A program made the position numbers and the translations under genes. This document shows, one piece after another, positions 1 to 64,000 of a stretch of DNA of 64,000 nt; position 1 is the first letter of the stretch; the number at the start of each line of letters is the position of its first letter. The notes beneath the pieces were generated by a model, which ran no database searches, was not told where the DNA came from, and saw nothing but the letters and a program-made list of their open reading frames with translations. The stretch is from NCBI GenBank assembly GCA_030425925.1, contig JAUHZO010000005.1:1-64000 (forward strand), in the 5' to 3' direction. Source of the stretch: Alphaproteobacteria bacterium (lineage in GTDB: Bacteria; Pseudomonadota; Alphaproteobacteria; Rhodobacterales; Rhodobacteraceae).

Positions 1-103
1 CCGATTGAAGGACTGGCGGCGCATCGCCACCCGCTACGACAGATGCCCGAAGGTCTTCCTGTCAGCCATCGCGCTCGCCGCAGCGGTCATCTTCTGGCTT
101 TGA
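1..103 (+). CDS. IS5-family transposase, C-terminal fragment (cut by window edge)
   Basis: The first 103 bases, read in frame 2, encode the end of a transposase ending in RIATRYDRCPKVFL and then SAIALAAVIFWL before a TGA at 101-103. This KDWRRIATRYD tail is typical of IS5-family (IS427-like) DDE transposases, whose C-terminal helix carries the last catalytic Glu region just upstream. The rest of the protein lies outside the window, so whether it is intact cannot be judged. It is followed within 10 bases by what looks like the element's terminal repeat. Confidence 0.85.
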   Translation, partial: RLKDWRRIATRYDRCPKVFLSAIALAAAVIFWL

Positions 104-125
104 CCGACAATGAGTCTGGACCCTA
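1..125 (+). mobile_element. Right end of an IS5-type insertion sequence
   Basis: The transposase tail is followed by TGAGTCTGGACCC at 111-123 and then TAG, giving a CTAG sequence at 123-126. IS427-group elements of the IS5 family usually end in a GGGTC/GACCC-rich inverted repeat and duplicate TA within CTAG-like targets, so the right boundary is probably at about 123-125. The left end is outside the window, so neither the inverted repeat partner nor the target duplication can be confirmed. Confidence 0.6.
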
Positions 126-560
126 GATCCCGAGGTCGAAACGGCTTTGACGGAGATCTTCTTGAGGGCAGGCAGACTGAGGTCATGAGCCCACAGATTC
201 AGGGCATCCTCAAAGAGTCCCGCGAGTGTCTCTGCCTCGTTCGAAATAGTCAGAAAACGGGTGATCTCGCCGTGCCGGGCCAGATGCGTCAGTCATGACA
301 GATCCGGAAAACCGCTGAAGATGCGCGCGCATTGGATGAGCCTTACGGGGTCGCAGGCAAGTAAAGGCCCATTTGATACATTTTTTGCGGGTGCCTCGAT
401 GAACTGCGCGCCGTCTTCGGCCTGGTTCATGTCCGCGTCGAAAGCAGTGGAATGCAAGCTCAAGGTGGCAGCCGTGTTGAGAACCCAAAGCGTTGGTTCG
501 GTATTCTTCGGAGAACAAGTCTGGCGATCAATGCCAAGTTCGGTTCGTGTGCACAGCCTG
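124..560 (-). pseudogene. Remnant of an unidentified gene cut by the IS element
   Basis: On the minus strand one frame stays open from about 560 down to the IS junction at 124, except for a single in-frame TGA at 293-295. The translation looks like real protein (PTLWVLNTAATLSLHS, then DMNQAEDGAQFIEA, then after the stop LTHLARHGEITRFLTISNEA) and runs without a stop straight into the insertion sequence. No ATG lies near its upstream end. I could not assign a family. The simplest reading is an old gene fragment truncated by IS insertion and further damaged by a nonsense mutation. The rest of the 104-622 interval holds nothing else I recognise. Confidence 0.35.
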
Positions 561-622
561 TATCAAGCCATTCAGTCTAACGGCCTCCGAAAGGAAAGGA
601 GCGGATCAGGCTTTCGGAGGAG

Positions 623-1267
623 CTATTCGTCTTCGACGAAAGCTCTGACCAGGCGGGCGGCAGAGGAGACGCCGTCTAGAACCCTCAGGTCTAGATCTTC
701 CTGCAGGGACGAGATGATGCTGACAGCCCCGGAGCAGCCGACAATCAAATTCTTCGTTTCCGCCGGGAGCTTGCGGGCCGCAGCGCGGAACCCGGCCAGC
801 GCGACGGGCGGTTCAAGGGTGAGTGTCAGGACAGGGACATCCGCCGCCTCGACCAGGTTGACATGGCACGCGAAGCCCTGTGCCGCAATATTCGACCGGA
901 TCACCGGCACCGCCGCCTGAACGGTCGTGATGACAGCTGTTCGGCCCGAAAGCAGGGCCGCCATGACAAAGCTTGCCTGACCGATCCCGATGACGGGGCA
1001 TTGGGCGAGTTCCTGTGCTTCGGCCAGACCGGTGTCGTCGAAACAGGCGATGATGATTGCGTCCGCCCCTTCGGCAGAGGCCTGCCGCACGAGATCCAGC
1101 AGCGGGGGGATCGCCTTTGCGCCATCCTGCGCCCCCTCGATCGCGGCGGGGCCCAGGGTCGATGTCCAGCCTTCGAACGCGATCCCGGGGGAGGTTGCAC
1201 GCGCGGCCTCCACCGCGCTTTGCGTCATGGCCTCTGTGCTGTTGGGGTTGATCAGGATAACCGTCAT
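623..1267 (-). CDS. Aspartate/glutamate (hydantoin) racemase family protein
   Basis: This 214-residue protein has the features of the Asp/Glu/hydantoin racemase superfamily, cofactor-independent enzymes using two cysteines as acid/base pair. The N-terminus MTVILINPNST is characteristic of the hydantoin racemase/arylmalonate decarboxylase branch. Cys75 (IIACFDD) and Cys178 (VGCSGA) sit at the two expected catalytic positions, so it should be active as a racemase or isomerase. Related members include maleate isomerase and arylmalonate decarboxylase, so the reaction cannot be fixed. It is the last gene of a five-gene minus-strand operon, 4 bases after an ABC permease, which suggests it acts on a compound imported by that transporter. 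Cytoplasmic. Confidence 0.85.
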   Translation of the reverse strand: MTVILINPNSTEAMTQSAVEAARATSPGIAFEGWTSTLGPAAIEGAQDGAKAIPPLLDLVRQASAEGADAIIIACFDDTGLAEAQELAQCPVIGIGQASFVMAALLSGRTAVITTVQAAVPVIRSNIAAQGFACHVNLVEAADVPVLTLTLEPPVALAGFRAAARKLPAETKNLIVGCSGAVSIISSLQEDLDLRVLDGVSSAARLVRAFVEDE

Positions 1268-1271
1268 GGTG

Positions 1272-2108
1272 TCAGACCAGACCCTTGCCCGCGTCAGAGG
1301 ATTTGTCCTTGCGGCGGGACAGAAGCCAGACCGCCAGGAAGAACACAGCGATGATGCAGAAAGAGAAGAGCGTGGTCAGGGTCCCGAGCGCAAAGATCAC
1401 GGGCGTCGTCACGTTCGTGGTCATCCCGAAGATCTCCAGCGGAAGCGTATTGTAACTGCCCGCGGTCAGCAGGGTGCGAGCAAATTCATCATAGCTGAGC
1501 GTGAAACCGAAGAGCGCGACGCCCAGCAGCGACGGCGCGATGATCGGCAGCACGACATGGGCAAAGGTCTGCCAGGCGGTTGCGCCCTGGTCGCGAGCGG
1601 CTTCCTCGTAGCTTTTGTCGAAGCGGTTGAAGACGGCGAACATGATCAGCAGTCCGAAGGGGAGCGTCCATGTCAGTTGGCTGCCATAGCCTGAGCTTGC
1701 CCAGTGCACCGGCAGGCCAAGCTGGTTGAAGATCAGCCCGACGCCGAGCGAGATCAGGATCGAGGGGATCACCAGCGATGCGATGGCCATATAAAACAGG
1801 ATCGTGGACCCCTTGAAGCGCTTGCGGAAGGCAAGGCCGCCAAGCACCGAGACCACGACTGTCGTGACCATCACCATCAGTCCCAGCGCAAAGGAGCGGC
1901 GGAAACTGCCCCAGATATCACCCACGGCCTGTTCCTCGAAGAGGTCCCGGAACCAGTGCAGAGAGACCCCGTTCATCGGGAAGGTCAGGCCGCCCTGCGG
2001 TCCCTGAAAGCTGAGGATTCCAATGGTCAGGATCGGCCCGTAGAGGAACAGCACGAAGAGGGCGAAGAAGGCGCCGAGGATGTAGAAACTGCGACTGCGC
2101 TTTTCCAT
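1272..2108 (-). CDS. ABC transporter permease, PotC-like (spermidine/putrescine family)
   Basis: This 278-residue inner-membrane protein starts with a short positive segment and a first helix (YILGAFFALFVLFLYGPI). It has about six hydrophobic segments and the cytoplasmic EAA loop (YEEAARDQGATAWQTF) that contacts the ATPase. The order of ATPase, binding protein and two permeases matches PotABCD-type importers for polyamines, opines and related small cations or organic acids; substrate is not determined by the permease. One base separates it from the upstream permease gene, so the two are probably translationally coupled. A standard member of its family. Confidence 0.9.
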   Translation of the reverse strand: MEKRSRSFYILGAFFALFVLFLYGPILTIGILSFQGPQGGLTFPMNGVSLHWFRDLFEEQAVGDIWGSFRRSFALGLMVMVTTVVVSVLGGLAFRKRFKGSTILFYMAIASLVIPSILISLGVGLIFNQLGLPVHWASSGYGSQLTWTLPFGLLIMFAVFNRFDKSYEEAARDQGATAWQTFAHVVLPIIAPSLLGVALFGFTLSYDEFARTLLTAGSYNTLPLEIFGMTTNVTTPVIFALGTLTTLFSFCIIAVFFLAVWLLSRRKDKSSDAGKGLV

Positions 2109-2109
2109 C

Positions 2110-2958
2110 TCAAAGCTCCTTTCGGATATCGACGAGGCGCAGCAGCAGGCCGATCACGATCAGCACGGTGATCAGCAGAACCACCGCCGTGGCCGAGGCC
2201 GACGGGTATTGCAGCAGGCTGATATCGTTGGAAATCAGGCGCCCGACATTGGCCCGCTGGCTGCCGGACATGAAGCGGACGGTGATGAAATCGCCCATCA
2301 CCAGCGTGGTCACGAAGATCGTGCCGATCATGATGCCAGGCTTGCACAGCGGGATGATGACATGGCGCAGGGTTTGGAAGGCAGAGGCCCCGCCATCGCG
2401 CGCCGCCTCGATCAGGGACCGGTCGATGCGCATCATGGAATTGAAGATCGGGACGACCATGAACAGCGTGTAGAGATGCACAAAGGCAAGGATCACGCTG
2501 AAATCGCTGAACAGCAGCCATTCGAGCGGTTCGTCGATGACGCCCCATGACATGAGGGTGGAATTGGCCAGCCCGTTGCGCCCAAGGAAGGGGATCCAGG
2601 AAATCATCCGGATGATGTTCGAAGTCCAGAAGGGGATCGTGCACAGCAGGAACAGCGCGATCTGCCATTTCAGGCTTCGCACCTCGAAGGCGAGGAAGTA
2701 GGCGACGGTGAAGCCGATCACCAGCGTGAGAACCCACGTGATGAACGTGTATTTGAGGGTGTTGAAGAACACCGTGTAGGTGACGGGCGAGCCGAAGAGA
2801 AACTCGTAATTGTCGAACTGGAAGTCGGGGTAGATCGAATACTCGGTCGCGCCCCAGAAGCTGACGATCACGATCATGACAGTAGGGGCTACGAGGAACG
2901 CCAGCAGGACCACCGCCATCGGGGCTGCCTGTATCCACGCTGTCATCTGTTTCGTCAT
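2110..2958 (-). CDS. ABC transporter permease, PotB-like
   Basis: This 282-residue membrane protein begins MTKQMTAWIQAAPMAVVLLA. I place the start at the ATG whose last base is 2958, because an upstream in-frame extension to 3150 lies inside the binding-protein gene and has unrelated composition. It has about six membrane segments and an EAA motif (LIEAARDGGASAFQTL). It would form the heterodimeric channel with the next gene product, driven by the ATPase at 4325-5308. A stem-loop sits between it and the preceding binding-protein gene. Confidence 0.9.
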   Translation of the reverse strand: MTKQMTAWIQAAPMAVVLLAFLVAPTVMIVIVSFWGATEYSIYPDFQFDNYEFLFGSPVTYTVFFNTLKYTFITWVLTLVIGFTVAYFLAFEVRSLKWQIALFLLCTIPFWTSNIIRMISWIPFLGRNGLANSTLMSWGVIDEPLEWLLFSDFSVILAFVHLYTLFMVVPIFNSMMRIDRSLIEAARDGGASAFQTLRHVIIPLCKPGIMIGTIFVTTLVMGDFITVRFMSGSQRANVGRLISNDISLLQYPSASATAVVLLITVLIVIGLLLRLVDIRKEL

Positions 2959-2981
2959 GGGACTGTCCGCACGGGAAAGGG

Positions 2982-3009
2982 GTGCGCAGGGGCCGGACGG
3001 CCCCCGCAC
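2982..3009 (-). terminator. Intercistronic stem-loop after the binding-protein gene
   Basis: A GTGCG/CGCAC outer stem (2982-2986 with 3005-3009) encloses a GGGGCC/GGCCCC inner stem (2989-2994 with 2999-3004), with a 2-base bulge and a 4-base loop. It has no T-run, so it probably stabilises the upstream mRNA or partly attenuates transcription, raising binding-protein output over the permeases. Confidence 0.5.
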
Positions 3010-3019
3010 GGGTGTTGGA

Positions 3020-4294
3020 TTATGCGGCGATGAACTCGTTCCACTTGCGGACCATATACTGGTTTTCGTCCATGACGGAGTTCCAGCAGGCCACGGCGCC
3101 CATGCGATCATGGAACGACCCGCCGTCGCGCACTTCACCCGCCTGGGCAAGGGGATCGCCGAAGGGCGAGGTGATGACGTCGGTCGCTTCCTTGCCCTCG
3201 AACCAGTACCCCCACTCGTTCTCGGTCATGAAGTCCTTGGAGGTTTCGGGAACGGCGGAGTAGTAGCCCTGACGCATCAGGAAGCCGCCGACCCAGCCGG
3301 ACAGATACCAGTTGATGTAGTCGTAGGCCGCATCCAACTCCATGCCCGACAGGCTGGCCGACAGGCCGATGCCGCCGCCCCAGCTGCGATACCCTTCCTT
3401 GAGCGGCTGGTAGACGCAGGGAATCCCGCGCGAGCGCACGGCCGTGATGGCGGGCGACCACATGGACTGGATCACCACTTCGCCCGAGGCCATCAGGTTT
3501 ACGGATTCGTCAAACGTCTTCCAGAAGGCACGGAACTGGCCGTTCTTCTTGGCTTCGGTGAAGATCGCGATGGTCTTGTCGATCTCCTCGCGGGTCATGT
3601 TGCCCTTGTCGCCATACTGGATCTCGCCCATGGCTTCGCAGACCATGGCCATATCCATGATTCCGATCGACGAGATGTCGAGGATCGACGCCTTGCCTTT
3701 GAACTCGGGGTTCAGCAGCTCGGTCCATGACTCGATGGGACGGCCGATCAGGTCAGGCCGGATGCCCAGAGTGTCGGCGTTGTAGATCGTCGGGATCAGG
3801 GTCATCCATCCGGATTCATTGTCCACGAAATCGGTGCCGTTCGGCCCTTCGACAAAGCCGACGGTGTGCGGTGCGGTGCCCTGGGCGATGGTGCTTTCCG
3901 GGGTCAGCTTGCCATCGCGGAAGATGCCCACGATCTTGTCGTAGTTGGTGATCTTGCTGGCATCCATCGCTTGCAGATTGCCCGTCGGCCAGACCTTTTT
4001 GGCCACAAAATACTCAATATCGGCGATGTCGAAGCTGTTCGGCTGTGTCGCCGCGCGCTGGGTCACGCTGTCGGTATCCAACGCGGTCATTTCCAGCGTG
4101 ATGCCGAGGTCTTCTTTCACCTTGGCCGCGACCTCGTTGAGGTTCGACACGCCGGTGCCGAACTGGCGCAGGGTGATGTTGCGGCTTTCCTGGCCCCAGA
4201 CCATGGGCGCGGAAAGCGTCGTTGCGGCCAGCGCGGCCCCGCCGGTTTTCAGCAGCGACCGGCGGCTGTAGCGAACTTTCGAAATTGTCGTCAT
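3020..4294 (-). CDS. ABC transporter substrate-binding protein, PotD-like, Tat-exported
   Basis: This 424-residue periplasmic binding protein has a twin-arginine signal (SRRSLLK, residues 10-16, then a hydrophobic stretch ending near APMVWGQ at about residue 35). Tat export is common for PotD/DUF-type binding proteins of this length in Rhodobacteraceae and implies folding before export. The body has the two-lobed extracellular-solute-binding fold, with segments such as PTIYNADTLGIRPD and SWTELLNPEFKGKASI. Ligands in this family include polyamines, opines, phosphonates and aromatic or betaine-type compounds; none can be chosen here. It is the second gene of the operon, 30 bases after the ATPase gene. 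Confidence 0.88.
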   Translation of the reverse strand: MTTISKVRYSRRSLLKTGGAALAATTLSAPMVWGQESRNITLRQFGTGVSNLNEVAAKVKEDLGITLEMTALDTDSVTQRAATQPNSFDIADIEYFVAKKVWPTGNLQAMDASKITNYDKIVGIFRDGKLTPESTIAQGTAPHTVGFVEGPNGTDFVDNESGWMTLIPTIYNADTLGIRPDLIGRPIESWTELLNPEFKGKASILDISSIGIMDMAMVCEAMGEIQYGDKGNMTREEIDKTIAIFTEAKKNGQFRAFWKTFDESVNLMASGEVVIQSMWSPAITAVRSRGIPCVYQPLKEGYRSWGGGIGLSASLSGMELDAAYDYINWYLSGWVGGFLMRQGYYSAVPETSKDFMTENEWGYWFEGKEATDVITSPFGDPLAQAGEVRDGGSFHDRMGAVACWNSVMDENQYMVRKWNEFIAA

Positions 4295-4324
4295 CAGGAT
4301 GTCCTCTCTGTTAAGCAGCGACTG

Positions 4325-5308
4325 TCAGGCGGAAACCGGATGCGCGACCCGGTCCTCCCAATTGAGCCCAATGACCTCGCCAAGATCCTTGGGCGTCTTC
4401 AGAAATGCGGCGTCCGGCAGAAGCGCGGTGACTTCCTGCCCGCCGACGACTTCGGCGGTCAGGGCGACATGCGTGCCCTGGTATTCAATGCCGGTGACAC
4501 GGCCGTCGATCCGGCCCGCGCCCGCCGCCTCGACTGTCATCTCGTCCGAGCGCAGGGCGATATGGCCTTCGGGAAGCTCAAGCACGTTGTGCCCGCCCAT
4601 GAAACGCGCCACGAAGGCCGTTTTCGGCGTGTTGTAGACCTCGCGTGCCGAGCCCGCCTGCTCGATGACCGCGTTGTTCATGACGATGATCTCGTCCGCT
4701 AGGGCCAGCGCCTCGTCCTGACCGTGGGTGACGTGGATGAAGCTGATCCCCAGCTCGCGTTGCAGGCGCTTGAGTTCGGCCCGCATGCGGATGCGCAGGA
4801 AGGGATCGAGCGCGGAAAGCGGCTCGTCAAGCAAAAGAACCTGCGGGCGCGTGATCAACGCCCGGGCCAGCGCGACGCGCTGTTGTTGCCCTCCCGAAAG
4901 CTGGTCTGGCTTGCGGTCTGAAAGCGCGGTCATCTCGACAAGCTCCAGCATCTCGTCTGCGCGCCTGTGCCGCTCGGTCTTGTCGACGCCGGCCATACGC
5001 AGACTGAACGCGACGTTGTCGCGCACGCTGAGATGCGGAAACAGCGCATAGTTCTGGAACATCATCGCCGTGCCGCGCTTGGCCGGCGGCAAATGAGAGA
5101 CGTCGCGCCCTGACAGCACGATGGCACCGTCGGACACATCCTCATGCCCCGCGATCATTCGCAGGGTCGAGGATTTGCCGCAACCGGACGGCCCAAGCAG
5201 ACAGGCGTAAACGCCCGATTTGAACCTGTGCGAAATCGCGTCGACCGCTGTCGTGTCGCCATACCGCTTGGTCAGCTTTACCAGTTCAAGATCAGGTTCC
5301 GTGCCCAT
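4325..5308 (-). CDS. ABC transporter ATP-binding protein, PotA-like
   Basis: This 327-residue ATPase energises the PotBCD-like importer. It has Walker A GPSGCGKS (39-46), a Q-loop [11 protein letters not shown] (82-92), the signature LSGGQQQR (137-144), Walker B VLLLDE (157-162) and a C-terminal TOBE-like region ending in [12 protein letters not shown]. It is the first gene of the minus-strand operon and is divergent from a GntR regulator, with a perfect 12-bp palindrome between them. It is the only importer ATPase in the whole window, although two other ABC importers (52-54 kb and 57-59 kb) lack one. Confidence 0.93.
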
Positions 5309-5432
5309 GTCGCGCCTTTGTGGTCGTTAAGGGCACCAGACAATTCACACCGACCCGAGACGACCCTTTTCGGGCCTGTTTGTTCCCGTCAAACCGGAAA
5401 CGCCCAATGTTTCGGCAGAAATCGGGGGCAGA

Positions 5433-5464
5433 TTGGAAAATTTGCGCACAATATTGTATACAAT
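5433..5464. promoter_or_regulatory. GntR-type operator: perfect palindrome ATTGTATACAAT
   Basis: A 12-bp perfect palindrome at 5453-5464 lies in the divergent gap between the transporter operon and the GntR gene. Palindromes with a TGTAnACA-like core are typical operators of FCD-domain GntR proteins. A weaker half-site (TTGGAAA, 5 of 7) lies exactly 21 bp before its TTGTATA half, at 5433-5439. The same half-site recurs in the other divergent promoters up to 41.4 kb. The adjacent regulator at 5546 is the obvious candidate to bind here and control itself and the transporter. Confidence 0.7.
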
Positions 5465-5545
5465 CTGCTGCTTAGCCGCATGTAATCCACTCCCCTCTTG
5501 AATCGGATTCGCAAGGGACACATGCTGCGGGGCGAGGATGAATGA

Positions 5546-6256
5546 ATGCCACTGACACATGATCGCCTGGACTTTATCCAGCCCACCCTGAACGGCCCGA
5601 GCGCGGATCTCGAAAGCGCGCTCAGCCTGGCCATTCACGAGCACAGGCTTTTGCCCGGGACCAAGCTTGGCGAGGACGAATTAAGCGAGATTTACGGCGT
5701 GTCGCGCACGGTCGTGCGGACGGCACTGCAATCCCTGTCCCATTCGCAACTCGTGGACCTGAAGCGCAATCGCGGGGCATTTGTCTCGCAACCCTCCGTC
5801 CGGGAGGCCCGCGAGGTTTTCGAAGCCCGGGCCCTGCTGGAACCGCGCACCGCGAACTCGGCCGCCGAGCGCATGACCGACGCGGCGCTCGTACGGCTGG
5901 AAGCCCATATCGCGGCAGAACACGATGCGCTCGAATCCGGCGAACCCGGAAAGGCGCTGCGGTTGTCCGGCCATTTTCACATAGAGATTTCGCGCATCGC
6001 CGATCAGGCGACCATCGCGGGGTTTATCGAGCGGCTCGTGGCGCGCTCCTCTCTCATCATCGCGATCTATTGGCGTCGACAAAGCGCCCTTTGCGAAAAG
6101 CACGCCCACCACGCGCTTGTCGATGCGTTTCGCCGCCGCGACGGCGCGGAAGCCGAGGCGCTGATGAAGAGCCATCTTCTGGACATCCTGACGGCCCTCG
6201 ATCTGCGTGAGGTGAAAGCGACAAACGGAAGCCTGAGGGACATTCTGAAACCATGA
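5546..6256 (+). CDS. GntR family transcriptional regulator (FCD domain)
   Basis: This 236-residue DNA-binding regulator has an N-terminal winged helix (about residues 20-80, including LGEDELSEIYGVSRTVVRTALQSL) and a C-terminal all-helical FCD effector domain (FEARALLEPRTANSAAERM onward) with His residues in positions used for metal or carboxylate binding. FCD regulators usually sense organic acids and release DNA on binding. The start at 5546 is supported by GGCGAGG 8 bases upstream; an out-of-frame ATG lies 4 bases earlier. It is divergent from the PotABCD-like operon with a palindromic operator between, and is probably a local repressor; it may also bind the related sites further right. Confidence 0.9.
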   Translation: MPLTHDRLDFIQPTLNGPSADLESALSLAIHEHRLLPGTKLGEDELSEIYGVSRTVVRTALQSLSHSQLVDLKRNRGAFVSQPSVREAREVFEARALLEPRTANSAAERMTDAALVRLEAHIAAEHDALESGEPGKALRLSGHFHIEISRIADQATIAGFIERLVARSSLIIAIYWRRQSALCEKHAHHALVDAFRRRDGAEAEALMKSHLLDILTALDLREVKATNGSLRDILKP

Positions 6257-6463
6257 GAATGCCCGGGCGACCTATCGGGATACCAATTGCCGAACTCGGC
6301 ATCATCAAAGCGGTAACCTAAGGCAGAGTCGACGGATCGTAGATATGGCCGCGTAACTAACATCAATAAGCCTCCGGCAAACCCGGCGCGGTTCAGGGGG
6401 ATTACCCCCTGTCGTCTGTATCCTTGCAGCGCGCGGCGGCGTGCAGTGTGTGAAAGGACTGGC

Positions 6464-8131
6464 ATGAACCCGAACCATCCCTCCGAGCGGGTCTCTGGCG
6501 CTGGCGCCTTGACCAGTGCCGTGGCACTTGCAGACGCGTCCAGCCAGTGGCCGGAACGCCTTGCCCTGATCGTTGACGACGAGCGGCTGACCTGGGCAGA
6601 ACTGCATGCAGATGCCTTGGCCTGGGCGCGGGGGTTGAAAGCCGCAGGGGTCGGCGAGGGGTGTCATGTCGGGCTGTTGATGCCCAATTGCGTGGACTAT
6701 GTGCGCCTGTTCTATGCGGCCGGCATCGTCGGGGCTGTGGCGGTCACGATCAATGCCCGGTTCAAGGACCCCGAGCTTGCCTACGCCATAGCCCATGCCG
6801 ATATCGACTGCCTCTTCATCGGCGGGCACAGCCTGCCGCATCAGGACTTCCGGGCGGCGCTGACCCGAATATACCCGGAACTCGCCACGTGGTCCGGCGG
6901 CCCGCTGGCGCTGGAGGGGGCACCCCGGCTGAAACGCATCTTCAACCTGCGCGACCCGCGCGGCGGCGACTGGCCGACGGAACGCGACGTTCTGGCCGGT
7001 GCGGAAACTGTCGAAGCGGCAGATGCGGCGGCGATTTCTCCGGATTCACCCGCCCTGATGATGTTTTCCTCCGGCACAACCGGGCATCCCAAGGCCTGCA
7101 TGCTGACACACCGCAACCTGTCGATGGTCGGTGCCGCCTTTGCCGAGCGTTTCGGCCTTGAGCCCGAAGACCGGGTGATGAACCCGCTGCCCTTCTTCCA
7201 CATGTCGACGATGCTGCCCATGGCGGCGTGCCGGATGTCCGGCGCGGCGCAGATCTGCACGGCGCATTTCGATCCGGTCCGGACGCTTCGGCAGATGGAA
7301 AGCGAGCGTGTGAGTTTCGGCTATCTCTCCTTCCCGACGCTGGTCAACCAGGTCATCGCGCAGCCGGACTTCGCGCAGCGCGATCTTTCGGCCCTGCGCT
7401 TTCTGCACTGCGTCGGTCCGGCGGATCTGATGCGCAAGTACAAGGCCGCGTTCCCGCAGGCGCACTATGTCAATGCCTACGGGCTGACCGAAGCCTCGGG
7501 TGTTCCGTGTTACACCGACCCCGAGGATCCGGAGGAGGACACGCTCACGATCAGCGGGCGTCCGTTCGACGGCGTGTCGGCCAAGGCGGTCGACCCCGAG
7601 ACATTGGCCTACCTTGCGCCGGGCGAACGCGGGGAGATCTGGATCGCCGGCTGGTGCCTCTTCGCCGGGTATTATGCGGATGCCGAGGCGACGGCTTTGG
7701 CCGTGACGGCGGACGGCTGGCTGCGGACCGGCGATCTCGGTTGCGTGGATGAACGCGGGCGCATCCGCTTCGAGGGGCGACTCAAGGACATGTTGAAGAT
7801 TGGGGGCGAGAATGTTGCGGCATTGGAGATCGAGACGGTCCTTTGCGCCCACCCGGCCATCCAGGTCGCTCAGGTGATCGCGGTGCCGGACGACCATCTG
7901 ATCGAGGTGGCGGCGGCCTACGTGGAACTTGCGCCGGGAGCGTCCCTGACGCCGGAAGACGCTGTCGCGTGGTGTGCCAGCCGGCTGGCGAGCTTCAAGG
8001 TGCCCCGCTATGTCCGCATTGTGTCGGACTGGCCCATGAGCGCGACGAAGGTGCAGAAGTTCCGTCTGCCCCGCGATTTCACCAACGCGGAAAAGATCGA
8101 CCCGAAGGCGGTGCCGACGGTTCAGCCCTGA
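6464..8131 (+). CDS. AMP-forming acyl-CoA synthetase (ANL superfamily)
   Basis: This 555-residue enzyme activates a carboxylic acid to its CoA thioester through an acyl-adenylate. Visible motifs are the P-loop FSSGTTGHPKACMLTH, the adenine motif YGLTEASG, the ribose-binding TGDLG hinge region followed by GRLKDMLKIGGENVAALE, and the C-terminal catalytic Lys near SATKVQKF. I use the ATG at 6464, with AAAGG just upstream, rather than an in-frame GTG 18 bases earlier. The protein resembles the second ligase at 36325-37974 more than the third at 39165. Its last 10 bases overlap the end of the convergent SDR gene. The acid substrate is unknown; context suggests an aryl or alicyclic acid. Confidence 0.92.
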   Translation: MNPNHPSERVSGAGALTSAVALADASSQWPERLALIVDDERLTWAELHADALAWARGLKAAGVGEGCHVGLLMPNCVDYVRLFYAAGIVGAVAVTINARFKDPELAYAIAHADIDCLFIGGHSLPHQDFRAALTRIYPELATWSGGPLALEGAPRLKRIFNLRDPRGGDWPTERDVLAGAETVEAADAAAISPDSPALMMFSSGTTGHPKACMLTHRNLSMVGAAFAERFGLEPEDRVMNPLPFFHMSTMLPMAACRMSGAAQICTAHFDPVRTLRQMESERVSFGYLSFPTLVNQVIAQPDFAQRDLSALRFLHCVGPADLMRKYKAAFPQAHYVNAYGLTEASGVPCYTDPEDPEEDTLTISGRPFDGVSAKAVDPETLAYLAPGERGEIWIAGWCLFAGYYADAEATALAVTADGWLRTGDLGCVDERGRIRFEGRLKDMLKIGGENVAALEIETVLCAHPAIQVAQVIAVPDDHLIEVAAAYVELAPGASLTPEDAVAWCASRLASFKVPRYVRIVSDWPMSATKVQKFRLPRDFTNAEKIDPKAVPTVQP

Positions 8132-8928
8132 CCGGCCTCCCGCGCGGCTTTCGCCGCCTTTGCCGCCGATACGATTTCGGCATTGGTCGGGTTGCGCCGC
8201 AGCGTCAGCCCGCCGTTGACCTGCAGGCATTCCCCGGTGAGGAAACAGGCGTCGGTGCAAAGCCAGGTGATCGCCTCCGCGGTGTCGTCCAGCGTCCCGA
8301 CCCGTCCCATCGGGTATTCCCGCGCAAAGGCGCCGACCACGGCAGGGTTGCGCGCCGCCCGCGCCGTCATCGGGGACGCGGTGAAGCCGGGCGCCACCGA
8401 ATTTGCCCGGATGCCGCGCGCGCCGAATTCGTTGGCGATACACCGGATGACATGGTCGATCCCCGCCTTGGTGCCCATGTAGGCGGCGTGGTCCTCCATC
8501 ATGATCGTTGCCGTGGCCGAGGACACCTGCACCAGCGATCCGCCGTCGTTCATGCGTCTCAGCACGGCCTGGAAGAACTGGTAGGGGCCGGTGAACTGCA
8601 CCGCGCACATCCGTTCCAGCTCGTCGCGCGTTGTGTCGAGAAACGGAGTCAGAAGCCCCCATCCGGTGGAGTTCACCGCAAGGTCGACCCCGCCGAAGGC
8701 GTCGCAGCAGGCGTCGACCATCGCAGCGAGGTCGGCGTCACTGGTGATATCGCAAATGCACCATGCTCCGCCGATCTCGTCGGCCAGCGCCTTCAGCGGC
8801 GCGTCGTGGCGTCCGGCGACAAGTACGCGCGCGCCTTCGGCTGCGAAACGGCGTGCGGTGACCCAGCCAAGGTTTCCCTCGCCCGCCGCCCCGAGGATGA
8901 TCGCGCGCTTGCCGCTGAGACGTCCCAT
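8122..8928 (-). CDS. SDR family oxidoreductase
   Basis: A 268-residue short-chain dehydrogenase with an N-terminal NAD(P) site of a slightly unusual form (GAAGEGNLGWVTA, a GxxxxGNxG variant also seen in enoyl-ACP reductase-like SDRs), the DLAVNST segment in place of the usual NNAG, and an intact YxxxK catalytic pair (AYMGTKAG). The C-terminal DACFLTGECLQVNGG is standard. The start at 8928 (MGRLSGKRAIILG) is preferred to an upstream extension that overlaps the VOC gene. It lies 5 bases after that gene on the same strand, so the two probably form a small operon. Likely oxidises or reduces a hydroxy/oxo acyl-CoA or ring alcohol. Confidence 0.88.
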   Translation of the reverse strand: MGRLSGKRAIILGAAGEGNLGWVTARRFAAEGARVLVAGRHDAPLKALADEIGGAWCICDITSDADLAAMVDACCDAFGGVDLAVNSTGWGLLTPFLDTTRDELERMCAVQFTGPYQFFQAVLRRMNDGGSLVQVSSATATIMMEDHAAYMGTKAGIDHVIRCIANEFGARGIRANSVAPGFTASPMTARAARNPAVVGAFAREYPMGRVGTLDDTAEAITWLCTDACFLTGECLQVNGGLTLRRNPTNAEIVSAAKAAKAAREAGQG

Positions 8929-8933
8929 GTCGG

Positions 8934-9479
8934 CTATCCCAGGTCCGGTTCGGGAAGACCGGCCCGCACGGGGTCCGATCCGTCCCAATCGACAGCGGCC
9001 AGCCTGATCTGGTCAAAGACGCTGCGCCGGGCCGGGGTGAGTTCGGTGATTTCGAAGGTGAAGTCAGGCTGCGCCGGGTTTTGCATGTAGATGAACCCCC
9101 CGAACCCCGACTTGCCTTCAAGCACCGGAACAAAGCCGCGGTCCCTTGCATTGGCGACCGCCCCGTCGAAATCCGCGACCCAGGACGAAAGATGCTGTGG
9201 CAGGAACCCGCCCGGATAGCGTTCGAGGAATTCCTGATAGATCGACGGGCCGGGGCCATGCGGCTTGATCACCTCGAATTGCACCCCGCCCGAGTTGGCC
9301 AGCGCGATGCCGATGGAAAGCTCGGTCGGCATGCCGCGATGGCGCACGTCGGCGATGCGGAAGTCGTCCACCACGAACCACGGTCCGATGCCGCAGGTGT
9401 CTGTCAGAAAGTCCAGCGTGGCTGTCATGTCATGGGTCACATACGCGACCTGCCGGACCTCACCAAGAAATCGGCTCAT
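8934..9479 (-). CDS. VOC superfamily (glyoxalase/dioxygenase-fold) protein
   Basis: This 181-residue protein has the paired beta-alpha-beta-beta-beta modules of the vicinal oxygen chelate fold, with an N-terminal VRQVAYVTHDMTATLDFLTD and the family-like GPWFVVDDF and RHRGMPTEL segments. Similar proteins act as isomerases, epimerases (including methylmalonyl-CoA epimerase), lyases or ring-cleaving enzymes using one metal ion. The start (MSRFLGEV) has an AGAGGAAC ribosome site upstream; a longer in-frame extension would run through the promoter. It is paralogous to the VOC protein at 35335-35862, sharing the GPxF, RG and SWDG-like elements. Precise reaction unknown. Confidence 0.82.
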   Translation of the reverse strand: MSRFLGEVRQVAYVTHDMTATLDFLTDTCGIGPWFVVDDFRIADVRHRGMPTELSIGIALANSGGVQFEVIKPHGPGPSIYQEFLERYPGGFLPQHLSSWVADFDGAVANARDRGFVPVLEGKSGFGGFIYMQNPAQPDFTFEITELTPARRSVFDQIRLAAVDWDGSDPVRAGLPEPDLG

Positions 9480-9689
9480 GGGAATGTTCCTCTTGTTGTA
9501 CGCAATGAGGCTATCCAAAATATTCAGAAGCGCAACGATCGCGTTCCGGCCAGGCACAAGGGGCGCGCGTCCGGCACGGCAAACGGCCCGGCGGCGGGAT
9601 GTGGTGTCGAAGGCCGCGCACCGTATGAAGGCCAAGGTCGGCAGCCGCCCGGAACAACGCCCGGGCGCTTCGACGGGACGGCGCGAGGC

Positions 9690-9738
9690 GTGTACATAAA
9701 TGCTTGCCTTTTGTATAATTTCGGAACAAATTTGCATA
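9690..9738. promoter_or_regulatory. Three operator half-sites spaced 21 bp (GTGTACA, TTGTATA, TTGCATA)
   Basis: Half-sites related to TTGTATA start at 9690 (5 of 7), 9711 (exact) and 9732 (6 of 7), each 21 bp apart, in the divergent gap between the VOC/SDR operon and the TRAP operon. The spacing of two helical turns places all three on one DNA face. This matches arrays at 18.4, 23.3, 38.1 and 41.4 kb, and suggests control by the island's GntR protein(s). Confidence 0.6.
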
Positions 9739-10020
9739 ATCGACGCGTTGCTGCGCACACAGCGCCAGATGCAAAAGCGGTGTTTCGAAAGGGGCGAGAG
9801 GCCGGAAAAACCGGCCTCCTCGTCAGGCTTGGGAGGAAGCCCGAAGTCGTCAGATAAGCCGCCAGATGGTCCGGCGGCATCTGGAATACGCGACGGCGCG
9901 CCGGGGCGTCAGCGCGCTGAAGGGCCCGGAACTCCGTCTCTTGGCCCGGCCGCGCGCAAAACGGTCGGGCGCGGACACGGGGAAAGTGGCGCGAAAAGAA
10001 TTCAGCGATCGAACAAACAG
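9739..10020 (+). other. Long structured leader before the first TRAP operon
   Basis: No gene is visible in the roughly 280 bases between the operator array and the dctP ribosome site. It holds a GAGGCCGG/CCGGCCTC hairpin with a 5-A loop (9798-9818) and then a GGCTT/AAGCC hairpin (9826-9841). These could be leader-RNA structures or an early attenuator; I do not recognise a riboswitch class. Overlapping open frames here have no family resemblance. Confidence 0.3.
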
Positions 10021-10030
10021 GGAGGAAAAG

Positions 10031-11194
10031 ATGAAAGTCATCAACACACAACAAGCACGCATCGGCCTGGCCGGCGTGCTGACGGCGGGCATGCTTGCCG
10101 CCGCCGGGCCCGTGGTGGCGCAGGAGATGCGTTATGCAGTCGGGCTGCCGGAAACCAGCTACAACACCGATGCGGCCAGATTCTTTGCGGACGAGATCGC
10201 AAAGAACAGCGACATGACCCTTGAGGTCTATCCCCTGTCGCTGCTGACGCTGGGGGAGATTCCCGGCGGCGTCCGCGACGGTCTGGCGGATTTCGGGTTC
10301 TCGCTGTTCCCGTACTTCCCCGCGGAATTTTCGGAGCTGAACCTGCCGGCCAACCTGTCGTGGCTTGCGTCCAGCGGATCGGGTGCCCGTTGGCCGGGCG
10401 CTGCGATGATCGGCGCGTCGGCTGAATACGTGATGTTGAACTGCCCCGACTGCCAGGCGCAGCTGGAAGGCTTCAACACGGTGTACCTGGCCAGCGGTGC
10501 CGCGGTCCAGTACGGGCTGGCCTGCAACACGCCGGTGAACACGCTCGATGACATCGCTGGTCTGCGGGTTAGGACGGGCGCGGCGGATTCGGGGCGTTTC
10601 ATCGAGTTCTTCGGCGGCACAAGCGTCGCGATCTCCGGCAACGAGATCTATGATGCGCTGAGCACCGGAAACATCGATTGCACCACCGTGCCGCCGGAAA
10701 CGCTTGTCGGCATGCGCCTGATGGAGGTCGCCGACAGCTTCAGCCACCTCATCCCCGGCAACATGTTCACCGGCATCGGCATCGCCAACATGAACCGCGA
10801 CACCTGGGCGGGTCTTTCCGAAGAAAAGCGTCAGGTGGTGCTCGACGCCGCTGCACAGATGGGCATCAACGCCTGGATCAACGTGCGCGGCCTCAACCAG
10901 GCGGCGCTGGACGCGTTCTCGTCCGCCGGCAATTCCGTGATCACGGTTTCCGAAGCTGACCAGGCGCGGATCGCCACCTTCGCCCAGGAGGACCTGGCGG
11001 TCGTGCGCAGCCAGTTCGCGGACACCTACGGCGTCCCGAATGTCGACGAGAAGATCGAGGTCATCACCGGGCTGATCAACAAGTGGATCGGTCTGACGAA
11101 CGAGGTCGAGGAGATGGAGCTTGCCGCTTTCGTCGAACTCTACCAGCGCGAGATCTATTCCAAGATCGACGTGGCAACCTACGGCATCCAGTAG
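10031..11194 (+). CDS. dctP: TRAP transporter substrate-binding protein DctP
   Basis: This 387-residue periplasmic protein has a Sec signal (hydrophobic GLAGVLTAGMLAAAGPVVAQ, cleavage near AQ/EM) and the DctP fold, with the conserved IAGLRVRTGAADSGRFIEFFGG segment that carries the Arg gripping the ligand carboxylate. TRAP binding proteins mostly bind organic acids. The start at 10031 directly follows an excellent GGAGGAAAAG ribosome site; upstream in-frame codons belong to leader. It heads the dctPQM genes of this importer and is followed by an attenuator-like hairpin before dctQ. Confidence 0.93.
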   Translation: MKVINTQQARIGLAGVLTAGMLAAAGPVVAQEMRYAVGLPETSYNTDAARFFADEIAKNSDMTLEVYPLSLLTLGEIPGGVRDGLADFGFSLFPYFPAEFSELNLPANLSWLASSGSGARWPGAAMIGASAEYVMLNCPDCQAQLEGFNTVYLASGAAVQYGLACNTPVNTLDDIAGLRVRTGAADSGRFIEFFGGTSVAISGNEIYDALSTGNIDCTTVPPETLVGMRLMEVADSFSHLIPGNMFTGIGIANMNRDTWAGLSEEKRQVVLDAAAQMGINAWINVRGLNQAALDAFSSAGNSVITVSEADQARIATFAQEDLAVVRSQFADTYGVPNVDEKIEVITGLINKWIGLTNEVEEMELAAFVELYQREIYSKIDVATYGIQ

Positions 11195-11206
11195 TCTGAC
11201 CGACGC

Positions 11207-11238
11207 AGAGCGCCCTGCTCAGGCAAGCGGGGCGCTCT
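11207..11238 (+). terminator. Attenuator-like stem-loop between dctP and dctQ
   Basis: AGAGCGCCCTGC (11207-11218) pairs with GCGGGGCGCTCT (11227-11238), allowing a G-T pair, around an 8-base loop and is followed by TT. This is 12 bases past the dctP stop. It probably ends a share of transcripts so that binding protein is made in excess of the membrane subunits. Confidence 0.6.
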
Positions 11239-11395
11239 TTCCTGCAACGTCCGGGGTCCGGGGTGCCTGCCGGTCAGGCACGGATGGTGGTGCAACGGGC
11301 TTCCGAGCGAGCAGGCGGGCTGACCTGCAGTTCGTTTGAGAGATTGAACTTGGCCAGCCAGACCGACAGGCAACAGAACGAGGCAGTCAGGCACA

Positions 11396-11947
11396 ATGTA
11401 TCAGACCCTGCGCATTATCGACACGATTACGGTCTATATCGGGTACATCGCGGCGGCCGCGGTGGTGCTGATGATGGTGCATGTCACACTCGACGTGGTG
11501 CTGGATGTGCTGTTCAACCGTCCGATCCCCGCGACGCTGGTGATCGTGTCCAACTATTACATGCCGCTTGTGGCCTTCCTGCCCCTGGCCTTTGTGGAGC
11601 GTCTGGACAATCACGTGAAGGTCGATGTCGCCACGCAGTTTCTGCCGCTGGTCGCGCAGAGGCATCTTTACGGTTGGACCTTTCTCGTCTGCCTGGGGAT
11701 CTGCGTTCTGCTCACCTATGCCACCTGGCTGGAAGCGGTCAGCAAGTTCCGCGTGGGCTCCTTCAGCCTTGAGCGCGGCGTGGCTGTCCCGACCTGGCCC
11801 GTGCGGTTCGCCGCGCCGCTGGCCTATGGCCTTCTGTCGGTCCTCTACCTGTTCAAGTTCATCGCCTACATCCTTGGAAGCGACGTCCTTCGGACCCAGA
11901 AAAACACCCTTGGCGCCCTGGGCGATCTTGGCGGATCAGACGAATGA
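11396..11947 (+). CDS. dctQ: TRAP transporter small permease DctQ
   Basis: A 183-residue integral membrane protein with four predicted helices (for example VYIGYIAAAAVVLMMVHVTLDVVLDVLF and HLYGWTFLVCLGICVLL) and the DctQ-like YYMPLVAFLPLAFVERLDNHVKVD segment. DctQ forms the stabilising domain of the TRAP membrane complex with DctM. It is about 200 bases after dctP, separated by the hairpin and an otherwise empty stretch, and overlaps dctM by 4 bases, so the two permease genes are coupled. Confidence 0.92.
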   Translation: MYQTLRIIDTITVYIGYIAAAAVVLMMVHVTLDVVLDVLFNRPIPATLVIVSNYYMPLVAFLPLAFVERLDNHVKVDVATQFLPLVAQRHLYGWTFLVCLGICVLLTYATWLEAVSKFRVGSFSLERGVAVPTWPVRFAAPLAYGLLSVLYLFKFIAYILGSDVLRTQKNTLGALGDLGGSDE

Positions 11948-13251
11948 GCAACATTGACATTGGCCTGACCGGCATTGGCGTCCTGCTTCTCTTGATCGCG
12001 CTGCGCGTTCCGATCGCGATCAGCCTGTTTGCAGTGCCGCTTGCCGGCATCTACGCCATGTTCGGCTGGAAGCCGGCGCTTGGCGCGCTCAAGGTGATCC
12101 CCTACGGGTTCGCCGCGACCTGGGAGCTCAGCTCCATCCCCATGTTCCTGCTGATGGGCTATCTTGCCTATCACACCGGCATCACCGGGGGATTGTTCGA
12201 GGCCGCCCGGGTCTGGCTGTCCCGATTGCCCGGCGGCCTTGCGGTCGCCAGTATCTTCGGCGCTTCGGGATTTGCCGCGGTGACGGGGTCTTCGGTCGCG
12301 ACAGCGGCGGCCATGGGCCGGATCGCCGTGCCCGAGATGCAGCGCGTCGGCTATGACAAAAGGCTGGCGACCGGCACCGTGGCGGCGGCCGGTACCATTG
12401 GCGCACTGATCCCGCCAAGTATCCTGCTGATCCTCTATGGCGTGATCGCCGAAGTCCCCATCAACCAGCTTTTCGTGGCGGGGGCCGGGGTGGGGCTGCT
12501 GTCGGCCTTTGCCTATGTCGTGCTGGTGATCGGCTGGGCGACCTTCTGGCCCCATGTCGCGCCCCGCACGACCGAGACGTTCACCTTCGGCGAACGCCTT
12601 CGCGTCCTGAAGAAGATCTCTCCGGTCCTGCTGCTTGCGATGATGGTCTTTGGCGGCCTGTTCACGGGCCTGTTCACCCCGACCGAGGCCGGCGCGGTCG
12701 GCGCGTCCTTCTGCGCCCTGATCGCGTTGTTCCAGGGGCGGCTGACCTGGGCAAGGTTCCGGGTGTCCGTGACCGAGTCGTTCACCAGCACCGCCGCGAT
12801 CCTGTTTATCGTGATCGGCGCGAACCTGCTGGCGCGGTTCGTCGCGCTCAGCGGTGTGGATGACTATATTTCGGACGTCATCGCCGCCCTGGGGTCATCC
12901 ACCTACCTGTTCCTGGCCAGCGTCGTATTGATTTACCTGGTCCTTGGCATGTTCCTGGAACCCACAGGCGCGATGATCATCACGCTGCCCATCGTCCTGC
13001 CCGTGGCCAGCGCGCTTGGCGTGAACGAATTGTGGTTCGGCATCTTCATCGCCAAGCTGCTGGAGGTCGGCATGATCACGCCGCCCATCGGCCTGAACGT
13101 CTTTGTGCTGAACGGGATCGTGGGCAAGGACGTCACTCTTGGCGATATCTTCCGGGGCACCGGGCGCTTCGTGGCGACGGATATGGTCGTGTTGCTTGTC
13201 ATGATCGTCTTCCCCGGGATCGTGCTGTTCCTGCCCCAGATCATGCAGTGA
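11944..13251 (+). CDS. dctM: TRAP transporter large permease DctM
   Basis: A 435-residue ion-coupled permease with about twelve membrane segments. It shows family hallmarks: FGASGFAAVTGSSVATAAAMG near residues 100-120, GTIGALIPPSILLILYG, and LFTPTEAGAVGA; the C-terminal half has MFLEPTGAMIITLPIVLPVA and MITPPIGLNVFVLNG. It moves the substrate delivered by DctP across the inner membrane using a sodium or proton gradient. The ATGA overlap with dctQ suggests translational coupling. Complete and ordinary for its family. Confidence 0.95.
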   Translation: MSNIDIGLTGIGVLLLLIALRVPIAISLFAVPLAGIYAMFGWKPALGALKVIPYGFAATWELSSIPMFLLMGYLAYHTGITGGLFEAARVWLSRLPGGLAVASIFGASGFAAVTGSSVATAAAMGRIAVPEMQRVGYDKRLATGTVAAAGTIGALIPPSILLILYGVIAEVPINQLFVAGAGVGLLSAFAYVVLVIGWATFWPHVAPRTTETFTFGERLRVLKKISPVLLLAMMVFGGLFTGLFTPTEAGAVGASFCALIALFQGRLTWARFRVSVTESFTSTAAILFIVIGANLLARFVALSGVDDYISDVIAALGSSTYLFLASVVLIYLVLGMFLEPTGAMIITLPIVLPVASALGVNELWFGIFIAKLLEVGMITPPIGLNVFVLNGIVGKDVTLGDIFRGTGRFVATDMVVLLVMIVFPGIVLFLPQIMQ

Positions 13252-13333
13252 GATCGGGCAGGGACGACAGAAGAAGACCGGCGCGCACCGGCAGGGGATC
13301 GGGCCTGACACCAGCAAGAAAGGGCATGTGGGT

Positions 13334-14248
13334 ATGAAAGTCGCTGTCTTCTCGGCCACCGGAGATCAGGGGCACGCGCAGGTCATGGCGTTGCTTGAGG
13401 CCGGGCACCAGCCTGTCGCGATCTCGCGCAATCCGGGCGCGGCCGGGTTCCCTGCCAGCGTGGAGCTAAGGTCCGCAAAGTATGCCGATCACGCCAGCCT
13501 TGTGGCCGCAATGGACGGCGTTGATGCCGTCCTTCTGAACCTGGCATCGACATCGTTCCACGCGGCCCAGCCGCAGATCGAGGCCGCCGAGATCATCGGA
13601 CAGGCGGCGGCTGCGTCGGGGACAATCCAGTCCCTTGTGTTCAACACCAGCATGCCCGTGCCGGACCGCATGATGGGGATCGCGGCGCAGGATGCGCGGC
13701 TGGAGATGCGCAACCGGATCATGGGGTCTGGAGCGCCTGCCATCGCCATTCAGCCCGTCGTCTATCTGGACAATCTGCTCAAGGCCTGGGCCTGGCCGCA
13801 GATCGAGAGGGATGGACTGCTGTATTACCCGCACCGCGAAACGCTGGACGTATCGTGGATCTGTCACGCGGATCTGGCGAAACTCATGGTCGCCGCGGCG
13901 GAACGCCCGCATCTTGCCGGCCGCGTGTTTCCCGTCGGCGGTCCAGAGGCGATCCGTGGCCCGGATCTGGCGCGGCGGCTGTCGAAGGTCTGGGGCCTTC
14001 CGCTGCGGTTCCAGTCGATGCCGATGGAGACCTGCGGAGAGATCATGGCGAGCGTTTTCAAGGGCTCGGCCACGCTGGACCTCGACACGCTCGCGCGCGA
14101 GATGGCGCTGAAATACGCGTGGTACAACGACGAGACGGAAAAGCCGTTCCTTGTCGACATGGCGCCGGTGTTGAAGGAGATGCCCGTGACCCTGACCTCG
14201 CTTGAAGATTGGGCCGCGGCGCAGACGCTTCCGCTTGGGGCCTTTTGA
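13334..14248 (+). CDS. NmrA-like NAD(P)-binding protein
   Basis: This 304-residue protein is an atypical SDR of the NmrA/NAD(P)H-binding group: N-terminal MKVAVFSATGDQGHAQVMALLEAGHQ with a GxxGxxG-type dinucleotide site, no YxxxK pair, and a C-terminal half similar to isoflavone-reductase-like or quinone-reductase-like proteins. Such proteins are either reductases or redox sensors. The ATG at 13334 is used (AGAAAGGG upstream) rather than a GTG two codons earlier. It lies about 80 bases after dctM on the same strand and ends 17 bases before the EthD gene, so it probably belongs to the TRAP operon. Confidence 0.8.
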   Translation: MKVAVFSATGDQGHAQVMALLEAGHQPVAISRNPGAAGFPASVELRSAKYADHASLVAAMDGVDAVLLNLASTSFHAAQPQIEAAEIIGQAAAASGTIQSLVFNTSMPVPDRMMGIAAQDARLEMRNRIMGSGAPAIAIQPVVYLDNLLKAWAWPQIERDGLLYYPHRETLDVSWICHADLAKLMVAAAERPHLAGRVFPVGGPEAIRGPDLARRLSKVWGLPLRFQSMPMETCGEIMASVFKGSATLDLDTLAREMALKYAWYNDETEKPFLVDMAPVLKEMPVTLTSLEDWAAAQTLPLGAF

Positions 14249-14265
14249 ACGGAGCAAGACCCATC

Positions 14266-14937
14266 ATGACGATCCTCAGAAAACGGGTGACCCTGATCAA
14301 GGCCAAGGCGGGGATGTCTTCGGCGGATTTCGACGCGCACTGGTCGGGCCCGCATGGCGAACTAGCCAAGGAACTGCCCGGGTTGATCTGGTATGTGCAG
14401 AACCACATTGTCGATTGTCTGACGCCGCCGCAGGGCCGCTTTGGCGAGGTCCACGGCATTGCCGAACTTGCGTTTCAGGACCCCGAAAGGCTGCGCGGAC
14501 CCATCACAGGCTGGTCGCGCGTGGGCGAGTTGCTGGAGGATGAACGCGTGTTCCTTGGCGACAAGCTCACCTTTGTGACCCGCGCACTGTCAAGTCCGCC
14601 GGGGCTTCATCCGCGCCGCCTCATCGCGACGCTCGATCAGCCGGGCGAGGGGGCGCACGCCCCCGATGACGCGGCGCTGTCCGCCGCTACCGCCGCGATT
14701 TCCCAACTGGTGCCCTGTCATGTTCAGGCAGTGGAGCCGGATCCCGGAGCGCCCGCCGACGATCCCGAGGCCGGGCCCCGGGCGCTTCTCTTCGTCGAGC
14801 TTCCCAACGATGCGGCGCGCGACCTGCTGCAGCCACAGGGACCGATCCTGCGGCACATCGAAGGTCTGGGCCTCCCAACCTCGGTCTATCTGGTGGCCGC
14901 GGAAGCCAAGCGCGTCCCGATAGATGCGCCGGGCTGA
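14266..14937 (+). CDS. EthD-domain protein
   Basis: A 223-residue protein whose first half contains the EthD ferredoxin-like fold: MTILRKRVTLIKAKAGMS, then FDAHWSGPHGELAKELPG and YVQNHIVD, the DxHWxGPHG element being diagnostic. A second, weaker repeat of the fold may make up residues 110-215, as in dimeric alpha+beta barrel proteins. EthD proteins occur in oxidative degradation clusters with unclear roles (accessory to oxygenation, decarboxylation or isomerisation). The start at 14266 is preceded by GGAG. Last gene of the plus-strand TRAP run; the next gene faces it. Confidence 0.8.
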   Translation: MTILRKRVTLIKAKAGMSSADFDAHWSGPHGELAKELPGLIWYVQNHIVDCLTPPQGRFGEVHGIAELAFQDPERLRGPITGWSRVGELLEDERVFLGDKLTFVTRALSSPPGLHPRRLIATLDQPGEGAHAPDDAALSAATAAISQLVPCHVQAVEPDPGAPADDPEAGPRALLFVELPNDAARDLLQPQGPILRHIEGLGLPTSVYLVAAEAKRVPIDAPG

Positions 14938-14956
14938 GCCGCCTGTCAAAGCCTTG

Positions 14957-15511
14957 TCAGCCGGTGTAGTGCTTTGCCCAGGTGTTGTAGCAATCCAGCG
15001 TTTCGGGGTAGTCGGCCGCGCGCTGATCGCCGTATCCGCGCATCCTTAGCTTGGACCCCAGCGCTTCGCCGTATTCCTCGACCGGGACGTAGTAGAGGAA
15101 CTTCAGCAAGCGGCGAGAGAACCGCCATACCCCGTCCTCGCGGCTGAACGCGTCTTCGTAGCGCAGGCTGCCGACCAGCGTTTGCCCGTTGCGATGCGCT
15201 TCGGCATGGCAGAAGACCTCTCCGGTCGCGCGGTCGGCGTCGGTTTCGTCGAAGGTGATGATGGTGTCGTGGGTCCAGTGCACCGAAATATCGAGAACCT
15301 CGAACCGTGTGCGGTACATCTCCATGATTCCGTCAAGGCCGATCCCGGTCATCATGCCGTCCGCCGAATGCACTTCGGCGTCTTCGGTAAAGAGCGACCG
15401 CAGGAGAGGCACATCCCGGTCGTCACATGCCTTGCAGTATTTCGAGATGATCTCGAGGATCGCGAACCGGCTTTCGATCCTGTCTAGGCGTCTGAGAATG
15501 TCGTCGCTCAT
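14957..15511 (-). CDS. SnoaL/NTF2-like protein
   Basis: This 184-residue protein has the cone-shaped NTF2-like fold signature: an N-terminal helix IESRFAILEIISKYCKACDDRD, then LLRSLFTEDAEVHSADG and a beta-sheet with HWTHDTIITFDETDADRATGEVFCHAEAH. Related members include the small subunits of Rieske dioxygenases, steroid delta-isomerases and bile-acid dehydratase BaiE-like proteins. The residues do not settle which. It follows the thiolase-fold/DUF35 genes on the minus strand by about 20 bases, so it may act on a product of that pair, for example as a dehydratase or isomerase. Confidence 0.8.
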   Translation of the reverse strand: MSDDILRRLDRIESRFAILEIISKYCKACDDRDVPLLRSLFTEDAEVHSADGMMTGIGLDGIMEMYRTRFEVLDISVHWTHDTIITFDETDADRATGEVFCHAEAHRNGQTLVGSLRYEDAFSREDGVWRFSRRLLKFLYYVPVEEYGEALGSKLRMRGYGDQRAADYPETLDCYNTWAKHYTG

Positions 15512-15531
15512 GGTGCTGTGTCTCCTCTGGG

Positions 15532-16692
15532 TTAAACTGTGGCCTCGGTCCCGAATACCAGCGTCGCCTGGCTGGAAAGAACGCCGCCATTGCCATGGCT
15601 CAGCGCAATGTCGATCCCGGGGACCTGCCGGTCGCCCGCCTCGCCGCGCAGTTGCCGCACCGCTTCGACCATGGTGAAAAGCCCGTACATTCCCGGATGG
15701 TTGCACGACAGGCCGCCGCCATTGGTGTTCACCGGCAACGCGCCGCCTGGCGCAATGGCGCCCGAGGAGACGAAACGCCCACCTTCGCCCTTGGGGCAAA
15801 AGCCGAGATCCTCAAGGAACAGGACGGTGTTGATCGTGAAGGCGTCATAGAGCTGCACGGCGCCGATATCAGCTGGGGATACGCCGGCCGCCGCCATCGC
15901 CCTTGGTCCCGAAATCGCCGCGCCCGTAACCGTCAGATCGGGCATCGCGGCGATTTCCTTGTGGGTGACGCTGGCAGCGCCGCCCAGAAGCGGAACGACC
16001 GGGCGGCGGGCCGATTTCGCCCGATCCGTTCTGGTCATGACGACAGCCGCCGCGCCATCGGTCACAAGGCAGCAATCCGACACCGACAGGGGCGAGGACA
16101 CGATCCTTGTCGAAAGAAGCTCTTCAAGCGTTGTATCCTCACGGCGGAACGCCTCGGGGTTCAGTTTCGCCCAGCCGCGCGCGGCCAGGGCCACATGGGC
16201 AAGGTCTTCTTTGGTGGTGCCGAAGTCGTGCATGTGGCGAGCGGCGGCAAGCGCGTAGCCGCCCACCGGCATACGCGCGCCATGCGGCGCCTCATAGGGG
16301 GAGCCGGTCAGTGCAGAGACGAGCTTGCCCGAAGCGGTCCGCTGGTTCGATCCATAGGTGATCAGGGCAACGTCGATCAGCCCGGCATCGAGCGCAAGCG
16401 CGGCGTGGATCGCGTGACAGAGAAAGCTCGACCCGCCTGTCCGGTTGTTGTCGACAAGGCTTGGCTGGATGCCGAAATATTCGGCCATCGCCAAGCCGCC
16501 AAGCAAGTCGCTGGGCAGCGCCACGAACAGGCCATCGACATCGGCGATCGAGAGGCCGGCGTCGTCCAGCGCCAGATAGCCCGCCTGTGCCGCCATTTCG
16601 AGGGCCGACGCACCGGCGCATTCCCCCAGGCCATAGGTGGCCGCGCCCACGACGGCGGTGCGCCCGCGCGGAAAGCGCGACTCCCAGCTCAT
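15532..16692 (-). CDS. Thiolase-fold protein lacking the nucleophilic Cys (lipid-transfer/aldolase type)
   Basis: A 386-residue member of the thiolase superfamily (SCP-x/Ltp2-like branch): N-terminal TAVVGAATYGLGE and DVDGLF, and C-terminal GGGLSCNHPGMYG with the conserved His. The usual NxxCxSG nucleophile region reads NNRTGGSSF (82-90), so the acyl-accepting Cys is absent; the second catalytic Cys near the C-terminus is also missing. A YDAFT segment (282-286) is present. In steroid side-chain degradation, Cys-less Ltp2 proteins pair with a DUF35 partner and catalyse retro-aldol cleavage instead of thiolysis. The next upstream gene is a DUF35 protein, overlapping by 4 bases, so that role is the better inference. 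Confidence 0.85.
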   Translation of the reverse strand: MSWESRFPRGRTAVVGAATYGLGECAGASALEMAAQAGYLALDDAGLSIADVDGLFVALPSDLLGGLAMAEYFGIQPSLVDNNRTGGSSFLCHAIHAALALDAGLIDVALITYGSNQRTASGKLVSALTGSPYEAPHGARMPVGGYALAAARHMHDFGTTKEDLAHVALAARGWAKLNPEAFRREDTTLEELLSTRIVSSPLSVSDCCLVTDGAAAVVMTRTDRAKSARRPVVPLLGGAASVTHKEIAAMPDLTVTGAAISGPRAMAAAGVSPADIGAVQLYDAFTINTVLFLEDLGFCPKGEGGRFVSSGAIAPGGALPVNTNGGGLSCNHPGMYGLFTMVEAVRQLRGEAGDRQVPGIDIALSHGNGGVLSSQATLVFGTEATV

Positions 16693-17060
16693 GGCGCGGG
16701 GTCGAAGACGACCATCGGCGTCTCACCCTCTGTCACGATGCGCGCCACGACGGGATCGCCGATCGCCACGTCCTCTGGCGATGCGTCTGGCATGTGCGAG
16801 AGCATCCGTGCGCCCTCGTCCAGGTCGACCAGCACGATGATCCTTGCGGGCTTGGGCGGGCGATTGGGCTGGACGGTCACGGCGTGGATCGTGCCGCGGC
16901 CGGACACCGGCTGAAACTCTGTCAGTTGGCCGCCATGCCCCGGTGCCCGGAGCCGGGGCGGAAAAACCGCGAGGCCCGTTGCAGGGTCGCGCTGGAGCCA
17001 GAACGACCCGTCTGCCAGAAGCGCCAGAAACCGCTTTTCCGCATGCAAGGTCTCTTCCAA
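16689..17060 (-). CDS. DUF35 OB-fold protein with degenerate zinc ribbon
   Basis: This 123-residue protein is a DUF35 partner: an N-terminal helical and rubredoxin-like segment, then an OB-fold starting at VSGRGTIHAVTV (52-63) and ending GETPMVVFDPAP. Family members usually carry four zinc-binding Cys in a CPxCG-type knuckle after FPPR; here the region reads FPPRLRAPGHGGQLTEFQP and contains no Cys at all. The OB-fold is intact, so it can probably still dock with the thiolase-fold protein. Gene order and a 4-base overlap indicate a two-subunit complex. It is 12 bases after the CoA transferase gene. Confidence 0.85.
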   Translation of the reverse strand: MEETLHAEKRFLALLADGSFWLQRDPATGLAVFPPRLRAPGHGGQLTEFQPVSGRGTIHAVTVQPNRPPKPARIIVLVDLDEGARMLSHMPDASPEDVAIGDPVVARIVTEGETPMVVFDPAP

Positions 17061-17072
17061 GATCCCGGTTCC

Positions 17073-18347
17073 TCAGATGGTGTTCTTGCGGCGCAAGTCC
17101 TGAATGGCTTCGTTCGTCATCGACAACCGCTCTTTCAGGATCGCCTCGGTGTGTTCCCCGGCAAGCGGGGGCGGGCGGGAATAGGTCACGCGCGCGTCCG
17201 AAAATTTCAGCGGGCTGCCAACCACCCGCACATCGCCCAGCTTGGGGTGGGTGAGGGTGACAAACATCTCGCGGTCCTGAAGCTGCGCGTCACGCTCGAT
17301 ATCGGGCATGTCGTTGATCGGTCCGCAGGACACCTTGGCCGCATTGATGACCTGCATCCAGTGTTGTTTCGAATGCTGCGACAGAGCCTTGGTCATGTCG
17401 CGGGTCAATTCCGCGCGGTTGGCCAGCCGGTCGCGCGAACGGGCGTATTTCGGATCGTCGGCCCATTCGGGGTGGCCAAGGACCTCGGCCAGCCGCGCGA
17501 ACTCGCGGTCGTTGAACGTCGCAATCAGGATATGACCGTCCTGCACGGCAAACACGCCGTTGGGGACGGCGGTGGGATGGTCGTTGCCGGTGCGGGGCAG
17601 GGGCGCGCGGGCGTTCATCCAGGCCGACAGGGAATTCAACAGCATCGCCACCTGAGAGTCGAAGAGGGCGATGTCGATATGCTGTCCCTTGCCTGTGCTG
17701 TGCCGGTGCAGCAGCGCCGCAAGGATGGCGATGATGGCGTTCTTGCCGGCGGCGATATCCGCGATGGGAACGCCCACGCGCATCGGGCCGGCCCCCTTCA
17801 TGCCTTCGGGCAGACCGGTCACCGCCATCTGCCCGCCCATGGCCTGCACCAGGTAATCGTAGCCGGACCGATCAGAATAAGGTCCGGTCTGACCGAACCC
17901 GGTGATCGAACACAGGATGAGCCGCGGGTTGATCGCCTTCAGGGCAGCGTAGCCCAGCCCGTAGCGGTCAAGTGTTCCGGCGCGGAAATTCTCGATCACG
18001 ACATCGGTGTCCCGGGCAAGCTCCTTGAGGATCCCGGCCCCCTCGGGTTGCGAGAAGTCGAGCGTCAGGGACCGCTTGCCACGATTGACGGTCTGGAAAT
18101 AGGTGGACTGCTCATGTGTCTTGTCCGGCGACGTGACCCAGGGCGGGCCAAGCGTTCTGAGGTCATCACCTTCACCCACCCGCTCCACCTTGATGACGTC
18201 CGCCCCCAGATCGGCGAGCGTCTGGCCGGCCAGAGGGCCGGCGACGACACGCGTGAGATCGAGAACCCTGATGCCAGAGAGGATGCCATCGCCCTGCTTG
18301 TCCGACCCGGGCGCCATGTCTGCAGACGGAGAATGATTGTCGTTCAC
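17073..18347 (-). CDS. Family III CoA transferase (CaiB/BaiF type)
   Basis: This 424-residue enzyme moves CoA between carboxylic acids without ATP. It shows the family start ILSGIRVLDLTRVVAGPLAGQ, the CoA-binding region around HEQSTYFQTVNRGKRSLTLD, and the conserved GVPIADIAAGKNAIIA segment containing the catalytic Asp, followed by HRHSTGKGQHIDIALFD. Homologues act on carnitine, bile acids, formate/oxalate, succinate/benzylsuccinate and mesaconate. It heads a four-gene minus-strand operon (CoA transferase, DUF35, thiolase-fold, NTF2-like) and is divergent from an SDR/Rieske operon with a shared array of operator half-sites. Confidence 0.93.
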   Translation of the reverse strand: MNDNHSPSADMAPGSDKQGDGILSGIRVLDLTRVVAGPLAGQTLADLGADVIKVERVGEGDDLRTLGPPWVTSPDKTHEQSTYFQTVNRGKRSLTLDFSQPEGAGILKELARDTDVVIENFRAGTLDRYGLGYAALKAINPRLILCSITGFGQTGPYSDRSGYDYLVQAMGGQMAVTGLPEGMKGAGPMRVGVPIADIAAGKNAIIAILAALLHRHSTGKGQHIDIALFDSQVAMLLNSLSAWMNARAPLPRTGNDHPTAVPNGVFAVQDGHILIATFNDREFARLAEVLGHPEWADDPKYARSRDRLANRAELTRDMTKALSQHSKQHWMQVINAAKVSCGPINDMPDIERDAQLQDREMFVTLTHPKLGDVRVVGSPLKFSDARVTYSRPPPLAGEHTEAILKERLSMTNEAIQDLRRKNTI

Positions 18348-18391
18348 GTCGCCTCTCCAGATGATCGAGCGGTGCTGGGTTCAGCATCTTT

Positions 18392-18440
18392 TATGCATAT
18401 GCGTTTTCACAATATACAATCGCCGCCCAAGCATATACAA
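18392..18440. promoter_or_regulatory. Three operator half-sites spaced 21 bp (TATGCAT, TATACAA, TATACAA)
   Basis: Exact TATACAA half-sites begin at 18413 and 18434, and a weaker one (5 of 7) at 18392; every step is 21 bp. They sit in the 169-base gap between the divergent CoA transferase and SDR/Rieske operons, and probably control both. Confidence 0.65.
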
Positions 18441-18516
18441 GCTATTTCGAGGTGTTGGGGCCGCGCCTCGGCGTCGGCCTTCTGGAATCGCGAAGGCGAA
18501 CACGGAGGAGCAACCT

Positions 18517-19278
18517 ATGGATCTGGGCCTCAGGGGTTTGAAAGCGGCGATTTCGGGTGGATCCCGTGGCATCGGCCGGGCGATCGGATCGCTTCTGGCC
18601 GAAGAAGGCTGCGACGTCTCCATCTGCGCCCGCGGGCAGGAAAACATCGACGCCGCCGTCGCCGAATTCCGGGCCAGGGGCGTCCGGGCCATGGGCCGGT
18701 CGCTGCAGGGCCGGGACGGAGACGCCGTCCGCGGCTGGATCCGCCAGACAATCGACGAGTTCGATGGACTGGATATTCTGGTGGCCAACCTGTCGGCCGG
18801 GGGCGGCACGAATGACGAGCGCTACTGGTACCGCAACTTCGAAATCGATCTCATGAGCGCGACGCGGGCCGTGGAGGAGGCCTACCCGGCCCTGAAGAAA
18901 AGCGACAACGCCTCGATCCTCATCATCGCGACCATGGCCGCGCGCGAGACCTTCGTCGCCCCGATGGCCTACAATTCGATCAAGGCGGCGCTGGTGACCT
19001 GGTCCAAGCAGTTGGCCGAGCACTACATGGCCAAAGGCATCCGGGTGAATTGCCTGTCTCCGGGGCCGACGATGTTTCCCGGTTCGAACTGGGAAATGAT
19101 CGAGGTCGCCCGCTCGCGCACCTATGCCTCGGTCGTGCGCAAACAACCCACGCGGCGCTTGGGCGAAGCCGACGAAATCGCCAGGTCCGCCGTGTTTCTG
19201 GCAAGCCCGGCCGCCAGCTGGTGTACGGGGTCCCATCTTCTCGTCGATGGTGGATACACCAAAGGCGTGCAGTTCTGA
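18517..19278 (+). CDS. SDR family oxidoreductase
   Basis: A 253-residue short-chain dehydrogenase beginning MDLGLRGLKAAISGGSRGIGRAIG, with the standard GxxxGxG cofactor site, a LVANLSAGGG segment where classical SDRs have NNAG, and the YxxxK pair in MAYNSIKAALVTW. It ends VDGGYTKGVQF. The start at 18517 follows ACGGAGGAG; an in-frame extension back to 18337 crosses the promoter. It is a close paralogue of the SDR at 28717-29478 (same MDLGL start and VQF end). It is followed 11 bases later by a Rieske oxygenase gene, so it may oxidise the diol or alcohol produced there. Confidence 0.9.
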   Translation: MDLGLRGLKAAISGGSRGIGRAIGSLLAEEGCDVSICARGQENIDAAVAEFRARGVRAMGRSLQGRDGDAVRGWIRQTIDEFDGLDILVANLSAGGGTNDERYWYRNFEIDLMSATRAVEEAYPALKKSDNASILIIATMAARETFVAPMAYNSIKAALVTWSKQLAEHYMAKGIRVNCLSPGPTMFPGSNWEMIEVARSRTYASVVRKQPTRRLGEADEIARSAVFLASPAASWCTGSHLLVDGGYTKGVQF

Positions 19279-19289
19279 GAGGCAGTCCA

Positions 19290-20573
19290 ATGGATATTAG
19301 CCGTGTCAAACCTGGTGAATTCACAAAGACTCCCATCGAAAAGACCCAAGACCCGGGTCTTGGTTACGATCTGATCCCGAAAGAGCGGTACACATCCGCC
19401 GCCTTCATGGCGCGGGAGTGGGACCGCCTCTGGACCAAGATCTGGCTTTGGGGCTGCGCGTCCGAGGATATCGAGGAAGAAGGCGACTACATCGTCACCG
19501 CCATCGGCAAGGAAGAGATCATTCTTGTCCGGCAAGCGGACGGCACGGCGCGCGGCTTTTTCAACGTCTGCCAGCATCGCGGCAACCGGGTCATGGTGGG
19601 GCAGGGCAACGCAACCAGTTTCCGCTGCAACTACCACCATTGGGAATACCGGCTTTCGGGCGAGTTCGAGAACATCCCCGATGCCGAGACCTTCCCCCAG
19701 GGCGCGCCGCCCTGCGGTGGCCTCAGGCAGGTTCGCGTCGAGGAATGGAACGGTTTTGTCTTCTTCACCCTGAACCCCGATGCCGAACCTCTGCTGGAGT
19801 TTCTCGACCCGCTCGACACACATCTGGGGCCGTACCATTTCGACCGGATGGTCAAGGTCACGGACTGGACCGTCGAATGGGACTGCAACTGGAAGACCAG
19901 CGTGGACGCCTTCAACGAGAGCTATCACGTCCAGGGCATCCACCCCGAACTGCTTTACTTCATCGAGGACAAATTCCTCCAGATCGACACCTATGAACGG
20001 CACAACCGCTACTTGATCCCGTTCTCGACGATTTCGCACCGCGTGAACGAGACGACGGAAATCCCCCATCTGATCAAGCATGCGATGAAGGAATCCGGGA
20101 TGGACCCTGCCGATTTCGATGGCCGGGTCGGTGAGGTGCGCCTTGCGCTTCAAGAGTTCAAGCGGAAGAACGGCCCCGAGATGGGCCTGGACTACTCGGA
20201 CCTCAACGACGACCAGCTGACCGACGACTATCACTACATGATCTTCCCGAACATCACGATGAACATCCACGCCGATGATCTGATGCTCTTCCGGCAAAGG
20301 CCGCACGAGACCGATCCGGACAAGATGTACTTTGACGTGCAGATGTTCCGGCTGCTGAAAAAGGACGAAGAGCGCCCGCGCAAACCCAGAAACGAACGCT
20401 GGAAGCACGGCGAACGCAGTCTGGGGCTGGTGCTGGATCAGGACGCCGCCAACCTGCCCGGCGTGCAGCGGGGCATGCACTCTGCTGCGTTCGACGGGCT
20501 TTGGCTTGGCGATCAGGAGTTGCGCATCCGGCATTTCCACAAAGTCTTGATGGACTACCTCGGTGACGACTGA
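19290..20573 (+). CDS. Rieske non-heme iron oxygenase, alpha subunit (first of two)
   Basis: This 427-residue oxygenase has an N-terminal Rieske [2Fe-2S] domain with Cys94-x-His96 (VCQHRGN) and Cys113-x2-His116 (FRCNYHHW), and a C-terminal catalytic domain with the iron-binding His213 and His218 in NESYHVQGIHPE. Such enzymes add oxygen to rings or demethylate and need a reductase/ferredoxin chain. The long catalytic domain with RVNETTEIPHLIKHAMKESGM resembles oxygenases of phenylpropionate/alicyclic type rather than naphthalene dioxygenase with a beta subunit; no beta gene is present. The start (MDISRVKPGEF) at 19290 is preferred to a long upstream extension. A Rieske ferredoxin gene lies 1.2 kb downstream. 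Confidence 0.93.
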   Translation: MDISRVKPGEFTKTPIEKTQDPGLGYDLIPKERYTSAAFMAREWDRLWTKIWLWGCASEDIEEEGDYIVTAIGKEEIILVRQADGTARGFFNVCQHRGNRVMVGQGNATSFRCNYHHWEYRLSGEFENIPDAETFPQGAPPCGGLRQVRVEEWNGFVFFTLNPDAEPLLEFLDPLDTHLGPYHFDRMVKVTDWTVEWDCNWKTSVDAFNESYHVQGIHPELLYFIEDKFLQIDTYERHNRYLIPFSTISHRVNETTEIPHLIKHAMKESGMDPADFDGRVGEVRLALQEFKRKNGPEMGLDYSDLNDDQLTDDYHYMIFPNITMNIHADDLMLFRQRPHETDPDKMYFDVQMFRLLKKDEERPRKPRNERWKHGERSLGLVLDQDAANLPGVQRGMHSAAFDGLWLGDQELRIRHFHKVLMDYLGDD

Positions 20574-21024
20574 CCCGCGCCCGACCCGAAAATGGGAAGA
20601 CCTTGAATTGGGCGAAGAAACCACATCGGCCTCGCTCACCGTGTCGGAAGAGGATATTCTGAGATTTGCGCATTCCTATGATCCGCAGTTCTTTCACGCC
20701 GATCCCGAAGCCGCGAAGTCCTCGATCTTCGGAGAGTTGGTCGCCAGCGGCATCCACACCGCCGCGCTGTGGCGGATCATGGATCATGGCGTGAACGGCA
20801 ATGTCGACTGGGTGTGCGGCGTGCAATGGGACAATGTCCGCTGGCGGCGCGCGGTCCGCGTCGGAGACACGCTGACCGCGCATTCCCGGGTGATGTCGAA
20901 ACGCCCTTCGGCAAGCCGGCCCGGGGTTGGTATCGCGGTCCTGGATCACTGGGTCGACAACCAGAACGGCGAGACCGTGTTTTCGTTCACATCGACGGAT
21001 CTTGTCTATCGGAGAAGCTTGTGA
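20563..21024 (+). CDS. MaoC-like hot-dog fold dehydratase
   Basis: A 153-residue single hot-dog domain protein of the MaoC/(R)-hydratase family: FAHSYDPQFFHADPEAAKSSIFGELVASGIHT contains the Asp...His hydratase signature (D-x-x-x-x-H). It probably hydrates an enoyl-CoA or dehydrates the matching hydroxyacyl-CoA. It begins with GTG, overlaps the Rieske oxygenase gene by 11 bases, and shares GTGA with the next gene, so all three are likely translated in a coupled way. Confidence 0.88.
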   Translation: MTTDPRPTRKWEDLELGEETTSASLTVSEEDILRFAHSYDPQFFHADPEAAKSSIFGELVASGIHTAALWRIMDHGVNGNVDWVCGVQWDNVRWRRAVRVGDTLTAHSRVMSKRPSASRPGVGIAVLDHWVDNQNGETVFSFTSTDLVYRRSL

Positions 21025-21767
21025 GCGGACGCATCGACGTGCTGCTTGTCGTGGGCGGCCCGTGGCATGACATGGATTTCGCGCGGCTCGAGCTGCTGAC
21101 GTTTCTAGGTGAACACGACAGGCTGCGCGTGACCGTGCGCGACGCCTATCAGGCCAGTGACATCCGCAACGCGCGCATGATCGTCTCTTACACCTGCAAC
21201 ATCGTGGCGGATGACCCGGCGCTGGATGCGCTGGACGCCTTTTTCGAAGCGGGCGGCCGGTGGTTCGCGCTTCACGGAACCAACAGCCGGATTGTTCTTG
21301 AGACCGAACGCAGCGTCCTGTGTCCGCCACTGCCCGGTCGCCTTCTGGACATCCTTGGAAGCCAGTTCGCGGCCCATCCTGCGCCGGACGGGTTCAAGGT
21401 GACACCTTGTGACAGCGATCACCCACTGGTGGCGGGAATCGAGCCGTTCCGCGTCACGGACGAGCAGTACCTTCAGCGCCATCTTCCCGGCAACCAAGTG
21501 CTTCTTACGACCCGGTTCGAAGGGGCGACGCCGCTTTTCGAAACCACCGAATGGCCGGCGGCGGATCACCAGGTCATGTATGTGCGAGATGTACGCGCGG
21601 GCGCAGTGCTGTACCTCACGCTTGGACACGCGCGCGGGCGCTACGACATGCAGCCGCTCATGGACGACTATCCTTTCGTCGAGCGGGGATCTTGGCCGCA
21701 CCCCGTGTTTCGGGAGCTGGTGCGGCGTGGCATTTCCTGGGCCATGAAGTCGGGCGTCCATGGCTGA
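21021..21767 (+). CDS. ThuA-like domain protein (first of two)
   Basis: This 248-residue protein has the class I glutamine-amidotransferase-like fold of the ThuA (trehalose-utilisation) family: IDVLLVVGGPWHDMDF at the start, FALHGTNSR at the nucleophile-elbow position, TDEQYL and LTLGHARGRYD toward the end. ThuA proteins lack a defined enzyme activity in most cases; relatives modify sugars. The GTG start at 21021 overlaps the MaoC stop by 4 bases. Its presence twice in one CoA/Rieske pathway (see 27880-28707) is unusual and suggests a pathway-specific hydrolase or isomerase role. Confidence 0.8.
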   Translation: MSGRIDVLLVVGGPWHDMDFARLELLTFLGEHDRLRVTVRDAYQASDIRNARMIVSYTCNIVADDPALDALDAFFEAGGRWFALHGTNSRIVLETERSVLCPPLPGRLLDILGSQFAAHPAPDGFKVTPCDSDHPLVAGIEPFRVTDEQYLQRHLPGNQVLLTTRFEGATPLFETTEWPAADHQVMYVRDVRAGAVLYLTLGHARGRYDMQPLMDDYPFVERGSWPHPVFRELVRRGISWAMKSGVHG

Positions 21768-21791
21768 CCTCTCAGTGATGGACGGGCCACG

Positions 21792-22118
21792 CTAGCCCCC
21801 CAACCGCACCAGCACCCGGTGGCCGACGATCTTCACGTCGAATGTCGCCAGGTTCGGGCAGGATGTCATCGCGCGTCCCGTGCGGAAATTGAAGCGCGCG
21901 CCATGATGGGGGCAGATGATGACGTCGCCTTCCACCGTGCCGCCTTCCAGCCGCCCCATGCTGTGCGTGCAAAACCCCGAGACGGCGACGATGTCGCCCG
22001 CCTTGTCGCGGGACAGCATGACCTCCTGCGCGCCCAGCGTGGTGAAGTAGATGCCGGAGGCCGGCACCTGCATCGTCGAACAGGCGTCCCGGTAGCCCTG
22101 GTTGTCCGCCGCGCTCAT
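21792..22118 (-). CDS. Rieske-type [2Fe-2S] ferredoxin
   Basis: This 108-residue ferredoxin has Cys50-x-His52 (FCTHSMG) and Cys69-x2-His72 (CPHHGARF), the ligand set of a Rieske cluster, in the short soluble form of ring-hydroxylating dioxygenase electron carriers such as BphF or NdoA types. It would pass electrons from a reductase to one or both Rieske oxygenases of the island. No ferredoxin reductase is encoded in the window. It lies 6 bases after the acyl-CoA dehydrogenase gene on the minus strand and converges on the ThuA gene. Confidence 0.93.
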   Translation of the reverse strand: MSAADNQGYRDACSTMQVPASGIYFTTLGAQEVMLSRDKAGDIVAVSGFCTHSMGRLEGGTVEGDVIICPHHGARFNFRTGRAMTSCPNLATFDVKIVGHRVLVRLGG

Positions 22119-22124
22119 CGCGCC

Positions 22125-23288
22125 TTACCCCGCTCTCTGGTTGAACCGGCGTCCGACCATCGCCGATGCGATGTTGACCTTCTGGATGTCGATGGCGCCG
22201 CCGGCGATGCCCCATCCCCAGCTGTCGCGCAGGCGCCGCTCCATCGGGTATTCCTTTGAGTAGCCATAGCCGCCCATGAGCTGCACCGCCGTTCCGGTGA
22301 CCTCGCGGCTGATTTCATTGGCGAAACACTTCGCAAGTGAGCTGTCGAGGATCGAGGGCATGCCGTCCTCGGCGTTCTTGGCCGCCCGGTGGATCAGCAG
22401 GCGGGCCGCCTCGACCCGCAGTTTCATCTCGGCCAGCTTGATCTGCACCCCCTGGAATTCGACGATGGGGCGGCCGAACTGCTTTCTTTCCTGCACGTAC
22501 TCCACGACATCCTCCAGCGCGCCCGACGCCTGGCCAAGCGACATGGTGGCGTTGCCGCAGCGTTCGAGATCGAAGGCCTCCATCAGCTTCTTGAAGCCGC
22601 CGCCCGGAACGATCATTGCGTCCAGCGGCAGTTCCACGTTGTCGAAGTTGAGGTCGGACGACGGGATGCCGCGGAAGCCCATCAGCTCTTCCTGCGGTCC
22701 GAAGCTGAGGCCGGGCGTGCCTTTCTCGACATAGACCGCGCCGATGCCCTTGGCCCCCGGCACGTCGTCGAACCGGCAATAGACCACGTAGCCGTCGGCA
22801 TGACCGCCGCCCGAACACCAACGCTTGGTCCCGTTCAGGAGGATCTTGTCGCCCTCGACGCGCGCATGCGTCCGCAGATCCGTGAGGGCCGAGCCGGCAT
22901 CGGGCTCGGACATCGACACCGCGACCACGCATTCGCCGGCGCAGACCTTTGGAATGACCCGCTGGCGCAGGCTTTCGGGGGCGAAATGTTCGATGGCGCG
23001 GACCGGGCCGACGCAGGATTCGAACACCGGGAACGCCACGGCGGAACTGATCTTGGCGAATTCCTCGACCACAAGCAGCGCTTCGAGATTGCCAAGGCCA
23101 AGCCCGCCATAAGCTTCGCCGACATTGATCCCGAGAAAGCCAAGCTCGGCATATCGCTTGAGCCAGTCATGCGGCACCGCGGTGTTCGTTTCCTCCAGCT
23201 GCTTGGCCAGATCGGGCAGCTGTTCCTGCGCGAAGCGACGCGCGGCGGATTGCAGACTGCGCTGGTCATCCGTGAGTTGGAAATCCAT
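22125..23288 (-). CDS. Acyl-CoA dehydrogenase
   Basis: This 387-residue FAD enzyme introduces a 2,3-double bond into an acyl-CoA. The flavin region VVAVSMSEPDAGSALTDLRT and GTKRWCSGGGHADGY are typical. The frequent catalytic Glu of the YEGTSEIQ motif is absent (that region reads GIAGGAIDIQ), but Glu242 in AFDLERCGNA sits at the alternative position used by isovaleryl-CoA-dehydrogenase-type enzymes, so a branched or cyclic acyl-CoA is plausible. The start has GAGGAG upstream. It is divergent from the E1alpha gene across an operator pair. Confidence 0.93.
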   Translation of the reverse strand: MDFQLTDDQRSLQSAARRFAQEQLPDLAKQLEETNTAVPHDWLKRYAELGFLGINVGEAYGGLGLGNLEALLVVEEFAKISSAVAFPVFESCVGPVRAIEHFAPESLRQRVIPKVCAGECVVAVSMSEPDAGSALTDLRTHARVEGDKILLNGTKRWCSGGGHADGYVVYCRFDDVPGAKGIGAVYVEKGTPGLSFGPQEELMGFRGIPSSDLNFDNVELPLDAMIVPGGGFKKLMEAFDLERCGNATMSLGQASGALEDVVEYVQERKQFGRPIVEFQGVQIKLAEMKLRVEAARLLIHRAAKNAEDGMPSILDSSLAKCFANEISREVTGTAVQLMGGYGYSKEYPMERRLRDSWGWGIAGGAIDIQKVNIASAMVGRRFNQRAG

Positions 23289-23313
23289 CTGGTCACTCCT
23301 CGGCCTGTCTGTG

Positions 23314-23341
23314 AATACAAAATTGAACTTTACATATACAA
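23314..23341. promoter_or_regulatory. Two operator half-sites 21 bp apart (AATACAA, TATACAA)
   Basis: AATACAA at 23314-23320 and TATACAA at 23335-23341 are separated by 21 bp in the 129-base divergent gap between the acyl-CoA dehydrogenase/ferredoxin genes and the dehydrogenase-complex operon. A further TATAGAA lies at 23358, 23 bp on. Confidence 0.65.
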
Positions 23342-23417
23342 TCGAACTTGGGATTGGTATAGAAAATCCGACGGCGCAGGCGAGCAGGTCCTCCCGCGCA
23401 GGCCCAAGGGAACGCCG

Positions 23418-24383
23418 ATGCAACAAAGCCCCGACCAGATACGCCGCGCCTACCGGCAGATGAGGTTGATCCGAGAGTTCGAAGAGCGGCTGCACATCGA
23501 AAACCCAAAAGGCGAAATCGCGGGTTTCACCCATCTCTATTCCGGACAGGAAGCCATCGCGGTCGGCGTCTGCGAGACCCTGGGCGACAACGATTACATC
23601 ATCTCGACCCATCGTGGGCACGGTCATTGCCTGGCCAAGGGGTGCGACCCAAGGGACATGATGCACGAGATCTATGGCCGGGCGGACGGGCTGTGCAAAG
23701 GCCGCGGCGGTTCGATGCACATCGCGGATCTGACCAAGGGCATGTTGGGCGCAAACGGGATCGTGGGCGCTGGCCAACCCATCGCCGTCGGTGCCGCCGT
23801 CGCGTGCAAGGCGCGCAAGGACGGGTCGATCTCGGTCAGTTTCACCGGCGACGGCGCCTCGAACCAGGGGACGGTGTTCGAGGCGATGAACATGGCGGTG
23901 GTCCTGAAACTGCCCAAACTGTTCGTGTTCGAAGACAACGGGTATTCCGAACATACCGGCTCATCCTACGGGATCGGAGGCGATCTGAAGACGCGGATCG
24001 AAGGGTTCGGCATCCCGGTCTGGGAGGCGGACGGGTTTGACTATTTCTCGGTCTACGAGGCGACGGAAAAGGCCGGCGCGCATGCCCGCGCGGGCAAGGG
24101 GCCAAGCGCCATCCTGGCAACCGCGACGCGGTATTTCGGCCACTTCGAAGGCGACCCGCAGAATTATCGCGCCAAGGACGAGGTGCAGAATTTTCGCGAC
24201 ACGGTCGATGCGCTCAAGCAGATCCGTGAAAAGGTCACCGGGGCGGGGATCTTCACAAATGAAGAGCTTGATGCAATCGACGCGGAGGTGCTCGCGCTTA
24301 TCGACGATTGCGTGGAAAGCGCCCGAAGCGGGCCGACACCGGATGCGGACGTGCTGATGTCCGACGTCTATATCGACTACTGA
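23418..24383 (+). CDS. Thiamine-dependent dehydrogenase E1 component, alpha subunit (acetoin/2-oxo acid type)
   Basis: This 321-residue subunit carries the thiamine-diphosphate motif from GDGASNQG (144-151) to EDNGYSEHT (172-180), the HRGHGHCLAKG loop (65-75) and GRADGLCKGRGGSMH that holds the phosphorylation-loop region. Short alpha subunits of this kind belong to pyruvate, branched-chain or acetoin dehydrogenase (AcoA) complexes; the catabolic setting and lack of E3 favour acetoin-like or a special 2-oxo acid. It starts at 23418 just after CAAGGGAACGCCG. First of three consecutive complex genes. Confidence 0.92.
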   Translation: MQQSPDQIRRAYRQMRLIREFEERLHIENPKGEIAGFTHLYSGQEAIAVGVCETLGDNDYIISTHRGHGHCLAKGCDPRDMMHEIYGRADGLCKGRGGSMHIADLTKGMLGANGIVGAGQPIAVGAAVACKARKDGSISVSFTGDGASNQGTVFEAMNMAVVLKLPKLFVFEDNGYSEHTGSSYGIGGDLKTRIEGFGIPVWEADGFDYFSVYEATEKAGAHARAGKGPSAILATATRYFGHFEGDPQNYRAKDEVQNFRDTVDALKQIREKVTGAGIFTNEELDAIDAEVLALIDDCVESARSGPTPDADVLMSDVYIDY

Positions 24384-24394
24384 GAGGTGCGCTC

Positions 24395-25408
24395 GTGACG
24401 GTCATGACAATGCGAGACGCCTTGAACGAAGCCCTGTTCGAGGAAATGGAACGCGACGACAAGGTCATCGTGATGGGCGAAGACGTGTCGGGCGGGGCAG
24501 GGGGCACGTCCGGCAGCCGCGATGCGGCAGGAGGCGTGTTCGGGGTGACCAAGGGACTGCTGCCGAAATTCGGCGAGGATCGCGTCATCGACACCCCGAT
24601 TTCCGAAAGCGCCATTGTCGGGCTGGCCAACGGCGCGGCCCTTGCCGGCATGCGGCCCGTGGCCGAACTGATGTTCGCGGATTTCGTGGGCGTGGCCTTT
24701 GACCAGATCTTCAACCAGATGGCCAAGTTCCGCTACATGTTCGGCGGCAAGGCGAAGACCCCGGTTGTGCTGCGCATGGCGATGGGCGCGGGCATGAACG
24801 CCGCCGCGCAACACAGTCAGACGATTTATCCGATCCTGTCCGCCATTCCGGGCCTGAAGGTCTGTGTTCCGTCCTGTCCCGCGGACGCGAAGGGCCTGCT
24901 GAAACAGGCCATCCGCGATGACGATCCGGTCATTTTCTTCGAGCACAAGGCGCTTTATGCGCGCAAGGGCGAGGTGCCCGAGGGGGAATACCTGACGCCC
25001 TTTGGCGAAGCCGCGCTGCTGCGGGAGGGTCGCGATGTGACGGTTGTCGCCTTGGCGCGGATGGTGACCTTCGCGACGAAGGCGGTCGACAAGCTTGCCG
25101 AGGAAGGCATCACCTGTGACCTGATCGACCTGCGCACGACCTCGCCGCTTGACGAGGACACGGTGCTGGAAAGCCTGTCGCAGACCGGGCGGCTGGTGGT
25201 GGTGGACGAGTCGAACCCGATGTGCTCCATCGCGTCCGAGATTGCCGGGCTCGCGGCGACGCGGGGCTTTGCCGACCTGGTCGCCCCGGTCCAGAAGGTG
25301 ACGGCCCCCCACACCCCGGTCCCTTTCGCGCGCGAGCTGGAACGCATGTATGTCCCCAGCCCGGCGCAGATCGAGGCTGCAATACGTGCCACGTTGAGGG
25401 ACGGGTAA
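24395..25408 (+). CDS. Thiamine-dependent dehydrogenase E1 component, beta subunit
   Basis: This 337-residue subunit pairs with E1alpha to form the alpha2beta2 decarboxylase. It shows the family start TMRDALNEALFEEMERDDKVIVMGEDV, then GAALAGMRPVAELMFADF and, near the C-terminus, TGRLVVVDESNPMCSIASEIAGLAA. A GTG at 24395, 7 bases after GAGAGG, is used as start; the next in-frame ATG is 3 codons on. An extra glycine-rich insert (GGAGGTSGSRDAAGG) follows GEDVS, longer than in most pyruvate-type beta subunits and similar to acetoin-type. Ends 1 base before E2. Confidence 0.92.
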   Translation: MTVMTMRDALNEALFEEMERDDKVIVMGEDVSGGAGGTSGSRDAAGGVFGVTKGLLPKFGEDRVIDTPISESAIVGLANGAALAGMRPVAELMFADFVGVAFDQIFNQMAKFRYMFGGKAKTPVVLRMAMGAGMNAAAQHSQTIYPILSAIPGLKVCVPSCPADAKGLLKQAIRDDDPVIFFEHKALYARKGEVPEGEYLTPFGEAALLREGRDVTVVALARMVTFATKAVDKLAEEGITCDLIDLRTTSPLDEDTVLESLSQTGRLVVVDESNPMCSIASEIAGLAATRGFADLVAPVQKVTAPHTPVPFARELERMYVPSPAQIEAAIRATLRDG

Positions 25409-25409
25409 A

Positions 25410-26813
25410 ATGGCGAAGATCATTCCAGTAACGCTTCCCAAATGGGGCCTCGAAATGTCCGAGGGCACCGTGACCGCGTGGCGGCTCTCCGTCGGGGACG
25501 AGGCCGTGGCGGGTGCCGAGCTTGTGGATGTCGAAACCGACAAGATCGTCAACAGCATGGAGGTCGAGACACCCGGAACCCTGCGGCGCATCGTGGTTCC
25601 GGAGGGCGATGTGGCACCTGTCGGTGCCTTGATCGCCGTGCTGGCCGATCCTTCGGTGTCCGAGAGCGACATCGACGCCTTTATCGCAGGCTACCAACCC
25701 GTGGACGCCAGTTTCGAACCTTCGGATGCGGTGGCGTCGGAGAAAGCGGATCAACCGTCCGGGGGCGCAGACCCTGTCCCGACCGCAAAGGCAACACCTT
25801 TGGCCATGCGGGTGGCCGAGCAAACCGGCGTCGATGTTTCGGCTGTGAAGGGGACAGGCGCAAAGGGCAAGGTCACCAAGGACGACGTGGAACGGGCCGC
25901 CCGGGCAACCAAGTCGGCGGATGAAATCCGGGCCGAAAATGGCACCGTTTTTGCCAGCCCGATCGCACGCAAGTTCGCAAATGACGTCGGCCTGTCCCTG
26001 ATGGGCCTGTCCGGCAGCGGACGAAAGGGGCGTGTGTCCTTGAACGATGCCGAACGGGCGGCAGAGGCGGCCGGGCTCTGGACCGCGCCGCAAGCGCCAA
26101 AACGTCAGACGTCCCTGCCCGCGCGGAAGGAACCGACAGCCAAGCCTTTCACAGGCATGCGAAAGTCGATCGCCAGGGCCATGGCCGTGTCCAAGCAATC
26201 CGTTCCCCATTTTTACACGACCGTGGATATCCGGATCGACGCGCTGATGGAGCAGCGCCGCATGATGAACGCGCAAGGCGGCGGTGCGAAGGTTTCGGTC
26301 AACGATTTCCTGATCCGCGCCGTGGCGCTGTCGCTGCACGAACATCCCGGGGTGAATGTGCACGTTTCCGACGATGCGGTCACCTGGTTCGAGACGGCGG
26401 ATATCTCTGTCGCGGTCGCAATCGAGGACGGTCTTCTGACCCCGGTGTTGCGGGATGCTGGGCGCATGTCGCTCCACGACATCGCCGCGGCCTCGGGCGA
26501 TCTTGCCGCCCGGGCCCGGTCGCGAGAGCTTCGGGCCCCCGACCTCGAGGGCGGAACCTTTACCATTTCCAACCTGGGCATGCACGGGGTGCGCAGCTTT
26601 GATGCGATCATCAACGCGCCGCAAGGGGCGATCCTGTCCGTCGGCGGTCCGCGGCGGTCGGCGGTGGAAAACCCGGGTGGCGGCATCGCATTTGCAACCG
26701 AGATTTCCGCGACGCTTTCGGCGGATCATCGTGCCATTGACGGTGTGCTTGCCGCGAGGTTCCTGGCGACGGTCAAGAACCATGTCGAAAACCCGCGCGG
26801 CTTGATCGACTGA
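25410..26813 (+). CDS. Dihydrolipoamide acyltransferase (E2) with two subunit-binding domains
   Basis: This 467-residue core enzyme has an N-terminal lipoyl domain with Lys45 (VETDKIVNSME), then a Pro/Ala linker, then apparently two peripheral subunit-binding domains in tandem: about 128-164 (PLAMRVAEQTGVDV, GTGAKGKVTKDDVE) and about 181-217 (SPIARKFANDVGLS, GSGRKGRVSLNDAE). Most bacterial E2 proteins have one. The catalytic acyltransferase domain starts near GMRKSIARAMAVSK (249 on) and ends with the active-site DHRAIDG (His440). It moves the acyl group from E1 to CoA. No lipoamide dehydrogenase gene is in the window, so E3 must be shared. Confidence 0.92.
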   Translation: MAKIIPVTLPKWGLEMSEGTVTAWRLSVGDEAVAGAELVDVETDKIVNSMEVETPGTLRRIVVPEGDVAPVGALIAVLADPSVSESDIDAFIAGYQPVDASFEPSDAVASEKADQPSGGADPVPTAKATPLAMRVAEQTGVDVSAVKGTGAKGKVTKDDVERAARATKSADEIRAENGTVFASPIARKFANDVGLSLMGLSGSGRKGRVSLNDAERAAEAAGLWTAPQAPKRQTSLPARKEPTAKPFTGMRKSIARAMAVSKQSVPHFYTTVDIRIDALMEQRRMMNAQGGGAKVSVNDFLIRAVALSLHEHPGVNVHVSDDAVTWFETADISVAVAIEDGLLTPVLRDAGRMSLHDIAAASGDLAARARSRELRAPDLEGGTFTISNLGMHGVRSFDAIINAPQGAILSVGGPRRSAVENPGGGIAFATEISATLSADHRAIDGVLAARFLATVKNHVENPRGLID

Positions 26814-26862
26814 CGGTTCCACCGACAAAGCCGGTTCCCGACCGCTCAGGCCAGGCGGGCTG

Positions 26863-27549
26863 CTAGTCCGCAGAGTTGACTTGCTTGGCCTTGTGATCAC
26901 CGATGGCGATGTATTCGGCGAGGACATCGCCTTGCACATTCGTGTGCTTGCGAAACAGGTCGGCGGCCAGTTCATAGTCTCCGGCCACAATCGCTTCCAT
27001 GATCGCCTCATGATCGCGCAGGTTGTTTTCGCTCTGGCCGGGGTAGTTCAGCTGAAACCGGCGATAGGGCACCAGCTTGATGCCAAGCCTGTTCGTGGTG
27101 TCGATCAGCTCCTGGTTATAGGTGCCGTCGATGACCATCAGGTGGAATTTCCGGCTTAGCGCGTAGTACTTGTCGTGATCGCCGGCTGCAAAGGCCTCGG
27201 CCGATTCCTCGTGTAGTGCTCGCAGCGCCTGTCGTTCCTTCTGGCTCATCCGTCGTGCCGCGAACTTGGCGCAGATACCTTCCAGTTCCGACATGACCTC
27301 GAAAAGCCGGATCATGTCGGGCAGGTCGATCTGTGCGACGATCGCGCCATGCCGCGGCTTCTTTTCCACAAGGCCGGATTGTATCAGCTGCAGCATGGCC
27401 TCTCGCACAGGCGTGCGGGAGACCGAGAAACGTCTGGCCAGGGCCTCTTCGTCAAGCGCGGCGCCCGGCGGCAAGACGCCCGAGAAAATCTCCCCTTCCA
27501 GGGAGAAGCGCACGGATTCGGCGTGTGTTTTGCCTGCAGCTCTGACCAT
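26863..27549 (-). CDS. GntR family transcriptional regulator (FCD domain)
   Basis: A 228-residue regulator: winged helix in about residues 10-75 (LDEEALARRFSVSRTPVREAMLQLIQSGLVEKK, then HGAIVAQ) and an FCD ligand domain with RKFHLMVIDGTYNQEL and LRDHEAIMEAIVAGDYE, which place His residues for a metal-linked carboxylate effector. It lies alone between the E2 gene (convergent) and the second ThuA/SDR group. A TTGTATA half-site sits 40 bases upstream of its start, consistent with autoregulation. Being in the middle of the island it is a good candidate for the protein that reads the TTGTATA sites; the other candidate is the regulator at 5546. Confidence 0.92.
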   Translation of the reverse strand: MVRAAGKTHAESVRFSLEGEIFSGVLPPGAALDEEALARRFSVSRTPVREAMLQLIQSGLVEKKPRHGAIVAQIDLPDMIRLFEVMSELEGICAKFAARRMSQKERQALRALHEESAEAFAAGDHDKYYALSRKFHLMVIDGTYNQELIDTTNRLGIKLVPYRRFQLNYPGQSENNLRDHEAIMEAIVAGDYELAADLFRKHTNVQGDVLAEYIAIGDHKAKQVNSAD

Positions 27550-27588
27550 GCCGTCAATCTTTCAGTTCAAAGGGTCCTTGGGGCCGGG

Positions 27589-27616
27589 TTGTATACTGAT
27601 GATAGCAGTCTGGATA
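27589..27616. promoter_or_regulatory. Operator half-site TTGTATA with a weaker copy 21 bp on
   Basis: TTGTATA at 27589-27595, in the sequence TTGTATACTGATGATAG, lies just upstream of the GntR gene. CTGGATA (5 of 7) follows at 27610, again 21 bp away. This would allow the regulator to control its own promoter. Confidence 0.5.
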
Positions 27617-27879
27617 CATCGATTTCTAGCCCGAATTCATGCAGTACCGTCAATATGTTGGGTGAGCATATCTTTTTCTGCAGGCCCCGTGCGCGGGTTC
27701 AGACTGCATGCGCCGTCAGAATGCCCCGGTTTGTACAATTAACGCAGGCGTAATACATGCGCGCTGACCGGGGCCGATGGCGATCAGCCGGGGGCACAGG
27801 TGGTCAAGACGACCCAATCGCTTTTGTCCAAACTTGTGCGCTGATCGCACGGCCACGGCAAATTCCGACCGGGACCGGT
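27617..27879. other. Spacer with one TTGTACAA palindrome, otherwise no gene seen
   Basis: Together with the operator region this is a 330-base gap between two minus-strand genes. It holds the 8-bp palindrome TTGTACAA at 27731-27738, related to the island's operator, and no convincing reading frame. It may include the terminator of the upstream ThuA/SDR operon, but I see no clear hairpin. Confidence 0.35.
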
Positions 27880-28707
27880 TCAGGTTGCACGCCGCGCCCA
27901 TCTCGCGGCCTCTTCGCTTGTTACCCAATCCACCGCGTTCCGCAACAGCGTGCGAAAGCCTTCATTGGCGAACGTCGCCCCGTCATTGCCCATCTGGATC
28001 GTGACCGTCGGGGAATTGCCGCTCCGCTTTGCCCAGGCGATCAGAGCCGTGCCGGGGCCATGGTCCCAGTTGTCCCGCGTCCACATCCGCGCCTCCAGGG
28101 CGTTCCGGGCCGAATAGAACTGGTCCTTCGCAAAGGCGTGATCGGCCGCAAGCAGCGGGACCAGATCCTCCCCGTCTTCCAGGATCTCGAACAGGTAGAG
28201 CTCATCCGTGACGTCGAAACCGTCGCCCAGCCCCAATGTCACAGGGTGGTCGCCCAGCACCTTGGCCCGATAGGTCACCGGAAACAGGTAGCCGCTGTCG
28301 GGATAGTGCCGGCCCTTGTAGGACCCGGGCTGATAGAAGAACCGTGCCCCGATGGTTTCGGCGTAGCGGTCCCAGGTGGGCCAGCCGGCCATGGCGTGGT
28401 GCAGAAAGATCATCGGCTTGCCCGCATTGAGAAGCGCCTCGAAACCGGCTTTCATCGCCTCGGGCGGGTCGATCAGGTCGGGCGGGTCCGGCGTTCTGAA
28501 CTGCAGCCCGGGAACATCGTAGAAGACGATGGCACCAAAGTCCGCGCAGCCCGCAGGTGAAAGCAGGGCCACGGTGGCCGGCTGTTCGACATGCGTCCAC
28601 GTCATCCCGCGCAGACTGTCGAACAGCTTCCGAAAGGCCTTGGTGTCGAACGGGTGCCCCTTGGTCGAGACAAGGACGTTCAACGGGGCGTCATAGCGGA
28701 TGACCAC
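27880..28707 (-). CDS. ThuA-like domain protein (second of two)
   Basis: This 275-residue protein shows the ThuA fold: LNVLVSTKGHPFDTKAFRKLFDSL at the N-terminus, DFGAIVFYDVPGL, PMIFLHHAMAGWPTWDRYAETIGARF where relatives have ALHG, then TDELYLFEIL, and PGTALIAWAKRSGNS with IQMGNDGATF at the end. A His-His pair (FLHHA) replaces the typical LHG, and the TDELY element is well conserved. It follows an SDR gene on the minus strand by 9 bases. It is only distantly similar to the first ThuA protein at 21021-21767, so they may act on different intermediates. Confidence 0.82.
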   Translation of the reverse strand: MVIRYDAPLNVLVSTKGHPFDTKAFRKLFDSLRGMTWTHVEQPATVALLSPAGCADFGAIVFYDVPGLQFRTPDPPDLIDPPEAMKAGFEALLNAGKPMIFLHHAMAGWPTWDRYAETIGARFFYQPGSYKGRHYPDSGYLFPVTYRAKVLGDHPVTLGLGDGFDVTDELYLFEILEDGEDLVPLLAADHAFAKDQFYSARNALEARMWTRDNWDHGPGTALIAWAKRSGNSPTVTIQMGNDGATFANEGFRTLLRNAVDWVTSEEAARWARRAT

Positions 28708-28716
28708 CTGGACACC

Positions 28717-29478
28717 TCAGAACTGAACGCGCTTGGTAAAGCCCCCGTCCACAACAAGGTTGACGCCCGTGACCCAGCTGGACGCGTCCGAGGCCAGAAA
28801 GGCGATGCAGCGCGCAACCTCGTCCGCTTCGCCCATGCGGCCGCTGGGCTGCTGCGCGAGGATCGAATTGAAGAACGGCTCGTCGCTCTGGCGGATCTGG
28901 TCCCAGCTGCCGCCTTCGATCAGGATGGGCCCCGGCGACACGACGTTGACGCGGATGCCACGCTTTGCATGGGCCTGCGACAGCTGCTTGGCGTAGGTGA
29001 TCAGGGACGCCTTGAGCGCGTTATAGGCCATCGGCGCGATGAAGGTTTCCACCGCCGCGGTGGTCGAGATGAAGATGACGCTGACATTGCCGTTTTCCTT
29101 GAACACCGGGAACAGCGCGTCAAATCCGCGAACGCAGCCCATGAGGTCGATTTCAAAGGCCTTGTACCACGACTTTTCGCCCTCCATGCCGCCGCCGGCA
29201 GAGACGCCGGGCACGAAGATGTCGCAGCCCCCCAGCTCTTCGGCGGCGTCGGTCAGCCATTTCTGATAGCCTTCGCCGTCCTTGACATTGGCCGTGCCGC
29301 CGATGATCTTCGTGCCGTAGGATTTCAGGGCCTCCGCCGTGGCGTCGACGTCATCCTGGCTGCGCGCGCAAAACGCGATATCGCAGCCTTCCGCCGCAAG
29401 GATTTCCACCAGCGATCGGCAGATGCCTTTCGTTGCGCCTGTCACGATGACCTTCTTGCCCTTCAGCCCCAAGTCCAT
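28717..29478 (-). CDS. SDR family oxidoreductase with altered cofactor loop
   Basis: A 253-residue SDR, paralogous to the one at 18517 (MDLGL start, VDGGFTKRVQF end). The YxxxK pair is intact in MAYNALKASLITY. In the dinucleotide-binding motif TGxxxGxG the sequence reads TGATKGIC (13-20), so the last glycine is Cys20. This is uncommon and might alter cofactor affinity. It is the first gene of a two-gene minus-strand operon with the ThuA protein and is divergent from an enoyl-CoA hydratase gene. Confidence 0.9.
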   Translation of the reverse strand: MDLGLKGKKVIVTGATKGICRSLVEILAAEGCDIAFCARSQDDVDATAEALKSYGTKIIGGTANVKDGEGYQKWLTDAAEELGGCDIFVPGVSAGGGMEGEKSWYKAFEIDLMGCVRGFDALFPVFKENGNVSVIFISTTAAVETFIAPMAYNALKASLITYAKQLSQAHAKRGIRVNVVSPGPILIEGGSWDQIRQSDEPFFNSILAQQPSGRMGEADEVARCIAFLASDASSWVTGVNLVVDGGFTKRVQF

Positions 29479-29519
29479 GGCTCTTCTCCCCGCCGCGAAT
29501 TATTGATCAGTGATGGTTT

Positions 29520-29644
29520 GTGTATACAGAAGCCCGCATTTACTGTCCACAAAGGAGCCACCACGAAATACGTTTCGCGGCTGTACCAGGAAAAAGCCGT
29601 AATTGCAGGGCTTTGATCTTGGGTCGGTGGCGGTGTATTGTATG
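29520..29644. promoter_or_regulatory. Operator-like sites GTGTATACAG and TTGTATG in a divergent promoter
   Basis: The gap between the SDR/ThuA operon and the enoyl-CoA hydratase gene holds TGTATACA (palindrome, 29521-29528) close to the SDR start and TTGTATG (29638-29644) about 90 bases before the hydratase start. Neither has a partner at 21 bp, unlike most sites in the island; each may serve one of the two promoters. Confidence 0.5.
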
Positions 29645-29735
29645 TAAACGACGCCGCTTGGACACACAGAGTGCGAGAAATCTCTCGTCGCAAGCTGCCT
29701 TGCACGCCACGCCTTGCGCGAAAGGATCAACGCCC

Positions 29736-30527
29736 ATGACGAACCGGGAACTTGTCGAAGCCAGGGTTGACGGCGCAGTTGCGGAGCTCCGGCTTTGCCG
29801 CCCCGAGGCCCTGAATGCGCTGAACCTTGCGCTGGCCAAGGCTTTCGCGGCGTCCGTTGCCGATGTCACGGCGCGCGACACGGTGCGCGCCATCGTCATT
29901 TCGGCAGAGGGCAAAGGGTTTGTCGCCGGTGGAGATGTGTCCGAGATGGCCGTCGATCCCGCGCAGGGACATGTCATTGTCGACCAGTTGCTGGAGGTGC
30001 TGAACCCCGCCGTTCTGGCGCTGCGGGCGTGCGACGCCCCTGTCATCGTCGCGGCCCGCGGCGTTGCGGCGGGCGCTGGACTGTCCCTCTTGTCGGGCGC
30101 AGATCTTTGCGTTCTGGACGAGGCCGCGAAACTTGTGATGGCCTATGACAAGGTTGCCGGCGTGCCGGATTGTGGCGGGTCGTGGTTCCTTTCCCAACGG
30201 ATCGGCCGCCAGCGCATGGCGCAAATGATGCTTCTGGGCAAGGCGCTCTCGGCCGCCGAAGCGCTTGAGATCGGGCTGGTGACCGAGATTTGCCCGGCCG
30301 ACGAGGTGGACACCCGCGCGCGCGCTTTGGCGCAGCGCATCGCGGACGGGCCGACCAAAAGCTTCGGGCATTTCAAGCGGCTGTTGGACAAGGCGTCGGA
30401 GGCGGGGCTTGCCGCGCAGCTTGACGCCGAGAGGCAGGCTTTCGTCGCGGCGGCCCAGACCGAGGATTTCCGACAGGCCGTGACGGCGTTTGCGAACCGG
30501 GAAAATCCAAGTTTCAGAGGGAGATAG
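29736..30527 (+). CDS. Enoyl-CoA hydratase/isomerase family protein (crotonase)
   Basis: A 263-residue crotonase-fold protein: RPEALNALNLALAKAF, the oxyanion-hole segment GKGFVAGGDVSEMA, and the second oxyanion segment ARGVAAGAGLSLLSGADL. The acid/base Glu of classical hydratases (in the segment after GAD...PE) is not obvious: the region reads KVAGVPDCGGSWFLSQRIG, with Asp154 in a PDCGGS context as in many isomerase or dehalogenase-like members. It may therefore be an isomerase, retro-Claisen or hydratase enzyme. The start at 29736 has AAAGGA upstream. It stands alone, convergent with the ANL-like gene. Confidence 0.9.
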   Translation: MTNRELVEARVDGAVAELRLCRPEALNALNLALAKAFAASVADVTARDTVRAIVISAEGKGFVAGGDVSEMAVDPAQGHVIVDQLLEVLNPAVLALRACDAPVIVAARGVAAGAGLSLLSGADLCVLDEAAKLVMAYDKVAGVPDCGGSWFLSQRIGRQRMAQMMLLGKALSAAEALEIGLVTEICPADEVDTRARALAQRIADGPTKSFGHFKRLLDKASEAGLAAQLDAERQAFVAAAQTEDFRQAVTAFANRENPSFRGR

Positions 30528-30545
30528 CGGGGCGCGAAGGCGACG

Positions 30546-31490
30546 CTACGTCTCGTCCTCGGGCGCGGCGCCCGGCACCAGCCGGCCTTCGCTGTCGAGA
30601 TAGCCCATGATCCCGGTTGGCAGAAAATCCGCTTCGGCCAACGCCGACCGGCCATTGGTGTATCCGACTATCGTGCCGCCGCGTCTGAGCCAGACCTCTC
30701 CGGTCTCGTATAGAAGCCTGTCCAGCCCCGTTTCGGGATCGACGATCATGACCTCGGTATCGCCTAGCGGCCGACCTAGCGTGGCGGTCACGGTTTCCGG
30801 CGGATCCCGCGGGTCTGAACAGACGGGCAGGCCGCCACCCTGCGCAAGCGACAGGCCGTTGACCCATGTGATCGCCGGGTGCCTGCGCTGCATCTCCGAG
30901 AGGGTCTCGGGTTCCGTGCGCAGATGCACCAACCGGGCCGTTTCCGGGATTTCGGGCGCCGGGTTGGCAAGGCTCCAGACAATGGTCGCGTCCTCGGGCG
31001 ACAGGACGACCGGCGCGCCCGCGCAGAACGCGGCGGTCAAGGCCAGCCAGCTGCCCGGATCGTCCAGCGCGCCGTCCACATGGATCCGGTCCGTCGCGCT
31101 GAACCGGTAGCGCCTTGCCAACGCCCTCGCGATCTTCACCAGCCGGTGCTGGGGCAGGCGCATCGCCTCGGGGCCCGTGTCGCCATCGTGCACGGGAAAC
31201 AGGAACTCGCCGGATTTCCGATGCTTGTGGGCCGATCCTTTGGCGAAATGGACGGACCCGTTTGTCAGATTGCCAAGTGTCGCGGGTATGGCGTGCAGCG
31301 GATCGGAGGGATCGACGTAGGCCAGATCGTCGGCGGTCCTGAGCCGCAGGCAGGCGTCCTTCAGGTCGGCATAGCAATGCGGCCCAAGCGCCATAGCATC
31401 CGGTGCCGCCTGCGCCCGGTCGTCGACCATGCGGAAAATCGAGACCACAGGAGCCGTCGGAATCTGCAGCGCCACGGTGTTCTCAGGCAT
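30546..31490 (-). CDS. Truncated, degenerate ANL (acyl-CoA synthetase-like) protein
   Basis: This 314-residue protein matches parts of the AMP-binding enzyme fold: near the C-terminus LGRPLGDTEVMIVDPETG, YETGEVWLRRGGTIVGYTNG and PTGIMGYLDSEGRL align with the usual GEIW...GYxN...TGDLGY...DGR region. The P-loop (SGTTGxPK) is missing, the ribose-binding Asp of TGD is Ile, and the whole C-terminal domain with the catalytic Lys is absent. The N-terminal part (DDRAQAAPDAMALGPHCYADLKDAC) is shortened. The frame is open and its start lies at a divergent operator, so it looks expressed, not random decay. It may be a regulatory or carrier pseudo-ligase; a decaying gene is the alternative. Confidence 0.65.
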   Translation of the reverse strand: MPENTVALQIPTAPVVSIFRMVDDRAQAAPDAMALGPHCYADLKDACLRLRTADDLAYVDPSDPLHAIPATLGNLTNGSVHFAKGSAHKHRKSGEFLFPVHDGDTGPEAMRLPQHRLVKIARALARRYRFSATDRIHVDGALDDPGSWLALTAAFCAGAPVVLSPEDATIVWSLANPAPEIPETARLVHLRTEPETLSEMQRRHPAITWVNGLSLAQGGGLPVCSDPRDPPETVTATLGRPLGDTEVMIVDPETGLDRLLYETGEVWLRRGGTIVGYTNGRSALAEADFLPTGIMGYLDSEGRLVPGAAPEDET

Positions 31491-31551
31491 CGTTCTCAGG
31501 CATCGAATTCTTTTCCGGAGGCGAAAATTGTGTTTGGATGAGTGTCTAAAT

Positions 31552-31558
31552 TATACAA
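31552..31558. promoter_or_regulatory. Operator half-site TATACAA
   Basis: A single exact half-site lies in the 80-base gap between the divergent ANL-like and SDR genes. It partly overlaps the AAAGGAG ribosome site of the SDR gene (31557-31563), so a protein bound here would block the SDR start region. Confidence 0.45.
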
Positions 31559-31570
31559 AGGAGCATGGCA

Positions 31571-32311
31571 ATGCCGCTGGCATTCGTAACCGGAGGGGCA
31601 CGCGGTCTTGGCGCAGAGATCGTGCGCAAGGCAAATGAGACAGGCTGGGACGTCGCGATCTTCGACCTTTCCCGGGACAAGGCGGCAGAGGTTCTGAAGG
31701 ATGTGCCGAATGCGCGCTTCTTCGAGGGGGATGTCACCGACGAGGCACGCGTCGTCGCCGTGCTGGACGAACTGGGCGCGGTTCCCGATCTGCTGGTCAA
31801 CAATGCGGGCATCGTCACCTTCAAGCCGCTGATCGAAACATCGACCGAAGAGTTCACAAGAACGATCTCGATCAACCTGATCGCGGCCTGCACCGTGGCC
31901 CGCCTGTGCGCCGAGCGGATGATCCCGCGCGGGTCCGGCAACATCGTGAACATCACCTCCTCGGGCGGCATCGCCACGTCGCCGGGAACGCATGCCTACG
32001 CGGCGGCCAAGCGCGGCCTTGGTGCCATGACCGAAATGATGGCGCAGGAATGGGGGCCGCTGGGGCTGCGGATCAATTCCGTGGCACCGGGCATGATCGC
32101 CGGCGGGATGTCGACGGACATCTACAAGGAACCCGGCATTGCCGAGCGCAGGTCGCTAGGCGTGCCGTCGCGCCGCCTGGGGACAGAACGCGACATCGCC
32201 GAAGCCGTGATGTGGCTGGCCTCGGATGCGGCGTCTTATGTCAACGGGCACGAACTGGTGGTGGATGGCGGCCTGACCAAAGGCACCATGTCGATGATCA
32301 AACGTCAGTAG
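31571..32311 (+). CDS. SDR family oxidoreductase
   Basis: A 246-residue classical SDR: FVTGGARGLGAEIV cofactor loop, LVNNAGIVTFKPL, ITSSGGIAT with the catalytic Ser, and YAAAKRGLG for YxxxK. It ends DGGLTKGTMSMIKRQ. Two ATGs compete: 31565 is only one base from the AAAGGAG ribosome site, whereas 31571 is 7 bases away, so I choose 31571. Probably a 3-hydroxyacyl-CoA or diol dehydrogenase. Its end overlaps the convergent SDR gene by 7 bases. Confidence 0.9.
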   Translation: MPLAFVTGGARGLGAEIVRKANETGWDVAIFDLSRDKAAEVLKDVPNARFFEGDVTDEARVVAVLDELGAVPDLLVNNAGIVTFKPLIETSTEEFTRTISINLIAACTVARLCAERMIPRGSGNIVNITSSGGIATSPGTHAYAAAKRGLGAMTEMMAQEWGPLGLRINSVAPGMIAGGMSTDIYKEPGIAERRSLGVPSRRLGTERDIAEAVMWLASDAASYVNGHELVVDGGLTKGTMSMIKRQ

Positions 32312-33171
32312 ACCTGGAAATGCGGTGGGACGCCGGCGGGCCAGACGGTGCCCCACATCCGCATGCCGCCATCGATGGTCAGAACCTCGCCGGTGATGAA
32401 CCCGCCTGAGGGGGCGGAGAGATAGACCACACCTTCTGCCACGTCCCATGCATCGCCCATGCGGCGCATGGGATTGACGTTGTTGAACCGTTTCGTGGCC
32501 TCTGGCGGATACTGCGACAGCCCCTCGGTCGCGATGGCCCCGGGGGCCACGCAGTTGACGCGAATGCCAAGCGGGGCCCATTCCGTGGCGACGGTGCGTG
32601 ACAGGTAGATCACACCGGCGCGCGCGGCGCAGGTATGGGCCGCCTGCGGCATGCCGCGTTCCACATGGGCGACATTGGAGACGATGTGCCCGCCTTCGCC
32701 GCGGTCGCGCCACCGTTGCGCCGCGCCCTGCATCATCCACCATGTGCCGTTCAGATTGAGATCGATCACCGCGTTCCAGCCTTTCCTGGAAAAATCGATT
32801 GCGTCTTGCGGAAACTGGCCCCCGGCATTGTTGACCAGCGTGTCCAGCCCGCCGAATTCCTCGAAGGTATCGTCCAGAAGGTTGTCGACCTGTTCCGGAT
32901 CCCGGATCGACATGACGCGGTAGGAAATATCGGCGTCAAGCAGTTCCTTCGCCTCGGCCTGGGTCTGGACAAGCTTTGCCTCGGTCCGACCGCAGGTCAT
33001 CACCTTTGCACCCAGCCGCGCCAGCAGGAACACCATCGCCTTGCCCATGCCTTGCGAGCCGCCGGTCACCAGCACGCGATAACCCGCCAGAAGACCGGGG
33101 GCAAAGACGGTTGTCCGGGTGGCCATGTCCTCAGGCGTCATGCCCCAACGCGGTGCGGTGTCGGACGTCAT
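32305..33171 (-). CDS. SDR of enoyl-CoA reductase (PECR-like) type without YxxxK
   Basis: This 288-residue SDR has a normal TGGSQGMGK cofactor loop and LVNNAGGQFPQDA, the latter seen in peroxisomal trans-2-enoyl-CoA and 2,4-dienoyl-CoA reductases. Where alcohol dehydrogenases have YxxxK it reads AAHTCAARAGVIYLSR (177-192), matching the HSGAARAGV pattern of PECR-like enzymes. It should therefore reduce a C=C bond of an acyl-CoA, not oxidise an alcohol. It overlaps the downstream enoyl-CoA hydratase gene by 4 bases. The N-terminal 30 residues are longer than usual, and the start could be at a later Met. Confidence 0.88.
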   Translation of the reverse strand: MTSDTAPRWGMTPEDMATRTTVFAPGLLAGYRVLVTGGSQGMGKAMVFLLARLGAKVMTCGRTEAKLVQTQAEAKELLDADISYRVMSIRDPEQVDNLLDDTFEEFGGLDTLVNNAGGQFPQDAIDFSRKGWNAVIDLNLNGTWWMMQGAAQRWRDRGEGGHIVSNVAHVERGMPQAAHTCAARAGVIYLSRTVATEWAPLGIRVNCVAPGAIATEGLSQYPPEATKRFNNVNPMRRMGDAWDVAEGVVYLSAPSGGFITGEVLTIDGGMRMWGTVWPAGVPPHFQVY

Positions 33172-33956
33172 TGTGGTTCTTCCTTCCGAAATTGGGGGGT
33201 GCGATGCTCGGCATAGGCCTTGATGCCTTCCTTGCTGGCCTCTGACCGCATCAGCCGGTCGGCGTCGGCGTGCCCGCGCGCGATGGCTTCACCCAGCGGT
33301 TCGTCCATGGAGCGATTGAACAGGTCCTTGGCAAAGGCGATCGTATCCCAGGCGTTTTCCAGCATCGCCTCGGCAAGGCAGAGCGTTTCCTGCATCAGCT
33401 GACCGCGCGGGACGGTGCGGTTCACCACGCCCAGGGCCTGCATCCGTTCGGCGGGAAACAGGCGGCCCAGCGTCACGATCTCCATGGCGAACTGGCGCGG
33501 CAATTGCTGCGCAAGCCGCTGAACGCCCCCGGTGAAGGCCACCATGCCACGTTTAACCTCTGGCAGGCCGAACACCGCATGGTCTGACGCCACAAGCATG
33601 TCGCAGGCCAGGGCGATCTCGAACCCGCCCGCCACTGCCGCGCCGTTGATGGCCCCGATCACCGGCTTTTCGATGACCCGTTCGGTGACACCGCAGAACC
33701 CCGCGCCTGGCACGAGCCCGCGCCCGGGACCGGTGCGCGCGGCTTCCTTGAGGTCCATGCCCGAGCAAAAGGCGCGGTCCCCGGCGCCGGTCAGAACGAT
33801 CGCTCCGACGCGGGGATCGGCCTCGGCGTCGCGGACGAACCGGTCGACCAGGTAGGAGCCTTCGGCGTCCATGGCGTTCGCCACTTTCGGCCGGTTGAAG
33901 GTGATGATCTGAACGGCACCGCGGCGTTCAGTCAGAACCGGAGGAGAGGCGGGCAT
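33168..33956 (-). CDS. Enoyl-CoA hydratase/isomerase family protein (crotonase)
   Basis: A 262-residue crotonase: RPKVANAMDAEGSYLV, the first oxyanion segment GDRAFCSGMDLKEAA (the AFCSGMDL form is common), the second GAINGAAVAGGFEIALACDM, and FGLPEVKRGMVAFTGGVQRLAQQLP. A Glu sits at the LPEVKRG position, corresponding to one of the two acid/base Glu of true hydratases. It is a distinct subgroup from the crotonase at 29736. It lies between a PECR-like reductase and the second Rieske oxygenase, all on the minus strand. Confidence 0.92.
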   Translation of the reverse strand: MPASPPVLTERRGAVQIITFNRPKVANAMDAEGSYLVDRFVRDAEADPRVGAIVLTGAGDRAFCSGMDLKEAARTGPGRGLVPGAGFCGVTERVIEKPVIGAINGAAVAGGFEIALACDMLVASDHAVFGLPEVKRGMVAFTGGVQRLAQQLPRQFAMEIVTLGRLFPAERMQALGVVNRTVPRGQLMQETLCLAEAMLENAWDTIAFAKDLFNRSMDEPLGEAIARGHADADRLMRSEASKEGIKAYAEHRTPQFRKEEPQ

Positions 33957-33974
33957 CGGATCGCGCCGGACGGG

Positions 33975-35219
33975 TCAGGCTTCGGCTTCTTTTGGGTGGG
34001 CCGCTTCCGGCGTCTCCACCCAGTCTCCCAGCCGCTCGGGAACGCGCAGCCGTTCCGGGATGTCCCCGGCCCCGATGCGGCGGTCCAGTTCCTCGTGCCA
34101 GTGGTAGATCCGCCGCTCCTGGTAGTTCAACGGGAAACCGCGAAGCCCTTTGCTCTCGACGGATTTCTGGATCTTGTCGGCGAACTGAAGGTCCTCGTCC
34201 AGAATGACGAGAAAGTTCTTCAGCCGCGTCTCCCAGATTTCGGGCCTTGGGCCCTCGCCCCAGGACGGGGCGAACCAGTGCACCTCGATCGTCATCGTGT
34301 CGATGGTGTCGGGCCAGAAACACAGGATCGGCACGCCGGCATTGGCGACGGGCGACACGAGGTTGGGGTAGGCGAGCACCGAATAATTGGTGTTCTTGAA
34401 CCAGGGATCCATTCCCTCGACCTCGGGCAGTCCCTTGACGCCGGGGTCGGTCCAGCCTTCGCGCTTGTAGGGGGTGACCATCCGGCTGTGACCGCCGGGC
34501 CAAAGCGTGATCGCGCTGCCGCGGTGGTTGAGGAACCGGTCGACGGTGTTCTGGTGGATCGATTTCAGATGGTAGACTTCCAGAAACGCATCCAGCAGGA
34601 TCTTGACGTTGCAGTTCACCTGGATGGTCGTCTTGTCCACCAGGATCAGCGTATCCGGTCGAAATTCGTCAATGTTGTCCGCGATGGGCCCCAGATAGTC
34701 GCGCAGCGGTTCTGCCGAGTCGTCGAGATTGACGAAGTAGAGATTGCCGATGTTCTCGCACCGCACCTCGATCAGCGACCGGCAGGTCAGGTCGAGATCG
34801 ACAAAGTCGCGGCGGTCTCTGAGATTGATAAGCTCGCCCCGCGTGTTGTAGGTCCAGCCGTGATACTTGCACGAGACACCGCGCGACTTGCCCGATGGTT
34901 CGGTGACGACGGGTGCCCCGCGATGTCGGCAGGTGTTGTAGAAGCACCGGACCTGTTCGTCTTCGCCGCGGATGAAGAAAAGCGGCTCGCCCAGCCGGGT
35001 CCATTGCACGTAGGAGCCCACCTCGGGCACTTCGTCGGCATGGATCGCATAGACCCAGGACCGGTGCCACATCCGTTCGATTTCAAGCCGGTTGAACTCC
35101 GGGTCGACATAACGATCGCCGGGAATGTCCGGAAGCGTCGGAAAACCTTCTGGCGGGCCCGTGCGCCCGGATTCATAGGCTTGCTGATCGAGGATCTTCT
35201 GGACTTCGCTGGAATTCAT
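33975..35219 (-). CDS. Rieske non-heme iron oxygenase, alpha subunit (second of two)
   Basis: This 414-residue oxygenase has Cys97-x-His99 (NTCRHRGAP) and Cys117-x2-His120 (SCKYHGWTY) for the Rieske cluster, and His217/His222 (DAFLEVYHLKSIHQNT) for the mononuclear iron. The architecture matches alpha-only oxygenases, which include demethylases and carboxylate-ring dioxygenases. It is only distantly related to the first one at 19290 (different cluster loop, KYHGW versus NYHHW). The start MNSSEVQKIL has GGGAGAG upstream. It heads a three-gene operon with a crotonase and an enoyl reductase, divergent from a VOC gene and a [2Fe-2S] ferredoxin. Confidence 0.93.
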   Translation of the reverse strand: MNSSEVQKILDQQAYESGRTGPPEGFPTLPDIPGDRYVDPEFNRLEIERMWHRSWVYAIHADEVPEVGSYVQWTRLGEPLFFIRGEDEQVRCFYNTCRHRGAPVVTEPSGKSRGVSCKYHGWTYNTRGELINLRDRRDFVDLDLTCRSLIEVRCENIGNLYFVNLDDSAEPLRDYLGPIADNIDEFRPDTLILVDKTTIQVNCNVKILLDAFLEVYHLKSIHQNTVDRFLNHRGSAITLWPGGHSRMVTPYKREGWTDPGVKGLPEVEGMDPWFKNTNYSVLAYPNLVSPVANAGVPILCFWPDTIDTMTIEVHWFAPSWGEGPRPEIWETRLKNFLVILDEDLQFADKIQKSVESKGLRGFPLNYQERRIYHWHEELDRRIGAGDIPERLRVPERLGDWVETPEAAHPKEAEA

Positions 35220-35270
35220 GGCTCTCTCCCGGCCTGAGCGGACAGCAGGGCGCATCCCCTACGAGATTGA

Positions 35271-35319
35271 TTGTATTTTAAGCCGCCCCTTCGTATATGA
35301 AAAGGGCAAGTTTTGTATT
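35271..35319. promoter_or_regulatory. Operator half-sites TTGTATT, TCGTATA, TTGTATT
   Basis: In the 115-base gap between the second Rieske operon and the VOC/ferredoxin genes, TTGTATT occurs at 35271 and 35313, exactly 42 bp (twice 21) apart, with TCGTATA at 35291 in between, one base off phase. Confidence 0.55.
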
Positions 35320-35334
35320 TTCCGCGGAGGCCAC

Positions 35335-35862
35335 GTGACAGCCCGCTTTGGCGAGATTGTGCAAATGGGGTACGTGGTGCCGGATCTGGACGCCGCGGTC
35401 GATCATTGGGCGACTGTCCTTGGCGTCGGCCCGTTCTTCGTTGCGTCGAAAGTGCCCTATGCCGAGGTCCACTATCGCGGACAGCCTTGCGACGCCGAGA
35501 TTTCGGTTGCCCTGGCCAGTCATCATGGCCTGCAGATCGAGATCATCCAGCAGATCGCCGGCGGGGCCTCGATGTTCCGTGACTTCATCGCCAGGACCGG
35601 TGGCGGGCTACATCACTTCTGCGCGCTGTGCGAGGATCTGGAGGCCGAGCTTGCGGCCTGGAGCGCCCGGGGCGTGCGCGTCGAAATGGGCGGCGTCACG
35701 ACCGCCGGTGTTCCGTTCGCCTATCTGGACACGGACCCGGACCAACAGGGGCGGGTGCTGGAGCTTGTTCAACCGTCGAAAGGGCTGTTGCGCTTTTTCG
35801 AAAAGATCGAAGCCGCCAGCGCGTCATGGGATGGCGCGACGGCCCGGATCGATCTGGGGTGA
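35335..35862 (+). CDS. VOC superfamily protein (second of two)
   Basis: A 175-residue vicinal-oxygen-chelate protein: GEIVQMGYVVPDLDAAVDHWA, GVGPFFVASKVPYAEVHYRGQP, HHFCALCEDLEAELAAW and a C-terminal SWDGATARIDLG. It is paralogous to the protein at 8934-9479. The GTG at 35335 follows GCGGAGG, so I use it in place of a longer in-frame extension that would start inside the divergent promoter. Members of the fold include epimerases, lyases and extradiol dioxygenases; the acyl-CoA context makes an epimerase or lyase plausible. Confidence 0.82.
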   Translation: MTARFGEIVQMGYVVPDLDAAVDHWATVLGVGPFFVASKVPYAEVHYRGQPCDAEISVALASHHGLQIEIIQQIAGGASMFRDFIARTGGGLHHFCALCEDLEAELAAWSARGVRVEMGGVTTAGVPFAYLDTDPDQQGRVLELVQPSKGLLRFFEKIEAASASWDGATARIDLG

Positions 35863-35936
35863 GGGGCGCAATCGGATTGTGTGCGCAAAGCGCGCCGTGA
35901 TAACGCAGAAAACGAACGGGAGCTGAGAACCAGACC

Positions 35937-36254
35937 ATGCCGAAGATTCATGCCGTCGATCGGAGCGGGGCGGAAAAGGTGATCGACGCGACAGCCGGCA
36001 TCTCTCTGATGCTGAACCTGCGCGACAATGGCGGCATGGACGTCGCCGCGATTTGCGGGGGCATGTGTTCCTGTGCGACCTGCCATGTCTATGTCGATGC
36101 CGACTGGATGCCGAAGCTTGACGACCAGTCCCCGGACGAATTCGAACTCATCGAGTTTTCCAAGCACTACAGGGACAATTCCCGCCTGTCCTGTCAGATC
36201 GAGATGTCGGATGCACTGGACGGCATCCGCGTGACCCTGGCACCGGAAGAGTAG
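35937..36254 (+). CDS. [2Fe-2S] ferredoxin, adrenodoxin/putidaredoxin type
   Basis: This 105-residue ferredoxin has Cys40, Cys46, Cys49 (ICGGMCSCATCHVYV) and Cys86 (RLSCQIEM), the plant/vertebrate-type loop of bacterial adrenodoxin-like proteins that feed cytochromes P450 or Rieske oxygenases. It lies about 75 bases after the VOC gene. The island thus has two electron carriers of different type (see the Rieske ferredoxin at 21792) for two oxygenases, but no reductase. The first codons (MPKIHAVDRSGAEK) match the family's N-terminal strand. Confidence 0.94.
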   Translation: MPKIHAVDRSGAEKVIDATAGISLMLNLRDNGGMDVAAICGGMCSCATCHVYVDADWMPKLDDQSPDEFELIEFSKHYRDNSRLSCQIEMSDALDGIRVTLAPEE

Positions 36255-36296
36255 GGACCGGATCGCCGGACGCCTCAATTGGTCCTGGACGAAGCC

Positions 36297-36325
36297 GACG
36301 CCGCGGATCGTTTTCCAGCGGCGTC
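36297..36325. terminator. Possible terminator between convergent genes
   Basis: GACGCCG (36297-36303) and CGGCGTC (36319-36325) form a 7-bp stem with a 15-base loop between the ferredoxin gene and the convergent ligase gene. There is no long T-run, so termination strength is uncertain. Confidence 0.35.
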
Positions 36326-37974
36326 TATCCTTCCTGCAGCGACCCCTCGGCCATTTCCCGAAGCTTGAACTTCTGGATTTTCGACGCTGACATCGGCCAT
36401 TCGGTCAAAAACCGCACGTCCCTTGGTACCTTGAAGCTTGCAATCTTGCCTTTGCAGAAGTCGATGATCTCGCCCGGCGTCGCCGTGGCACCCGGCTTCA
36501 ACTCCACAAAGGCCACGGGAACTTCCTGAAGCCTCGCGTCCGAACGGCCCACCACCTGGCACAGCTTGACCGCGTCATGTGTGCCGATCAGCGCCTCGAT
36601 TTCCAGGGCGGCGACGTTCTCTCCACCAACCTTCAGCATGTCCTTCAATCGCCCATGGAACATCAGGGTGCCTTCGGCGTCCAGTTCCCCAAGGTCCCCG
36701 GTGTGGAGCCAGCCATTCTTCTTGGCCTCGGCGGTTTTTTCCTCGTCCTTGTAATAGGCGGTGAGGATCGAAAAACCGCGCACGCAGATTTCACCGATTT
36801 CACCGGTCTCGCAGACTGTTCCGTCGGGGCGCCGGATTTCCAGTTCCAGACCGTCAAAGACCTTGCCAAGGCGGCGCGTCCGCGACTCGTAGCTGTCACC
36901 GGGAAGGCTTGTGGTGACGGTGCCCGACGTCTCTGTCATGCCGTAGGTCCCGACTTGAATGATATTCGGGATCTTTTCCTGAATGGCGTTCGCGAAACTC
37001 GCGGGTTGCATGGCCATGTTGGAGTTCATGATCCGGACAGAACCCAGGTCGCGTTTGTCGAAATCGGGGTGATAGATCATGTCGGCAATGAAGGTGCCGA
37101 AGCTGGGATATGTCACCGTCGCCCGCTCGCGTTCGATCTGTTCCAGCGCGATCCCGGCTTCGAAATATTGCATAGAAAGATAGGTGCCGCCGACCGAATA
37201 GGTCGCGCAAAGGGGGAACATCGCGCCGATATGGTACATCGGCAGGGGTGACCAGAACCTGTCGTCTTCCGTCATGGCATAGCGTTGCGCCATGGCTTGA
37301 CCGGTCCGCACAAGCGCCTCGTGCGAGATCATGCAACCTTTCGGATAAGACGTTGTGCCGGATGTATAAAGAAGCAGCGCGGTTTCAGAGACGCGCACAC
37401 GCGCCCGCAGTTTCGACACGTCAGCGCGGTCGACCTTGTCGGCCAGCGCAAAGAACGGGTCGCGCGATGTGAACCCCGGTGCGCGTTCGTCGTTGATCAG
37501 CACGAGACGCCGCAGCGTCGGCGCGCGGTCGAGCGTCAGGTCGGCATCCTCGGCATGTTCGGCGAGGGTTGGAAAGCTCTCGTTCAGCCGCGCGACAAAG
37601 TCGACGCCTTCGGCGATTTCTCCGCTTGTGATGACAACGGACAGGTCGGCGTTTTCCGTCAGATAGGTCAGTTCCCGCGTCCTGAACCGCGCGTTGATGG
37701 GCACCGACACGGCACCCAGCAGGGCGACGCCGAAAAACGCCTCTGCCGACTCGATGGAAGAGGGCAGGAGGATGCCGACATGATCACCGGGACGAACACC
37801 CAGGGCCCAGAGGCCGGACGCCATCCGCATCGCACCCTCCTGAAGTTCCGAAAAGCTGCGCTGTTGGTCCGGAAAGACCAGGGCCGGCTTGTCGGGGTGT
37901 TTCCTTGCCGCGTGCAGCAACAGGTCGCCCACTGTGGTCACGGCGATAAGATCCTGGAACTCAAGCATTTTCAT
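36325..37974 (-). CDS. AMP-forming acyl-CoA synthetase (ANL superfamily)
   Basis: A 549-residue ligase with LYTSGTTSYPKGCMISHE (P-loop; an unusual SY before PK), TYGMTETSG, HTGDLGELDAEGTLMFHGRLKDMLKVGGENVAALE and the catalytic Lys region MSASKIQKFKL. It is a paralogue of the ligase at 6464 (same GRLKDML.GGENVAALE hinge). It probably makes the CoA thioester of the growth substrate or of an acid released later. It is divergent from the TIM-barrel gene at 38209. Confidence 0.93.
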   Translation of the reverse strand: MKMLEFQDLIAVTTVGDLLLHAARKHPDKPALVFPDQQRSFSELQEGAMRMASGLWALGVRPGDHVGILLPSSIESAEAFFGVALLGAVSVPINARFRTRELTYLTENADLSVVITSGEIAEGVDFVARLNESFPTLAEHAEDADLTLDRAPTLRRLVLINDERAPGFTSRDPFFALADKVDRADVSKLRARVRVSETALLLYTSGTTSYPKGCMISHEALVRTGQAMAQRYAMTEDDRFWSPLPMYHIGAMFPLCATYSVGGTYLSMQYFEAGIALEQIERERATVTYPSFGTFIADMIYHPDFDKRDLGSVRIMNSNMAMQPASFANAIQEKIPNIIQVGTYGMTETSGTVTTSLPGDSYESRTRRLGKVFDGLELEIRRPDGTVCETGEIGEICVRGFSILTAYYKDEEKTAEAKKNGWLHTGDLGELDAEGTLMFHGRLKDMLKVGGENVAALEIEALIGTHDAVKLCQVVGRSDARLQEVPVAFVELKPGATATPGEIIDFCKGKIASFKVPRDVRFLTEWPMSASKIQKFKLREMAEGSLQEG

Positions 37975-38105
37975 CCTCCCGCCGTGAGCTCGTCACCCGG
38001 CGCACGCCCTTTTGGTGGACAGGCCAGCCCGCCACGTCGTCCGCGCCACCTGTGCAGCGCGCCTGTGCGCCCGGCCCGACTCATAGCATTTCCATTGTCG
38101 CTGTG

Positions 38106-38133
38106 TATACTTTCACGGACCGGAGATATACGC
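38106..38133. promoter_or_regulatory. Two operator half-sites 21 bp apart (TATACTT, TATACGC)
   Basis: TATAC cores begin at 38106 (within TGTGTATACTTTC) and 38127 (within GAGATATACGC), 21 bp apart, in the divergent gap between the ligase and the isomerase gene. Confidence 0.5.
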
Positions 38134-38208
38134 AAAGTCTCGCGCCCCGGGCGCGCCGACCGGGTCAGACACTGCAGACGCAGACCCTGAAGACAAGGAT
38201 GAGTTCCG

Positions 38209-39051
38209 ATGCCGCATCCATTGGCCCTGCACCACCTGTCACTGCGCGACATCGCGCCCCAAGACCTGCCGGGGATCGCGCGGGACGTCGGGCTGTCGCG
38301 CATTTCGGTCTTTGTGGCACCTCCGTCGGCAGACCTGGACATTTTTCCGCGTGTCAAACCGGGTCGAGGTCTCCTGGCCTTTACCGAGGCGTGCCGCGCG
38401 ACCGGTGTGTCGGTTCACAACATCGACGTGTTCTCTCTGGGGCCGGAGACGCGCATCGAGACATTCGCCGCGGCACTTGATCTGGGCGCAGAGATCGGCG
38501 CGGACCGCCTGACCGCCCTTGTGCAGGATCCGGACCTTGGGCGCGCGGCTGCAATTTCGGCCGAGCTTTCCGAGGCCGCGCAAAGCCGCGGGATAAAGGT
38601 GTCCATCGAGTTCATGAAGTTCTCGGCGCTGCGCTCGATCAGGGCCGGGGCCGACTTCGTGGCGAATGCCGGACATCCCAACCTGAGCCTGCTTGTGGAT
38701 CCGTTGCACCTGATGCGCACCGGTGGAACGATCTCTGACGTGCAGGCCATCGACCCGGCGTTCATCGGGGCCGCCCAGTTCTGTGACGGTCCGCTTTCGG
38801 CCCCCGCCAACGCTTTTGCCGAAGCCGTGGAGGACCGGGGCATTCCCGGCGAAGGTGCGTTTCCCCTGGCCGACTTCCTGGCGGCGCTGTCCGAAGACTG
38901 CCCTGTGGATATCGAAGTCCCCCTCAAACGGCTGGCGGAGGCCGGTCTGACACCCTTGGAGCGCGCGCAGCGATTGCTTGCCGCGACCATGACGTATTTC
39001 GACCCGGCAACCCGGGGCCAGACAGCCGCGAAGGTCGAACGCGGGCCTTGA
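38209..39051 (+). CDS. Sugar-phosphate isomerase/epimerase-like TIM-barrel protein
   Basis: This 280-residue protein belongs to the xylose-isomerase-like (AP endonuclease 2) TIM-barrel family. Metal-ligand positions appear at IEFM (Glu, end of one strand), LLVDPLHLMRTGG (Asp and His) and DIEVPLKR near the C-terminus. Members isomerise sugars or inositol intermediates or, in catabolic clusters, dehydrate dehydroshikimate or related ring acids. An isomerase acting on a ring-derived hydroxy-oxo acid would fit the island better than a sugar enzyme. It stands alone, convergent with the next ligase. Confidence 0.82.
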   Translation: MPHPLALHHLSLRDIAPQDLPGIARDVGLSRISVFVAPPSADLDIFPRVKPGRGLLAFTEACRATGVSVHNIDVFSLGPETRIETFAAALDLGAEIGADRLTALVQDPDLGRAAAISAELSEAAQSRGIKVSIEFMKFSALRSIRAGADFVANAGHPNLSLLVDPLHLMRTGGTISDVQAIDPAFIGAAQFCDGPLSAPANAFAEAVEDRGIPGEGAFPLADFLAALSEDCPVDIEVPLKRLAEAGLTPLERAQRLLAATMTYFDPATRGQTAAKVERGP

Positions 39052-39164
39052 AACAGGCCGCGGCGGTCAATACCCGCCGGTCGAAAACGGTTGGACCCGT
39101 CCCGCCAGCCTCTGTCCGTGAGACGCCGCCGGGCGCGCGTGCGGAGAAGGACCGTGGGGGCCCA

Positions 39165-40652
39165 TCAACCGGCCACCAGCGCCTCGACCTGTTCGCGCAG
39201 GATCTTGCCGGACACGTTTCTGGGCAGGTCTTCGATTGCAACAAACACAACCTCTCTGGGGCATTTGTACCCGGCGATCTCGGCCCGGCAGATCGCCAGC
39301 ACGTCGTCGGCCTGCAGGTCGGGCGTGTTGCGGGCGATCACCGCCACGGGCATCTCCCCCCAGTGCGCATCGGGTTTCTTGACCACGATGGCATCGGACA
39401 CGCGCGGGTCGGCCAGCAAGACCCGCTCGATTTCCGCGGGATACACGTTCTCGCCACCGGTCTTGATGAGGTACTTGGACCGACCGGCAAAGGCGTATCC
39501 CCGCGCGGTTTTCCTGAACATGTCCCCCATGTGGAACCAACCATCGGCAAAGTCCTTCGCGTTGGCCTCGGGATTGTTCCAGTAGCCCGAAAAAAGCGTC
39601 GGCCCGCGCACCCAGGCTTCTCCGGGGTCGCCGTCCTGCACGTCCTTGCCGTCCGGTCCGACAAGGCGAAGCTCGGTCAGGATGGACAGGCGCTTGGCCA
39701 GAACGTCACGGTCCTGCCCGGGGCGGATCAGATCGCCCGACAGGGGCGGCATCCCAGTTTCCGTCGCGCCGAATGAATTCAGGAAGGGCGCGTCGAGCAG
39801 GGTCGAGATCTCCTCGATTTCCGTGCGCGGGACCAGATCCGCCATGCATCCCACGGCCCGGACCGACTTGATGCCAGGCCGCCGTTCCCTGAGACGGGCG
39901 ACAAGCGGCGCGATCGTGGCGGGGACAAGCAGCAACCACCCGATGGGCTGCGCCTCAAGCGCGTCGATGATGGCGTCGGCGTCGAACCCGTCGATGACAA
40001 CGCCGGATGCGCCCGACATCAGGGTTGAAATCAAATGCTCGGTGCCGCCCATATGGAACATCGGTGCCCACGAGATGTAGCCATCGCCGGGTAGAATGCC
40101 CAGATCAAGCCGCAACGCCGACATGCGCGCGATCTGCGCGCGGTGGGAGATGACGGCGGCTTTCGGCAGGCCCGTGGTCCCGGAGGTGTAGATGATGAAC
40201 AGGCCGTCCTCGGGCTCGGCGACGCAGTCGGTGGCGCCGCCGGCGTCCAGCGTGTCGATGGCCGCGACGGGCGTTTCCCCCGCCGCCTCCGTTGCATAGG
40301 CATGGAACCGCTCGGACGCCACGACAAGGCTCGGTTCGATCAACCGGACGCAATAGGCGGCCTCTTTCGCGGCAAGCCGCCAGTTCTGGCAGGCGCAGAT
40401 GACGCCAAGCTTCGCCGCGGCGAGTTGCAGAACCGTGTACTCCACGCGGTTCTCCGAGATCACGGCAATGCGGTCGCCCCGGCCGATGCCGCGCGTGGCA
40501 AGGTCGGCCGCCACCCGGTCGACCTGTGCGATCAGCTGTGCATAGGTGTAAGACAGCACGCGACTTCGGACCGCCGGGGCGTCCGGCGACGCCTTGGCCC
40601 GCATGGCCACCAGCCGGTAGACGGTGGTCTGGGCGGCAACCTGCGGGGTCAT
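39165..40652 (-). CDS. AMP-forming acyl-CoA synthetase (third ligase)
   Basis: A 495-residue ANL ligase with IYTSGTTGLPKAAVISHRA, the SFGATETG adenine motif, WFHMGDMFRKTARGYAFAGRSKYLIKTGGENVYP (Asp retained in MGD) and the C-terminal catalytic Lys region NVSGKILRE. It differs clearly from the other two ligases of the island. The ATG ending at 40652 overlaps the upstream MaoC gene by 4 bases; the open frame extends further upstream but only through that gene. It is the last gene of a three-gene operon with two small hot-dog proteins, suggesting that the acid it activates goes straight into hydration. Confidence 0.93.
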   Translation of the reverse strand: MTPQVAAQTTVYRLVAMRAKASPDAPAVRSRVLSYTYAQLIAQVDRVAADLATRGIGRGDRIAVISENRVEYTVLQLAAAKLGVICACQNWRLAAKEAAYCVRLIEPSLVVASERFHAYATEAAGETPVAAIDTLDAGGATDCVAEPEDGLFIIYTSGTTGLPKAAVISHRAQIARMSALRLDLGILPGDGYISWAPMFHMGGTEHLISTLMSGASGVVIDGFDADAIIDALEAQPIGWLLLVPATIAPLVARLRERRPGIKSVRAVGCMADLVPRTEIEEISTLLDAPFLNSFGATETGMPPLSGDLIRPGQDRDVLAKRLSILTELRLVGPDGKDVQDGDPGEAWVRGPTLFSGYWNNPEANAKDFADGWFHMGDMFRKTARGYAFAGRSKYLIKTGGENVYPAEIERVLLADPRVSDAIVVKKPDAHWGEMPVAVIARNTPDLQADDVLAICRAEIAGYKCPREVVFVAIEDLPRNVSGKILREQVEALVAG

Positions 40653-40975
40653 GGCTTGAACGTGATGTGCGCGGACACAACCGGAGACCCGTCCCGGTCC
40701 AGCCGTCCCGCGCCATCCTCCAGACTGGCGTCCAGCGTGTCGCCTTCCAGAACATTGCCAAGAAAACGCGCGTCGATTTCCGTCACGGTCGCCTCCGCGT
40801 CCACCGGAAGACAGGACAGGACATAGGCCAGATTTGCGGGCCCCGGGTTCACGCGATTCGGGCCGAAGCCTGCGGCCTCTGCCGCGTCCCTGGACAGGTG
40901 GATCGCGTTGTCGTCGGCCAGGTATTCGCACCATTCCGCCATGTCCGGCCCCGAGATGTTCTTGAATTCCTTCAT
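40649..40975 (-). CDS. MaoC-like hot-dog protein, C-terminal half of a split hydratase
   Basis: A 108-residue single hot-dog domain: ISGPDMAEWCEYLADDNAIHLSRDAAEAAGFGPNRVNPGP has the Asp-x4-His hydratase signature (DDNAIH) of (R)-specific enoyl-CoA hydratases. With the next upstream gene (40980-41381, another hot-dog domain without that signature) it probably makes a heterodimer equivalent to a double hot-dog hydratase. The start (MKEFKNIS) ends at 40975 and its ribosome site (AGGATCC) is weak, so coupling to the upstream gene, 4 bases away, is likely. Confidence 0.82.
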   Translation of the reverse strand: MKEFKNISGPDMAEWCEYLADDNAIHLSRDAAEAAGFGPNRVNPGPANLAYVLSCLPVDAEATVTEIDARFLGNVLEGDTLDASLEDGAGRLDRDGSPVVSAHITFKP

Positions 40976-40979
40976 GTGT

Positions 40980-41381
40980 TCAGGATCCTGGAAAGATGAT
41001 GTGAAGTCGCGCCGCGCTATGGGGCGCTTCGGCACAGAGTTCGGCGGTCAAGTGCATGTGATCTGCGGACCCGTAGGTGCGGCTTGGCTTTCGTTCCAGG
41101 CTGTCGACGCGCGCCGTGACCGTGTAGGTCCGTTCGACCAGAAGCGGGCGCTCAAAGCTCAGCCGGCAGCGCGCAAGCACGGGCGCTTTCGAGAAATCAA
41201 GGCCAAGTGCCCCGGCCACGTCGATGATCTTCCATCCCATCCCGCCAAGCGCGCCGACAAAGGCGAATATGGGGAACGCGACGTCGCTTGCACGCGGGGC
41301 CGCCCGTGACAGGCTCCGCACCCGGTCGTCCAGCCGGGCGCTGAGGGCAAACTGCCCCGGCGGGATCTGTAATACGCTCAT
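40980..41381 (-). CDS. Hot-dog fold protein, probable non-catalytic half of a split MaoC hydratase
   Basis: This 133-residue protein is a MaoC N-terminal-like (FAS1-type dehydratase) domain: SDVAFPIFAFVGALGGMGWKIIDVAG near the middle, then the long beta-strands RLSFERPLLVERTYTVTARV and HLTAELCAE. It lacks the Asp-His hydratase pair. In two-gene hydratases the catalytic half is a second protein, here at 40649-40975. Its 5' end carries one of the operator half-sites (AATACGC at 41371) inside the first codons. Confidence 0.78.
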   Translation of the reverse strand: MSVLQIPPGQFALSARLDDRVRSLSRAAPRASDVAFPIFAFVGALGGMGWKIIDVAGALGLDFSKAPVLARCRLSFERPLLVERTYTVTARVDSLERKPSRTYGSADHMHLTAELCAEAPHSAARLHIIFPGS

Positions 41382-41419
41382 GGGATAATTGTATACGCGA
41401 CGCCCTGTGAAATATGCAA
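41371..41419. promoter_or_regulatory. Three operator half-sites spaced 21 bp (AATACGC, TATACGC, TATGCAA)
   Basis: Half-sites begin at 41371, 41392 (within ATTGTATACGC) and 41413, all 21 bp apart. The first overlaps codons 2-4 of the hot-dog gene, so the array spans its start and probable promoter. This is the rightmost copy of the island's operator that I found. Confidence 0.6.
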
Positions 41420-41950
41420 TGCCCTTGCGGTTCGCGGGGCGGTCGTCTCGAAGGAACCTCGCACAAGGCCGCCGAATGCGCCGGGTAGCCGTCGCTCGTG
41501 GCGAAACCCGGCCCGTTCCGCTGTGTCAAAACCAGCCGGAGGGCATTCGCCGGGAGGCGATGTTGCCCATCCCGGACCCGCCTTCGCCCGGGAACGTCAA
41601 GGTTCTGTCGTACGCGCAGGGTATCGGCGTCTGCCACGGAACTCTGAGCTTTCCGTTGCGCCGGACACGCAGTTCCAGCTTGGCCAAAGTTTGCTTCACA
41701 TGCAGTTCCGTACTCGGGGTGCCCGCGGAAAGCCCGAAAACACGTGGAAAACAATCAAGCAGCCCCCCGAAGGAAACAGCGGCCTTCAGACCTCCTGCCT
41801 TTCTCAAATCGAGAAAGCTGATCCCGGGAAAAGGTGGATTTATTCGCGAATTGGCGTGTGGCAACCTGACGCAAGCGAGGTGGCGCTGCCAAAATCGTTT
41901 CCGGCTTCGGCTGGCAACGGACCCGCAGCACATCCGGGAGGAGGTTCACC
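41420..41950. other. 530-base gap between the island and the AcnX operon, no gene recognised
   Basis: Several open frames cross this interval on both strands (for example one on the minus strand from 41933 to 41526 with NSRINPPFPGISFLDLR), but none has family resemblance, a ribosome site or a neighbour that would explain it. It must contain the AcnX operon promoter. GGGAGGAGGTTCACC just before 41951 is the ribosome site of the AcnX gene. The break coincides with the end of the operator network. Confidence 0.4.
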
Positions 41951-43225
41951 ATGCGTCTGACAGACGCCGAAAGGGCCATGCTTGACGGCGAACGAGGTGA
42001 CGCCTGTTCCCGCGCCATGGATCTCCTTGTCCGTTACGGCGAGGCCCTGGGGGCCGAATGCCTGATCGAGACGCGGAATGTTGCGGGCGCGTTCAACGCC
42101 TCGACCCCAAGCGTGCGGCACATGGCCGAAGACGGCTTTGACCGCGTCTTCAGCGAGCTGAACCTCGACAGCGACGACGTGGTCGAGATCCCGCACATGG
42201 CGGTGCCGACCTGCCAGCTGATCACCGGCATCGACACCGAGAATTACGCATTGCAGGGCGTCGACCCCGCGCTTGCCGAGATGCAGGTCGCGGGAGAGCG
42301 CTTTTTCGGCCGCCGCGGCATCAATATGATGTGCACCTGCACGCCTTATCAGGTGGGCAACGTGCCCGTGCGGGGGGAGCATCTGGCCTGGATGGAAAGC
42401 TCGGCGGTGATCTACGCCAATTCCGTTCTCGGCGCGCGGACGAATGTCGAGGGCAAGGAAAGCGCTGGTGCCGCCGGGCTGACCGGGCGGATCCCGTATT
42501 GGGGCCTGCACCTCGATGAAAACCGGTTTGCCGACCGCTTGATCGAGGTCGAGATCGACGTTGACGACATGGCCGACTGGGGGCTGCTGGGCTACTTCGT
42601 CGGCCATGCGGTCGAGGACGCCAAACCCGCGATTTCGGGCCTGGGCCATACGCCGACGCTTTGGAAACTCAAGCATTTTGGCGCGGCGGCAGCGTCCTCG
42701 GGCGGCGTGGAGCTGTTTCACATGCCCGGCATCACGCCGGAGGCCGAAACGCTGGACCACGCCTTTGGCGGGTCCGCGCGACCGCAGCCGATACGCTATG
42801 GTGCGAAGGAACGCATCGCAACCTGGGAAAGCCTCCAGTCGGCGCAGGACCGCAAGGTGGATTTCATCATGCTGGGGTGCCCGCACAATTCGATCGAGCA
42901 GATGGCCGAGGTGGCGCAGCGGCTCGACGGCAAGCGGATACATCCCGACGTCGCGCTCTGGGTCCACACGCCACGGGCCATCGCCGAGGTGGCCCGGCGT
43001 TCGGGCTACACCGAGATCATCGAGGCCGCCGGCGGCGTCGTGATGTCGGATACCTGCCCCGCGATCTCGCGCCGTCTGCCGGAAGGTGTGCGGGTGATCG
43101 CAACCGACAGTGCAAAGCAGGCGCATTACCTGCCCGCCATCTCCAGCCGGCAAGGCTGGTTCGGGTCGCTGGCGCAGTGCGTCGACGCCGCCGTCACGGG
43201 CACGTGGACAGGGGGGCCGACATGA
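41951..43225 (+). CDS. Aconitase X large subunit (dehydratase, DUF521 family)
   Basis: A 424-residue AcnX catalytic subunit. The Fe-S or iron-binding Cys appear as Cys128 (MMCTCTPYQ), Cys310 (MLGCPHNS) and Cys369 (SDTCPAIS). Known AcnX enzymes are the archaeal mevalonate 5-phosphate dehydratase and bacterial cis-3-hydroxy-L-proline dehydratase. The bacterial setting favours a dehydratase of a small hydroxy acid. It has a good ribosome site (GGGAGGAGG, 41936-41944) and shares ATGA with the small subunit gene. It leads an operon with a TAXI-TRAP importer, FAD oxidoreductase and TfdA-like dioxygenase. Confidence 0.9.
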   Translation: MRLTDAERAMLDGERGDACSRAMDLLVRYGEALGAECLIETRNVAGAFNASTPSVRHMAEDGFDRVFSELNLDSDDVVEIPHMAVPTCQLITGIDTENYALQGVDPALAEMQVAGERFFGRRGINMMCTCTPYQVGNVPVRGEHLAWMESSAVIYANSVLGARTNVEGKESAGAAGLTGRIPYWGLHLDENRFADRLIEVEIDVDDMADWGLLGYFVGHAVEDAKPAISGLGHTPTLWKLKHFGAAAASSGGVELFHMPGITPEAETLDHAFGGSARPQPIRYGAKERIATWESLQSAQDRKVDFIMLGCPHNSIEQMAEVAQRLDGKRIHPDVALWVHTPRAIAEVARRSGYTEIIEAAGGVVMSDTCPAISRRLPEGVRVIATDSAKQAHYLPAISSRQGWFGSLAQCVDAAVTGTWTGGPT

Positions 43226-43659
43226 CCGACACCGCCGAAAAGGCGAACACCATCGTGCTGCGCGGACGGGGCATCGTTCCCGGCAAGGCCACGGCCGAGG
43301 CGCTGACCACGCGGCAGACGATTTCCGGCTGGGGCGGCATCAACGAACGCGAAGGCACGGTGATCGAGCTGCGCCACGAGCTGCGCGGGCAGAGTTTCGC
43401 GGGCAAGGTGCTGGTGTTTCCCGGCGCCAAGGGCTCGTCCGGCTGGTCCGCGTATTGGCACATGCTGCGCCTCAACGGCACCGCGCCGGCGGCGATGATC
43501 TTTACCCGGATGTCTACCAAGATTGCGCTGGGCGCGGTGGTCAGCCGGGTCCCGACGATCACCGAGCTCGACCGCGACCCGTTCGAGGTGATCGAAACCG
43601 GCGACCTGGTGGAGGTCGACGCCGACGCAGGCACCGTGACCGTGACGAAACCGGGCTGA
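43222..43659 (+). CDS. Aconitase X small (swivelling) subunit
   Basis: A 145-residue AcnX small subunit (DUF126 family): GIVPGKATAEALTTRQTISGWGGINEREG, then FPGAKGSSGWSAYWHMLRLNGTAPAAMI, the GxKGS(S) segment closing the active site over the substrate. It starts in the stop codon of the large subunit (ATGA), as in other two-gene AcnX enzymes, while some bacteria have a fused version. It is needed for the dehydratase to work. Confidence 0.9.
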   Translation: MTDTAEKANTIVLRGRGIVPGKATAEALTTRQTISGWGGINEREGTVIELRHELRGQSFAGKVLVFPGAKGSSGWSAYWHMLRLNGTAPAAMIFTRMSTKIALGAVVSRVPTITELDRDPFEVIETGDLVEVDADAGTVTVTKPG

Positions 43660-43740
43660 GATGCCCCAACCCCAGCAGGCCGGGACAACTGGCCGCGCAA
43701 CCGAATGATGGACAACCGCACTTCCAGGGAGGAATTCAAG

Positions 43741-44937
43741 ATGCTGAAACAAAGCTGGTCTATCCTGACGGGCCTCGCCGTCGCTGCCGGGCTTGCCGTC
43801 GCGCCGGCCCAGGCGCAGGACTATGAATGGCCCGATTTCTTCACCGTGATCACGCCGATCGTCGGCACCGCCAACCACTCGCTCGGCGTCGCCTGGACCA
43901 GCGAGTTCAGCGCCCAGACCCAAAGCCGCGCCCGCGTGCTGCCGGCGCCGAACGGCTACTCGCGTGCCCAGTGGCTGGCCACCGGCGAAGGCGACATCGC
44001 CATGCTGCAGGCGTCCGACTATTTCGACCAGATGGACGCGGTCGAGGGCTTTGCCGTCGACGCGGGCGGACCGACCGACACCCGGGTCGCCGTGATGAAC
44101 ATGGTCACCCCCTGGAGCTACATCGTCCGCGGTGACAGCGACATCCAGAGCTTCACGGATATTGGTGCCGGCACAAGGGTGGCGTTGGCCTCGTCCTCGA
44201 GTTTCCTCATGTCGGGCGTCGATGCCCTGCTGGCCTATAACGGGCTGACCCGCGACGATGTCGAGATCGTCGAGGTTGGCAATTACGGTGCCAACACCAA
44301 GGTCGTGACCGAGGGCCGGGCCGATGTCGCCTTTACCTCGCCGCTTTCGGGCACCAGCTACGAGGCGGAGGCGAACCCGAACGGGATCCGCTGGCTCGCT
44401 CTGCCGCGGCGCGATGCCGATCCCGAGGCATTCGATCGTTACCGGGCGATTATGTCCGGCTATGTGCCCGCCAGCACGGTGTCCGGTGTCGAGACGGCGC
44501 TTGGTCTTTACATGGACCACGCCTATCAGGCGAACCACGTGCGCGCCGATGCCGATCCGGACTTTGTCTACAACCTGCAGAAATGGCTCGACGAACATTA
44601 CGAGGATTTCAAGGACGACTTCACCCATGCGCCGATGATGTCGATCGCCAGCATGGTGTCCTTCCTCGACGCCGGGCACCTGCAGCCGCTGCACGAAGGC
44701 ACGATCAAGTACCTGTCCGAGCAGGGCCTCTGGAAAGACGCCTACCAGGCGCGGCAGGACAAGCTGGTCGCGCTCGCCGGGGACCGCGTGGCCCTCTATA
44801 ACGCGGCGATGGAGGCGGCCAAGGCCGACGGCATCGACATCTCGCCCGAAAACGAGGCGTGGCACGCCTTCTGGGACGACTACAAGGCCGCGAACGGTGT
44901 CACCATGAGCTACGGCGAAATGGTGATGGCCGACTGA
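43741..44937 (+). CDS. TAXI-family TRAP transporter substrate-binding protein
   Basis: This 398-residue periplasmic protein has a Sec signal (LTGLAVAAGLAVAPAQAQ, cleavage near residue 23) and the TAXI fold: FTVITPIVGTANHSLGVAWTSEF, then IGAGTRVALASSSSFLM and ALPRRDADPEAFDRY. TAXI-TRAP proteins bind amino acids or small organic acids. The start at 43741 follows AGGGAGGAATT; upstream in-frame Met codons are leader. It lies between the AcnX genes and the fused permease, so it probably supplies the AcnX substrate. Confidence 0.9.
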   Translation: MLKQSWSILTGLAVAAGLAVAPAQAQDYEWPDFFTVITPIVGTANHSLGVAWTSEFSAQTQSRARVLPAPNGYSRAQWLATGEGDIAMLQASDYFDQMDAVEGFAVDAGGPTDTRVAVMNMVTPWSYIVRGDSDIQSFTDIGAGTRVALASSSSFLMSGVDALLAYNGLTRDDVEIVEVGNYGANTKVVTEGRADVAFTSPLSGTSYEAEANPNGIRWLALPRRDADPEAFDRYRAIMSGYVPASTVSGVETALGLYMDHAYQANHVRADADPDFVYNLQKWLDEHYEDFKDDFTHAPMMSIASMVSFLDAGHLQPLHEGTIKYLSEQGLWKDAYQARQDKLVALAGDRVALYNAAMEAAKADGIDISPENEAWHAFWDDYKAANGVTMSYGEMVMAD

Positions 44938-44948
44938 GCCACAGCGCT

Positions 44949-44975
44949 CCCCGGCCGCGCCACGGTCGGCCGGGG
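44949..44975 (+). terminator. Stem-loop after the TAXI binding-protein gene
   Basis: CCCCGGCCG (44949-44957) pairs with CGGCCGGGG (44967-44975) around a 9-base loop, 11 bases past the stop. As in the other SBP-permease gaps of this window, no T-run follows, which suggests mRNA stabilisation or partial termination ahead of the permease. Confidence 0.55.
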
Positions 44976-45094
44976 GGCCATGCACTTCGCAGAAGCATGC
45001 GCGCCGGAGGTCGATGAAACCCGGCTCTCCCGCGACAAGGCCGCCGCCCGGGACTTGTCCCGGCGACCCGGCGCAGACGCAAGGATCCGCCCCG

Positions 45095-47071
45095 ATGGCC
45101 GAGACCCGATCAGAGATCCACGCCACCGCCGACGCCGGTGACGCGCGCGTGCCCGAGGCGTATCTCGACCGCACGCTCGAGCGTTATCACACGCTGCCGG
45201 CGCCGATGCGCTGGTACCTGCTGGCCTCGTCGGCGGCAGGTGTCGCGCTGGCCGTTATGTACATCTTTGCGCTCGTGCCGCTTCTGGACCTGACCTATTA
45301 CTTCCTGCTGATGGCCTGCTACCTGCCGGCGGTCTTTCTGCTGCTGCCCGCCTATCCCGGCGAACACCGGGCGGGCTGGGCCAGCTATCTGCCCGCCGCC
45401 GGCATCCTGTTTCTGACGCTTTTCATGGCGTACCACTCGCGCAGCCTCATCTTCGGCACCTGGATCCCCGTGCGCGAGACCTGGCAACTGGTGACAGCCG
45501 CCGCGATCTTTGTCCTTGTGCTGGAGGCGGCGCGGCGCTCGGGCGGTTACATCTTCCTCGTCATCGTCGCCTTCCTGGCGCTTTACCCGGTCTTCGCCAT
45601 CCACATGCCGGGCATCCTGTGGGGGCCACCCACGACCCTGTCGCGCACGATCGCCTTCAACGTGTTTTCCGGAGACGCAATGCTGGGCGTCGTCACCCGG
45701 GTCGTGGCAGAGACGATCATCGGCTTTCTGGTCCTCGCCGCGCTCATGGTCGCCACCGGGGCGGCGGATTTCTTCCTCAAGCTCGCGCTCGGCCTGATGG
45801 GCACGGCACGGGGCGGACCGGCCAAGGTCAGCGTGCTGGCCAGCGGCTTCTTCGGCTCGCTTTCGGGGTCGATCTTCGGCAACGTGGTCTCGACGGGATC
45901 GGTCACCATCCCCTCGATGAAGCGCTCGGGCTTTCCGGGCCACTATGCCGGGGCGCTCGAGGCCTGTGCCTCGACCGGTGGCATGCTGATGCCCCCCGTC
46001 ATGGGCGCGGTCGCCTTCATCATGGCGGATTTCACCAACACCGAATACCGGGTGATCGTGCTCGCAGCGCTGATCCCTTCGGTGCTCTACTATTTCGGGC
46101 TCTACTGCCATGTCGACGGCTTCGCGGCCCGCAACGACCTCAAGGGGCTGCCCCGCGCCGAATTGCCGAAGGTGCGCGAGACGCTCAAGGAGGGCTGGCC
46201 CTTTCTTGTCGTTCTTGGCTTTCTCGTCTGGGGCCTCGTCTTCATGCGCTGGGAGCGGCTGACGCCGTTCTACGCCTCGGCTCTGCTGATCGCGCTGACC
46301 TTCCTCAGCCCGAAACTGCGGCTGAAGCTGAAGACGATCCCCGAGATCCTCTTCCAGATATCAAAGCTGCTTTCGCAGACCATGGGCCTCTTGCTGCCGA
46401 CAAGCTTCATCCTGGGCGGGCTGATGGCCACCGGGGTCGCGCCGGTCGTCGCGGCAAGCCTGGTGCGCATGGGCGGCGATGCGATCGTCCCGGTGCTCGC
46501 CATCGGGATCGGTGTGTGCATCATCTTCGGCATGCTCGGCATGATCGTTGCCGCCTACCTGATGCTGGCGCTGACACTGGCCCCGGCCCTGGAACAGATC
46601 GCCGGGCTCAATACCGTCGCGATCCACCTGTTCATCGCCTATTACGCGTCGCTTGCGGCGATCACGCCGCCGGTGGCGCTGGCGGCCTTCCTTGCCTCGC
46701 GGATCAGCGATTCACCCCCGATCAAGACGTCATTGCACGCCGCGAGGTTGGGGATCGTGCTCTACTTCGTGCCGATCTTCTTCCTGTTCGAACCGGCGCT
46801 GATCCTGCAAGGGCCGTTCGCCCTGACAGTGCTCTGGACCGCCATGAACGTGGTGGCCATCATCGTCATCGCCGCCGCGTCCGAAGGCCAGTTCTGGTAC
46901 TTCGGCAAGCTCAGCGTCTGGAGCCGAGCGATCCTCTTCATTGCCGGGCTGTTCATCGGGTTTCCGGAATGGGTCAGCACGGTTGCCGGACTTGCCGTGG
47001 TTGCCGCGACGCTGGCGATCCCCGGCGCTGCGCGGCACGCCGTCCCCTTGTCCTCCGAGGCACGCGAATGA
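45095..47071 (+). CDS. TRAP transporter fused permease subunit (DctQ-DctM type)
   Basis: A 658-residue membrane protein with an N-terminal DctQ-like four-helix part (LASSAAGVALAVMYIFALVPLL onward, to about 200) fused to a DctM-like domain: GFFGSLSGSIFGNVVSTGSVTIPSM, LEACASTGGMLMPPVMGAVAFIMADF and ASLAAITPPVALAAFLAS. Fused permeases are the rule for TAXI-type TRAP systems. The start MAETRSEIH (45095) follows CAAGGATCC; a longer in-frame extension lies in the hairpin region. It imports what the TAXI protein binds, probably using a sodium gradient. Confidence 0.93.
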   Translation: MAETRSEIHATADAGDARVPEAYLDRTLERYHTLPAPMRWYLLASSAAGVALAVMYIFALVPLLDLTYYFLLMACYLPAVFLLLPAYPGEHRAGWASYLPAAGILFLTLFMAYHSRSLIFGTWIPVRETWQLVTAAAIFVLVLEAARRSGGYIFLVIVAFLALYPVFAIHMPGILWGPPTTLSRTIAFNVFSGDAMLGVVTRVVAETIIGFLVLAALMVATGAADFFLKLALGLMGTARGGPAKVSVLASGFFGSLSGSIFGNVVSTGSVTIPSMKRSGFPGHYAGALEACASTGGMLMPPVMGAVAFIMADFTNTEYRVIVLAALIPSVLYYFGLYCHVDGFAARNDLKGLPRAELPKVRETLKEGWPFLVVLGFLVWGLVFMRWERLTPFYASALLIALTFLSPKLRLKLKTIPEILFQISKLLSQTMGLLLPTSFILGGLMATGVAPVVAASLVRMGGDAIVPVLAIGIGVCIIFGMLGMIVAAYLMLALTLAPALEQIAGLNTVAIHLFIAYYASLAAITPPVALAAFLASRISDSPPIKTSLHAARLGIVLYFVPIFFLFEPALILQGPFALTVLWTAMNVVAIIVIAAASEGQFWYFGKLSVWSRAILFIAGLFIGFPEWVSTVAGLAVVAATLAIPGAARHAVPLSSEARE

Positions 47072-47125
47072 TCCGCCGTCCGTCGCCAACCCGATCCCCC
47101 AAGTAGATCCAAGGAGACCGCCGCC

Positions 47126-48442
47126 ATGTCGCACGGCCGCCCGATCAATCCCGACACGACCATCGTGCGCCATTCCGGCGACGTCCTGCACCGCGCACTT
47201 GACGTGGACCTGTGCGTCATCGGTGCCGGCATCTCGGGCACCACTACGGCGCTCGAGGCCGCGCGCCTTGGCAAGACGGTCGCCATTGCCGACAGCCTGC
47301 CCGCGCTGGGCGGTCAGGCGGTCAACTCGATCATCGGCACGTTCTGCGGGCTTTACCGGAACGGCACCCACGGGCACCGGCTGACCTTTGGCATCGTCGA
47401 CGAGATGCTGGCCTATCTGGAACGGCATGACGCGTGTTACTACCGCCACGGCCCGACGACGACCGTGGTGCATTACAACGAGATCGCGCTGTCCCGCTGG
47501 GTGGAAACCGCGCTTGACGCCGCCGGGGTGATCCCTGTCACCGGCGCGATCCTGCGGAGCGTCGAGACCGAAGGCCGCCGCGTCAACGCCGCACGGCTGG
47601 TGACCCGCTACGGCGATGTCACCATCCGGGCCGAGGGCTTTGCCGACTGCTCGGGCGACGCCGCGCTCACCTATCTGGCCGGCTACGCGTGCCGCGAGCC
47701 GGATGAAAAGGTCTATGGCTCGCAACAGGCCGTGGTCGAGGGCATCAACCTCGACGCCGAACCGCCGCAGCGCGAGGAGCTTGCCGCGCGCATCGCCGAA
47801 AAGGCCGAGGCCTACGGGCTGATCCGCAAGAACGGCCTCATGTTCTACTTCCCCGGCAAGGAGGTTGCGGTGATGAACATGACCCATGTGGAAACGCCGC
47901 TCGACCCGTTGGAGGCCTCGAAAACGTCGGCAATCGGCAAGGACCAGGTGGATCGTGGCGTACGGCTCTTGCGCGACGAATTTCCGCAGGTTTTCGGCAA
48001 CATCAAGGTCCGCAGCTACGGCTTCCCCGGCATCCGCCAGACCCGCTGGATCAAGGCCAAGCACCATCTCGTGGTGGACGAGGTTGTGAACCAGGTCAAG
48101 TTCGACGACGCCATCGGCCGCACCTCATGGCCGATCGAGTTGCACAACGCGCCCGAGGGCTTTGTCTGGGAGGTCTTTGACGAGGACCACGTGCACTACA
48201 TCCCGTTCTCGGCAATGATCTCGCCCGAGGCGGACAACCTTGTTGCCGTGGGCCGCTGCATCGACGGCGACCCGGCGGCGCTCAGCTCGGTCCGCGTGAT
48301 GGGCCCCTGCATGGCGCAGGGCATGGCAGCCGCGAACGCGCTTGACCTCGCGGGCGCGGGCTCGGTGCATCAGATCGATATCGGCATGTTGCAGGCGCGG
48401 GTCTCCGACAATCTGAACCGCAGCGATGGCGTTGCCCCCTGA
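47126..48442 (+). CDS. FAD-dependent oxidoreductase
   Basis: This 438-residue flavoprotein has a dinucleotide-binding motif DLCVIGAGISGTTTALEAARLGKTV near the N-terminus (28-52), then SLPALGGQAVNSIIGTFCG (72-90), DCSGDAALTYLAGY in the middle and the FAD-contacting DNLVAVGRCIDGDPAA near the C-terminus. It belongs to the FAD_oxidored (PF12831-like) group of dehydrogenases and hydratases. Start at 47126 follows AAGGAGACC. Within this operon it may oxidise a hydroxy or amino acid before or after AcnX; the exact reaction is unknown. Confidence 0.88.
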   Translation: MSHGRPINPDTTIVRHSGDVLHRALDVDLCVIGAGISGTTTALEAARLGKTVAIADSLPALGGQAVNSIIGTFCGLYRNGTHGHRLTFGIVDEMLAYLERHDACYYRHGPTTTVVHYNEIALSRWVETALDAAGVIPVTGAILRSVETEGRRVNAARLVTRYGDVTIRAEGFADCSGDAALTYLAGYACREPDEKVYGSQQAVVEGINLDAEPPQREELAARIAEKAEAYGLIRKNGLMFYFPGKEVAVMNMTHVETPLDPLEASKTSAIGKDQVDRGVRLLRDEFPQVFGNIKVRSYGFPGIRQTRWIKAKHHLVVDEVVNQVKFDDAIGRTSWPIELHNAPEGFVWEVFDEDHVHYIPFSAMISPEADNLVAVGRCIDGDPAALSSVRVMGPCMAQGMAAANALDLAGAGSVHQIDIGMLQARVSDNLNRSDGVAP

Positions 48443-48459
48443 CAGGAGGAAGAAGAGAG

Positions 48460-49344
48460 ATGATTGCGACAAAACCCCTGGACGGCGCCTTTGGCGTTGA
48501 AATCACCGGCGGGATCGACGTGCTGGCGCCGCTCGACCCCGCACAGGTGCAGGAAATCGACCGGCTGATGGACGAGCATTCGCTGATCGTGATCCGGAAC
48601 CAGCCGATGGACGTGGACCAGCAGCTTGCCTGGACCCGGCAGTTCGGTCCGCTCGACATCGGCTTCAAGAAGGTGATCTCGAAAGGCGGCGCGCCGCAGA
48701 AATACGACGAGGTTGGCGACATTTCGAACCTTTCGACGGACGGTACCGTCGCCAAGCGCACCGACAAGCGGATCCTCAACAACGTGGCGAACCAGCTCTG
48801 GCACTCGGATTCGTCCTTCCAGATGCCGGCTGCGAAATACTCCATGCTGCACTCGGTGCAGAACCCGTCCTGGGGCGGCGAGACCGAGTTTGCGGACATG
48901 AAGGCGGCCTATGACGCGCTGCCGGACCGCATGAAAAGCTTTGTCGACGACAAGGTTGCCGAGCACTTCGCCGTGCATTCGCGTTTCCTGCTTGGTGACG
49001 ACAGCTACACGCCCGAGCAGGTCGCCGCGATCCCGCCGGCGCATTGGCCGATCGTGCGGGAAAACCCGCGCACCGGACGCCGGCACCTTTTCATCGGGGT
49101 ACATGCAAGGTCCATCGAGGGTCTGACGGTGCCCGAGGGCCGGATGATCCTGCTGGATCTGCTGGAGCATGCGACGCAGCCACAGTTCCGCTATCTGCAT
49201 CACTGGCAGGTCGGCGACACCGTGATCTGGGACAATCGCGCCACGTTGCACCGCGGCCGGCACTACGATTTCGACGAACCGCGCGAGTTGCGCCGCACCA
49301 CGACGCTTGACGACCAGGCCCCCGAGTTGAAAAGGGCCGGCTGA
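48460..49344 (+). CDS. TauD/TfdA-type Fe(II)/2-oxoglutarate dioxygenase
   Basis: A 294-residue member of the TfdA/TauD family. Iron ligands are His115-x-Asp117 (LWHSDSSF) and His264 (TLHRGRHYD); an Arg in RELRRTT binds 2-oxoglutarate. The domain ends in RTTTLDDQAPELKRAG. Family members hydroxylate or cleave ethers, sulfonates (taurine) and the herbicide 2,4-D. It is the last gene of the AcnX operon, 17 bases after the flavoprotein gene, preceded by GGAGGAAGAAGAGAG. A hydroxylation feeding AcnX dehydration is one possibility. Confidence 0.93.
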   Translation: MIATKPLDGAFGVEITGGIDVLAPLDPAQVQEIDRLMDEHSLIVIRNQPMDVDQQLAWTRQFGPLDIGFKKVISKGGAPQKYDEVGDISNLSTDGTVAKRTDKRILNNVANQLWHSDSSFQMPAAKYSMLHSVQNPSWGGETEFADMKAAYDALPDRMKSFVDDKVAEHFAVHSRFLLGDDSYTPEQVAAIPPAHWPIVRENPRTGRRHLFIGVHARSIEGLTVPEGRMILLDLLEHATQPQFRYLHHWQVGDTVIWDNRATLHRGRHYDFDEPRELRRTTTLDDQAPELKRAG

Positions 49345-49357
49345 CGCCCCGCGGGCC

Positions 49358-49397
49358 GGGTCAAGCCTGCCCGGCCGTTGGCGGGCAGGCTTGACCC
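49358..49397. terminator. Bidirectional terminator
   Basis: A perfect 15-bp stem (GGGTCAAGCCTGCCC at 49358-49372 with its complement at 49383-49397) closes a 10-base loop between the convergent dioxygenase and LysR genes. It lies 13 bases past one stop and directly beside the other (49399), so it probably ends both transcripts. No long T-run, so it may also act as a double-strand mRNA barrier. Confidence 0.8.
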
Positions 49398-49398
49398 G

Positions 49399-50298
49399 CT
49401 ATCTGTTCCAGGGCGGATCGGTGAATTCCGTCTTGAGGTGCTCCAGCAGGGCCGCGACCTCGGGCCTGTGCGCCTTGTTGCGCGGCACCATGGCCTTGAA
49501 CCAGAGCGGAGAGATCGGGAAGTCCTCCAGCAGGGCGACCAGCCGCCCTTTGGCCAGTTCCTCGCGGACAAGGAAACTGGGCACGACCGTGATGCCCAGG
49601 GCTTCCGCTGCCGCCGCCACCAGAAGCCGGCTGTCGTTCACCGTGAACGTCGCATGCACGTCCACCCGGACAGGGCCCTGTTCGCTCTCGAATGACCAGG
49701 TCAGCCCGACCGGCACAAAGGCAAGGCATTTGTGCTGCACCAGTTCCGACGGGGCCGTCGGCGTCCCGGCACGCTCCAGGTAGTCCGGTGCGGCGACCAG
49801 CACGCGCTGATACGGGCAAAGCGGTGTTTCGATCACGCTGGCATAGCTTTGCGGCAATGCCCCAAGAGCGATGTCGAGCCCCTCTTCGAGCGGGTTCACG
49901 GAACGGTCGATCAGTTGCAATTCGGTCGTGATGGAGGGATTTGCCGCCTGAAACCGCGCAATCGACTGCCCGACAAAGAGGGTGCCCAGCGTGGTGGGGG
50001 CCTTGACTCGCAGATGCCCGTGCAGCCCGCGCTCCGGAGGGTGCGCGCCCGACAGCGCGTCTTCCAATTCGGATATCAGGAGGTGCAACCGCGGACGCAG
50101 CCGCTCGGCCTCGGTCGTGAGCGTGAGGCGCCGGGTGGACCTGACGAACAGCCGAGAGCCGATTTCGGCTTCGAGCCGCCCGACCCGCTTTGTCACGACC
50201 GACGGTGCAACGCCGATGTCACGGGCCGCAGCCGAGAAGCTTCCCGCCCGGGCGGTGGCAAGAAAGGCTTCGATGTCGATGAGCTGCATCACGGGCAC
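49399..50298 (-). CDS. LysR family transcriptional regulator
   Basis: A 299-residue LysR protein: N-terminal winged helix (LIDIEAFLATARAGSFSAAARDIGVAPSVVTKRVGRLEAEIGSRLF, about residues 6-51) and a C-terminal two-lobed effector domain (LRVKAPTTLGTLFVGQSIARFQAAN on, with VQHKCLAFVPVGLTWSFE and TVVPSFLVREELAKGRLV). It resembles CrgA/AbgR-like regulators with a single conserved start, MPVMQLIDIE; a second Met three codons on is also possible. It converges on the AcnX operon and does not diverge from it, so its target is not obvious. Confidence 0.93.
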   Translation of the reverse strand: MPVMQLIDIEAFLATARAGSFSAAARDIGVAPSVVTKRVGRLEAEIGSRLFVRSTRRLTLTTEAERLRPRLHLLISELEDALSGAHPPERGLHGHLRVKAPTTLGTLFVGQSIARFQAANPSITTELQLIDRSVNPLEEGLDIALGALPQSYASVIETPLCPYQRVLVAAPDYLERAGTPTAPSELVQHKCLAFVPVGLTWSFESEQGPVRVDVHATFTVNDSRLLVAAAAEALGITVVPSFLVREELAKGRLVALLEDFPISPLWFKAMVPRNKAHRPEVAALLEHLKTEFTDPPWNR

Positions 50299-50509
50299 GA
50301 TCTAACCGCACGCGCGTGGCAGACGTCAAACGGAAGATGTCGCCGACCGCGCCCCCGCGATTTCGAAGGCGAGGTTCGTAAGCCGCGCATGCGTTGCCAC
50401 TTCCCCGGAGTGCGGGGCAACGCGGCGCGTGTTGGGTCGTCGGCCAGGCTCGCAGGAACGGCAGGGAAACCCGGCCAGGTTCCAGTTCCTTATGGCGGGA
50501 TTGTACAGG

Positions 50510-51250
50510 CTACGCGCTTCGCGCGTCGCGCAGGCGCAGGGCCGCGTCGGGGCGGTCGGTGGTAAAGACCGCAAGCTCTGCCTCCAGCGCCCACTGGATC
50601 GCGTCATCCTCGAGAACGGCGAAAGCCCCGACGTTCAGGCCCGCCGCCCGCAATGTGGCAAGCGCCTCGCCGCGCAGTTCGGTGTGGCGGGGCGAGACGC
50701 TGGGGATGCGCTCGGCCACGGCCAGATCGGCCACATGCCGGGCCGAGGTCAGCCGCAGGATCGGATCGGCCACCAGCCAAAGCAGATCGCGCAGCGGCTG
50801 CGCGCGGTCACGCACCTGCGTGAGGGTGGGCAGATGGAACGAGGTGATCACCGTGCGTTCGGTCAGACCCGCCTCACCGATCGCGTCCAGCGTCTTGTCG
50901 ACGATGCCGGGATAGGGGACCAGATCGACCCCGGGCTTGATTTCGCAGCGCAGCACGAGGTGGGTGGGGGCGAGGATCTCCAGCCCTTCCTGCAGGGTCA
51001 GGATCCGGCCTCCGCCGTTGAAGATCTCCAGCGATTTCAACTCGGCCAGCGTCCTGGCCGCCAAAGGCCCGGTGCCGTCGGTCACGCGGTCCAGAGTGGC
51101 ATCGTGAAAGATCATCGGCACCCCGTCGGCCGAAAGCTGCACGTCGAACTCGATCTGCTCCACCGGCAGCTTTGCGGTCTCGCGAAAGGCGGTTTCGGAA
51201 TTCTCGGGCCAGAGGGCGGCGCCGCCCCGGTGCGATGCAATCTCGGTCAT
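50510..51250 (-). CDS. Glycerophosphodiester phosphodiesterase (GDPD)
   Basis: A 246-residue GDPD-family protein: SHRGGAALWPENSETAFRE with catalytic His7 and Arg8, Glu34 and Asp36 (EFDVQLSADG), His49 (IFHDATLDRVTDG), then RCEIKPG and a C-terminal FAVLEDDAIQWALEAELAVFTTDRPDAALR. It lacks a signal peptide, so it acts in the cytoplasm on an imported glycerophosphodiester, yielding sn-glycerol 3-phosphate and an alcohol. The start (MTEIASHRGG) ends at 51250, overlapping the upstream permease gene by 4 bases. It is the last gene of the minus-strand permease-GDPD operon. Confidence 0.93.
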   Translation of the reverse strand: MTEIASHRGGAALWPENSETAFRETAKLPVEQIEFDVQLSADGVPMIFHDATLDRVTDGTGPLAARTLAELKSLEIFNGGGRILTLQEGLEILAPTHLVLRCEIKPGVDLVPYPGIVDKTLDAIGEAGLTERTVITSFHLPTLTQVRDRAQPLRDLLWLVADPILRLTSARHVADLAVAERIPSVSPRHTELRGEALATLRAAGLNVGAFAVLEDDAIQWALEAELAVFTTDRPDAALRLRDARSA

Positions 51251-52071
51251 CGGAAACTCCCCATGGTGATGCCGCGGATAAGGTGCCGCTCGGTGACCAT
51301 ATAGGCCACGAGCAGCGGCAGAAGCGTGACCATCGTTCCCGCCATGACCAGCGGCCAATCGGGGCTTGCGCCTTCGCCTTCCTGGCGCAGGAGATAGCGC
51401 AGGCCGATCTGGACGGTGCGCATCTCTTCTGAGGTGGTGGCCAGCAGGGGCCAGATGAATTCGTTCCACGATCCCATGAATGAAAACATCGCCACAACCG
51501 CAATGGCCGGCCAGGACAGCGGCACGATGATGTCCCACAGGATCTGCCAGGTGGTGGCCCCGTCCATCCTTGCGGCCTCGTCCAGGCTCTGCGGGATGGT
51601 CAGCATGTGCTGTCGCAGGAAAAACACCGAAAAGCCCGAGGCCAGAAACGGCAGGATCAGGCAGACGAAGGTGTCGAGCATCTCGAACCGGGCAAAGGTG
51701 AGGTAGTTGGGGATCAGCGTGATATGGCCCGGGATCATCAGCGTGCCGATCACGACCAGAAACAGCGCATCGCGTCCGGGAAAGCTGGCCCGGGCAAAGG
51801 CGTAGGCGGCCAGGATCGCCGTCAGCGTGCTGCCAAGGGTCACGGCCCCGGTGATCAGGATCGAGTTGAAGAAATACCGCGGGAAGGGAACCCCGGTCCA
51901 GACGCGGCCATAGGCCCCCAGGTCCAACGGCCAGATGCTGGTGCCGGGCAGCGCCACCTCATGCGGTTCGATGAGCGAGATCCGGAAGATCTCCCAGAGA
52001 GGGTAGAGCACGGAAAGCGCCAGCAGCCCCAGAAAGGCCAGCCTCCAGGGCCGCGCGTCAGTCATAGCCAT
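51247..52071 (-). CDS. ABC transporter permease, UgpE-like
   Basis: This 274-residue carbohydrate-type (CUT1) permease has six hydrophobic segments beginning LAFLGLLALSVLYPLWEIF and an EAA loop (LDEAARMDGATTWQIL). The start is uncertain among a GTG at 52080 and ATGs at 52071 and 52065, all overlapping the end of the upstream permease; 52071 is used. With the UgpA-like partner and the binding protein it should import a glycerophosphodiester or sugar-like ligand, as UgpAE do for sn-glycerol 3-phosphate. Confidence 0.9.
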   Translation of the reverse strand: MAMTDARPWRLAFLGLLALSVLYPLWEIFRISLIEPHEVALPGTSIWPLDLGAYGRVWTGVPFPRYFFNSILITGAVTLGSTLTAILAAYAFARASFPGRDALFLVVIGTLMIPGHITLIPNYLTFARFEMLDTFVCLILPFLASGFSVFFLRQHMLTIPQSLDEAARMDGATTWQILWDIIVPLSWPAIAVVAMFSFMGSWNEFIWPLLATTSEEMRTVQIGLRYLLRQEGEGASPDWPLVMAGTMVTLLPLLVAYMVTERHLIRGITMGSFR

Positions 52072-52927
52072 AATGCACACGCCGTCCGAGGGTTGCCATC
52101 TTCAGAAGGGTGATCCCGATCAGGATCACGAACAGCACCAGCGCCACGGCCGAACCCAGCCCGACATTGGCCGAATCGAATCCGGTGCGCACCAGGTAGT
52201 ACAGGATCACCTCGGTGGCCCGCGCCGGGCCGCCCTCGGTCATGACCTCGACGAAGGTAAAGACCTGAAACCCGTTGATGATCGACAGGATCAGCAGGAA
52301 ATACGTCGTGGGCATGACCAGCGGAAAGGTGATGTCCCAGAACACCCGCCGCCCCCGCGCGCCATCCATCCGTGCCGCCTCGTAAAGCGCTTGCGGGATC
52401 GCCTGCAGCCCCGCCGCATAGATCACCACAGCGTAGCCGAACTGCTTCCAGATCTCCACCAGCGCGATGGAATAGAGCGCAAGGTCGGGATCGGTCAGCC
52501 AGCGCACGCCGGAAAACCCCAGCGCCCGCAGCGCGCGGTTGAAGGTTCCCACCTCGGTGTTCATCATCCAGTCGAAGACCACGCCGATGGCCACCGCCGA
52601 CATCACCGTGGGCATGAAATAGACCGAGCGCAGCAGCCGGTTGGTGCGCGACGGCGGCGCCACCCAGACCGCCACGACCAGCGCCAGCCCCAGCGTCGGC
52701 GGCACGGTCACAAGGGTAAAGAGCGTCGTGCGCCACAGCGCCGCCTGAAACTGCGCCGAACTCAGCATCACGGTGAAATTCTTCAACCCGACGAATTGCG
52801 GCTCCGGCATCAGCCAGTCCCAGCGGTGCAGCGACAGCCATACCGAATAGACCACCGGCCAGTAGACAAAGGCCAGGAGGACCGAGAGGGCAGGCAGGAG
52901 AAAGAGGTAATGGCGGGCCAGACGCAT
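52058..52927 (-). CDS. ABC transporter permease, UgpA-like
   Basis: A 289-residue CUT1-family permease: LARHYLFLLPALSVLLAFVYWPVVYSVWLSL at the start, VYFMPTVMSAVAIGVVFDWMM, and the EAA loop QALYEAARMDGARGRRVF. ATG ends at 52927 with GGAGAGAG upstream. It is divergent from the binding protein gene (53058), so the transporter has a split operon with a shared promoter region. No ATPase gene is adjacent, unlike most Ugp-type clusters where ugpC is present. Confidence 0.92.
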   Translation of the reverse strand: MRLARHYLFLLPALSVLLAFVYWPVVYSVWLSLHRWDWLMPEPQFVGLKNFTVMLSSAQFQAALWRTTLFTLVTVPPTLGLALVVAVWVAPPSRTNRLLRSVYFMPTVMSAVAIGVVFDWMMNTEVGTFNRALRALGFSGVRWLTDPDLALYSIALVEIWKQFGYAVVIYAAGLQAIPQALYEAARMDGARGRRVFWDITFPLVMPTTYFLLILSIINGFQVFTFVEVMTEGGPARATEVILYYLVRTGFDSANVGLGSAVALVLFVILIGITLLKMATLGRRVHYGYD

Positions 52928-53057
52928 GGCTCTCTCCAAATCAAGGTTTCATGACAGAACGGAGTCGCGGCGGCTAAATTTCTGTTACGGGACCTTCGCA
53001 CCTGCGTCACAGCCCCTGCCTAAACTCCACCCGCATTCACCTAACAGGGAGAGACCC

Positions 53058-54299
53058 ATGCGTATTGCATGCCTCGCGCTGGTGGCCGGGCTGATGTCCT
53101 CGGCGGCTTACGCGCAGACCAAGATCGAATTCTGGCACGCCTTCTCGGGCAACAACGGCAACGCCGTGGACGAGCTGGCCGCCATGTTCAACGACAGCCA
53201 GTCGGACTACGAGATCGTTCCGGTCTATACCGGCAACTACACCGAAGGCACCCAGAAGCTGACGGCGGCCATCGCCGGCCGCACCGCCCCGGGCCTCGTG
53301 ATGCTTGAAATCACCCGCTACGGTCTGTTCGCCGACCGCGGCGCGCTGGAGCCGCTGCAGCCCTATATCGACGCCGCCGGCAGCGACTGGACCGACCAGA
53401 TCCGCCCGTTTGCGCTGGAAGCGTCGAAGTACCTCGGCGAAAGCTACGTGATCCCGTTCAACGTCTCGACCCCGGTGATGTACTACAACAAGGACCTGTT
53501 CCGCGCCGCAGGCCTTGACCCCGAAATGCCGCCCAAGACCTGGGACGAGGTCACCGAGGCCGGCAAGGCCCTGACCATCAAGGAAGGCGACGAGGTCACG
53601 CAGTGGGGTGTGTCGCCCCCGCCGCAATGGGTGCGCTGGGCCATGACCAACCAGGCCGGTGGCGGCTGGGTCGATCCCGCCGACAACGCCGTGCAGCTTG
53701 ACATGGAAGAGTCGATCTACGCCTATCAGTATGCTGCCGATTGGGTGAACGTGCATGGCGTGGCTTCGCTCGAGGCAGCCCTCGACGAAGGTACGGCCAG
53801 CCAGTGGTTCGACCAGGGCCGCACCGCCATCGAGTTCAACTCCACCGGCGGTCTGACCAGCAATCTCGCGCTGCCCTTCGACCTTGGCGTCGCGCCCCTG
53901 CCGTGCCAGGCCGTCTGTGCCGCGCCCATCGGCGGCGCGACCTTGGGCATCGTTGCCTCCGCCGACCAGGAGGTCAAGGACGGCGCGTGGGAGTTCATCC
54001 GCTACGTGACCACGCCGGAAAATTCGGGCTTTGTCTTTGTGCGCACCGGCTACCTGCCGATCATCAAGGGCGCCATCGAGACCGAGATCGCCCAAGAGCG
54101 AATCGCCGAGCATCCCGAGTATCTGGTGGCAAACAACCAGCTTGAGGTCGCCTTTGCCCGCGCCCGTCCGCCGGCCATGCCCGCGATCCGTTCCGAAGAG
54201 CCTTCGGTCTGGGAATCCATCGTGCTTCAGCAGCAGACCGCCGAGGAAGCGCTGACCGGTTTCGCCGCCACCATGCGCGACATGATCGCCCAGAACTGA
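53058..54299 (+). CDS. ABC transporter extracellular solute-binding protein, UgpB-like
   Basis: This 413-residue protein (Sec signal IACLALVAGLMSSAAYAQ, cleavage about residue 20) has the CUT1 binding fold: IEFWHAFSGNNGNAVDELAAMFN, then VPVYTGNYTEGTQKLTAAIAG, NVSTPVMYYNKDLFRAAG and a C-terminal QTAEEALTGFAATMRDM. WHAFSG and the YTGNYTEGTQK segment are typical of UgpB, which binds sn-glycerol 3-phosphate and its diesters. The start follows AGGGAGAGAC. It is divergent from the permease/GDPD operon. Confidence 0.93.
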   Translation: MRIACLALVAGLMSSAAYAQTKIEFWHAFSGNNGNAVDELAAMFNDSQSDYEIVPVYTGNYTEGTQKLTAAIAGRTAPGLVMLEITRYGLFADRGALEPLQPYIDAAGSDWTDQIRPFALEASKYLGESYVIPFNVSTPVMYYNKDLFRAAGLDPEMPPKTWDEVTEAGKALTIKEGDEVTQWGVSPPPQWVRWAMTNQAGGGWVDPADNAVQLDMEESIYAYQYAADWVNVHGVASLEAALDEGTASQWFDQGRTAIEFNSTGGLTSNLALPFDLGVAPLPCQAVCAAPIGGATLGIVASADQEVKDGAWEFIRYVTTPENSGFVFVRTGYLPIIKGAIETEIAQERIAEHPEYLVANNQLEVAFARARPPAMPAIRSEEPSVWESIVLQQQTAEEALTGFAATMRDMIAQN

Positions 54300-54305
54300 T
54301 CTTGT

Positions 54306-54334
54306 GCAGGAGGCCGCGTCCAGCGGCCTCCTGC
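54306..54334 (+). terminator. Stem-loop after the UgpB-like gene
   Basis: GCAGGAGGCCGC (54306-54317) and GCGGCCTCCTGC (54323-54334) form a perfect 12-bp stem with a 5-base loop, 7 bases past the stop. It is probably a partial terminator or mRNA-stabilising element before the downstream isomerase gene. Confidence 0.65.
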
Positions 54335-54404
54335 CTCTATCCCGACCCCAGTCCCCGAAAAGCCCGAAGACCGGCGCTCTGCCGCACAGGAAGGACCTCT
54401 GTTC

Positions 54405-55217
54405 ATGCTCCCCATTCTTGGTGCAGCGCTGCGCCCCGAAGATTTGCCCGCGCATCACAACTGGCTGCGCGAAAAGCCCCGTGACCTCGAGCTGCAGGGC
54501 TTCCACGGCCCCGCCGTCGAAGGCATCGACGTCAAGGCCAAGGCCGAAACTGTGCGCCCGATGCTGGACGGGCTCGAAGGCCGCATCGGCATCCACGGGC
54601 CGTTTCGCGGGTTCCCACTGGATACCGAAGACGCAGGTGTGCGCGCGGTGATCCACCAGCGCCTGAACGAAGGGCTGGACGCCTGCGGCTGGCTGGGGGC
54701 CACACAGATGGTGGTGCACAGCCCCGTCAAGGCCTGGCATCACGAGAACCTCGACAATCAGGACGACGGCTGGGAAAAGTTTGTCGAGCGGGTCGACCTG
54801 GCGCTGCGTCCGGCAGTCACCCGTGCCGAAGAGATGGGCATCGAACTGGTGGTCGAGAACATCGAAGACCGTGACCCCTCCGCGCGTGTGCGGCTGGTGG
54901 AGCATTTCGGCTCTGCCGCCCTGCGCGTCTCCATCGACACCGGCCACGCGGCCTATGCGCACGGCATCTGCAAGGCACCGGCCGTCGACCGCTACGTGCG
55001 CGCCGCAGGCAACCAACTGGCGCATGTGCACCTGCAGGACACCGACCATTTCGCGGATCGGCACTGGGCCATCGGCGATGGCACCTTGCCGTGGTCCGCG
55101 ATCTTCGCCGAACTGGCCAAGCTGTCGTCAAACCCGCGCCTGATCATCGAGATCAAGGACAAAGCGGCGGTGCAACGCTCGGCGGCCTGGCTGGCGGAAC
55201 GCGGACTGGCGCAGTGA
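54405..55217 (+). CDS. Sugar-phosphate isomerase/epimerase-like TIM-barrel protein
   Basis: A 270-residue member of the xylose-isomerase-like TIM-barrel family. The metal-ligand pattern is visible: Glu in VVENIEDRD, Asp/His in SIDTGHAAYAHG, His in AHVHLQDTDHFADRH and Glu in IIEIKDKAA. Similar proteins act on inositol intermediates (IolE/IolI-like) or sugars. It follows the UgpB-like gene and is coupled (GTGA) to the EamA permease gene, so it may process the alcohol part released by GDPD. Confidence 0.85.
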   Translation: MLPILGAALRPEDLPAHHNWLREKPRDLELQGFHGPAVEGIDVKAKAETVRPMLDGLEGRIGIHGPFRGFPLDTEDAGVRAVIHQRLNEGLDACGWLGATQMVVHSPVKAWHHENLDNQDDGWEKFVERVDLALRPAVTRAEEMGIELVVENIEDRDPSARVRLVEHFGSAALRVSIDTGHAAYAHGICKAPAVDRYVRAAGNQLAHVHLQDTDHFADRHWAIGDGTLPWSAIFAELAKLSSNPRLIIEIKDKAAVQRSAAWLAERGLAQ

Positions 55218-56197
55218 ACGTGCCACCGGGCGAGTCCACAACCGCGTCCTGCCCCGGCAAGGCGATGGGTCTTGCGCGGCTCGTGGTCGATGGCGGCGCC
55301 GCGGCCGAGACGTTTTCGGCGGCGGAACGCCACAAGATCGCTGTCGGACTGATCCTGTTCAGCGGGATCACCATGGCCGGAATGATGACCGCGCTGAAAC
55401 TGGCGTCGGGCCAGATGTCGCTGTGGCAGGTCATGGTGATCCGGGCCGGTCTGGCCGCGCTCATTGTCCTGCCGGTCTTTCGCCTTGCCCGGATCCCGGT
55501 TCTGCCGACCCAGGGCGGGCTGATCCGGCTCTACGCCTTGCGCGTGGCCCTGGCCGCGGGGGGTATCACGTGCTGGATCTACTCGATTGCCTATCTTCCC
55601 CTGGGTGTGGCCAGCGCCTTGAGCTTTTCCAAGGGGCTTTTTGTGCTTTGGCTTGCGGCCCTGTTTCTCGGAGAGCGGATCACCTCGGTCAAGGTGCTGA
55701 CAACTCTGGTGGGGTTCTGCGGCGTGCTGCTGGTGCTCGACCCGTCCGGGGGCGGGTCTGTCGCGGCGGGGGTTGCGGGCATTCTGGGCGCCCTGTTCGG
55801 CGCGCTTCTGACCGTGGTCATCAAGAGGATGTCCGCCACGGAACCGACGATCCGCATGATGTTCTTCCCGCTTTGCGGCATAACCGTTCTGTTCGCGGTA
55901 CCGGCCATCATGACCTGGCAGCCGCTGGCACCGTCTGCCATCGGGCCGATTGCCGCCATGGTGGTGCTGGGCATGCTCAGCCAGTGGTGTTTCATCAGCG
56001 CCTACCGCCTGGGCGAGGTCTCGGCCCTGGCACCGGTAGAGTATTCCCGGCTGATCATGGCGGTTCTGGCGGGCTACATCGCCTTCGGAGAGCTTCCCAC
56101 CGCGCTGGGCATCGCCGGAATGCTGCTTATCGTCGGGGCCAGCTATGCCGTGCTGCGCCACGGGGCCGCCCCGCCGATCGACGCGGACAAGGCGTGA
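55214..56197 (+). CDS. EamA/DMT superfamily transporter
   Basis: A 327-residue membrane protein with about ten helices in two EamA repeats (KIAVGLILFSGITMAGMMTALKLASG starts the first; GVAGILGALFGALLTVVIKRMSA the second). Such transporters export or import small metabolites or nucleotide sugars. The start is the GTG at 55214 overlapping the upstream stop, which is doubtful: an ATG at 55265 would also work and gives a normal N-terminus for the family. It may remove a by-product of region C metabolism. Confidence 0.85.
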   Translation: MNVPPGESTTASCPGKAMGLARLVVDGGAAAETFSAAERHKIAVGLILFSGITMAGMMTALKLASGQMSLWQVMVIRAGLAALIVLPVFRLARIPVLPTQGGLIRLYALRVALAAGGITCWIYSIAYLPLGVASALSFSKGLFVLWLAALFLGERITSVKVLTTLVGFCGVLLVLDPSGGGSVAAGVAGILGALFGALLTVVIKRMSATEPTIRMMFFPLCGITVLFAVPAIMTWQPLAPSAIGPIAAMVVLGMLSQWCFISAYRLGEVSALAPVEYSRLIMAVLAGYIAFGELPTALGIAGMLLIVGASYAVLRHGAAPPIDADKA

Positions 56198-56460
56198 CGC
56201 GTGTTTCATGCCATGTTGTGAGGTTGAAGGATCGGGCTGCCGCGGGTTTGGTGGACGGCCGTTCTCCCGGCGCGCGCGTCCCATGCAACGGGGTTTGAAA
56301 ACCCGCTGGACGTGGGCAGGGCCGGTGCGCAGCTGCGCATCTGGGCGCTCTCCTGACCGCCCCCGATCCGCGCGAGATGTCGAAGCCGGCAACTCGACTC
56401 AGGGACGGTCTCACGCCATAGCTGCGGGACACGCACACGGGAATTGAGAGGTCGCGCAGA

Positions 56461-57231
56461 ATGTCGTCATCACTTGTCGAACTGGCCGGAACGGCGCAGC
56501 ATCTGGCGGATGTCGCCGCGCGCGCCCTGCAGGATTGCGCGGGCATCGCCTTCGAGTTCAAGGCCGACGGAACGCCGGTGACGCCGTTCGATCGCGCGGT
56601 CGAACACGGCATCCGGACGGAAATCCGCCGTCTGCACCCCGATCACGGCATCGTCGGCGAAGAGTTCGGGGCCGAAAACGAAGACCGGGACCATGTCTGG
56701 ATCATCGACCCCATCGACGGCACGCGGCAGTTTTCCGCAGGCCTGCCGAATTTCGGCACACTGATCGCGCTGTGCCGGGGCAGGACGCCCGTGATCGGGG
56801 TGATCCTGCAACCGTGGACGAACCTTGTCTGCATCGGGGTCGAGGGCCTTGGCACCCGGGTCAACGGGGAACAGGTCCGCACGGCAGAGGCGACAGACCC
56901 GGCCCGTGTGATCGCCTGCCTGTCGGACCCCGATGCCTTCGACAACGACACGCAAGCCGGGTTCGAAGCCGTGCAGAAGGCGAGCCTGTGGAACGTCTAC
57001 GACGGCGGCTGTCTTGGCTACGCCTCGCTGGCGCGCGGTCTGGTCGGCCTCAATCTCAACGGCCCGAACCTCGAGCCGTTCGACATCGCCGCGCTGATCC
57101 CCGTGGTCCGCGGGGCGGGCGGGGTGATCAGCGACTGGCGGGGCGATGCTCTGGATGCACATTCCTCCGGAGCGATCGTGGCGTCGGCCAATCCCGGCCT
57201 GCATGACCGGGTGCTTGCGCTCCTGGCGTGA
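56461..57231 (+). CDS. Inositol monophosphatase family protein (histidinol-phosphatase-like)
   Basis: This 256-residue phosphatase has the metal-site motifs: GEEFG (66-70, two Glu), WIIDPIDGTRQF (80-91, Asp83 and Asp86) and, near the C-terminus, EPFDIAALIPVVRGAGG with a further Asp. Family members hydrolyse inositol 1-phosphate, fructose 1,6-bisphosphate, 3'-phosphoadenosine 5'-phosphate or histidinol phosphate; the short form with this motif resembles the HisN-like branch. It lies 263 bases after the EamA gene (that gap shows nothing recognisable) and 100 bases before an amino-acid binding protein. Confidence 0.9.
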   Translation: MSSSLVELAGTAQHLADVAARALQDCAGIAFEFKADGTPVTPFDRAVEHGIRTEIRRLHPDHGIVGEEFGAENEDRDHVWIIDPIDGTRQFSAGLPNFGTLIALCRGRTPVIGVILQPWTNLVCIGVEGLGTRVNGEQVRTAEATDPARVIACLSDPDAFDNDTQAGFEAVQKASLWNVYDGGCLGYASLARGLVGLNLNGPNLEPFDIAALIPVVRGAGGVISDWRGDALDAHSSGAIVASANPGLHDRVLALLA

Positions 57232-57331
57232 CGGGCGCAATTTCACGAAACCTTCGCAAAACCATCTTTGTCCCGTGTTCTCTGCGGTGAATTGCTCGAC
57301 GGATACGCAATCTTCTCATGAGAGACCCAAA

Positions 57332-58120
57332 ATGCGCATCCTGCTTGCAATCGCCGCGACCTGCCTTGGTTTGACCAGCGCCTCTGCCGAGACCCTGAAG
57401 GTCGGAACCGAGTGCACCTACGCACCGTTCAACTACCGCACCGCCGACGGCACCCTGACCGGCTATGACGTCGACGTGGCCACCGAGATCGGCAAGCGCA
57501 TCGGTGCCGAGATCGAATATGTCTGCCAGGAGTGGAAGGGCATGATCCCCGCGCTGCTCGCCGGCAAGTTCGACCTGATCGTCGCGTCCATGTCGATCAC
57601 CGACGCACGTCTGGAGCAGATCGACTTCTCCGCCCCCTACCGCGTGTCCATCGGCCAGTTCGTGGGCAAGCCCGACCTGGCGCTGTTTGACGGCGACGCG
57701 CTGAACCCGGCGGGTTTCGAAGGCGTCAAGATCGGTCTGGAACGCGCCACCACCTATGAAGCGTGGATCAAGGCCAACGTGCCCGACGCCGACGTGGCCT
57801 ATTACGACAGCAACGAAGCCATGTATCTCGACCTGGCCGCCGGGCGCGTCGACGCGATCATGACCAACCCGATGAAGGCCTACCTGTCGTTCCTGTCGCA
57901 GGACGGCAACCAGGACTTTGCCGTGCTGGGCCCGCAGATCGCCGAAGAAGAGTATTTCGGCATCGGTGTGGGTGTCGGCCTGCGCAAGGGCAATGACGCG
58001 CTGAAGGCCAGCATCAACGACGCGCTGAAGGGCATGACCGAAGATGGCAGCCTGGGCGAATTCGGCATGAAGTACTTCCCCTTCACCATCCACCCGCAAG
58101 AGTGGAAGGGCACCAACTAA
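57332..58120 (+). CDS. Polar amino acid ABC transporter substrate-binding protein
   Basis: A 262-residue periplasmic protein with a Sec signal (ILLAIAATCLGLTSASAE, cleavage near residue 20) and the amino-acid-binding fold: KVGTECTYAPFNYRTADGTLTGYDVDVATEIG, DLIVASMSITDARLEQIDFSAPY and IGVGVGLRKGNDALKASIN. It resembles Lys/Arg/Orn- or opine-type binding proteins (STYAPF-like site, Asp at TGYDVDV). The ATG at 57332 is chosen over a longer extension upstream. The next permease gene follows after 9 bases and there is no hairpin here, unlike the other binding-protein genes. Confidence 0.92.
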   Translation: MRILLAIAATCLGLTSASAETLKVGTECTYAPFNYRTADGTLTGYDVDVATEIGKRIGAEIEYVCQEWKGMIPALLAGKFDLIVASMSITDARLEQIDFSAPYRVSIGQFVGKPDLALFDGDALNPAGFEGVKIGLERATTYEAWIKANVPDADVAYYDSNEAMYLDLAAGRVDAIMTNPMKAYLSFLSQDGNQDFAVLGPQIAEEEYFGIGVGVGLRKGNDALKASINDALKGMTEDGSLGEFGMKYFPFTIHPQEWKGTN

Positions 58121-58129
58121 GCCCGTCCG

Positions 58130-58816
58130 ATGGCTGATCTGGCGGGTTGGCTGGACGAATATGCATGGGGCGCGTGGGTCATCCTGCGCGTCTTTCTTGT
58201 CGCGGCCGTCTTTACGCTGGTCTTTGGCGTCCTCGGCGCGGCGGCGCGATTGCGCGGCGGGGTGGCGTCTCGGCTGGCCGGGGCCTATGTCACCTTCTTT
58301 CGCGGCACGCCGGAACTGCTGATCCTTCTGCTGTTCTATTTCGGAGCGGCGGTCACGCTGACCTCCATCGCCCGGTGGATCGACCCGGGGGCCGGGTTTG
58401 TCGACATCCCGCCATTCTGGGCCGGGTCGCTCGCGCTGGGGCTGATCGCGGGGGCCTATGCGACGGAAAGTTTTCGCGGCGCCTTTCTTGGCGTCGATCC
58501 GGGGCAACTGGATGCGGCGCGGGCGCTGGGGCTGAAACCGCTGATGGTCCTGCTGCTGGTGCGTCTGCCGCAGGCCTGGCGCATTGCCTTGCCGAGTTTC
58601 GGCAATCACCTGGTCAGCCTGATGAAGGACACCGCACTTGTCTCGGTCATCGGGCTGAACGAGATCATGTTCACCGCCAAGATGGCCATGTCGGTCACCC
58701 AGGCCCCCTTTACGATGTTCGCGGTTGTGGCCCTGATCTACCTTGCGTTCACCACCGCCCTGACCGCCGCCCTGCAATGGGCCGAACGCCACGCCCACCG
58801 GCATCTGGTCCGATGA
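58130..58816 (+). CDS. Polar amino acid ABC transporter permease (HisQ-like)
   Basis: A 228-residue permease of the polar amino acid family: YVTFFRGTPELLILLLFYFG near the N-terminus (the FRGTP motif is diagnostic) and an EAA-like loop GQLDAARALGLKPLMVLLLVRLPQAWRIALPSFGN. It should form the membrane dimer with the next gene product. It overlaps that gene by 4 bases (ATGA). No ATPase gene accompanies it. Confidence 0.93.
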   Translation: MADLAGWLDEYAWGAWVILRVFLVAAVFTLVFGVLGAAARLRGGVASRLAGAYVTFFRGTPELLILLLFYFGAAVTLTSIARWIDPGAGFVDIPPFWAGSLALGLIAGAYATESFRGAFLGVDPGQLDAARALGLKPLMVLLLVRLPQAWRIALPSFGNHLVSLMKDTALVSVIGLNEIMFTAKMAMSVTQAPFTMFAVVALIYLAFTTALTAALQWAERHAHRHLVR

Positions 58817-59502
58817 GTTTCGATCTGGGACTGATCGCCGAGACGGTGCCGCGGCTGCTGGCCGGGCTGGGGCTGACGCTGGCGCTGCTGGGGCTGTCCC
58901 TCGCGGGCGGCGCATGCCTTGCCGCGCCGACGACCTGGGCGCTTTTGGCCGGAGTCCCCGTCGTGCGGAAGGCCGCGCGCCTCTATGTCTGGATGTTTCG
59001 CGGCACCCCGGCGCTGGTGCAGCTGTTCCTGATCTATTACGGGCTGGCGCAATTCGCCTGGCTGCGGGAGACCGCGGTTTGGGTGGTCCTGCGCGAGCCG
59101 TTCTGGTGTTGCGTCCTGGCCTTCTCGCTCAATTCAGGGGCCTATACCGCCGAGATCCTGCGGGGCGCCATCAATGGCGTGGCAGCCGAACAACGCGAGG
59201 CCGCCCGCGCGCTGGGCCTGTCGTCGCGACAGATCTTCCGTCTGGTGGTCTGGCCGCAGGCGCTCCGGCTTGCGCTGCCGCCCTACTCCAACGAAGTGAT
59301 CGGGATGCTGAAGACGACGGCCCTGGCCAGCACCGTCACCCTGGCCGAGGTGACCGGCATTGCCGAGACCATCGCCGCACAGACCTTTGCGCCCTACGAG
59401 GTCTTTCTGTCGGCGGCCATCATCTATCTCTCGCTGGCCTGGGGCCTTGAGAAGGGGTTGCGCCATCTGGAACGAAGGTCGCGCTGGGACACCGCCGGAT
59501 AG
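58813..59502 (+). CDS. Polar amino acid ABC transporter permease (HisM-like)
   Basis: A 229-residue permease: YVWMFRGTPALVQLFLIYYGL, GAYTAEILRGAINGVAAEQREAARALGLSSRQIFRLVVWPQALRLALPPYSN with the EAA loop. It pairs with the upstream permease. The gene order SBP, permease, permease without an ATPase means a shared or distant ATPase must energise the system. The gene ends 27 bases before the convergent DHDPS-family gene. Confidence 0.93.
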   Translation: MSFDLGLIAETVPRLLAGLGLTLALLGLSLAGGACLAAPTTWALLAGVPVVRKAARLYVWMFRGTPALVQLFLIYYGLAQFAWLRETAVWVVLREPFWCCVLAFSLNSGAYTAEILRGAINGVAAEQREAARALGLSSRQIFRLVVWPQALRLALPPYSNEVIGMLKTTALASTVTLAEVTGIAETIAAQTFAPYEVFLSAAIIYLSLAWGLEKGLRHLERRSRWDTAG

Positions 59503-59529
59503 GCCGTCACGCGGCGGGGGATGACGGCC

Positions 59530-60426
59530 CTAGCCAAGCCAGGGTTTCACATCCGGCCTGGCCAGGAACGCCGCAAGAACCTCCCGGGCATCTTCCGCTC
59601 TCAGCGCCATGGGACGTCTTGCGGGGCCGGCATCGTAGCCAAGCAGGTCCAGCGTCAGTTTCACCCCGGGGACGACGCCGGTGACAAGCAGGATGTCCAC
59701 GTAATCCTGCGAAATCCGCTGCAGGGTCCGCGCGGTCGCAAGATCTCCGGACTGCATGGCCTCGTAGGCTGCGACATAGAGCTTGCCCAGGGCGTTGTAC
59801 GTGGTCCCGATCCCGCCCAGCGGGTCCAGGGCCGCCGCCGCGATATAGAATTCGTCCGACCCGAAGAAATAGGTCCTGTCAGGGCGCTGGTGGCGCAGTT
59901 GCGAGAGCTTGTAGAGATCGGGAGAGGTGAACTTGATCCCGGCCACATGCGGCAGGTCCAGCAGATCGAGCAGAAGCGGCAGGGGCAGCGGCCTGTTTGT
60001 CCGGACCGGGATTTCGTAGACGATCAGCGGCAGGTCGGTCGCCGCGGCGAGTTCGGCATAATACGCAAGGATCTCGGCATCCGAGAACGGATAGGCATGT
60101 GGTGGCAGGGCCGAGATCGCCTCGAACCCGAGCGACTTGGCCTGTCTGGCCAGGCGCACCGTGTCCCGGACCGAGGCCACGCCGACATGGGCGATGATGT
60201 TGCCGGGGATCCTGTCCCTCAGGCTGTGGATGACCCGTTGCTGTTCCAGCAGTTCCTCGGGCGACATCAGGCCCGACTCGCCGCTGCTGCCGCCGATGTA
60301 GAGGCCATGCAAACCCTGTCTGGCGACATAGTCGACAATGCTCGACTGGCGTCGCGGGCAAAACCCGCCATCGTCGTCGAATCCGGTCAACAAGGCCGCA
60401 TACATGCCGTCCAAAGGAGTTTTCAT
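59530..60426 (-). CDS. DHDPS/N-acetylneuraminate lyase family aldolase
   Basis: This 298-residue class I aldolase forms a Schiff base through Lys165 (GIKFTS). Tyr137 (IVYEIP) and the GGSSGE (45-50) phosphate/carboxylate loop match sialic acid lyase (NanA), whose numbering is the same; dihydrodipicolinate synthase usually has GTTGE here. It may cleave sialic acid or another 2-keto-3-deoxy sugar acid. It is divergent from a FadR-like regulator and close to a TRAP importer of the SiaPQM kind. Genes for ManNAc kinase or epimerase are not visible in the window. Start MKTPLDGMYA at 60426. Confidence 0.88.
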   Translation of the reverse strand: MKTPLDGMYAALLTGFDDDGGFCPRRQSSIVDYVARQGLHGLYIGGSSGESGLMSPEELLEQQRVIHSLRDRIPGNIIAHVGVASVRDTVRLARQAKSLGFEAISALPPHAYPFSDAEILAYYAELAAATDLPLIVYEIPVRTNRPLPLPLLLDLLDLPHVAGIKFTSPDLYKLSQLRHQRPDRTYFFGSDEFYIAAAALDPLGGIGTTYNALGKLYVAAYEAMQSGDLATARTLQRISQDYVDILLVTGVVPGVKLTLDLLGYDAGPARRPMALRAEDAREVLAAFLARPDVKPWLG

Positions 60427-60503
60427 CTGCTTTTCCGATTGTGCGCAACGGGTTGTGATCCTGATTGTTAGGCTAAACGCACACTTTGGTAAAGATGATT
60501 TGA

Positions 60504-60528
60504 CAGAATTCGAGTTCTGGTCATACAA
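60504..60528. promoter_or_regulatory. Candidate operator of the DHDPS/GntR divergent promoter
   Basis: An inverted repeat CAGAATTCGAGTTCTG (60504-60519, pairs CAGAA with TTCTG) overlaps TGGTCATACAA (60518-60528), which resembles FadR-type TGGTCnnACCA sites. Both lie in the 137-base gap between the aldolase and the GntR gene, and nowhere in region A does this form occur, so it is a separate regulon. Confidence 0.45.
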
Positions 60529-60563
60529 AAACGGGTGAGACAGTTTCGAACCGAAGGCAAGCG

Positions 60564-61343
60564 ATGCTCGTGACAGGCGAAGCAGACGGGTCCGCAGCAG
60601 GGGCGCGGGATCACGCGGGGCACGCCCCTGCGCCCAGCCGCATCGCCGCGGACCTGATCGAGCGGATCAAGTCCGGCGCGTTGCAGGTGGGCGATCCCCT
60701 GCCGCCCGAGCGCGAGCTGTGCGAGGCCTACGACGCCTCACGCCCGACCGTGCGCGAGGCGCTGTCGCTCATGCAGATGCGGGGCTTTGCGGAACTTGGA
60801 GGCGGCAAGCGTCCGCGCGCGACCAAGCCGTCGCTGGATCGCGTGCTGGCATCTGCGGGGGAGCTGATCCGGGACATCCTCGGGGATGCGGAATCGGGTG
60901 CCCATCTGGAGCAGATGCGCCAGTTCATCGAGGCCGGGGCCGTGCGCGGCGCGGCGGAACGCGCCAGCAACATCCAGCTTGCCAAGATGCAGACCGCGCT
61001 GGAAGCCAACCTGCATGCCATCGGCACCGAGGATTTCGCGGCCACGGATGTCGCGTTTCACCGCGCCATCGTGGACGTGATCGGCAACCCGATCATCCTG
61101 ACGCTGCACGACATGTTCGTCAGTTCGCTTCTGGCCCAGCGACCGCAGGTCCGGGACCGGCTGCAGCACGACGAAATGGTCTATGAAGAACACCGCAAGA
61201 TCTACGAAGCGATCCTGAACAACGACGTCGCGCAGGCCAGCGCCCTGATCGACCACCATCTGTTGCGATCCTACAAGTCCAGGCTGGCCGCCCCGAAGAC
61301 GGTGGCACGGATGCGCAGCGAGGCAGCGGAGCGTCCCGACTGA
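60564..61343 (+). CDS. FadR/GntR family transcriptional regulator
   Basis: A 259-residue GntR regulator: winged helix at about residues 27-95 (SRIAADLIERIKSGALQVGDPLPPERELCEAYDASRPTVREALSLMQMRGF) and a FCD domain with MRQFIEAGAVRGAAERAS and DVAFHRAIVDVIGNPIILTLHD, which carries the His used for effector/metal binding. It is divergent from the aldolase gene and directly upstream of the dctPQM genes, so it probably controls both in response to the transported acid. The N-terminal 25 residues are extra and Ala/Gly-rich. Confidence 0.92.
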   Translation: MLVTGEADGSAAGARDHAGHAPAPSRIAADLIERIKSGALQVGDPLPPERELCEAYDASRPTVREALSLMQMRGFAELGGGKRPRATKPSLDRVLASAGELIRDILGDAESGAHLEQMRQFIEAGAVRGAAERASNIQLAKMQTALEANLHAIGTEDFAATDVAFHRAIVDVIGNPIILTLHDMFVSSLLAQRPQVRDRLQHDEMVYEEHRKIYEAILNNDVAQASALIDHHLLRSYKSRLAAPKTVARMRSEAAERPD

Positions 61344-61389
61344 CGCATCGCGGCATGATCAAACTCAACTGAAAACGGGAGGATAGAAC

Positions 61390-62355
61390 GTGTTCAACAA
61401 ATTCATGACGGGTGTCGCGGCCCTTGCCATCATGGCGACCGCGGCGCAGGCAGAGCGCAGCCTGACATTCGGCTTGCAGAACAACGAGGCGTCGAACCTG
61501 TACCAGGGCGTCGTTGCGTTCAAGGAAACGCTCGAGGCGCTGTCCGGCGGGGAAATGACGGTCGAGATCTTCCCCAATGCCTCGCTGGGCGACTTCAAGG
61601 CGATGGTCGAACAGGTGCAGGCGGGTGAACTGGACATGGTGATGACGGGCTATCCCGACATGTCCTACATCATCCCGGAACTGACGCTGGTGGGCGCGCC
61701 CTATGTCGTCGACGATTTTGCCCATCTGCAGCGTATCGTCGCCGGCCCCTGGGGGCAGGAGATGAACGCCAAGATGGCCGAGCAGAGCATTCACCTCGTG
61801 GATGTCTGGTACCAGGGCACGCGCCAGACCACGTCGAACACCCCGATCAACTCCATCGAGGACATGGCCGGGCTGCGTCTGCGCACGCCGGGTGTTCCGT
61901 TCCTCATCGCCTATGCCGAAAACACCGGGGCAACCCCGGCACCGGTCGCCTTCCAGGAGGTCTATCTGGCGCTGCAGACCAACCAGGTCGATGCACAGGA
62001 AAACCCGCTGCCCACGATCGAGGCGATGAAGTTCTACGAAGTGCAGGACCACATCGCCCTGACCAATCACTTCATCGCGTCGGCCGCGATCCAGATCGGC
62101 ACATCGACCTGGGAGTCGCTGACCGACCAGGAAAAGGCCTGGGTCGAGGCGGCGGTGAATGCCGGCGGCGAGGTGTCGGATGCCATGACCTTCCAGGACG
62201 AGGCCAATCTGGTCGCCGTCTTCGAAGAGCGCGGGCTGACCGTGACGATGCCCGACACCGCGCCGTTCCGCGCGGCGATGAAGCCCTACTGGGACGAGCT
62301 TGAAGCCGAGTTCGGCGCAGGCGCCATCGCCCGGGTCCGTGGCGACGACATGTGA
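61390..62355 (+). CDS. dctP: TRAP transporter substrate-binding protein DctP
   Basis: A 321-residue periplasmic protein: short Sec signal (FMTGVAALAIMATAAQAE, cleavage at about 22), NLYQGVVAFKETLEALSGGEMTVEIFPNASLGD, and the ligand-binding Arg region SIEDMAGLRLRTPGVPFLIAYAENTGA. The AGLRLRTP segment with a following N-x-Q-VDAQENPLPT is standard for DctP and SiaP-type proteins. The start uses GTG/ATG near 61390 with GGGAGGATA upstream. It begins 46 bases after the regulator gene and is followed by a hairpin. Confidence 0.93.
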   Translation: MFNKFMTGVAALAIMATAAQAERSLTFGLQNNEASNLYQGVVAFKETLEALSGGEMTVEIFPNASLGDFKAMVEQVQAGELDMVMTGYPDMSYIIPELTLVGAPYVVDDFAHLQRIVAGPWGQEMNAKMAEQSIHLVDVWYQGTRQTTSNTPINSIEDMAGLRLRTPGVPFLIAYAENTGATPAPVAFQEVYLALQTNQVDAQENPLPTIEAMKFYEVQDHIALTNHFIASAAIQIGTSTWESLTDQEKAWVEAAVNAGGEVSDAMTFQDEANLVAVFEERGLTVTMPDTAPFRAAMKPYWDELEAEFGAGAIARVRGDDM

Positions 62356-62363
62356 ACCTGACC

Positions 62364-62389
62364 GGCGGGGGGCAGCACAGCCCCCCGCC
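62364..62389 (+). terminator. Stem-loop between dctP and dctQ
   Basis: GGCGGGGGGC (62364-62373) and GCCCCCCGCC (62380-62389) form a perfect 10-bp, all-G/C stem with a 6-base loop, 8 bases past the dctP stop. No T-run; comparable hairpins follow four of the other five binding-protein genes in the window. Confidence 0.65.
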
Positions 62390-62410
62390 TTGGCATGAGC
62401 CGGGGAAGCG

Positions 62411-62878
62411 ATGACACGGAAATACGGGGTCGAGGCGACAGTCGCCTCTGTTCTTTTCATCGTGCTGTTCGGGGTGATCCTGCTGCAGATCCTTGGCCGC
62501 ACGTCCCTGGTGCGGGGGCCGGTCTGGACCGAAGAGCTTGCCCGCTGGATCTGGGTCTGGATGGCGCTGATCGGCATCGGCACGGTGGAGCGGGACGGCG
62601 CGCATCTTCGCATGGGGTTCGTGGTCGAGCTGTTGCCCAAGGGTATCCAGCGGGTGATCGGCATCGCGACGGACCTGCTGTACCTGGCGCTGGCCGGGCA
62701 CCTGATCTGGATCGCCTGGAAGGCGGTCATGCGCACCTGGAACAACGCGTCCGTCACCCTGCCGATGACCGATGGCGTGCTGTACGCGTCGGCTCTGTTT
62801 GCGATGATCCTGATCTTCTTGCGCATCCTGCAACGGCTCGGGACAGGCTGGACAGCGCCCAAAGAGGATGACGCCTGA
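62411..62878 (+). CDS. dctQ: TRAP transporter small permease DctQ
   Basis: A 155-residue membrane protein with four helices (VASVLFIVLFGVILLQILGR; WIWVWMALIGIGTVERDGAHLRMGFVVELLP; IATDLLYLALAGHLIWIAWKA; ALFAMILIFLRILQRL). The WTEELARWIWVWM segment is characteristic of DctQ. Its stop TGA shares its last base with the start of dctM. Confidence 0.93.
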   Translation: MTRKYGVEATVASVLFIVLFGVILLQILGRTSLVRGPVWTEELARWIWVWMALIGIGTVERDGAHLRMGFVVELLPKGIQRVIGIATDLLYLALAGHLIWIAWKAVMRTWNNASVTLPMTDGVLYASALFAMILIFLRILQRLGTGWTAPKEDDA

Positions 62879-64000
62879 TGGTGCTTGGCGCAATTGTCCT
62901 GGGCTGGCTGCTGCTTGTCCTGCTGAACGTGCCCATCGGGCTGGCGATGATCTTTGTCTCGATGGGGTATTTCTACTGGTCCGGCATCGGGCTCAGCTTT
63001 GCGACGCGGCGCATGGTCGACGGGCTGGACAGCTTTCCGATGCTGGCGGTGCCGCTGTTCATTCTTGCGGCGGCGATCCTGAATTCCGCAGGGATCACCC
63101 AGCACCTCTTCGGCTTTGCCCGCGCGCTGGTCGGCCATATCCGCGGCGGGCTGGGGCACGTGAACGTCATGGCCTCGCTGTTCTTTTCCGGCATGTCCGG
63201 GTCGGCCATCGCCGATGCCGGCGGGCTTGGCAAGATGGAGATCGAGGCGATGCGCAAGGCCGGCTACGATGACGCATTTGCGGGGTCGATCACCGCCGCG
63301 TCGTCGATGATCGGCCCGCTTGTGCCGCCATCCATCACGATGGTCCTCTATGGCGTGATTTCCAACACCTCCATCGGCCGGCTCTTTCTGGGTGGCATCG
63401 TGCCGGGCGTGCTTTGCGCGGTCAGCCTGATGGTCATGGTCTACTGGACCGCGCGCAACCGGAACTACCCGCGCGACCCGTTCCCCAGGCTTTCAGAGGT
63501 GGGGCGGCTGTTTCTCAAGTCGCTTCCGGCCCTGCTGACGCCTGCGGTGATCGTGGGTGGCATCTTTTCGGGCTGGTTCTCGCCGACCGAGGCCGCCGCG
63601 ATCACGGTGCTTTACGCGATCCTGATCGACCTGCTGTTCTATCGGGAACTGACCTGGCGCCGCCTGTGGGACGCCATCTATGAAACCACCGTCACATCCG
63701 CCGCCATCGGCACCATCATCGCCGGCGTCGGGCTGCTGGGCTGGGTGCTGGCGCGCGAACAGGCACCGCAGCAGATCGCACAGTTGTTCCTGGCGATTGC
63801 CGATGGGCCGGTCTCGTTCCTGATCGCCGTCAACATCATGATCTTCGTGCTGGGCGCGTTCATCGAGTCGCTGGTGATCCTGCTGATCGTGGTGCCGATC
63901 CTCGTGCCCATCGCACTGAATTTCGGGATCGACCCGGTGCATTTCGGCATCATCGTCGTTCTCAACCTGATGATCTCGATCCTGACACCCCCCATGGGCA
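62878..64000 (+). CDS. dctM: TRAP transporter large permease DctM (cut by window edge)
   Basis: At least 374 residues of a DctM permease: LDSFPMLAVPLFILAAAILNSAGIT, MASLFFSGMSGSAIADAGGLG, GSITAASSMIGPLVPPSITMVLYG, GWFSPTEAAAITVLYAI and the C-terminal ILTPPMG at the window end. It moves the substrate using an ion gradient. It begins at the ATG overlapping the dctQ stop (TGATG). The last about 50-60 residues are outside the window. Confidence 0.95.
   Translation, partial: MVLGAIVLGWLLLVLLNVPIGLAMIFVSMGYFYWSGIGLSFATRRMVDGLDSFPMLAVPLFILAAAILNSAGITQHLFGFARALVGHIRGGLGHVNVMASLFFSGMSGSAIADAGGLGKMEIEAMRKAGYDDAFAGSITAASSMIGPLVPPSITMVLYGVISNTSIGRLFLGGIVPGVLCAVSLMVMVYWTARNRNYPRDPFPRLSEVGRLFLKSLPALLTPAVIVGGIFSGWFSPTEAAAITVLYAILIDLLFYRELTWRRLWDAIYETTVTSAAIGTIIAGVGLLGWVLAREQAPQQIAQLFLAIADGPVSFLIAVNIMIFVLGAFIESLVILLIVVPILVPIALNFGIDPVHFGIIVVLNLMISILTPPMG

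Follow-up and report, generated by a model that had tools for sequence, protein, structure and literature searches.

The window, a stretch of 64,000 nucleotides, carries at positions 41951–49344 six complete (6/6), collinear genes on the plus strand. They encode the large and small subunits of an aconitase X (AcnX), a TAXI-type binding protein, a fused TRAP permease, a PF12831 flavoenzyme and a dioxygenase. The two AcnX genes overlap by 4 bp (ATGA), and the later gaps are approximately 81, 76, 54 and 17 bp. The features of the locus are:

41382..41950, divergent intergenic region 5' of the AcnX genes, presumed from the gene layout to hold the operon promoter
41951..43225, plus strand, AcnX large subunit, 424 aa (PF04412, 404 bits, E 8e-121, whole model covered)
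43222..43659, plus strand, AcnX small (swivel) subunit, 145 aa (PF01989, AcnX_swivel, E 2e-25)
43741..44937 (alternative ORF start 43705), plus strand, TAXI-type TRAP solute-binding protein (TIGR02122, TRAP_TAXI, 100 bits, E 1e-28, above the cut-off of 84)
45014..47071, plus strand, fused TRAP permease of the DctQM type, 685 aa (PF06808; TIGR02123, TRAP_fused, 457 bits, E 1e-136, above the cut-off of 321)
47126..48442, plus strand, PF12831 FAD-dependent oxidoreductase, a partner kept across the AcnX subfamily (PF12831, FAD_oxidored, 227 bits, E 5e-67)
48460..49344, plus strand, TfdA-clade Fe(II)/2-oxoglutarate dioxygenase, 294 aa (PF02668, TauD, E 2e-60)
49399..50298, minus strand, LysR-type regulator, convergent with the operon (PF03466 and PF00126)

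A preliminary description had proposed a six-gene operon, and the profile matches and coordinates confirmed its genes, their order and all family assignments. Chance juxtaposition of the six genes is excluded because unrelated genomes carry this gene set as well. To define its usual context, we scanned 84,980 species genomes, which yielded 299 AcnX relatives, and for context counts kept the best 80 loci, which are spread over alpha-, beta- and gammaproteobacteria, Actinomycetota and Bacillota. The upstream minus-strand operon (encoding a MaoC-like protein, two CoA ligases and a Rieske oxygenase) was considered as a further part of the system and rejected, since the genes tested occurred in 0 of the 80 loci: the CoA ligases, MaoC-like proteins and AP-endonuclease-type protein from this upstream region showed no AcnX linkage elsewhere in that set.

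Alignment of the large subunit to PDB entries 7cnr and 7cnp matched Cys130, Cys310 and Cys369 with residues 110, 283 and 342 of TkAcnX, and we predict that these three cysteines are the ligands of a [4Fe-4S] cluster. The other residues of the chemistry on this subunit, Glu149, Ser150, Lys389 and Tyr393, are kept too, and all of these positions are invariant in 80/80 loci (the best 80 of the 299 relatives). On the small subunit, alignment to 2hi6, 7cnr_B and 7cnp identified Ser72 as the catalytic serine. It is present in 79/79 relatives and lies in a subfamily motif, GSSG(W/Y), in which Gly74 is kept in 78/79 and Trp or Tyr75 in 79/79; Trp37 is also kept in the subfamily. The locus therefore has everything that defines an aconitase X (full catalytic and swivel domains, the swivel serine, the cluster cysteines and the Glu/Ser/Lys/Tyr set), and by these residues the two subunits form one heterodimeric aconitase X hydro-lyase. 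The residue roles are those established by AcnX structures and mutants (PMC8184944).

We compared this active site with those of the hydroxyproline and mevalonate-phosphate types of AcnX, placing pocket residues by alignment alone and not on a structure of this protein, and found the landmarks of both absent. TkAcnX (mevalonate 5-phosphate dehydratase, type IIb, PDB 7CNR) is the best PDB match of the large subunit at approximately 38% identity, and it too has separate large and small subunits. However, its phosphate-binding residues (Gly48-Val49-Ser50, Asn53 and Asn79, the last with an uncertain pairing owing to an insertion) are not kept here, additional residues ahead of the first cysteine set the two proteins apart, and the setting here is a putatively catabolic operon in bacteria. 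It is extremely unlikely that this AcnX is a phosphomevalonate dehydratase of an archaeal-type mevalonate pathway, as its heterodimeric layout, its three cysteines and its best PDB match might suggest, because that phosphate-binding set is missing (PMC8184944) and an importer-linked, patchily distributed operon is ill-suited to isoprenoid biosynthesis.

A role as cis-3-hydroxy-L-proline dehydratase is somewhat less improbable but still very unlikely. The characterized enzyme (PDB 7CNP) belongs to the same family and shares the fold, the catalytic Ser and the Glu, Ser, Lys and Tyr residues with the protein studied here; its Trp35 aligns with Trp37, and two of the three cluster cysteines are shared. 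It differs in that the enzyme here is a heterodimer, approximately 34% identical, with its third cysteine at the position of Tk Cys283 (Cys310) and none at At Cys510, and with Ile206 replaced by Phe. Most tellingly, the two residues with which the hydroxyproline enzyme binds the proline nitrogen, Asp203 and Thr72 (PMC8184944), align with Ala45 and Gly74. These equivalents are missing across the whole subfamily, position 45 being Ala, Cys or Ser and in 0 of 80 relatives Asp. The dehydratase model for this substrate (C3LHyp) is the best NCBIfam match, but its scores, 266 bits for the large and 72 bits for the small subunit, lie far under the cut-off of 700, although the model describes the fused type and its score is split here over separate chains.

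The genomic setting agrees with these substitutions. As the preliminary description had noted, the operon has no pyrroline-2-carboxylate reductase, and no hydroxyproline genes lie near AcnX. Such a reductase encoded elsewhere would have favored the hydroxyproline route, but the rest of the genome contains no PF02615 or PF05544 proteins. Its assignable PF02423 matches are an ornithine cyclodeaminase and an EutC-like cyclodeaminase, and the other paralogs fall well below the curated reductase cut-offs; the one nearest to the pyrroline-2-carboxylate reductase models, on contig C12, scores 130 against a cut-off of 266. The loss of the landmark residues and the absence of the usual hydroxyproline genes from the genome thus support the earlier suggestion of a different substrate. 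Bacterial AcnX subclasses IIc–IIf are described as having neither C3LHyp nor MVA5P landmarks and are listed as being of unknown function (PMC8184944). Because the landmarks of both characterized enzymes are absent, the AcnX studied here fits this group, IIc–IIf taken together.

We next looked for the genes that accompany AcnX. The flavoenzyme was found near AcnX in 64 of the best 80 loci, at 50–87% identity, and stood immediately beside the AcnX pair in 55 of those 64; in several loci without it, a different PF12831 flavoenzyme adjoins AcnX. LysR orthologs occurred in 43/80 loci, a distinct IlvD/EDD dehydratase in 31/80, the TAXI protein and a TauD/TfdA dioxygenase in 18/80 each, and the fused permease in 16/80. 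The transporters differ among loci (TAXI, DctPQM, TctC, ABC and AAHS), and a polyol-type dehydrogenase lies near rhizobial AcnX loci. Of 394 genomes from the source's own family, 7 carry AcnX and the identical 7 carry the flavoenzyme; one of these seven, G152, has two copies of each. The dedicated partner of AcnX is therefore the PF12831 flavoenzyme and not the dioxygenase. An ortholog of the linked IlvD was present in 5/7 AcnX genomes versus 3/387 others (Fisher p 1.5e-8). These co-occurrence figures, for the flavoenzyme as for IlvD, count genomes and, for a horizontally mobile cluster, do not represent independent events. A search of the literature for AcnX with TRAP transporters, for DUF521/DUF126 or for this gene combination found no description of the set.

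The flavoenzyme shares with PF12831 FAD oxidoreductases a whole-length domain match and an FAD-oxidoreductase fold (AF2 model, pLDDT 87.5), but beyond the Rossmann region it has no characterized relative by sequence in the PDB. We tried to derive its mechanism from the fold and abandoned this, since the structural matches are reductases, monooxygenases, halogenases and amine oxidases at 10–16% identity, from which no reaction can be inferred.

The linked IlvD belongs to its superfamily over its full length (PF00920 and PF24877). It scored 535 against a cut-off of 644 for IlvD and 397 against 882 bits for the sugar-acid equivalog, which sets it apart from the known IlvD/EDD dehydratases (DHAD and L-arabinonate dehydratase) and, on these scores, makes it a separate IlvD/EDD subfamily. 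In the source genome its ortholog lies on contig C10, at 59% identity, compared with 32–36% for the other IlvD paralogs. Beside it are a second PF12831 flavoenzyme (FAD2), 66% identical to the one that adjoins AcnX in betaproteobacteria, as well as a LysR regulator (53%), DctP (53%), an amidohydrolase (44%), a GFA protein and an MFS permease. Genome G046 carries these gene types together with AcnX as one cluster (amidohydrolases, GFA protein, MFS permease, IlvD, flavoenzyme, AcnX, DctPQM and LysR), so the pathway is probably split over two loci in the source genome.

The dioxygenase is 54.6% identical to pJP4 TfdA and 57.7% to pDB1 TfdA and contains the iron triad HxD...H as HSD (His115 and Asp117) with His264. 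In a maximum-likelihood tree it fell into a TfdA clade of 36 members with support of 100/99, and bradyrhizobial TfdA-like proteins fell outside; by this placement it is a member of the TfdA clade and not a generic TauD. The clade comprises 29 AcnX-linked proteins, 4 plasmid TfdA proteins and 3 unlinked proteins (L156, L165 and L113). The AcnX-linked rows of this tree are partly biased, as their loci had been found through AcnX, and we countered this by searching 299 Burkholderiaceae genomes with pJP4 TfdA itself. Nine of the ten closest relatives in that survey (60–65% identity) lie in AcnX-flavoenzyme operons and one does not; the gene order in the nine is IlvD-MFS-TfdA-AcnX-flavoenzyme-MFS. 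The best tree suggests that TfdA is nested inside the AcnX-linked dioxygenases. However, a single AcnX-linked clade was not rejected in an AU test (p 0.40), so we set strict nesting aside and claim only membership in a shared clade. Compared with the 2,4-dichlorophenoxyacetate dioxygenases TfdA of pJP4 and pEST4011, the protein studied here belongs to the same strongly supported clade at 53–58% identity and has near-identical metal motif regions (QLWHSDSSFQ and LHRGR), a likeness drawn from sequence. It differs in being chromosomal, in an AcnX-flavoenzyme operon without chlorocatechol genes.

How this enzyme relates to AcnX could be read in more than one way. The preliminary description had the dioxygenase hydroxylate a precursor and so supply AcnX with its hydroxy acid. 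The two do lie in one operon in the source genome and at 18/80 loci, but this count, set against 64 for the flavoenzyme and 31 for IlvD, indicates that AcnX normally works without the dioxygenase, and the idea is not supported as a general rule. To our knowledge, TfdA-clade enzymes of known activity cleave ethers and do not install a lasting 3-hydroxyl. Together these points make precursor hydroxylation distinctly improbable. It is also unlikely, though less so, that the dioxygenase is functionally separate, serving for example in phenoxy acid detoxification, and is merely co-transcribed with the AcnX pathway. Its absence from 62/80 AcnX loci and the unlinked members of its clade would agree with such independence. 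Against this, it is found within the operon or as its last gene in members of the alpha-, beta- and gammaproteobacteria whose gene orders and transporters differ, from which it follows that the link between dioxygenase and AcnX is either old or has been selected more than once.

We think it reasonably probable that the operon serves the catabolism of a carboxylate imported by the TAXI-TRAP system, and that the pathway handles a non-amine 3-hydroxy or 2,3-dihydroxy carboxylate. In their known mechanisms, AcnX and IlvD enzymes alike take a proton from C2 of a carboxylate and eliminate the hydroxyl at C3, and TfdA acts on the ether-bearing carbon adjacent to the carboxylate group. Together, these chemistries point to one compound class, 3-hydroxy or 2,3-dihydroxy carboxylates that carry an ether or aryl group at C2 or C3. 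The importer would take up the carboxylate, and AcnX would act on a 3-hydroxy carboxylate by removing its C2 proton and its C3 hydroxyl, with AcnX and IlvD perhaps handling the 3-hydroxy and the 2,3-dihydroxy acid of one pathway. The flavoenzyme may oxidize or reduce the same carbon skeleton. The TfdA-type enzyme could cleave a C2 ether oxidatively, or otherwise oxidize C2, and through this step one type of substituted acid might enter the pathway. Three points count against this proposal. The AcnX, flavoenzyme and IlvD subfamilies contain no member of known substrate, and the literature yielded no reported substrate or assay for any of them; the varied transporters may mean several substrates; and distant relatives of IlvD, the flavoenzyme and TfdA occur in sugar-acid as well as aromatic contexts.

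Because more distant homologs also occur in sugar-acid contexts, the main rival is degradation of a sugar acid (aldonic or aldaric), to which we give a minor but real chance. IlvD and AcnX would then each dehydrate a different stereoisomer, giving 2-keto-3-deoxy acids, the flavoenzyme would oxidize a hydroxyl and the dioxygenase would remove an O-substituent, a scheme that as a whole shares the same modest chance. IlvD/EDD enzymes act on 2,3-dihydroxy acids, which suits this rival. Where relatives of the IlvD-flavoenzyme pair lack AcnX, their neighbors are sugar ABC transporters, FAH hydrolases, lactonases and mandelate-racemase-type dehydratases, and TfdA relatives at 48–54% adjoin MR/MLE sugar-acid dehydratases, an HpcH aldolase and D-2-hydroxyacid dehydrogenases; the polyol-type dehydrogenase of rhizobial loci also fits. 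However, those contexts belong to the more distant homologs, there is no consistent aldolase or keto-deoxy acid kinase at AcnX loci, and a hydrophobic group is a better match than a polyol for the aromatic residues around the serine of AcnX catalysis.

Returning to the substituted carboxylates, our leading guess, which is a weak one and improbable in its specifics, is that the substrate may be a 3-hydroxy or 2,3-dihydroxy carboxylate bearing an aryl or alkoxy substituent, for example a C6-C3 acid from plants or lignin. Two aromatic residues, Trp37 and Trp75, fall close to the catalytic serine in the alignment, and we hypothesize that these, together with the loss of the amine-binding Asp, reflect a hydrophobic, non-amine substrate. 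The aryl part of this idea rests on those two alignment-placed residues.

Beyond the preliminary description, we found the fixed flavoenzyme, the unlinked IlvD component and the place of the dioxygenase in the TfdA clade. One AcnX subfamily among the IIc–IIf types, listed in the literature without known function, has thereby gained a fixed partner (PF12831), IlvD as a third component and a diagnostic signature in its active site, so that the hunt for its substrate can start from defined proteins. TfdA, the best-known herbicide dioxygenase, is placed in a family whose chromosomal members, as far as sampled, are mostly encoded in AcnX operons, which makes its origin and natural role directly testable. 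Tentatively, and with some doubt, we propose that AcnX, the flavoenzyme and IlvD make up a previously undescribed pathway that processes substituted 3-hydroxy or 2,3-dihydroxy carboxylates and, further, that plasmid TfdA was recruited from the dioxygenases of this pathway. If so, TfdA would gain a natural substrate class and an ancestral gene context, and the operon may show the natural source of the herbicide enzyme that degrades 2,4-D. We also considered whether TfdK was recruited along with TfdA from an AcnX operon and rejected this, as the AAHS permeases of these operons are, along their length, 38–43% identical to TfdK versus 41–42% for other plasmid AAHS permeases.

The genome that contains the window has a second site with genes of the AcnX pathway, on another of its contigs (locus L101):

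Contig C10:37500-57000: IlvD (IlvD/EDD dehydratase), a second PF12831 flavoenzyme, LysR, DctP, an amidohydrolase, a GFA protein, an MFS permease and DctQ.

A stretch at L101:7887-8726 resembles homogentisate dioxygenase on inspection by eye; it encodes only about 279 aa and is perhaps a fragment.

At three loci without AcnX (L108, L109 and L110), a PF12831 flavoenzyme nevertheless directly adjoins an IlvD ortholog (52-54% identity), which suggests that the partnership between IlvD and the flavoenzyme extends more widely. Mesobacterium pallidum carries two complete AcnX-flavoenzyme copies on a single contig of one genome, about 32 kb apart, one of the TAXI/TfdA kind and the other of the IlvD kind (L010, L034).

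Upstream of the AcnX operon in the window lies a distinct gene set of aromatic or acyl-CoA type:

Window 32305-41381, minus strand: a Rieske ring-hydroxylating oxygenase, an enoyl-CoA hydratase, an SDR, two acyl-CoA ligases and two MaoC-like or small hot-dog-like proteins.

None of the tested genes of this set was linked to AcnX in other genomes.

At four betaproteobacterial AcnX loci (L063, L078, L080 and L081), another PF12831 flavoenzyme and an IclR regulator replace the usual flavoenzyme and LysR. PF04909 amidohydrolases, often two per locus, and a small Rieske ferredoxin recur near AcnX (L049, L050, L062, L103 and others).
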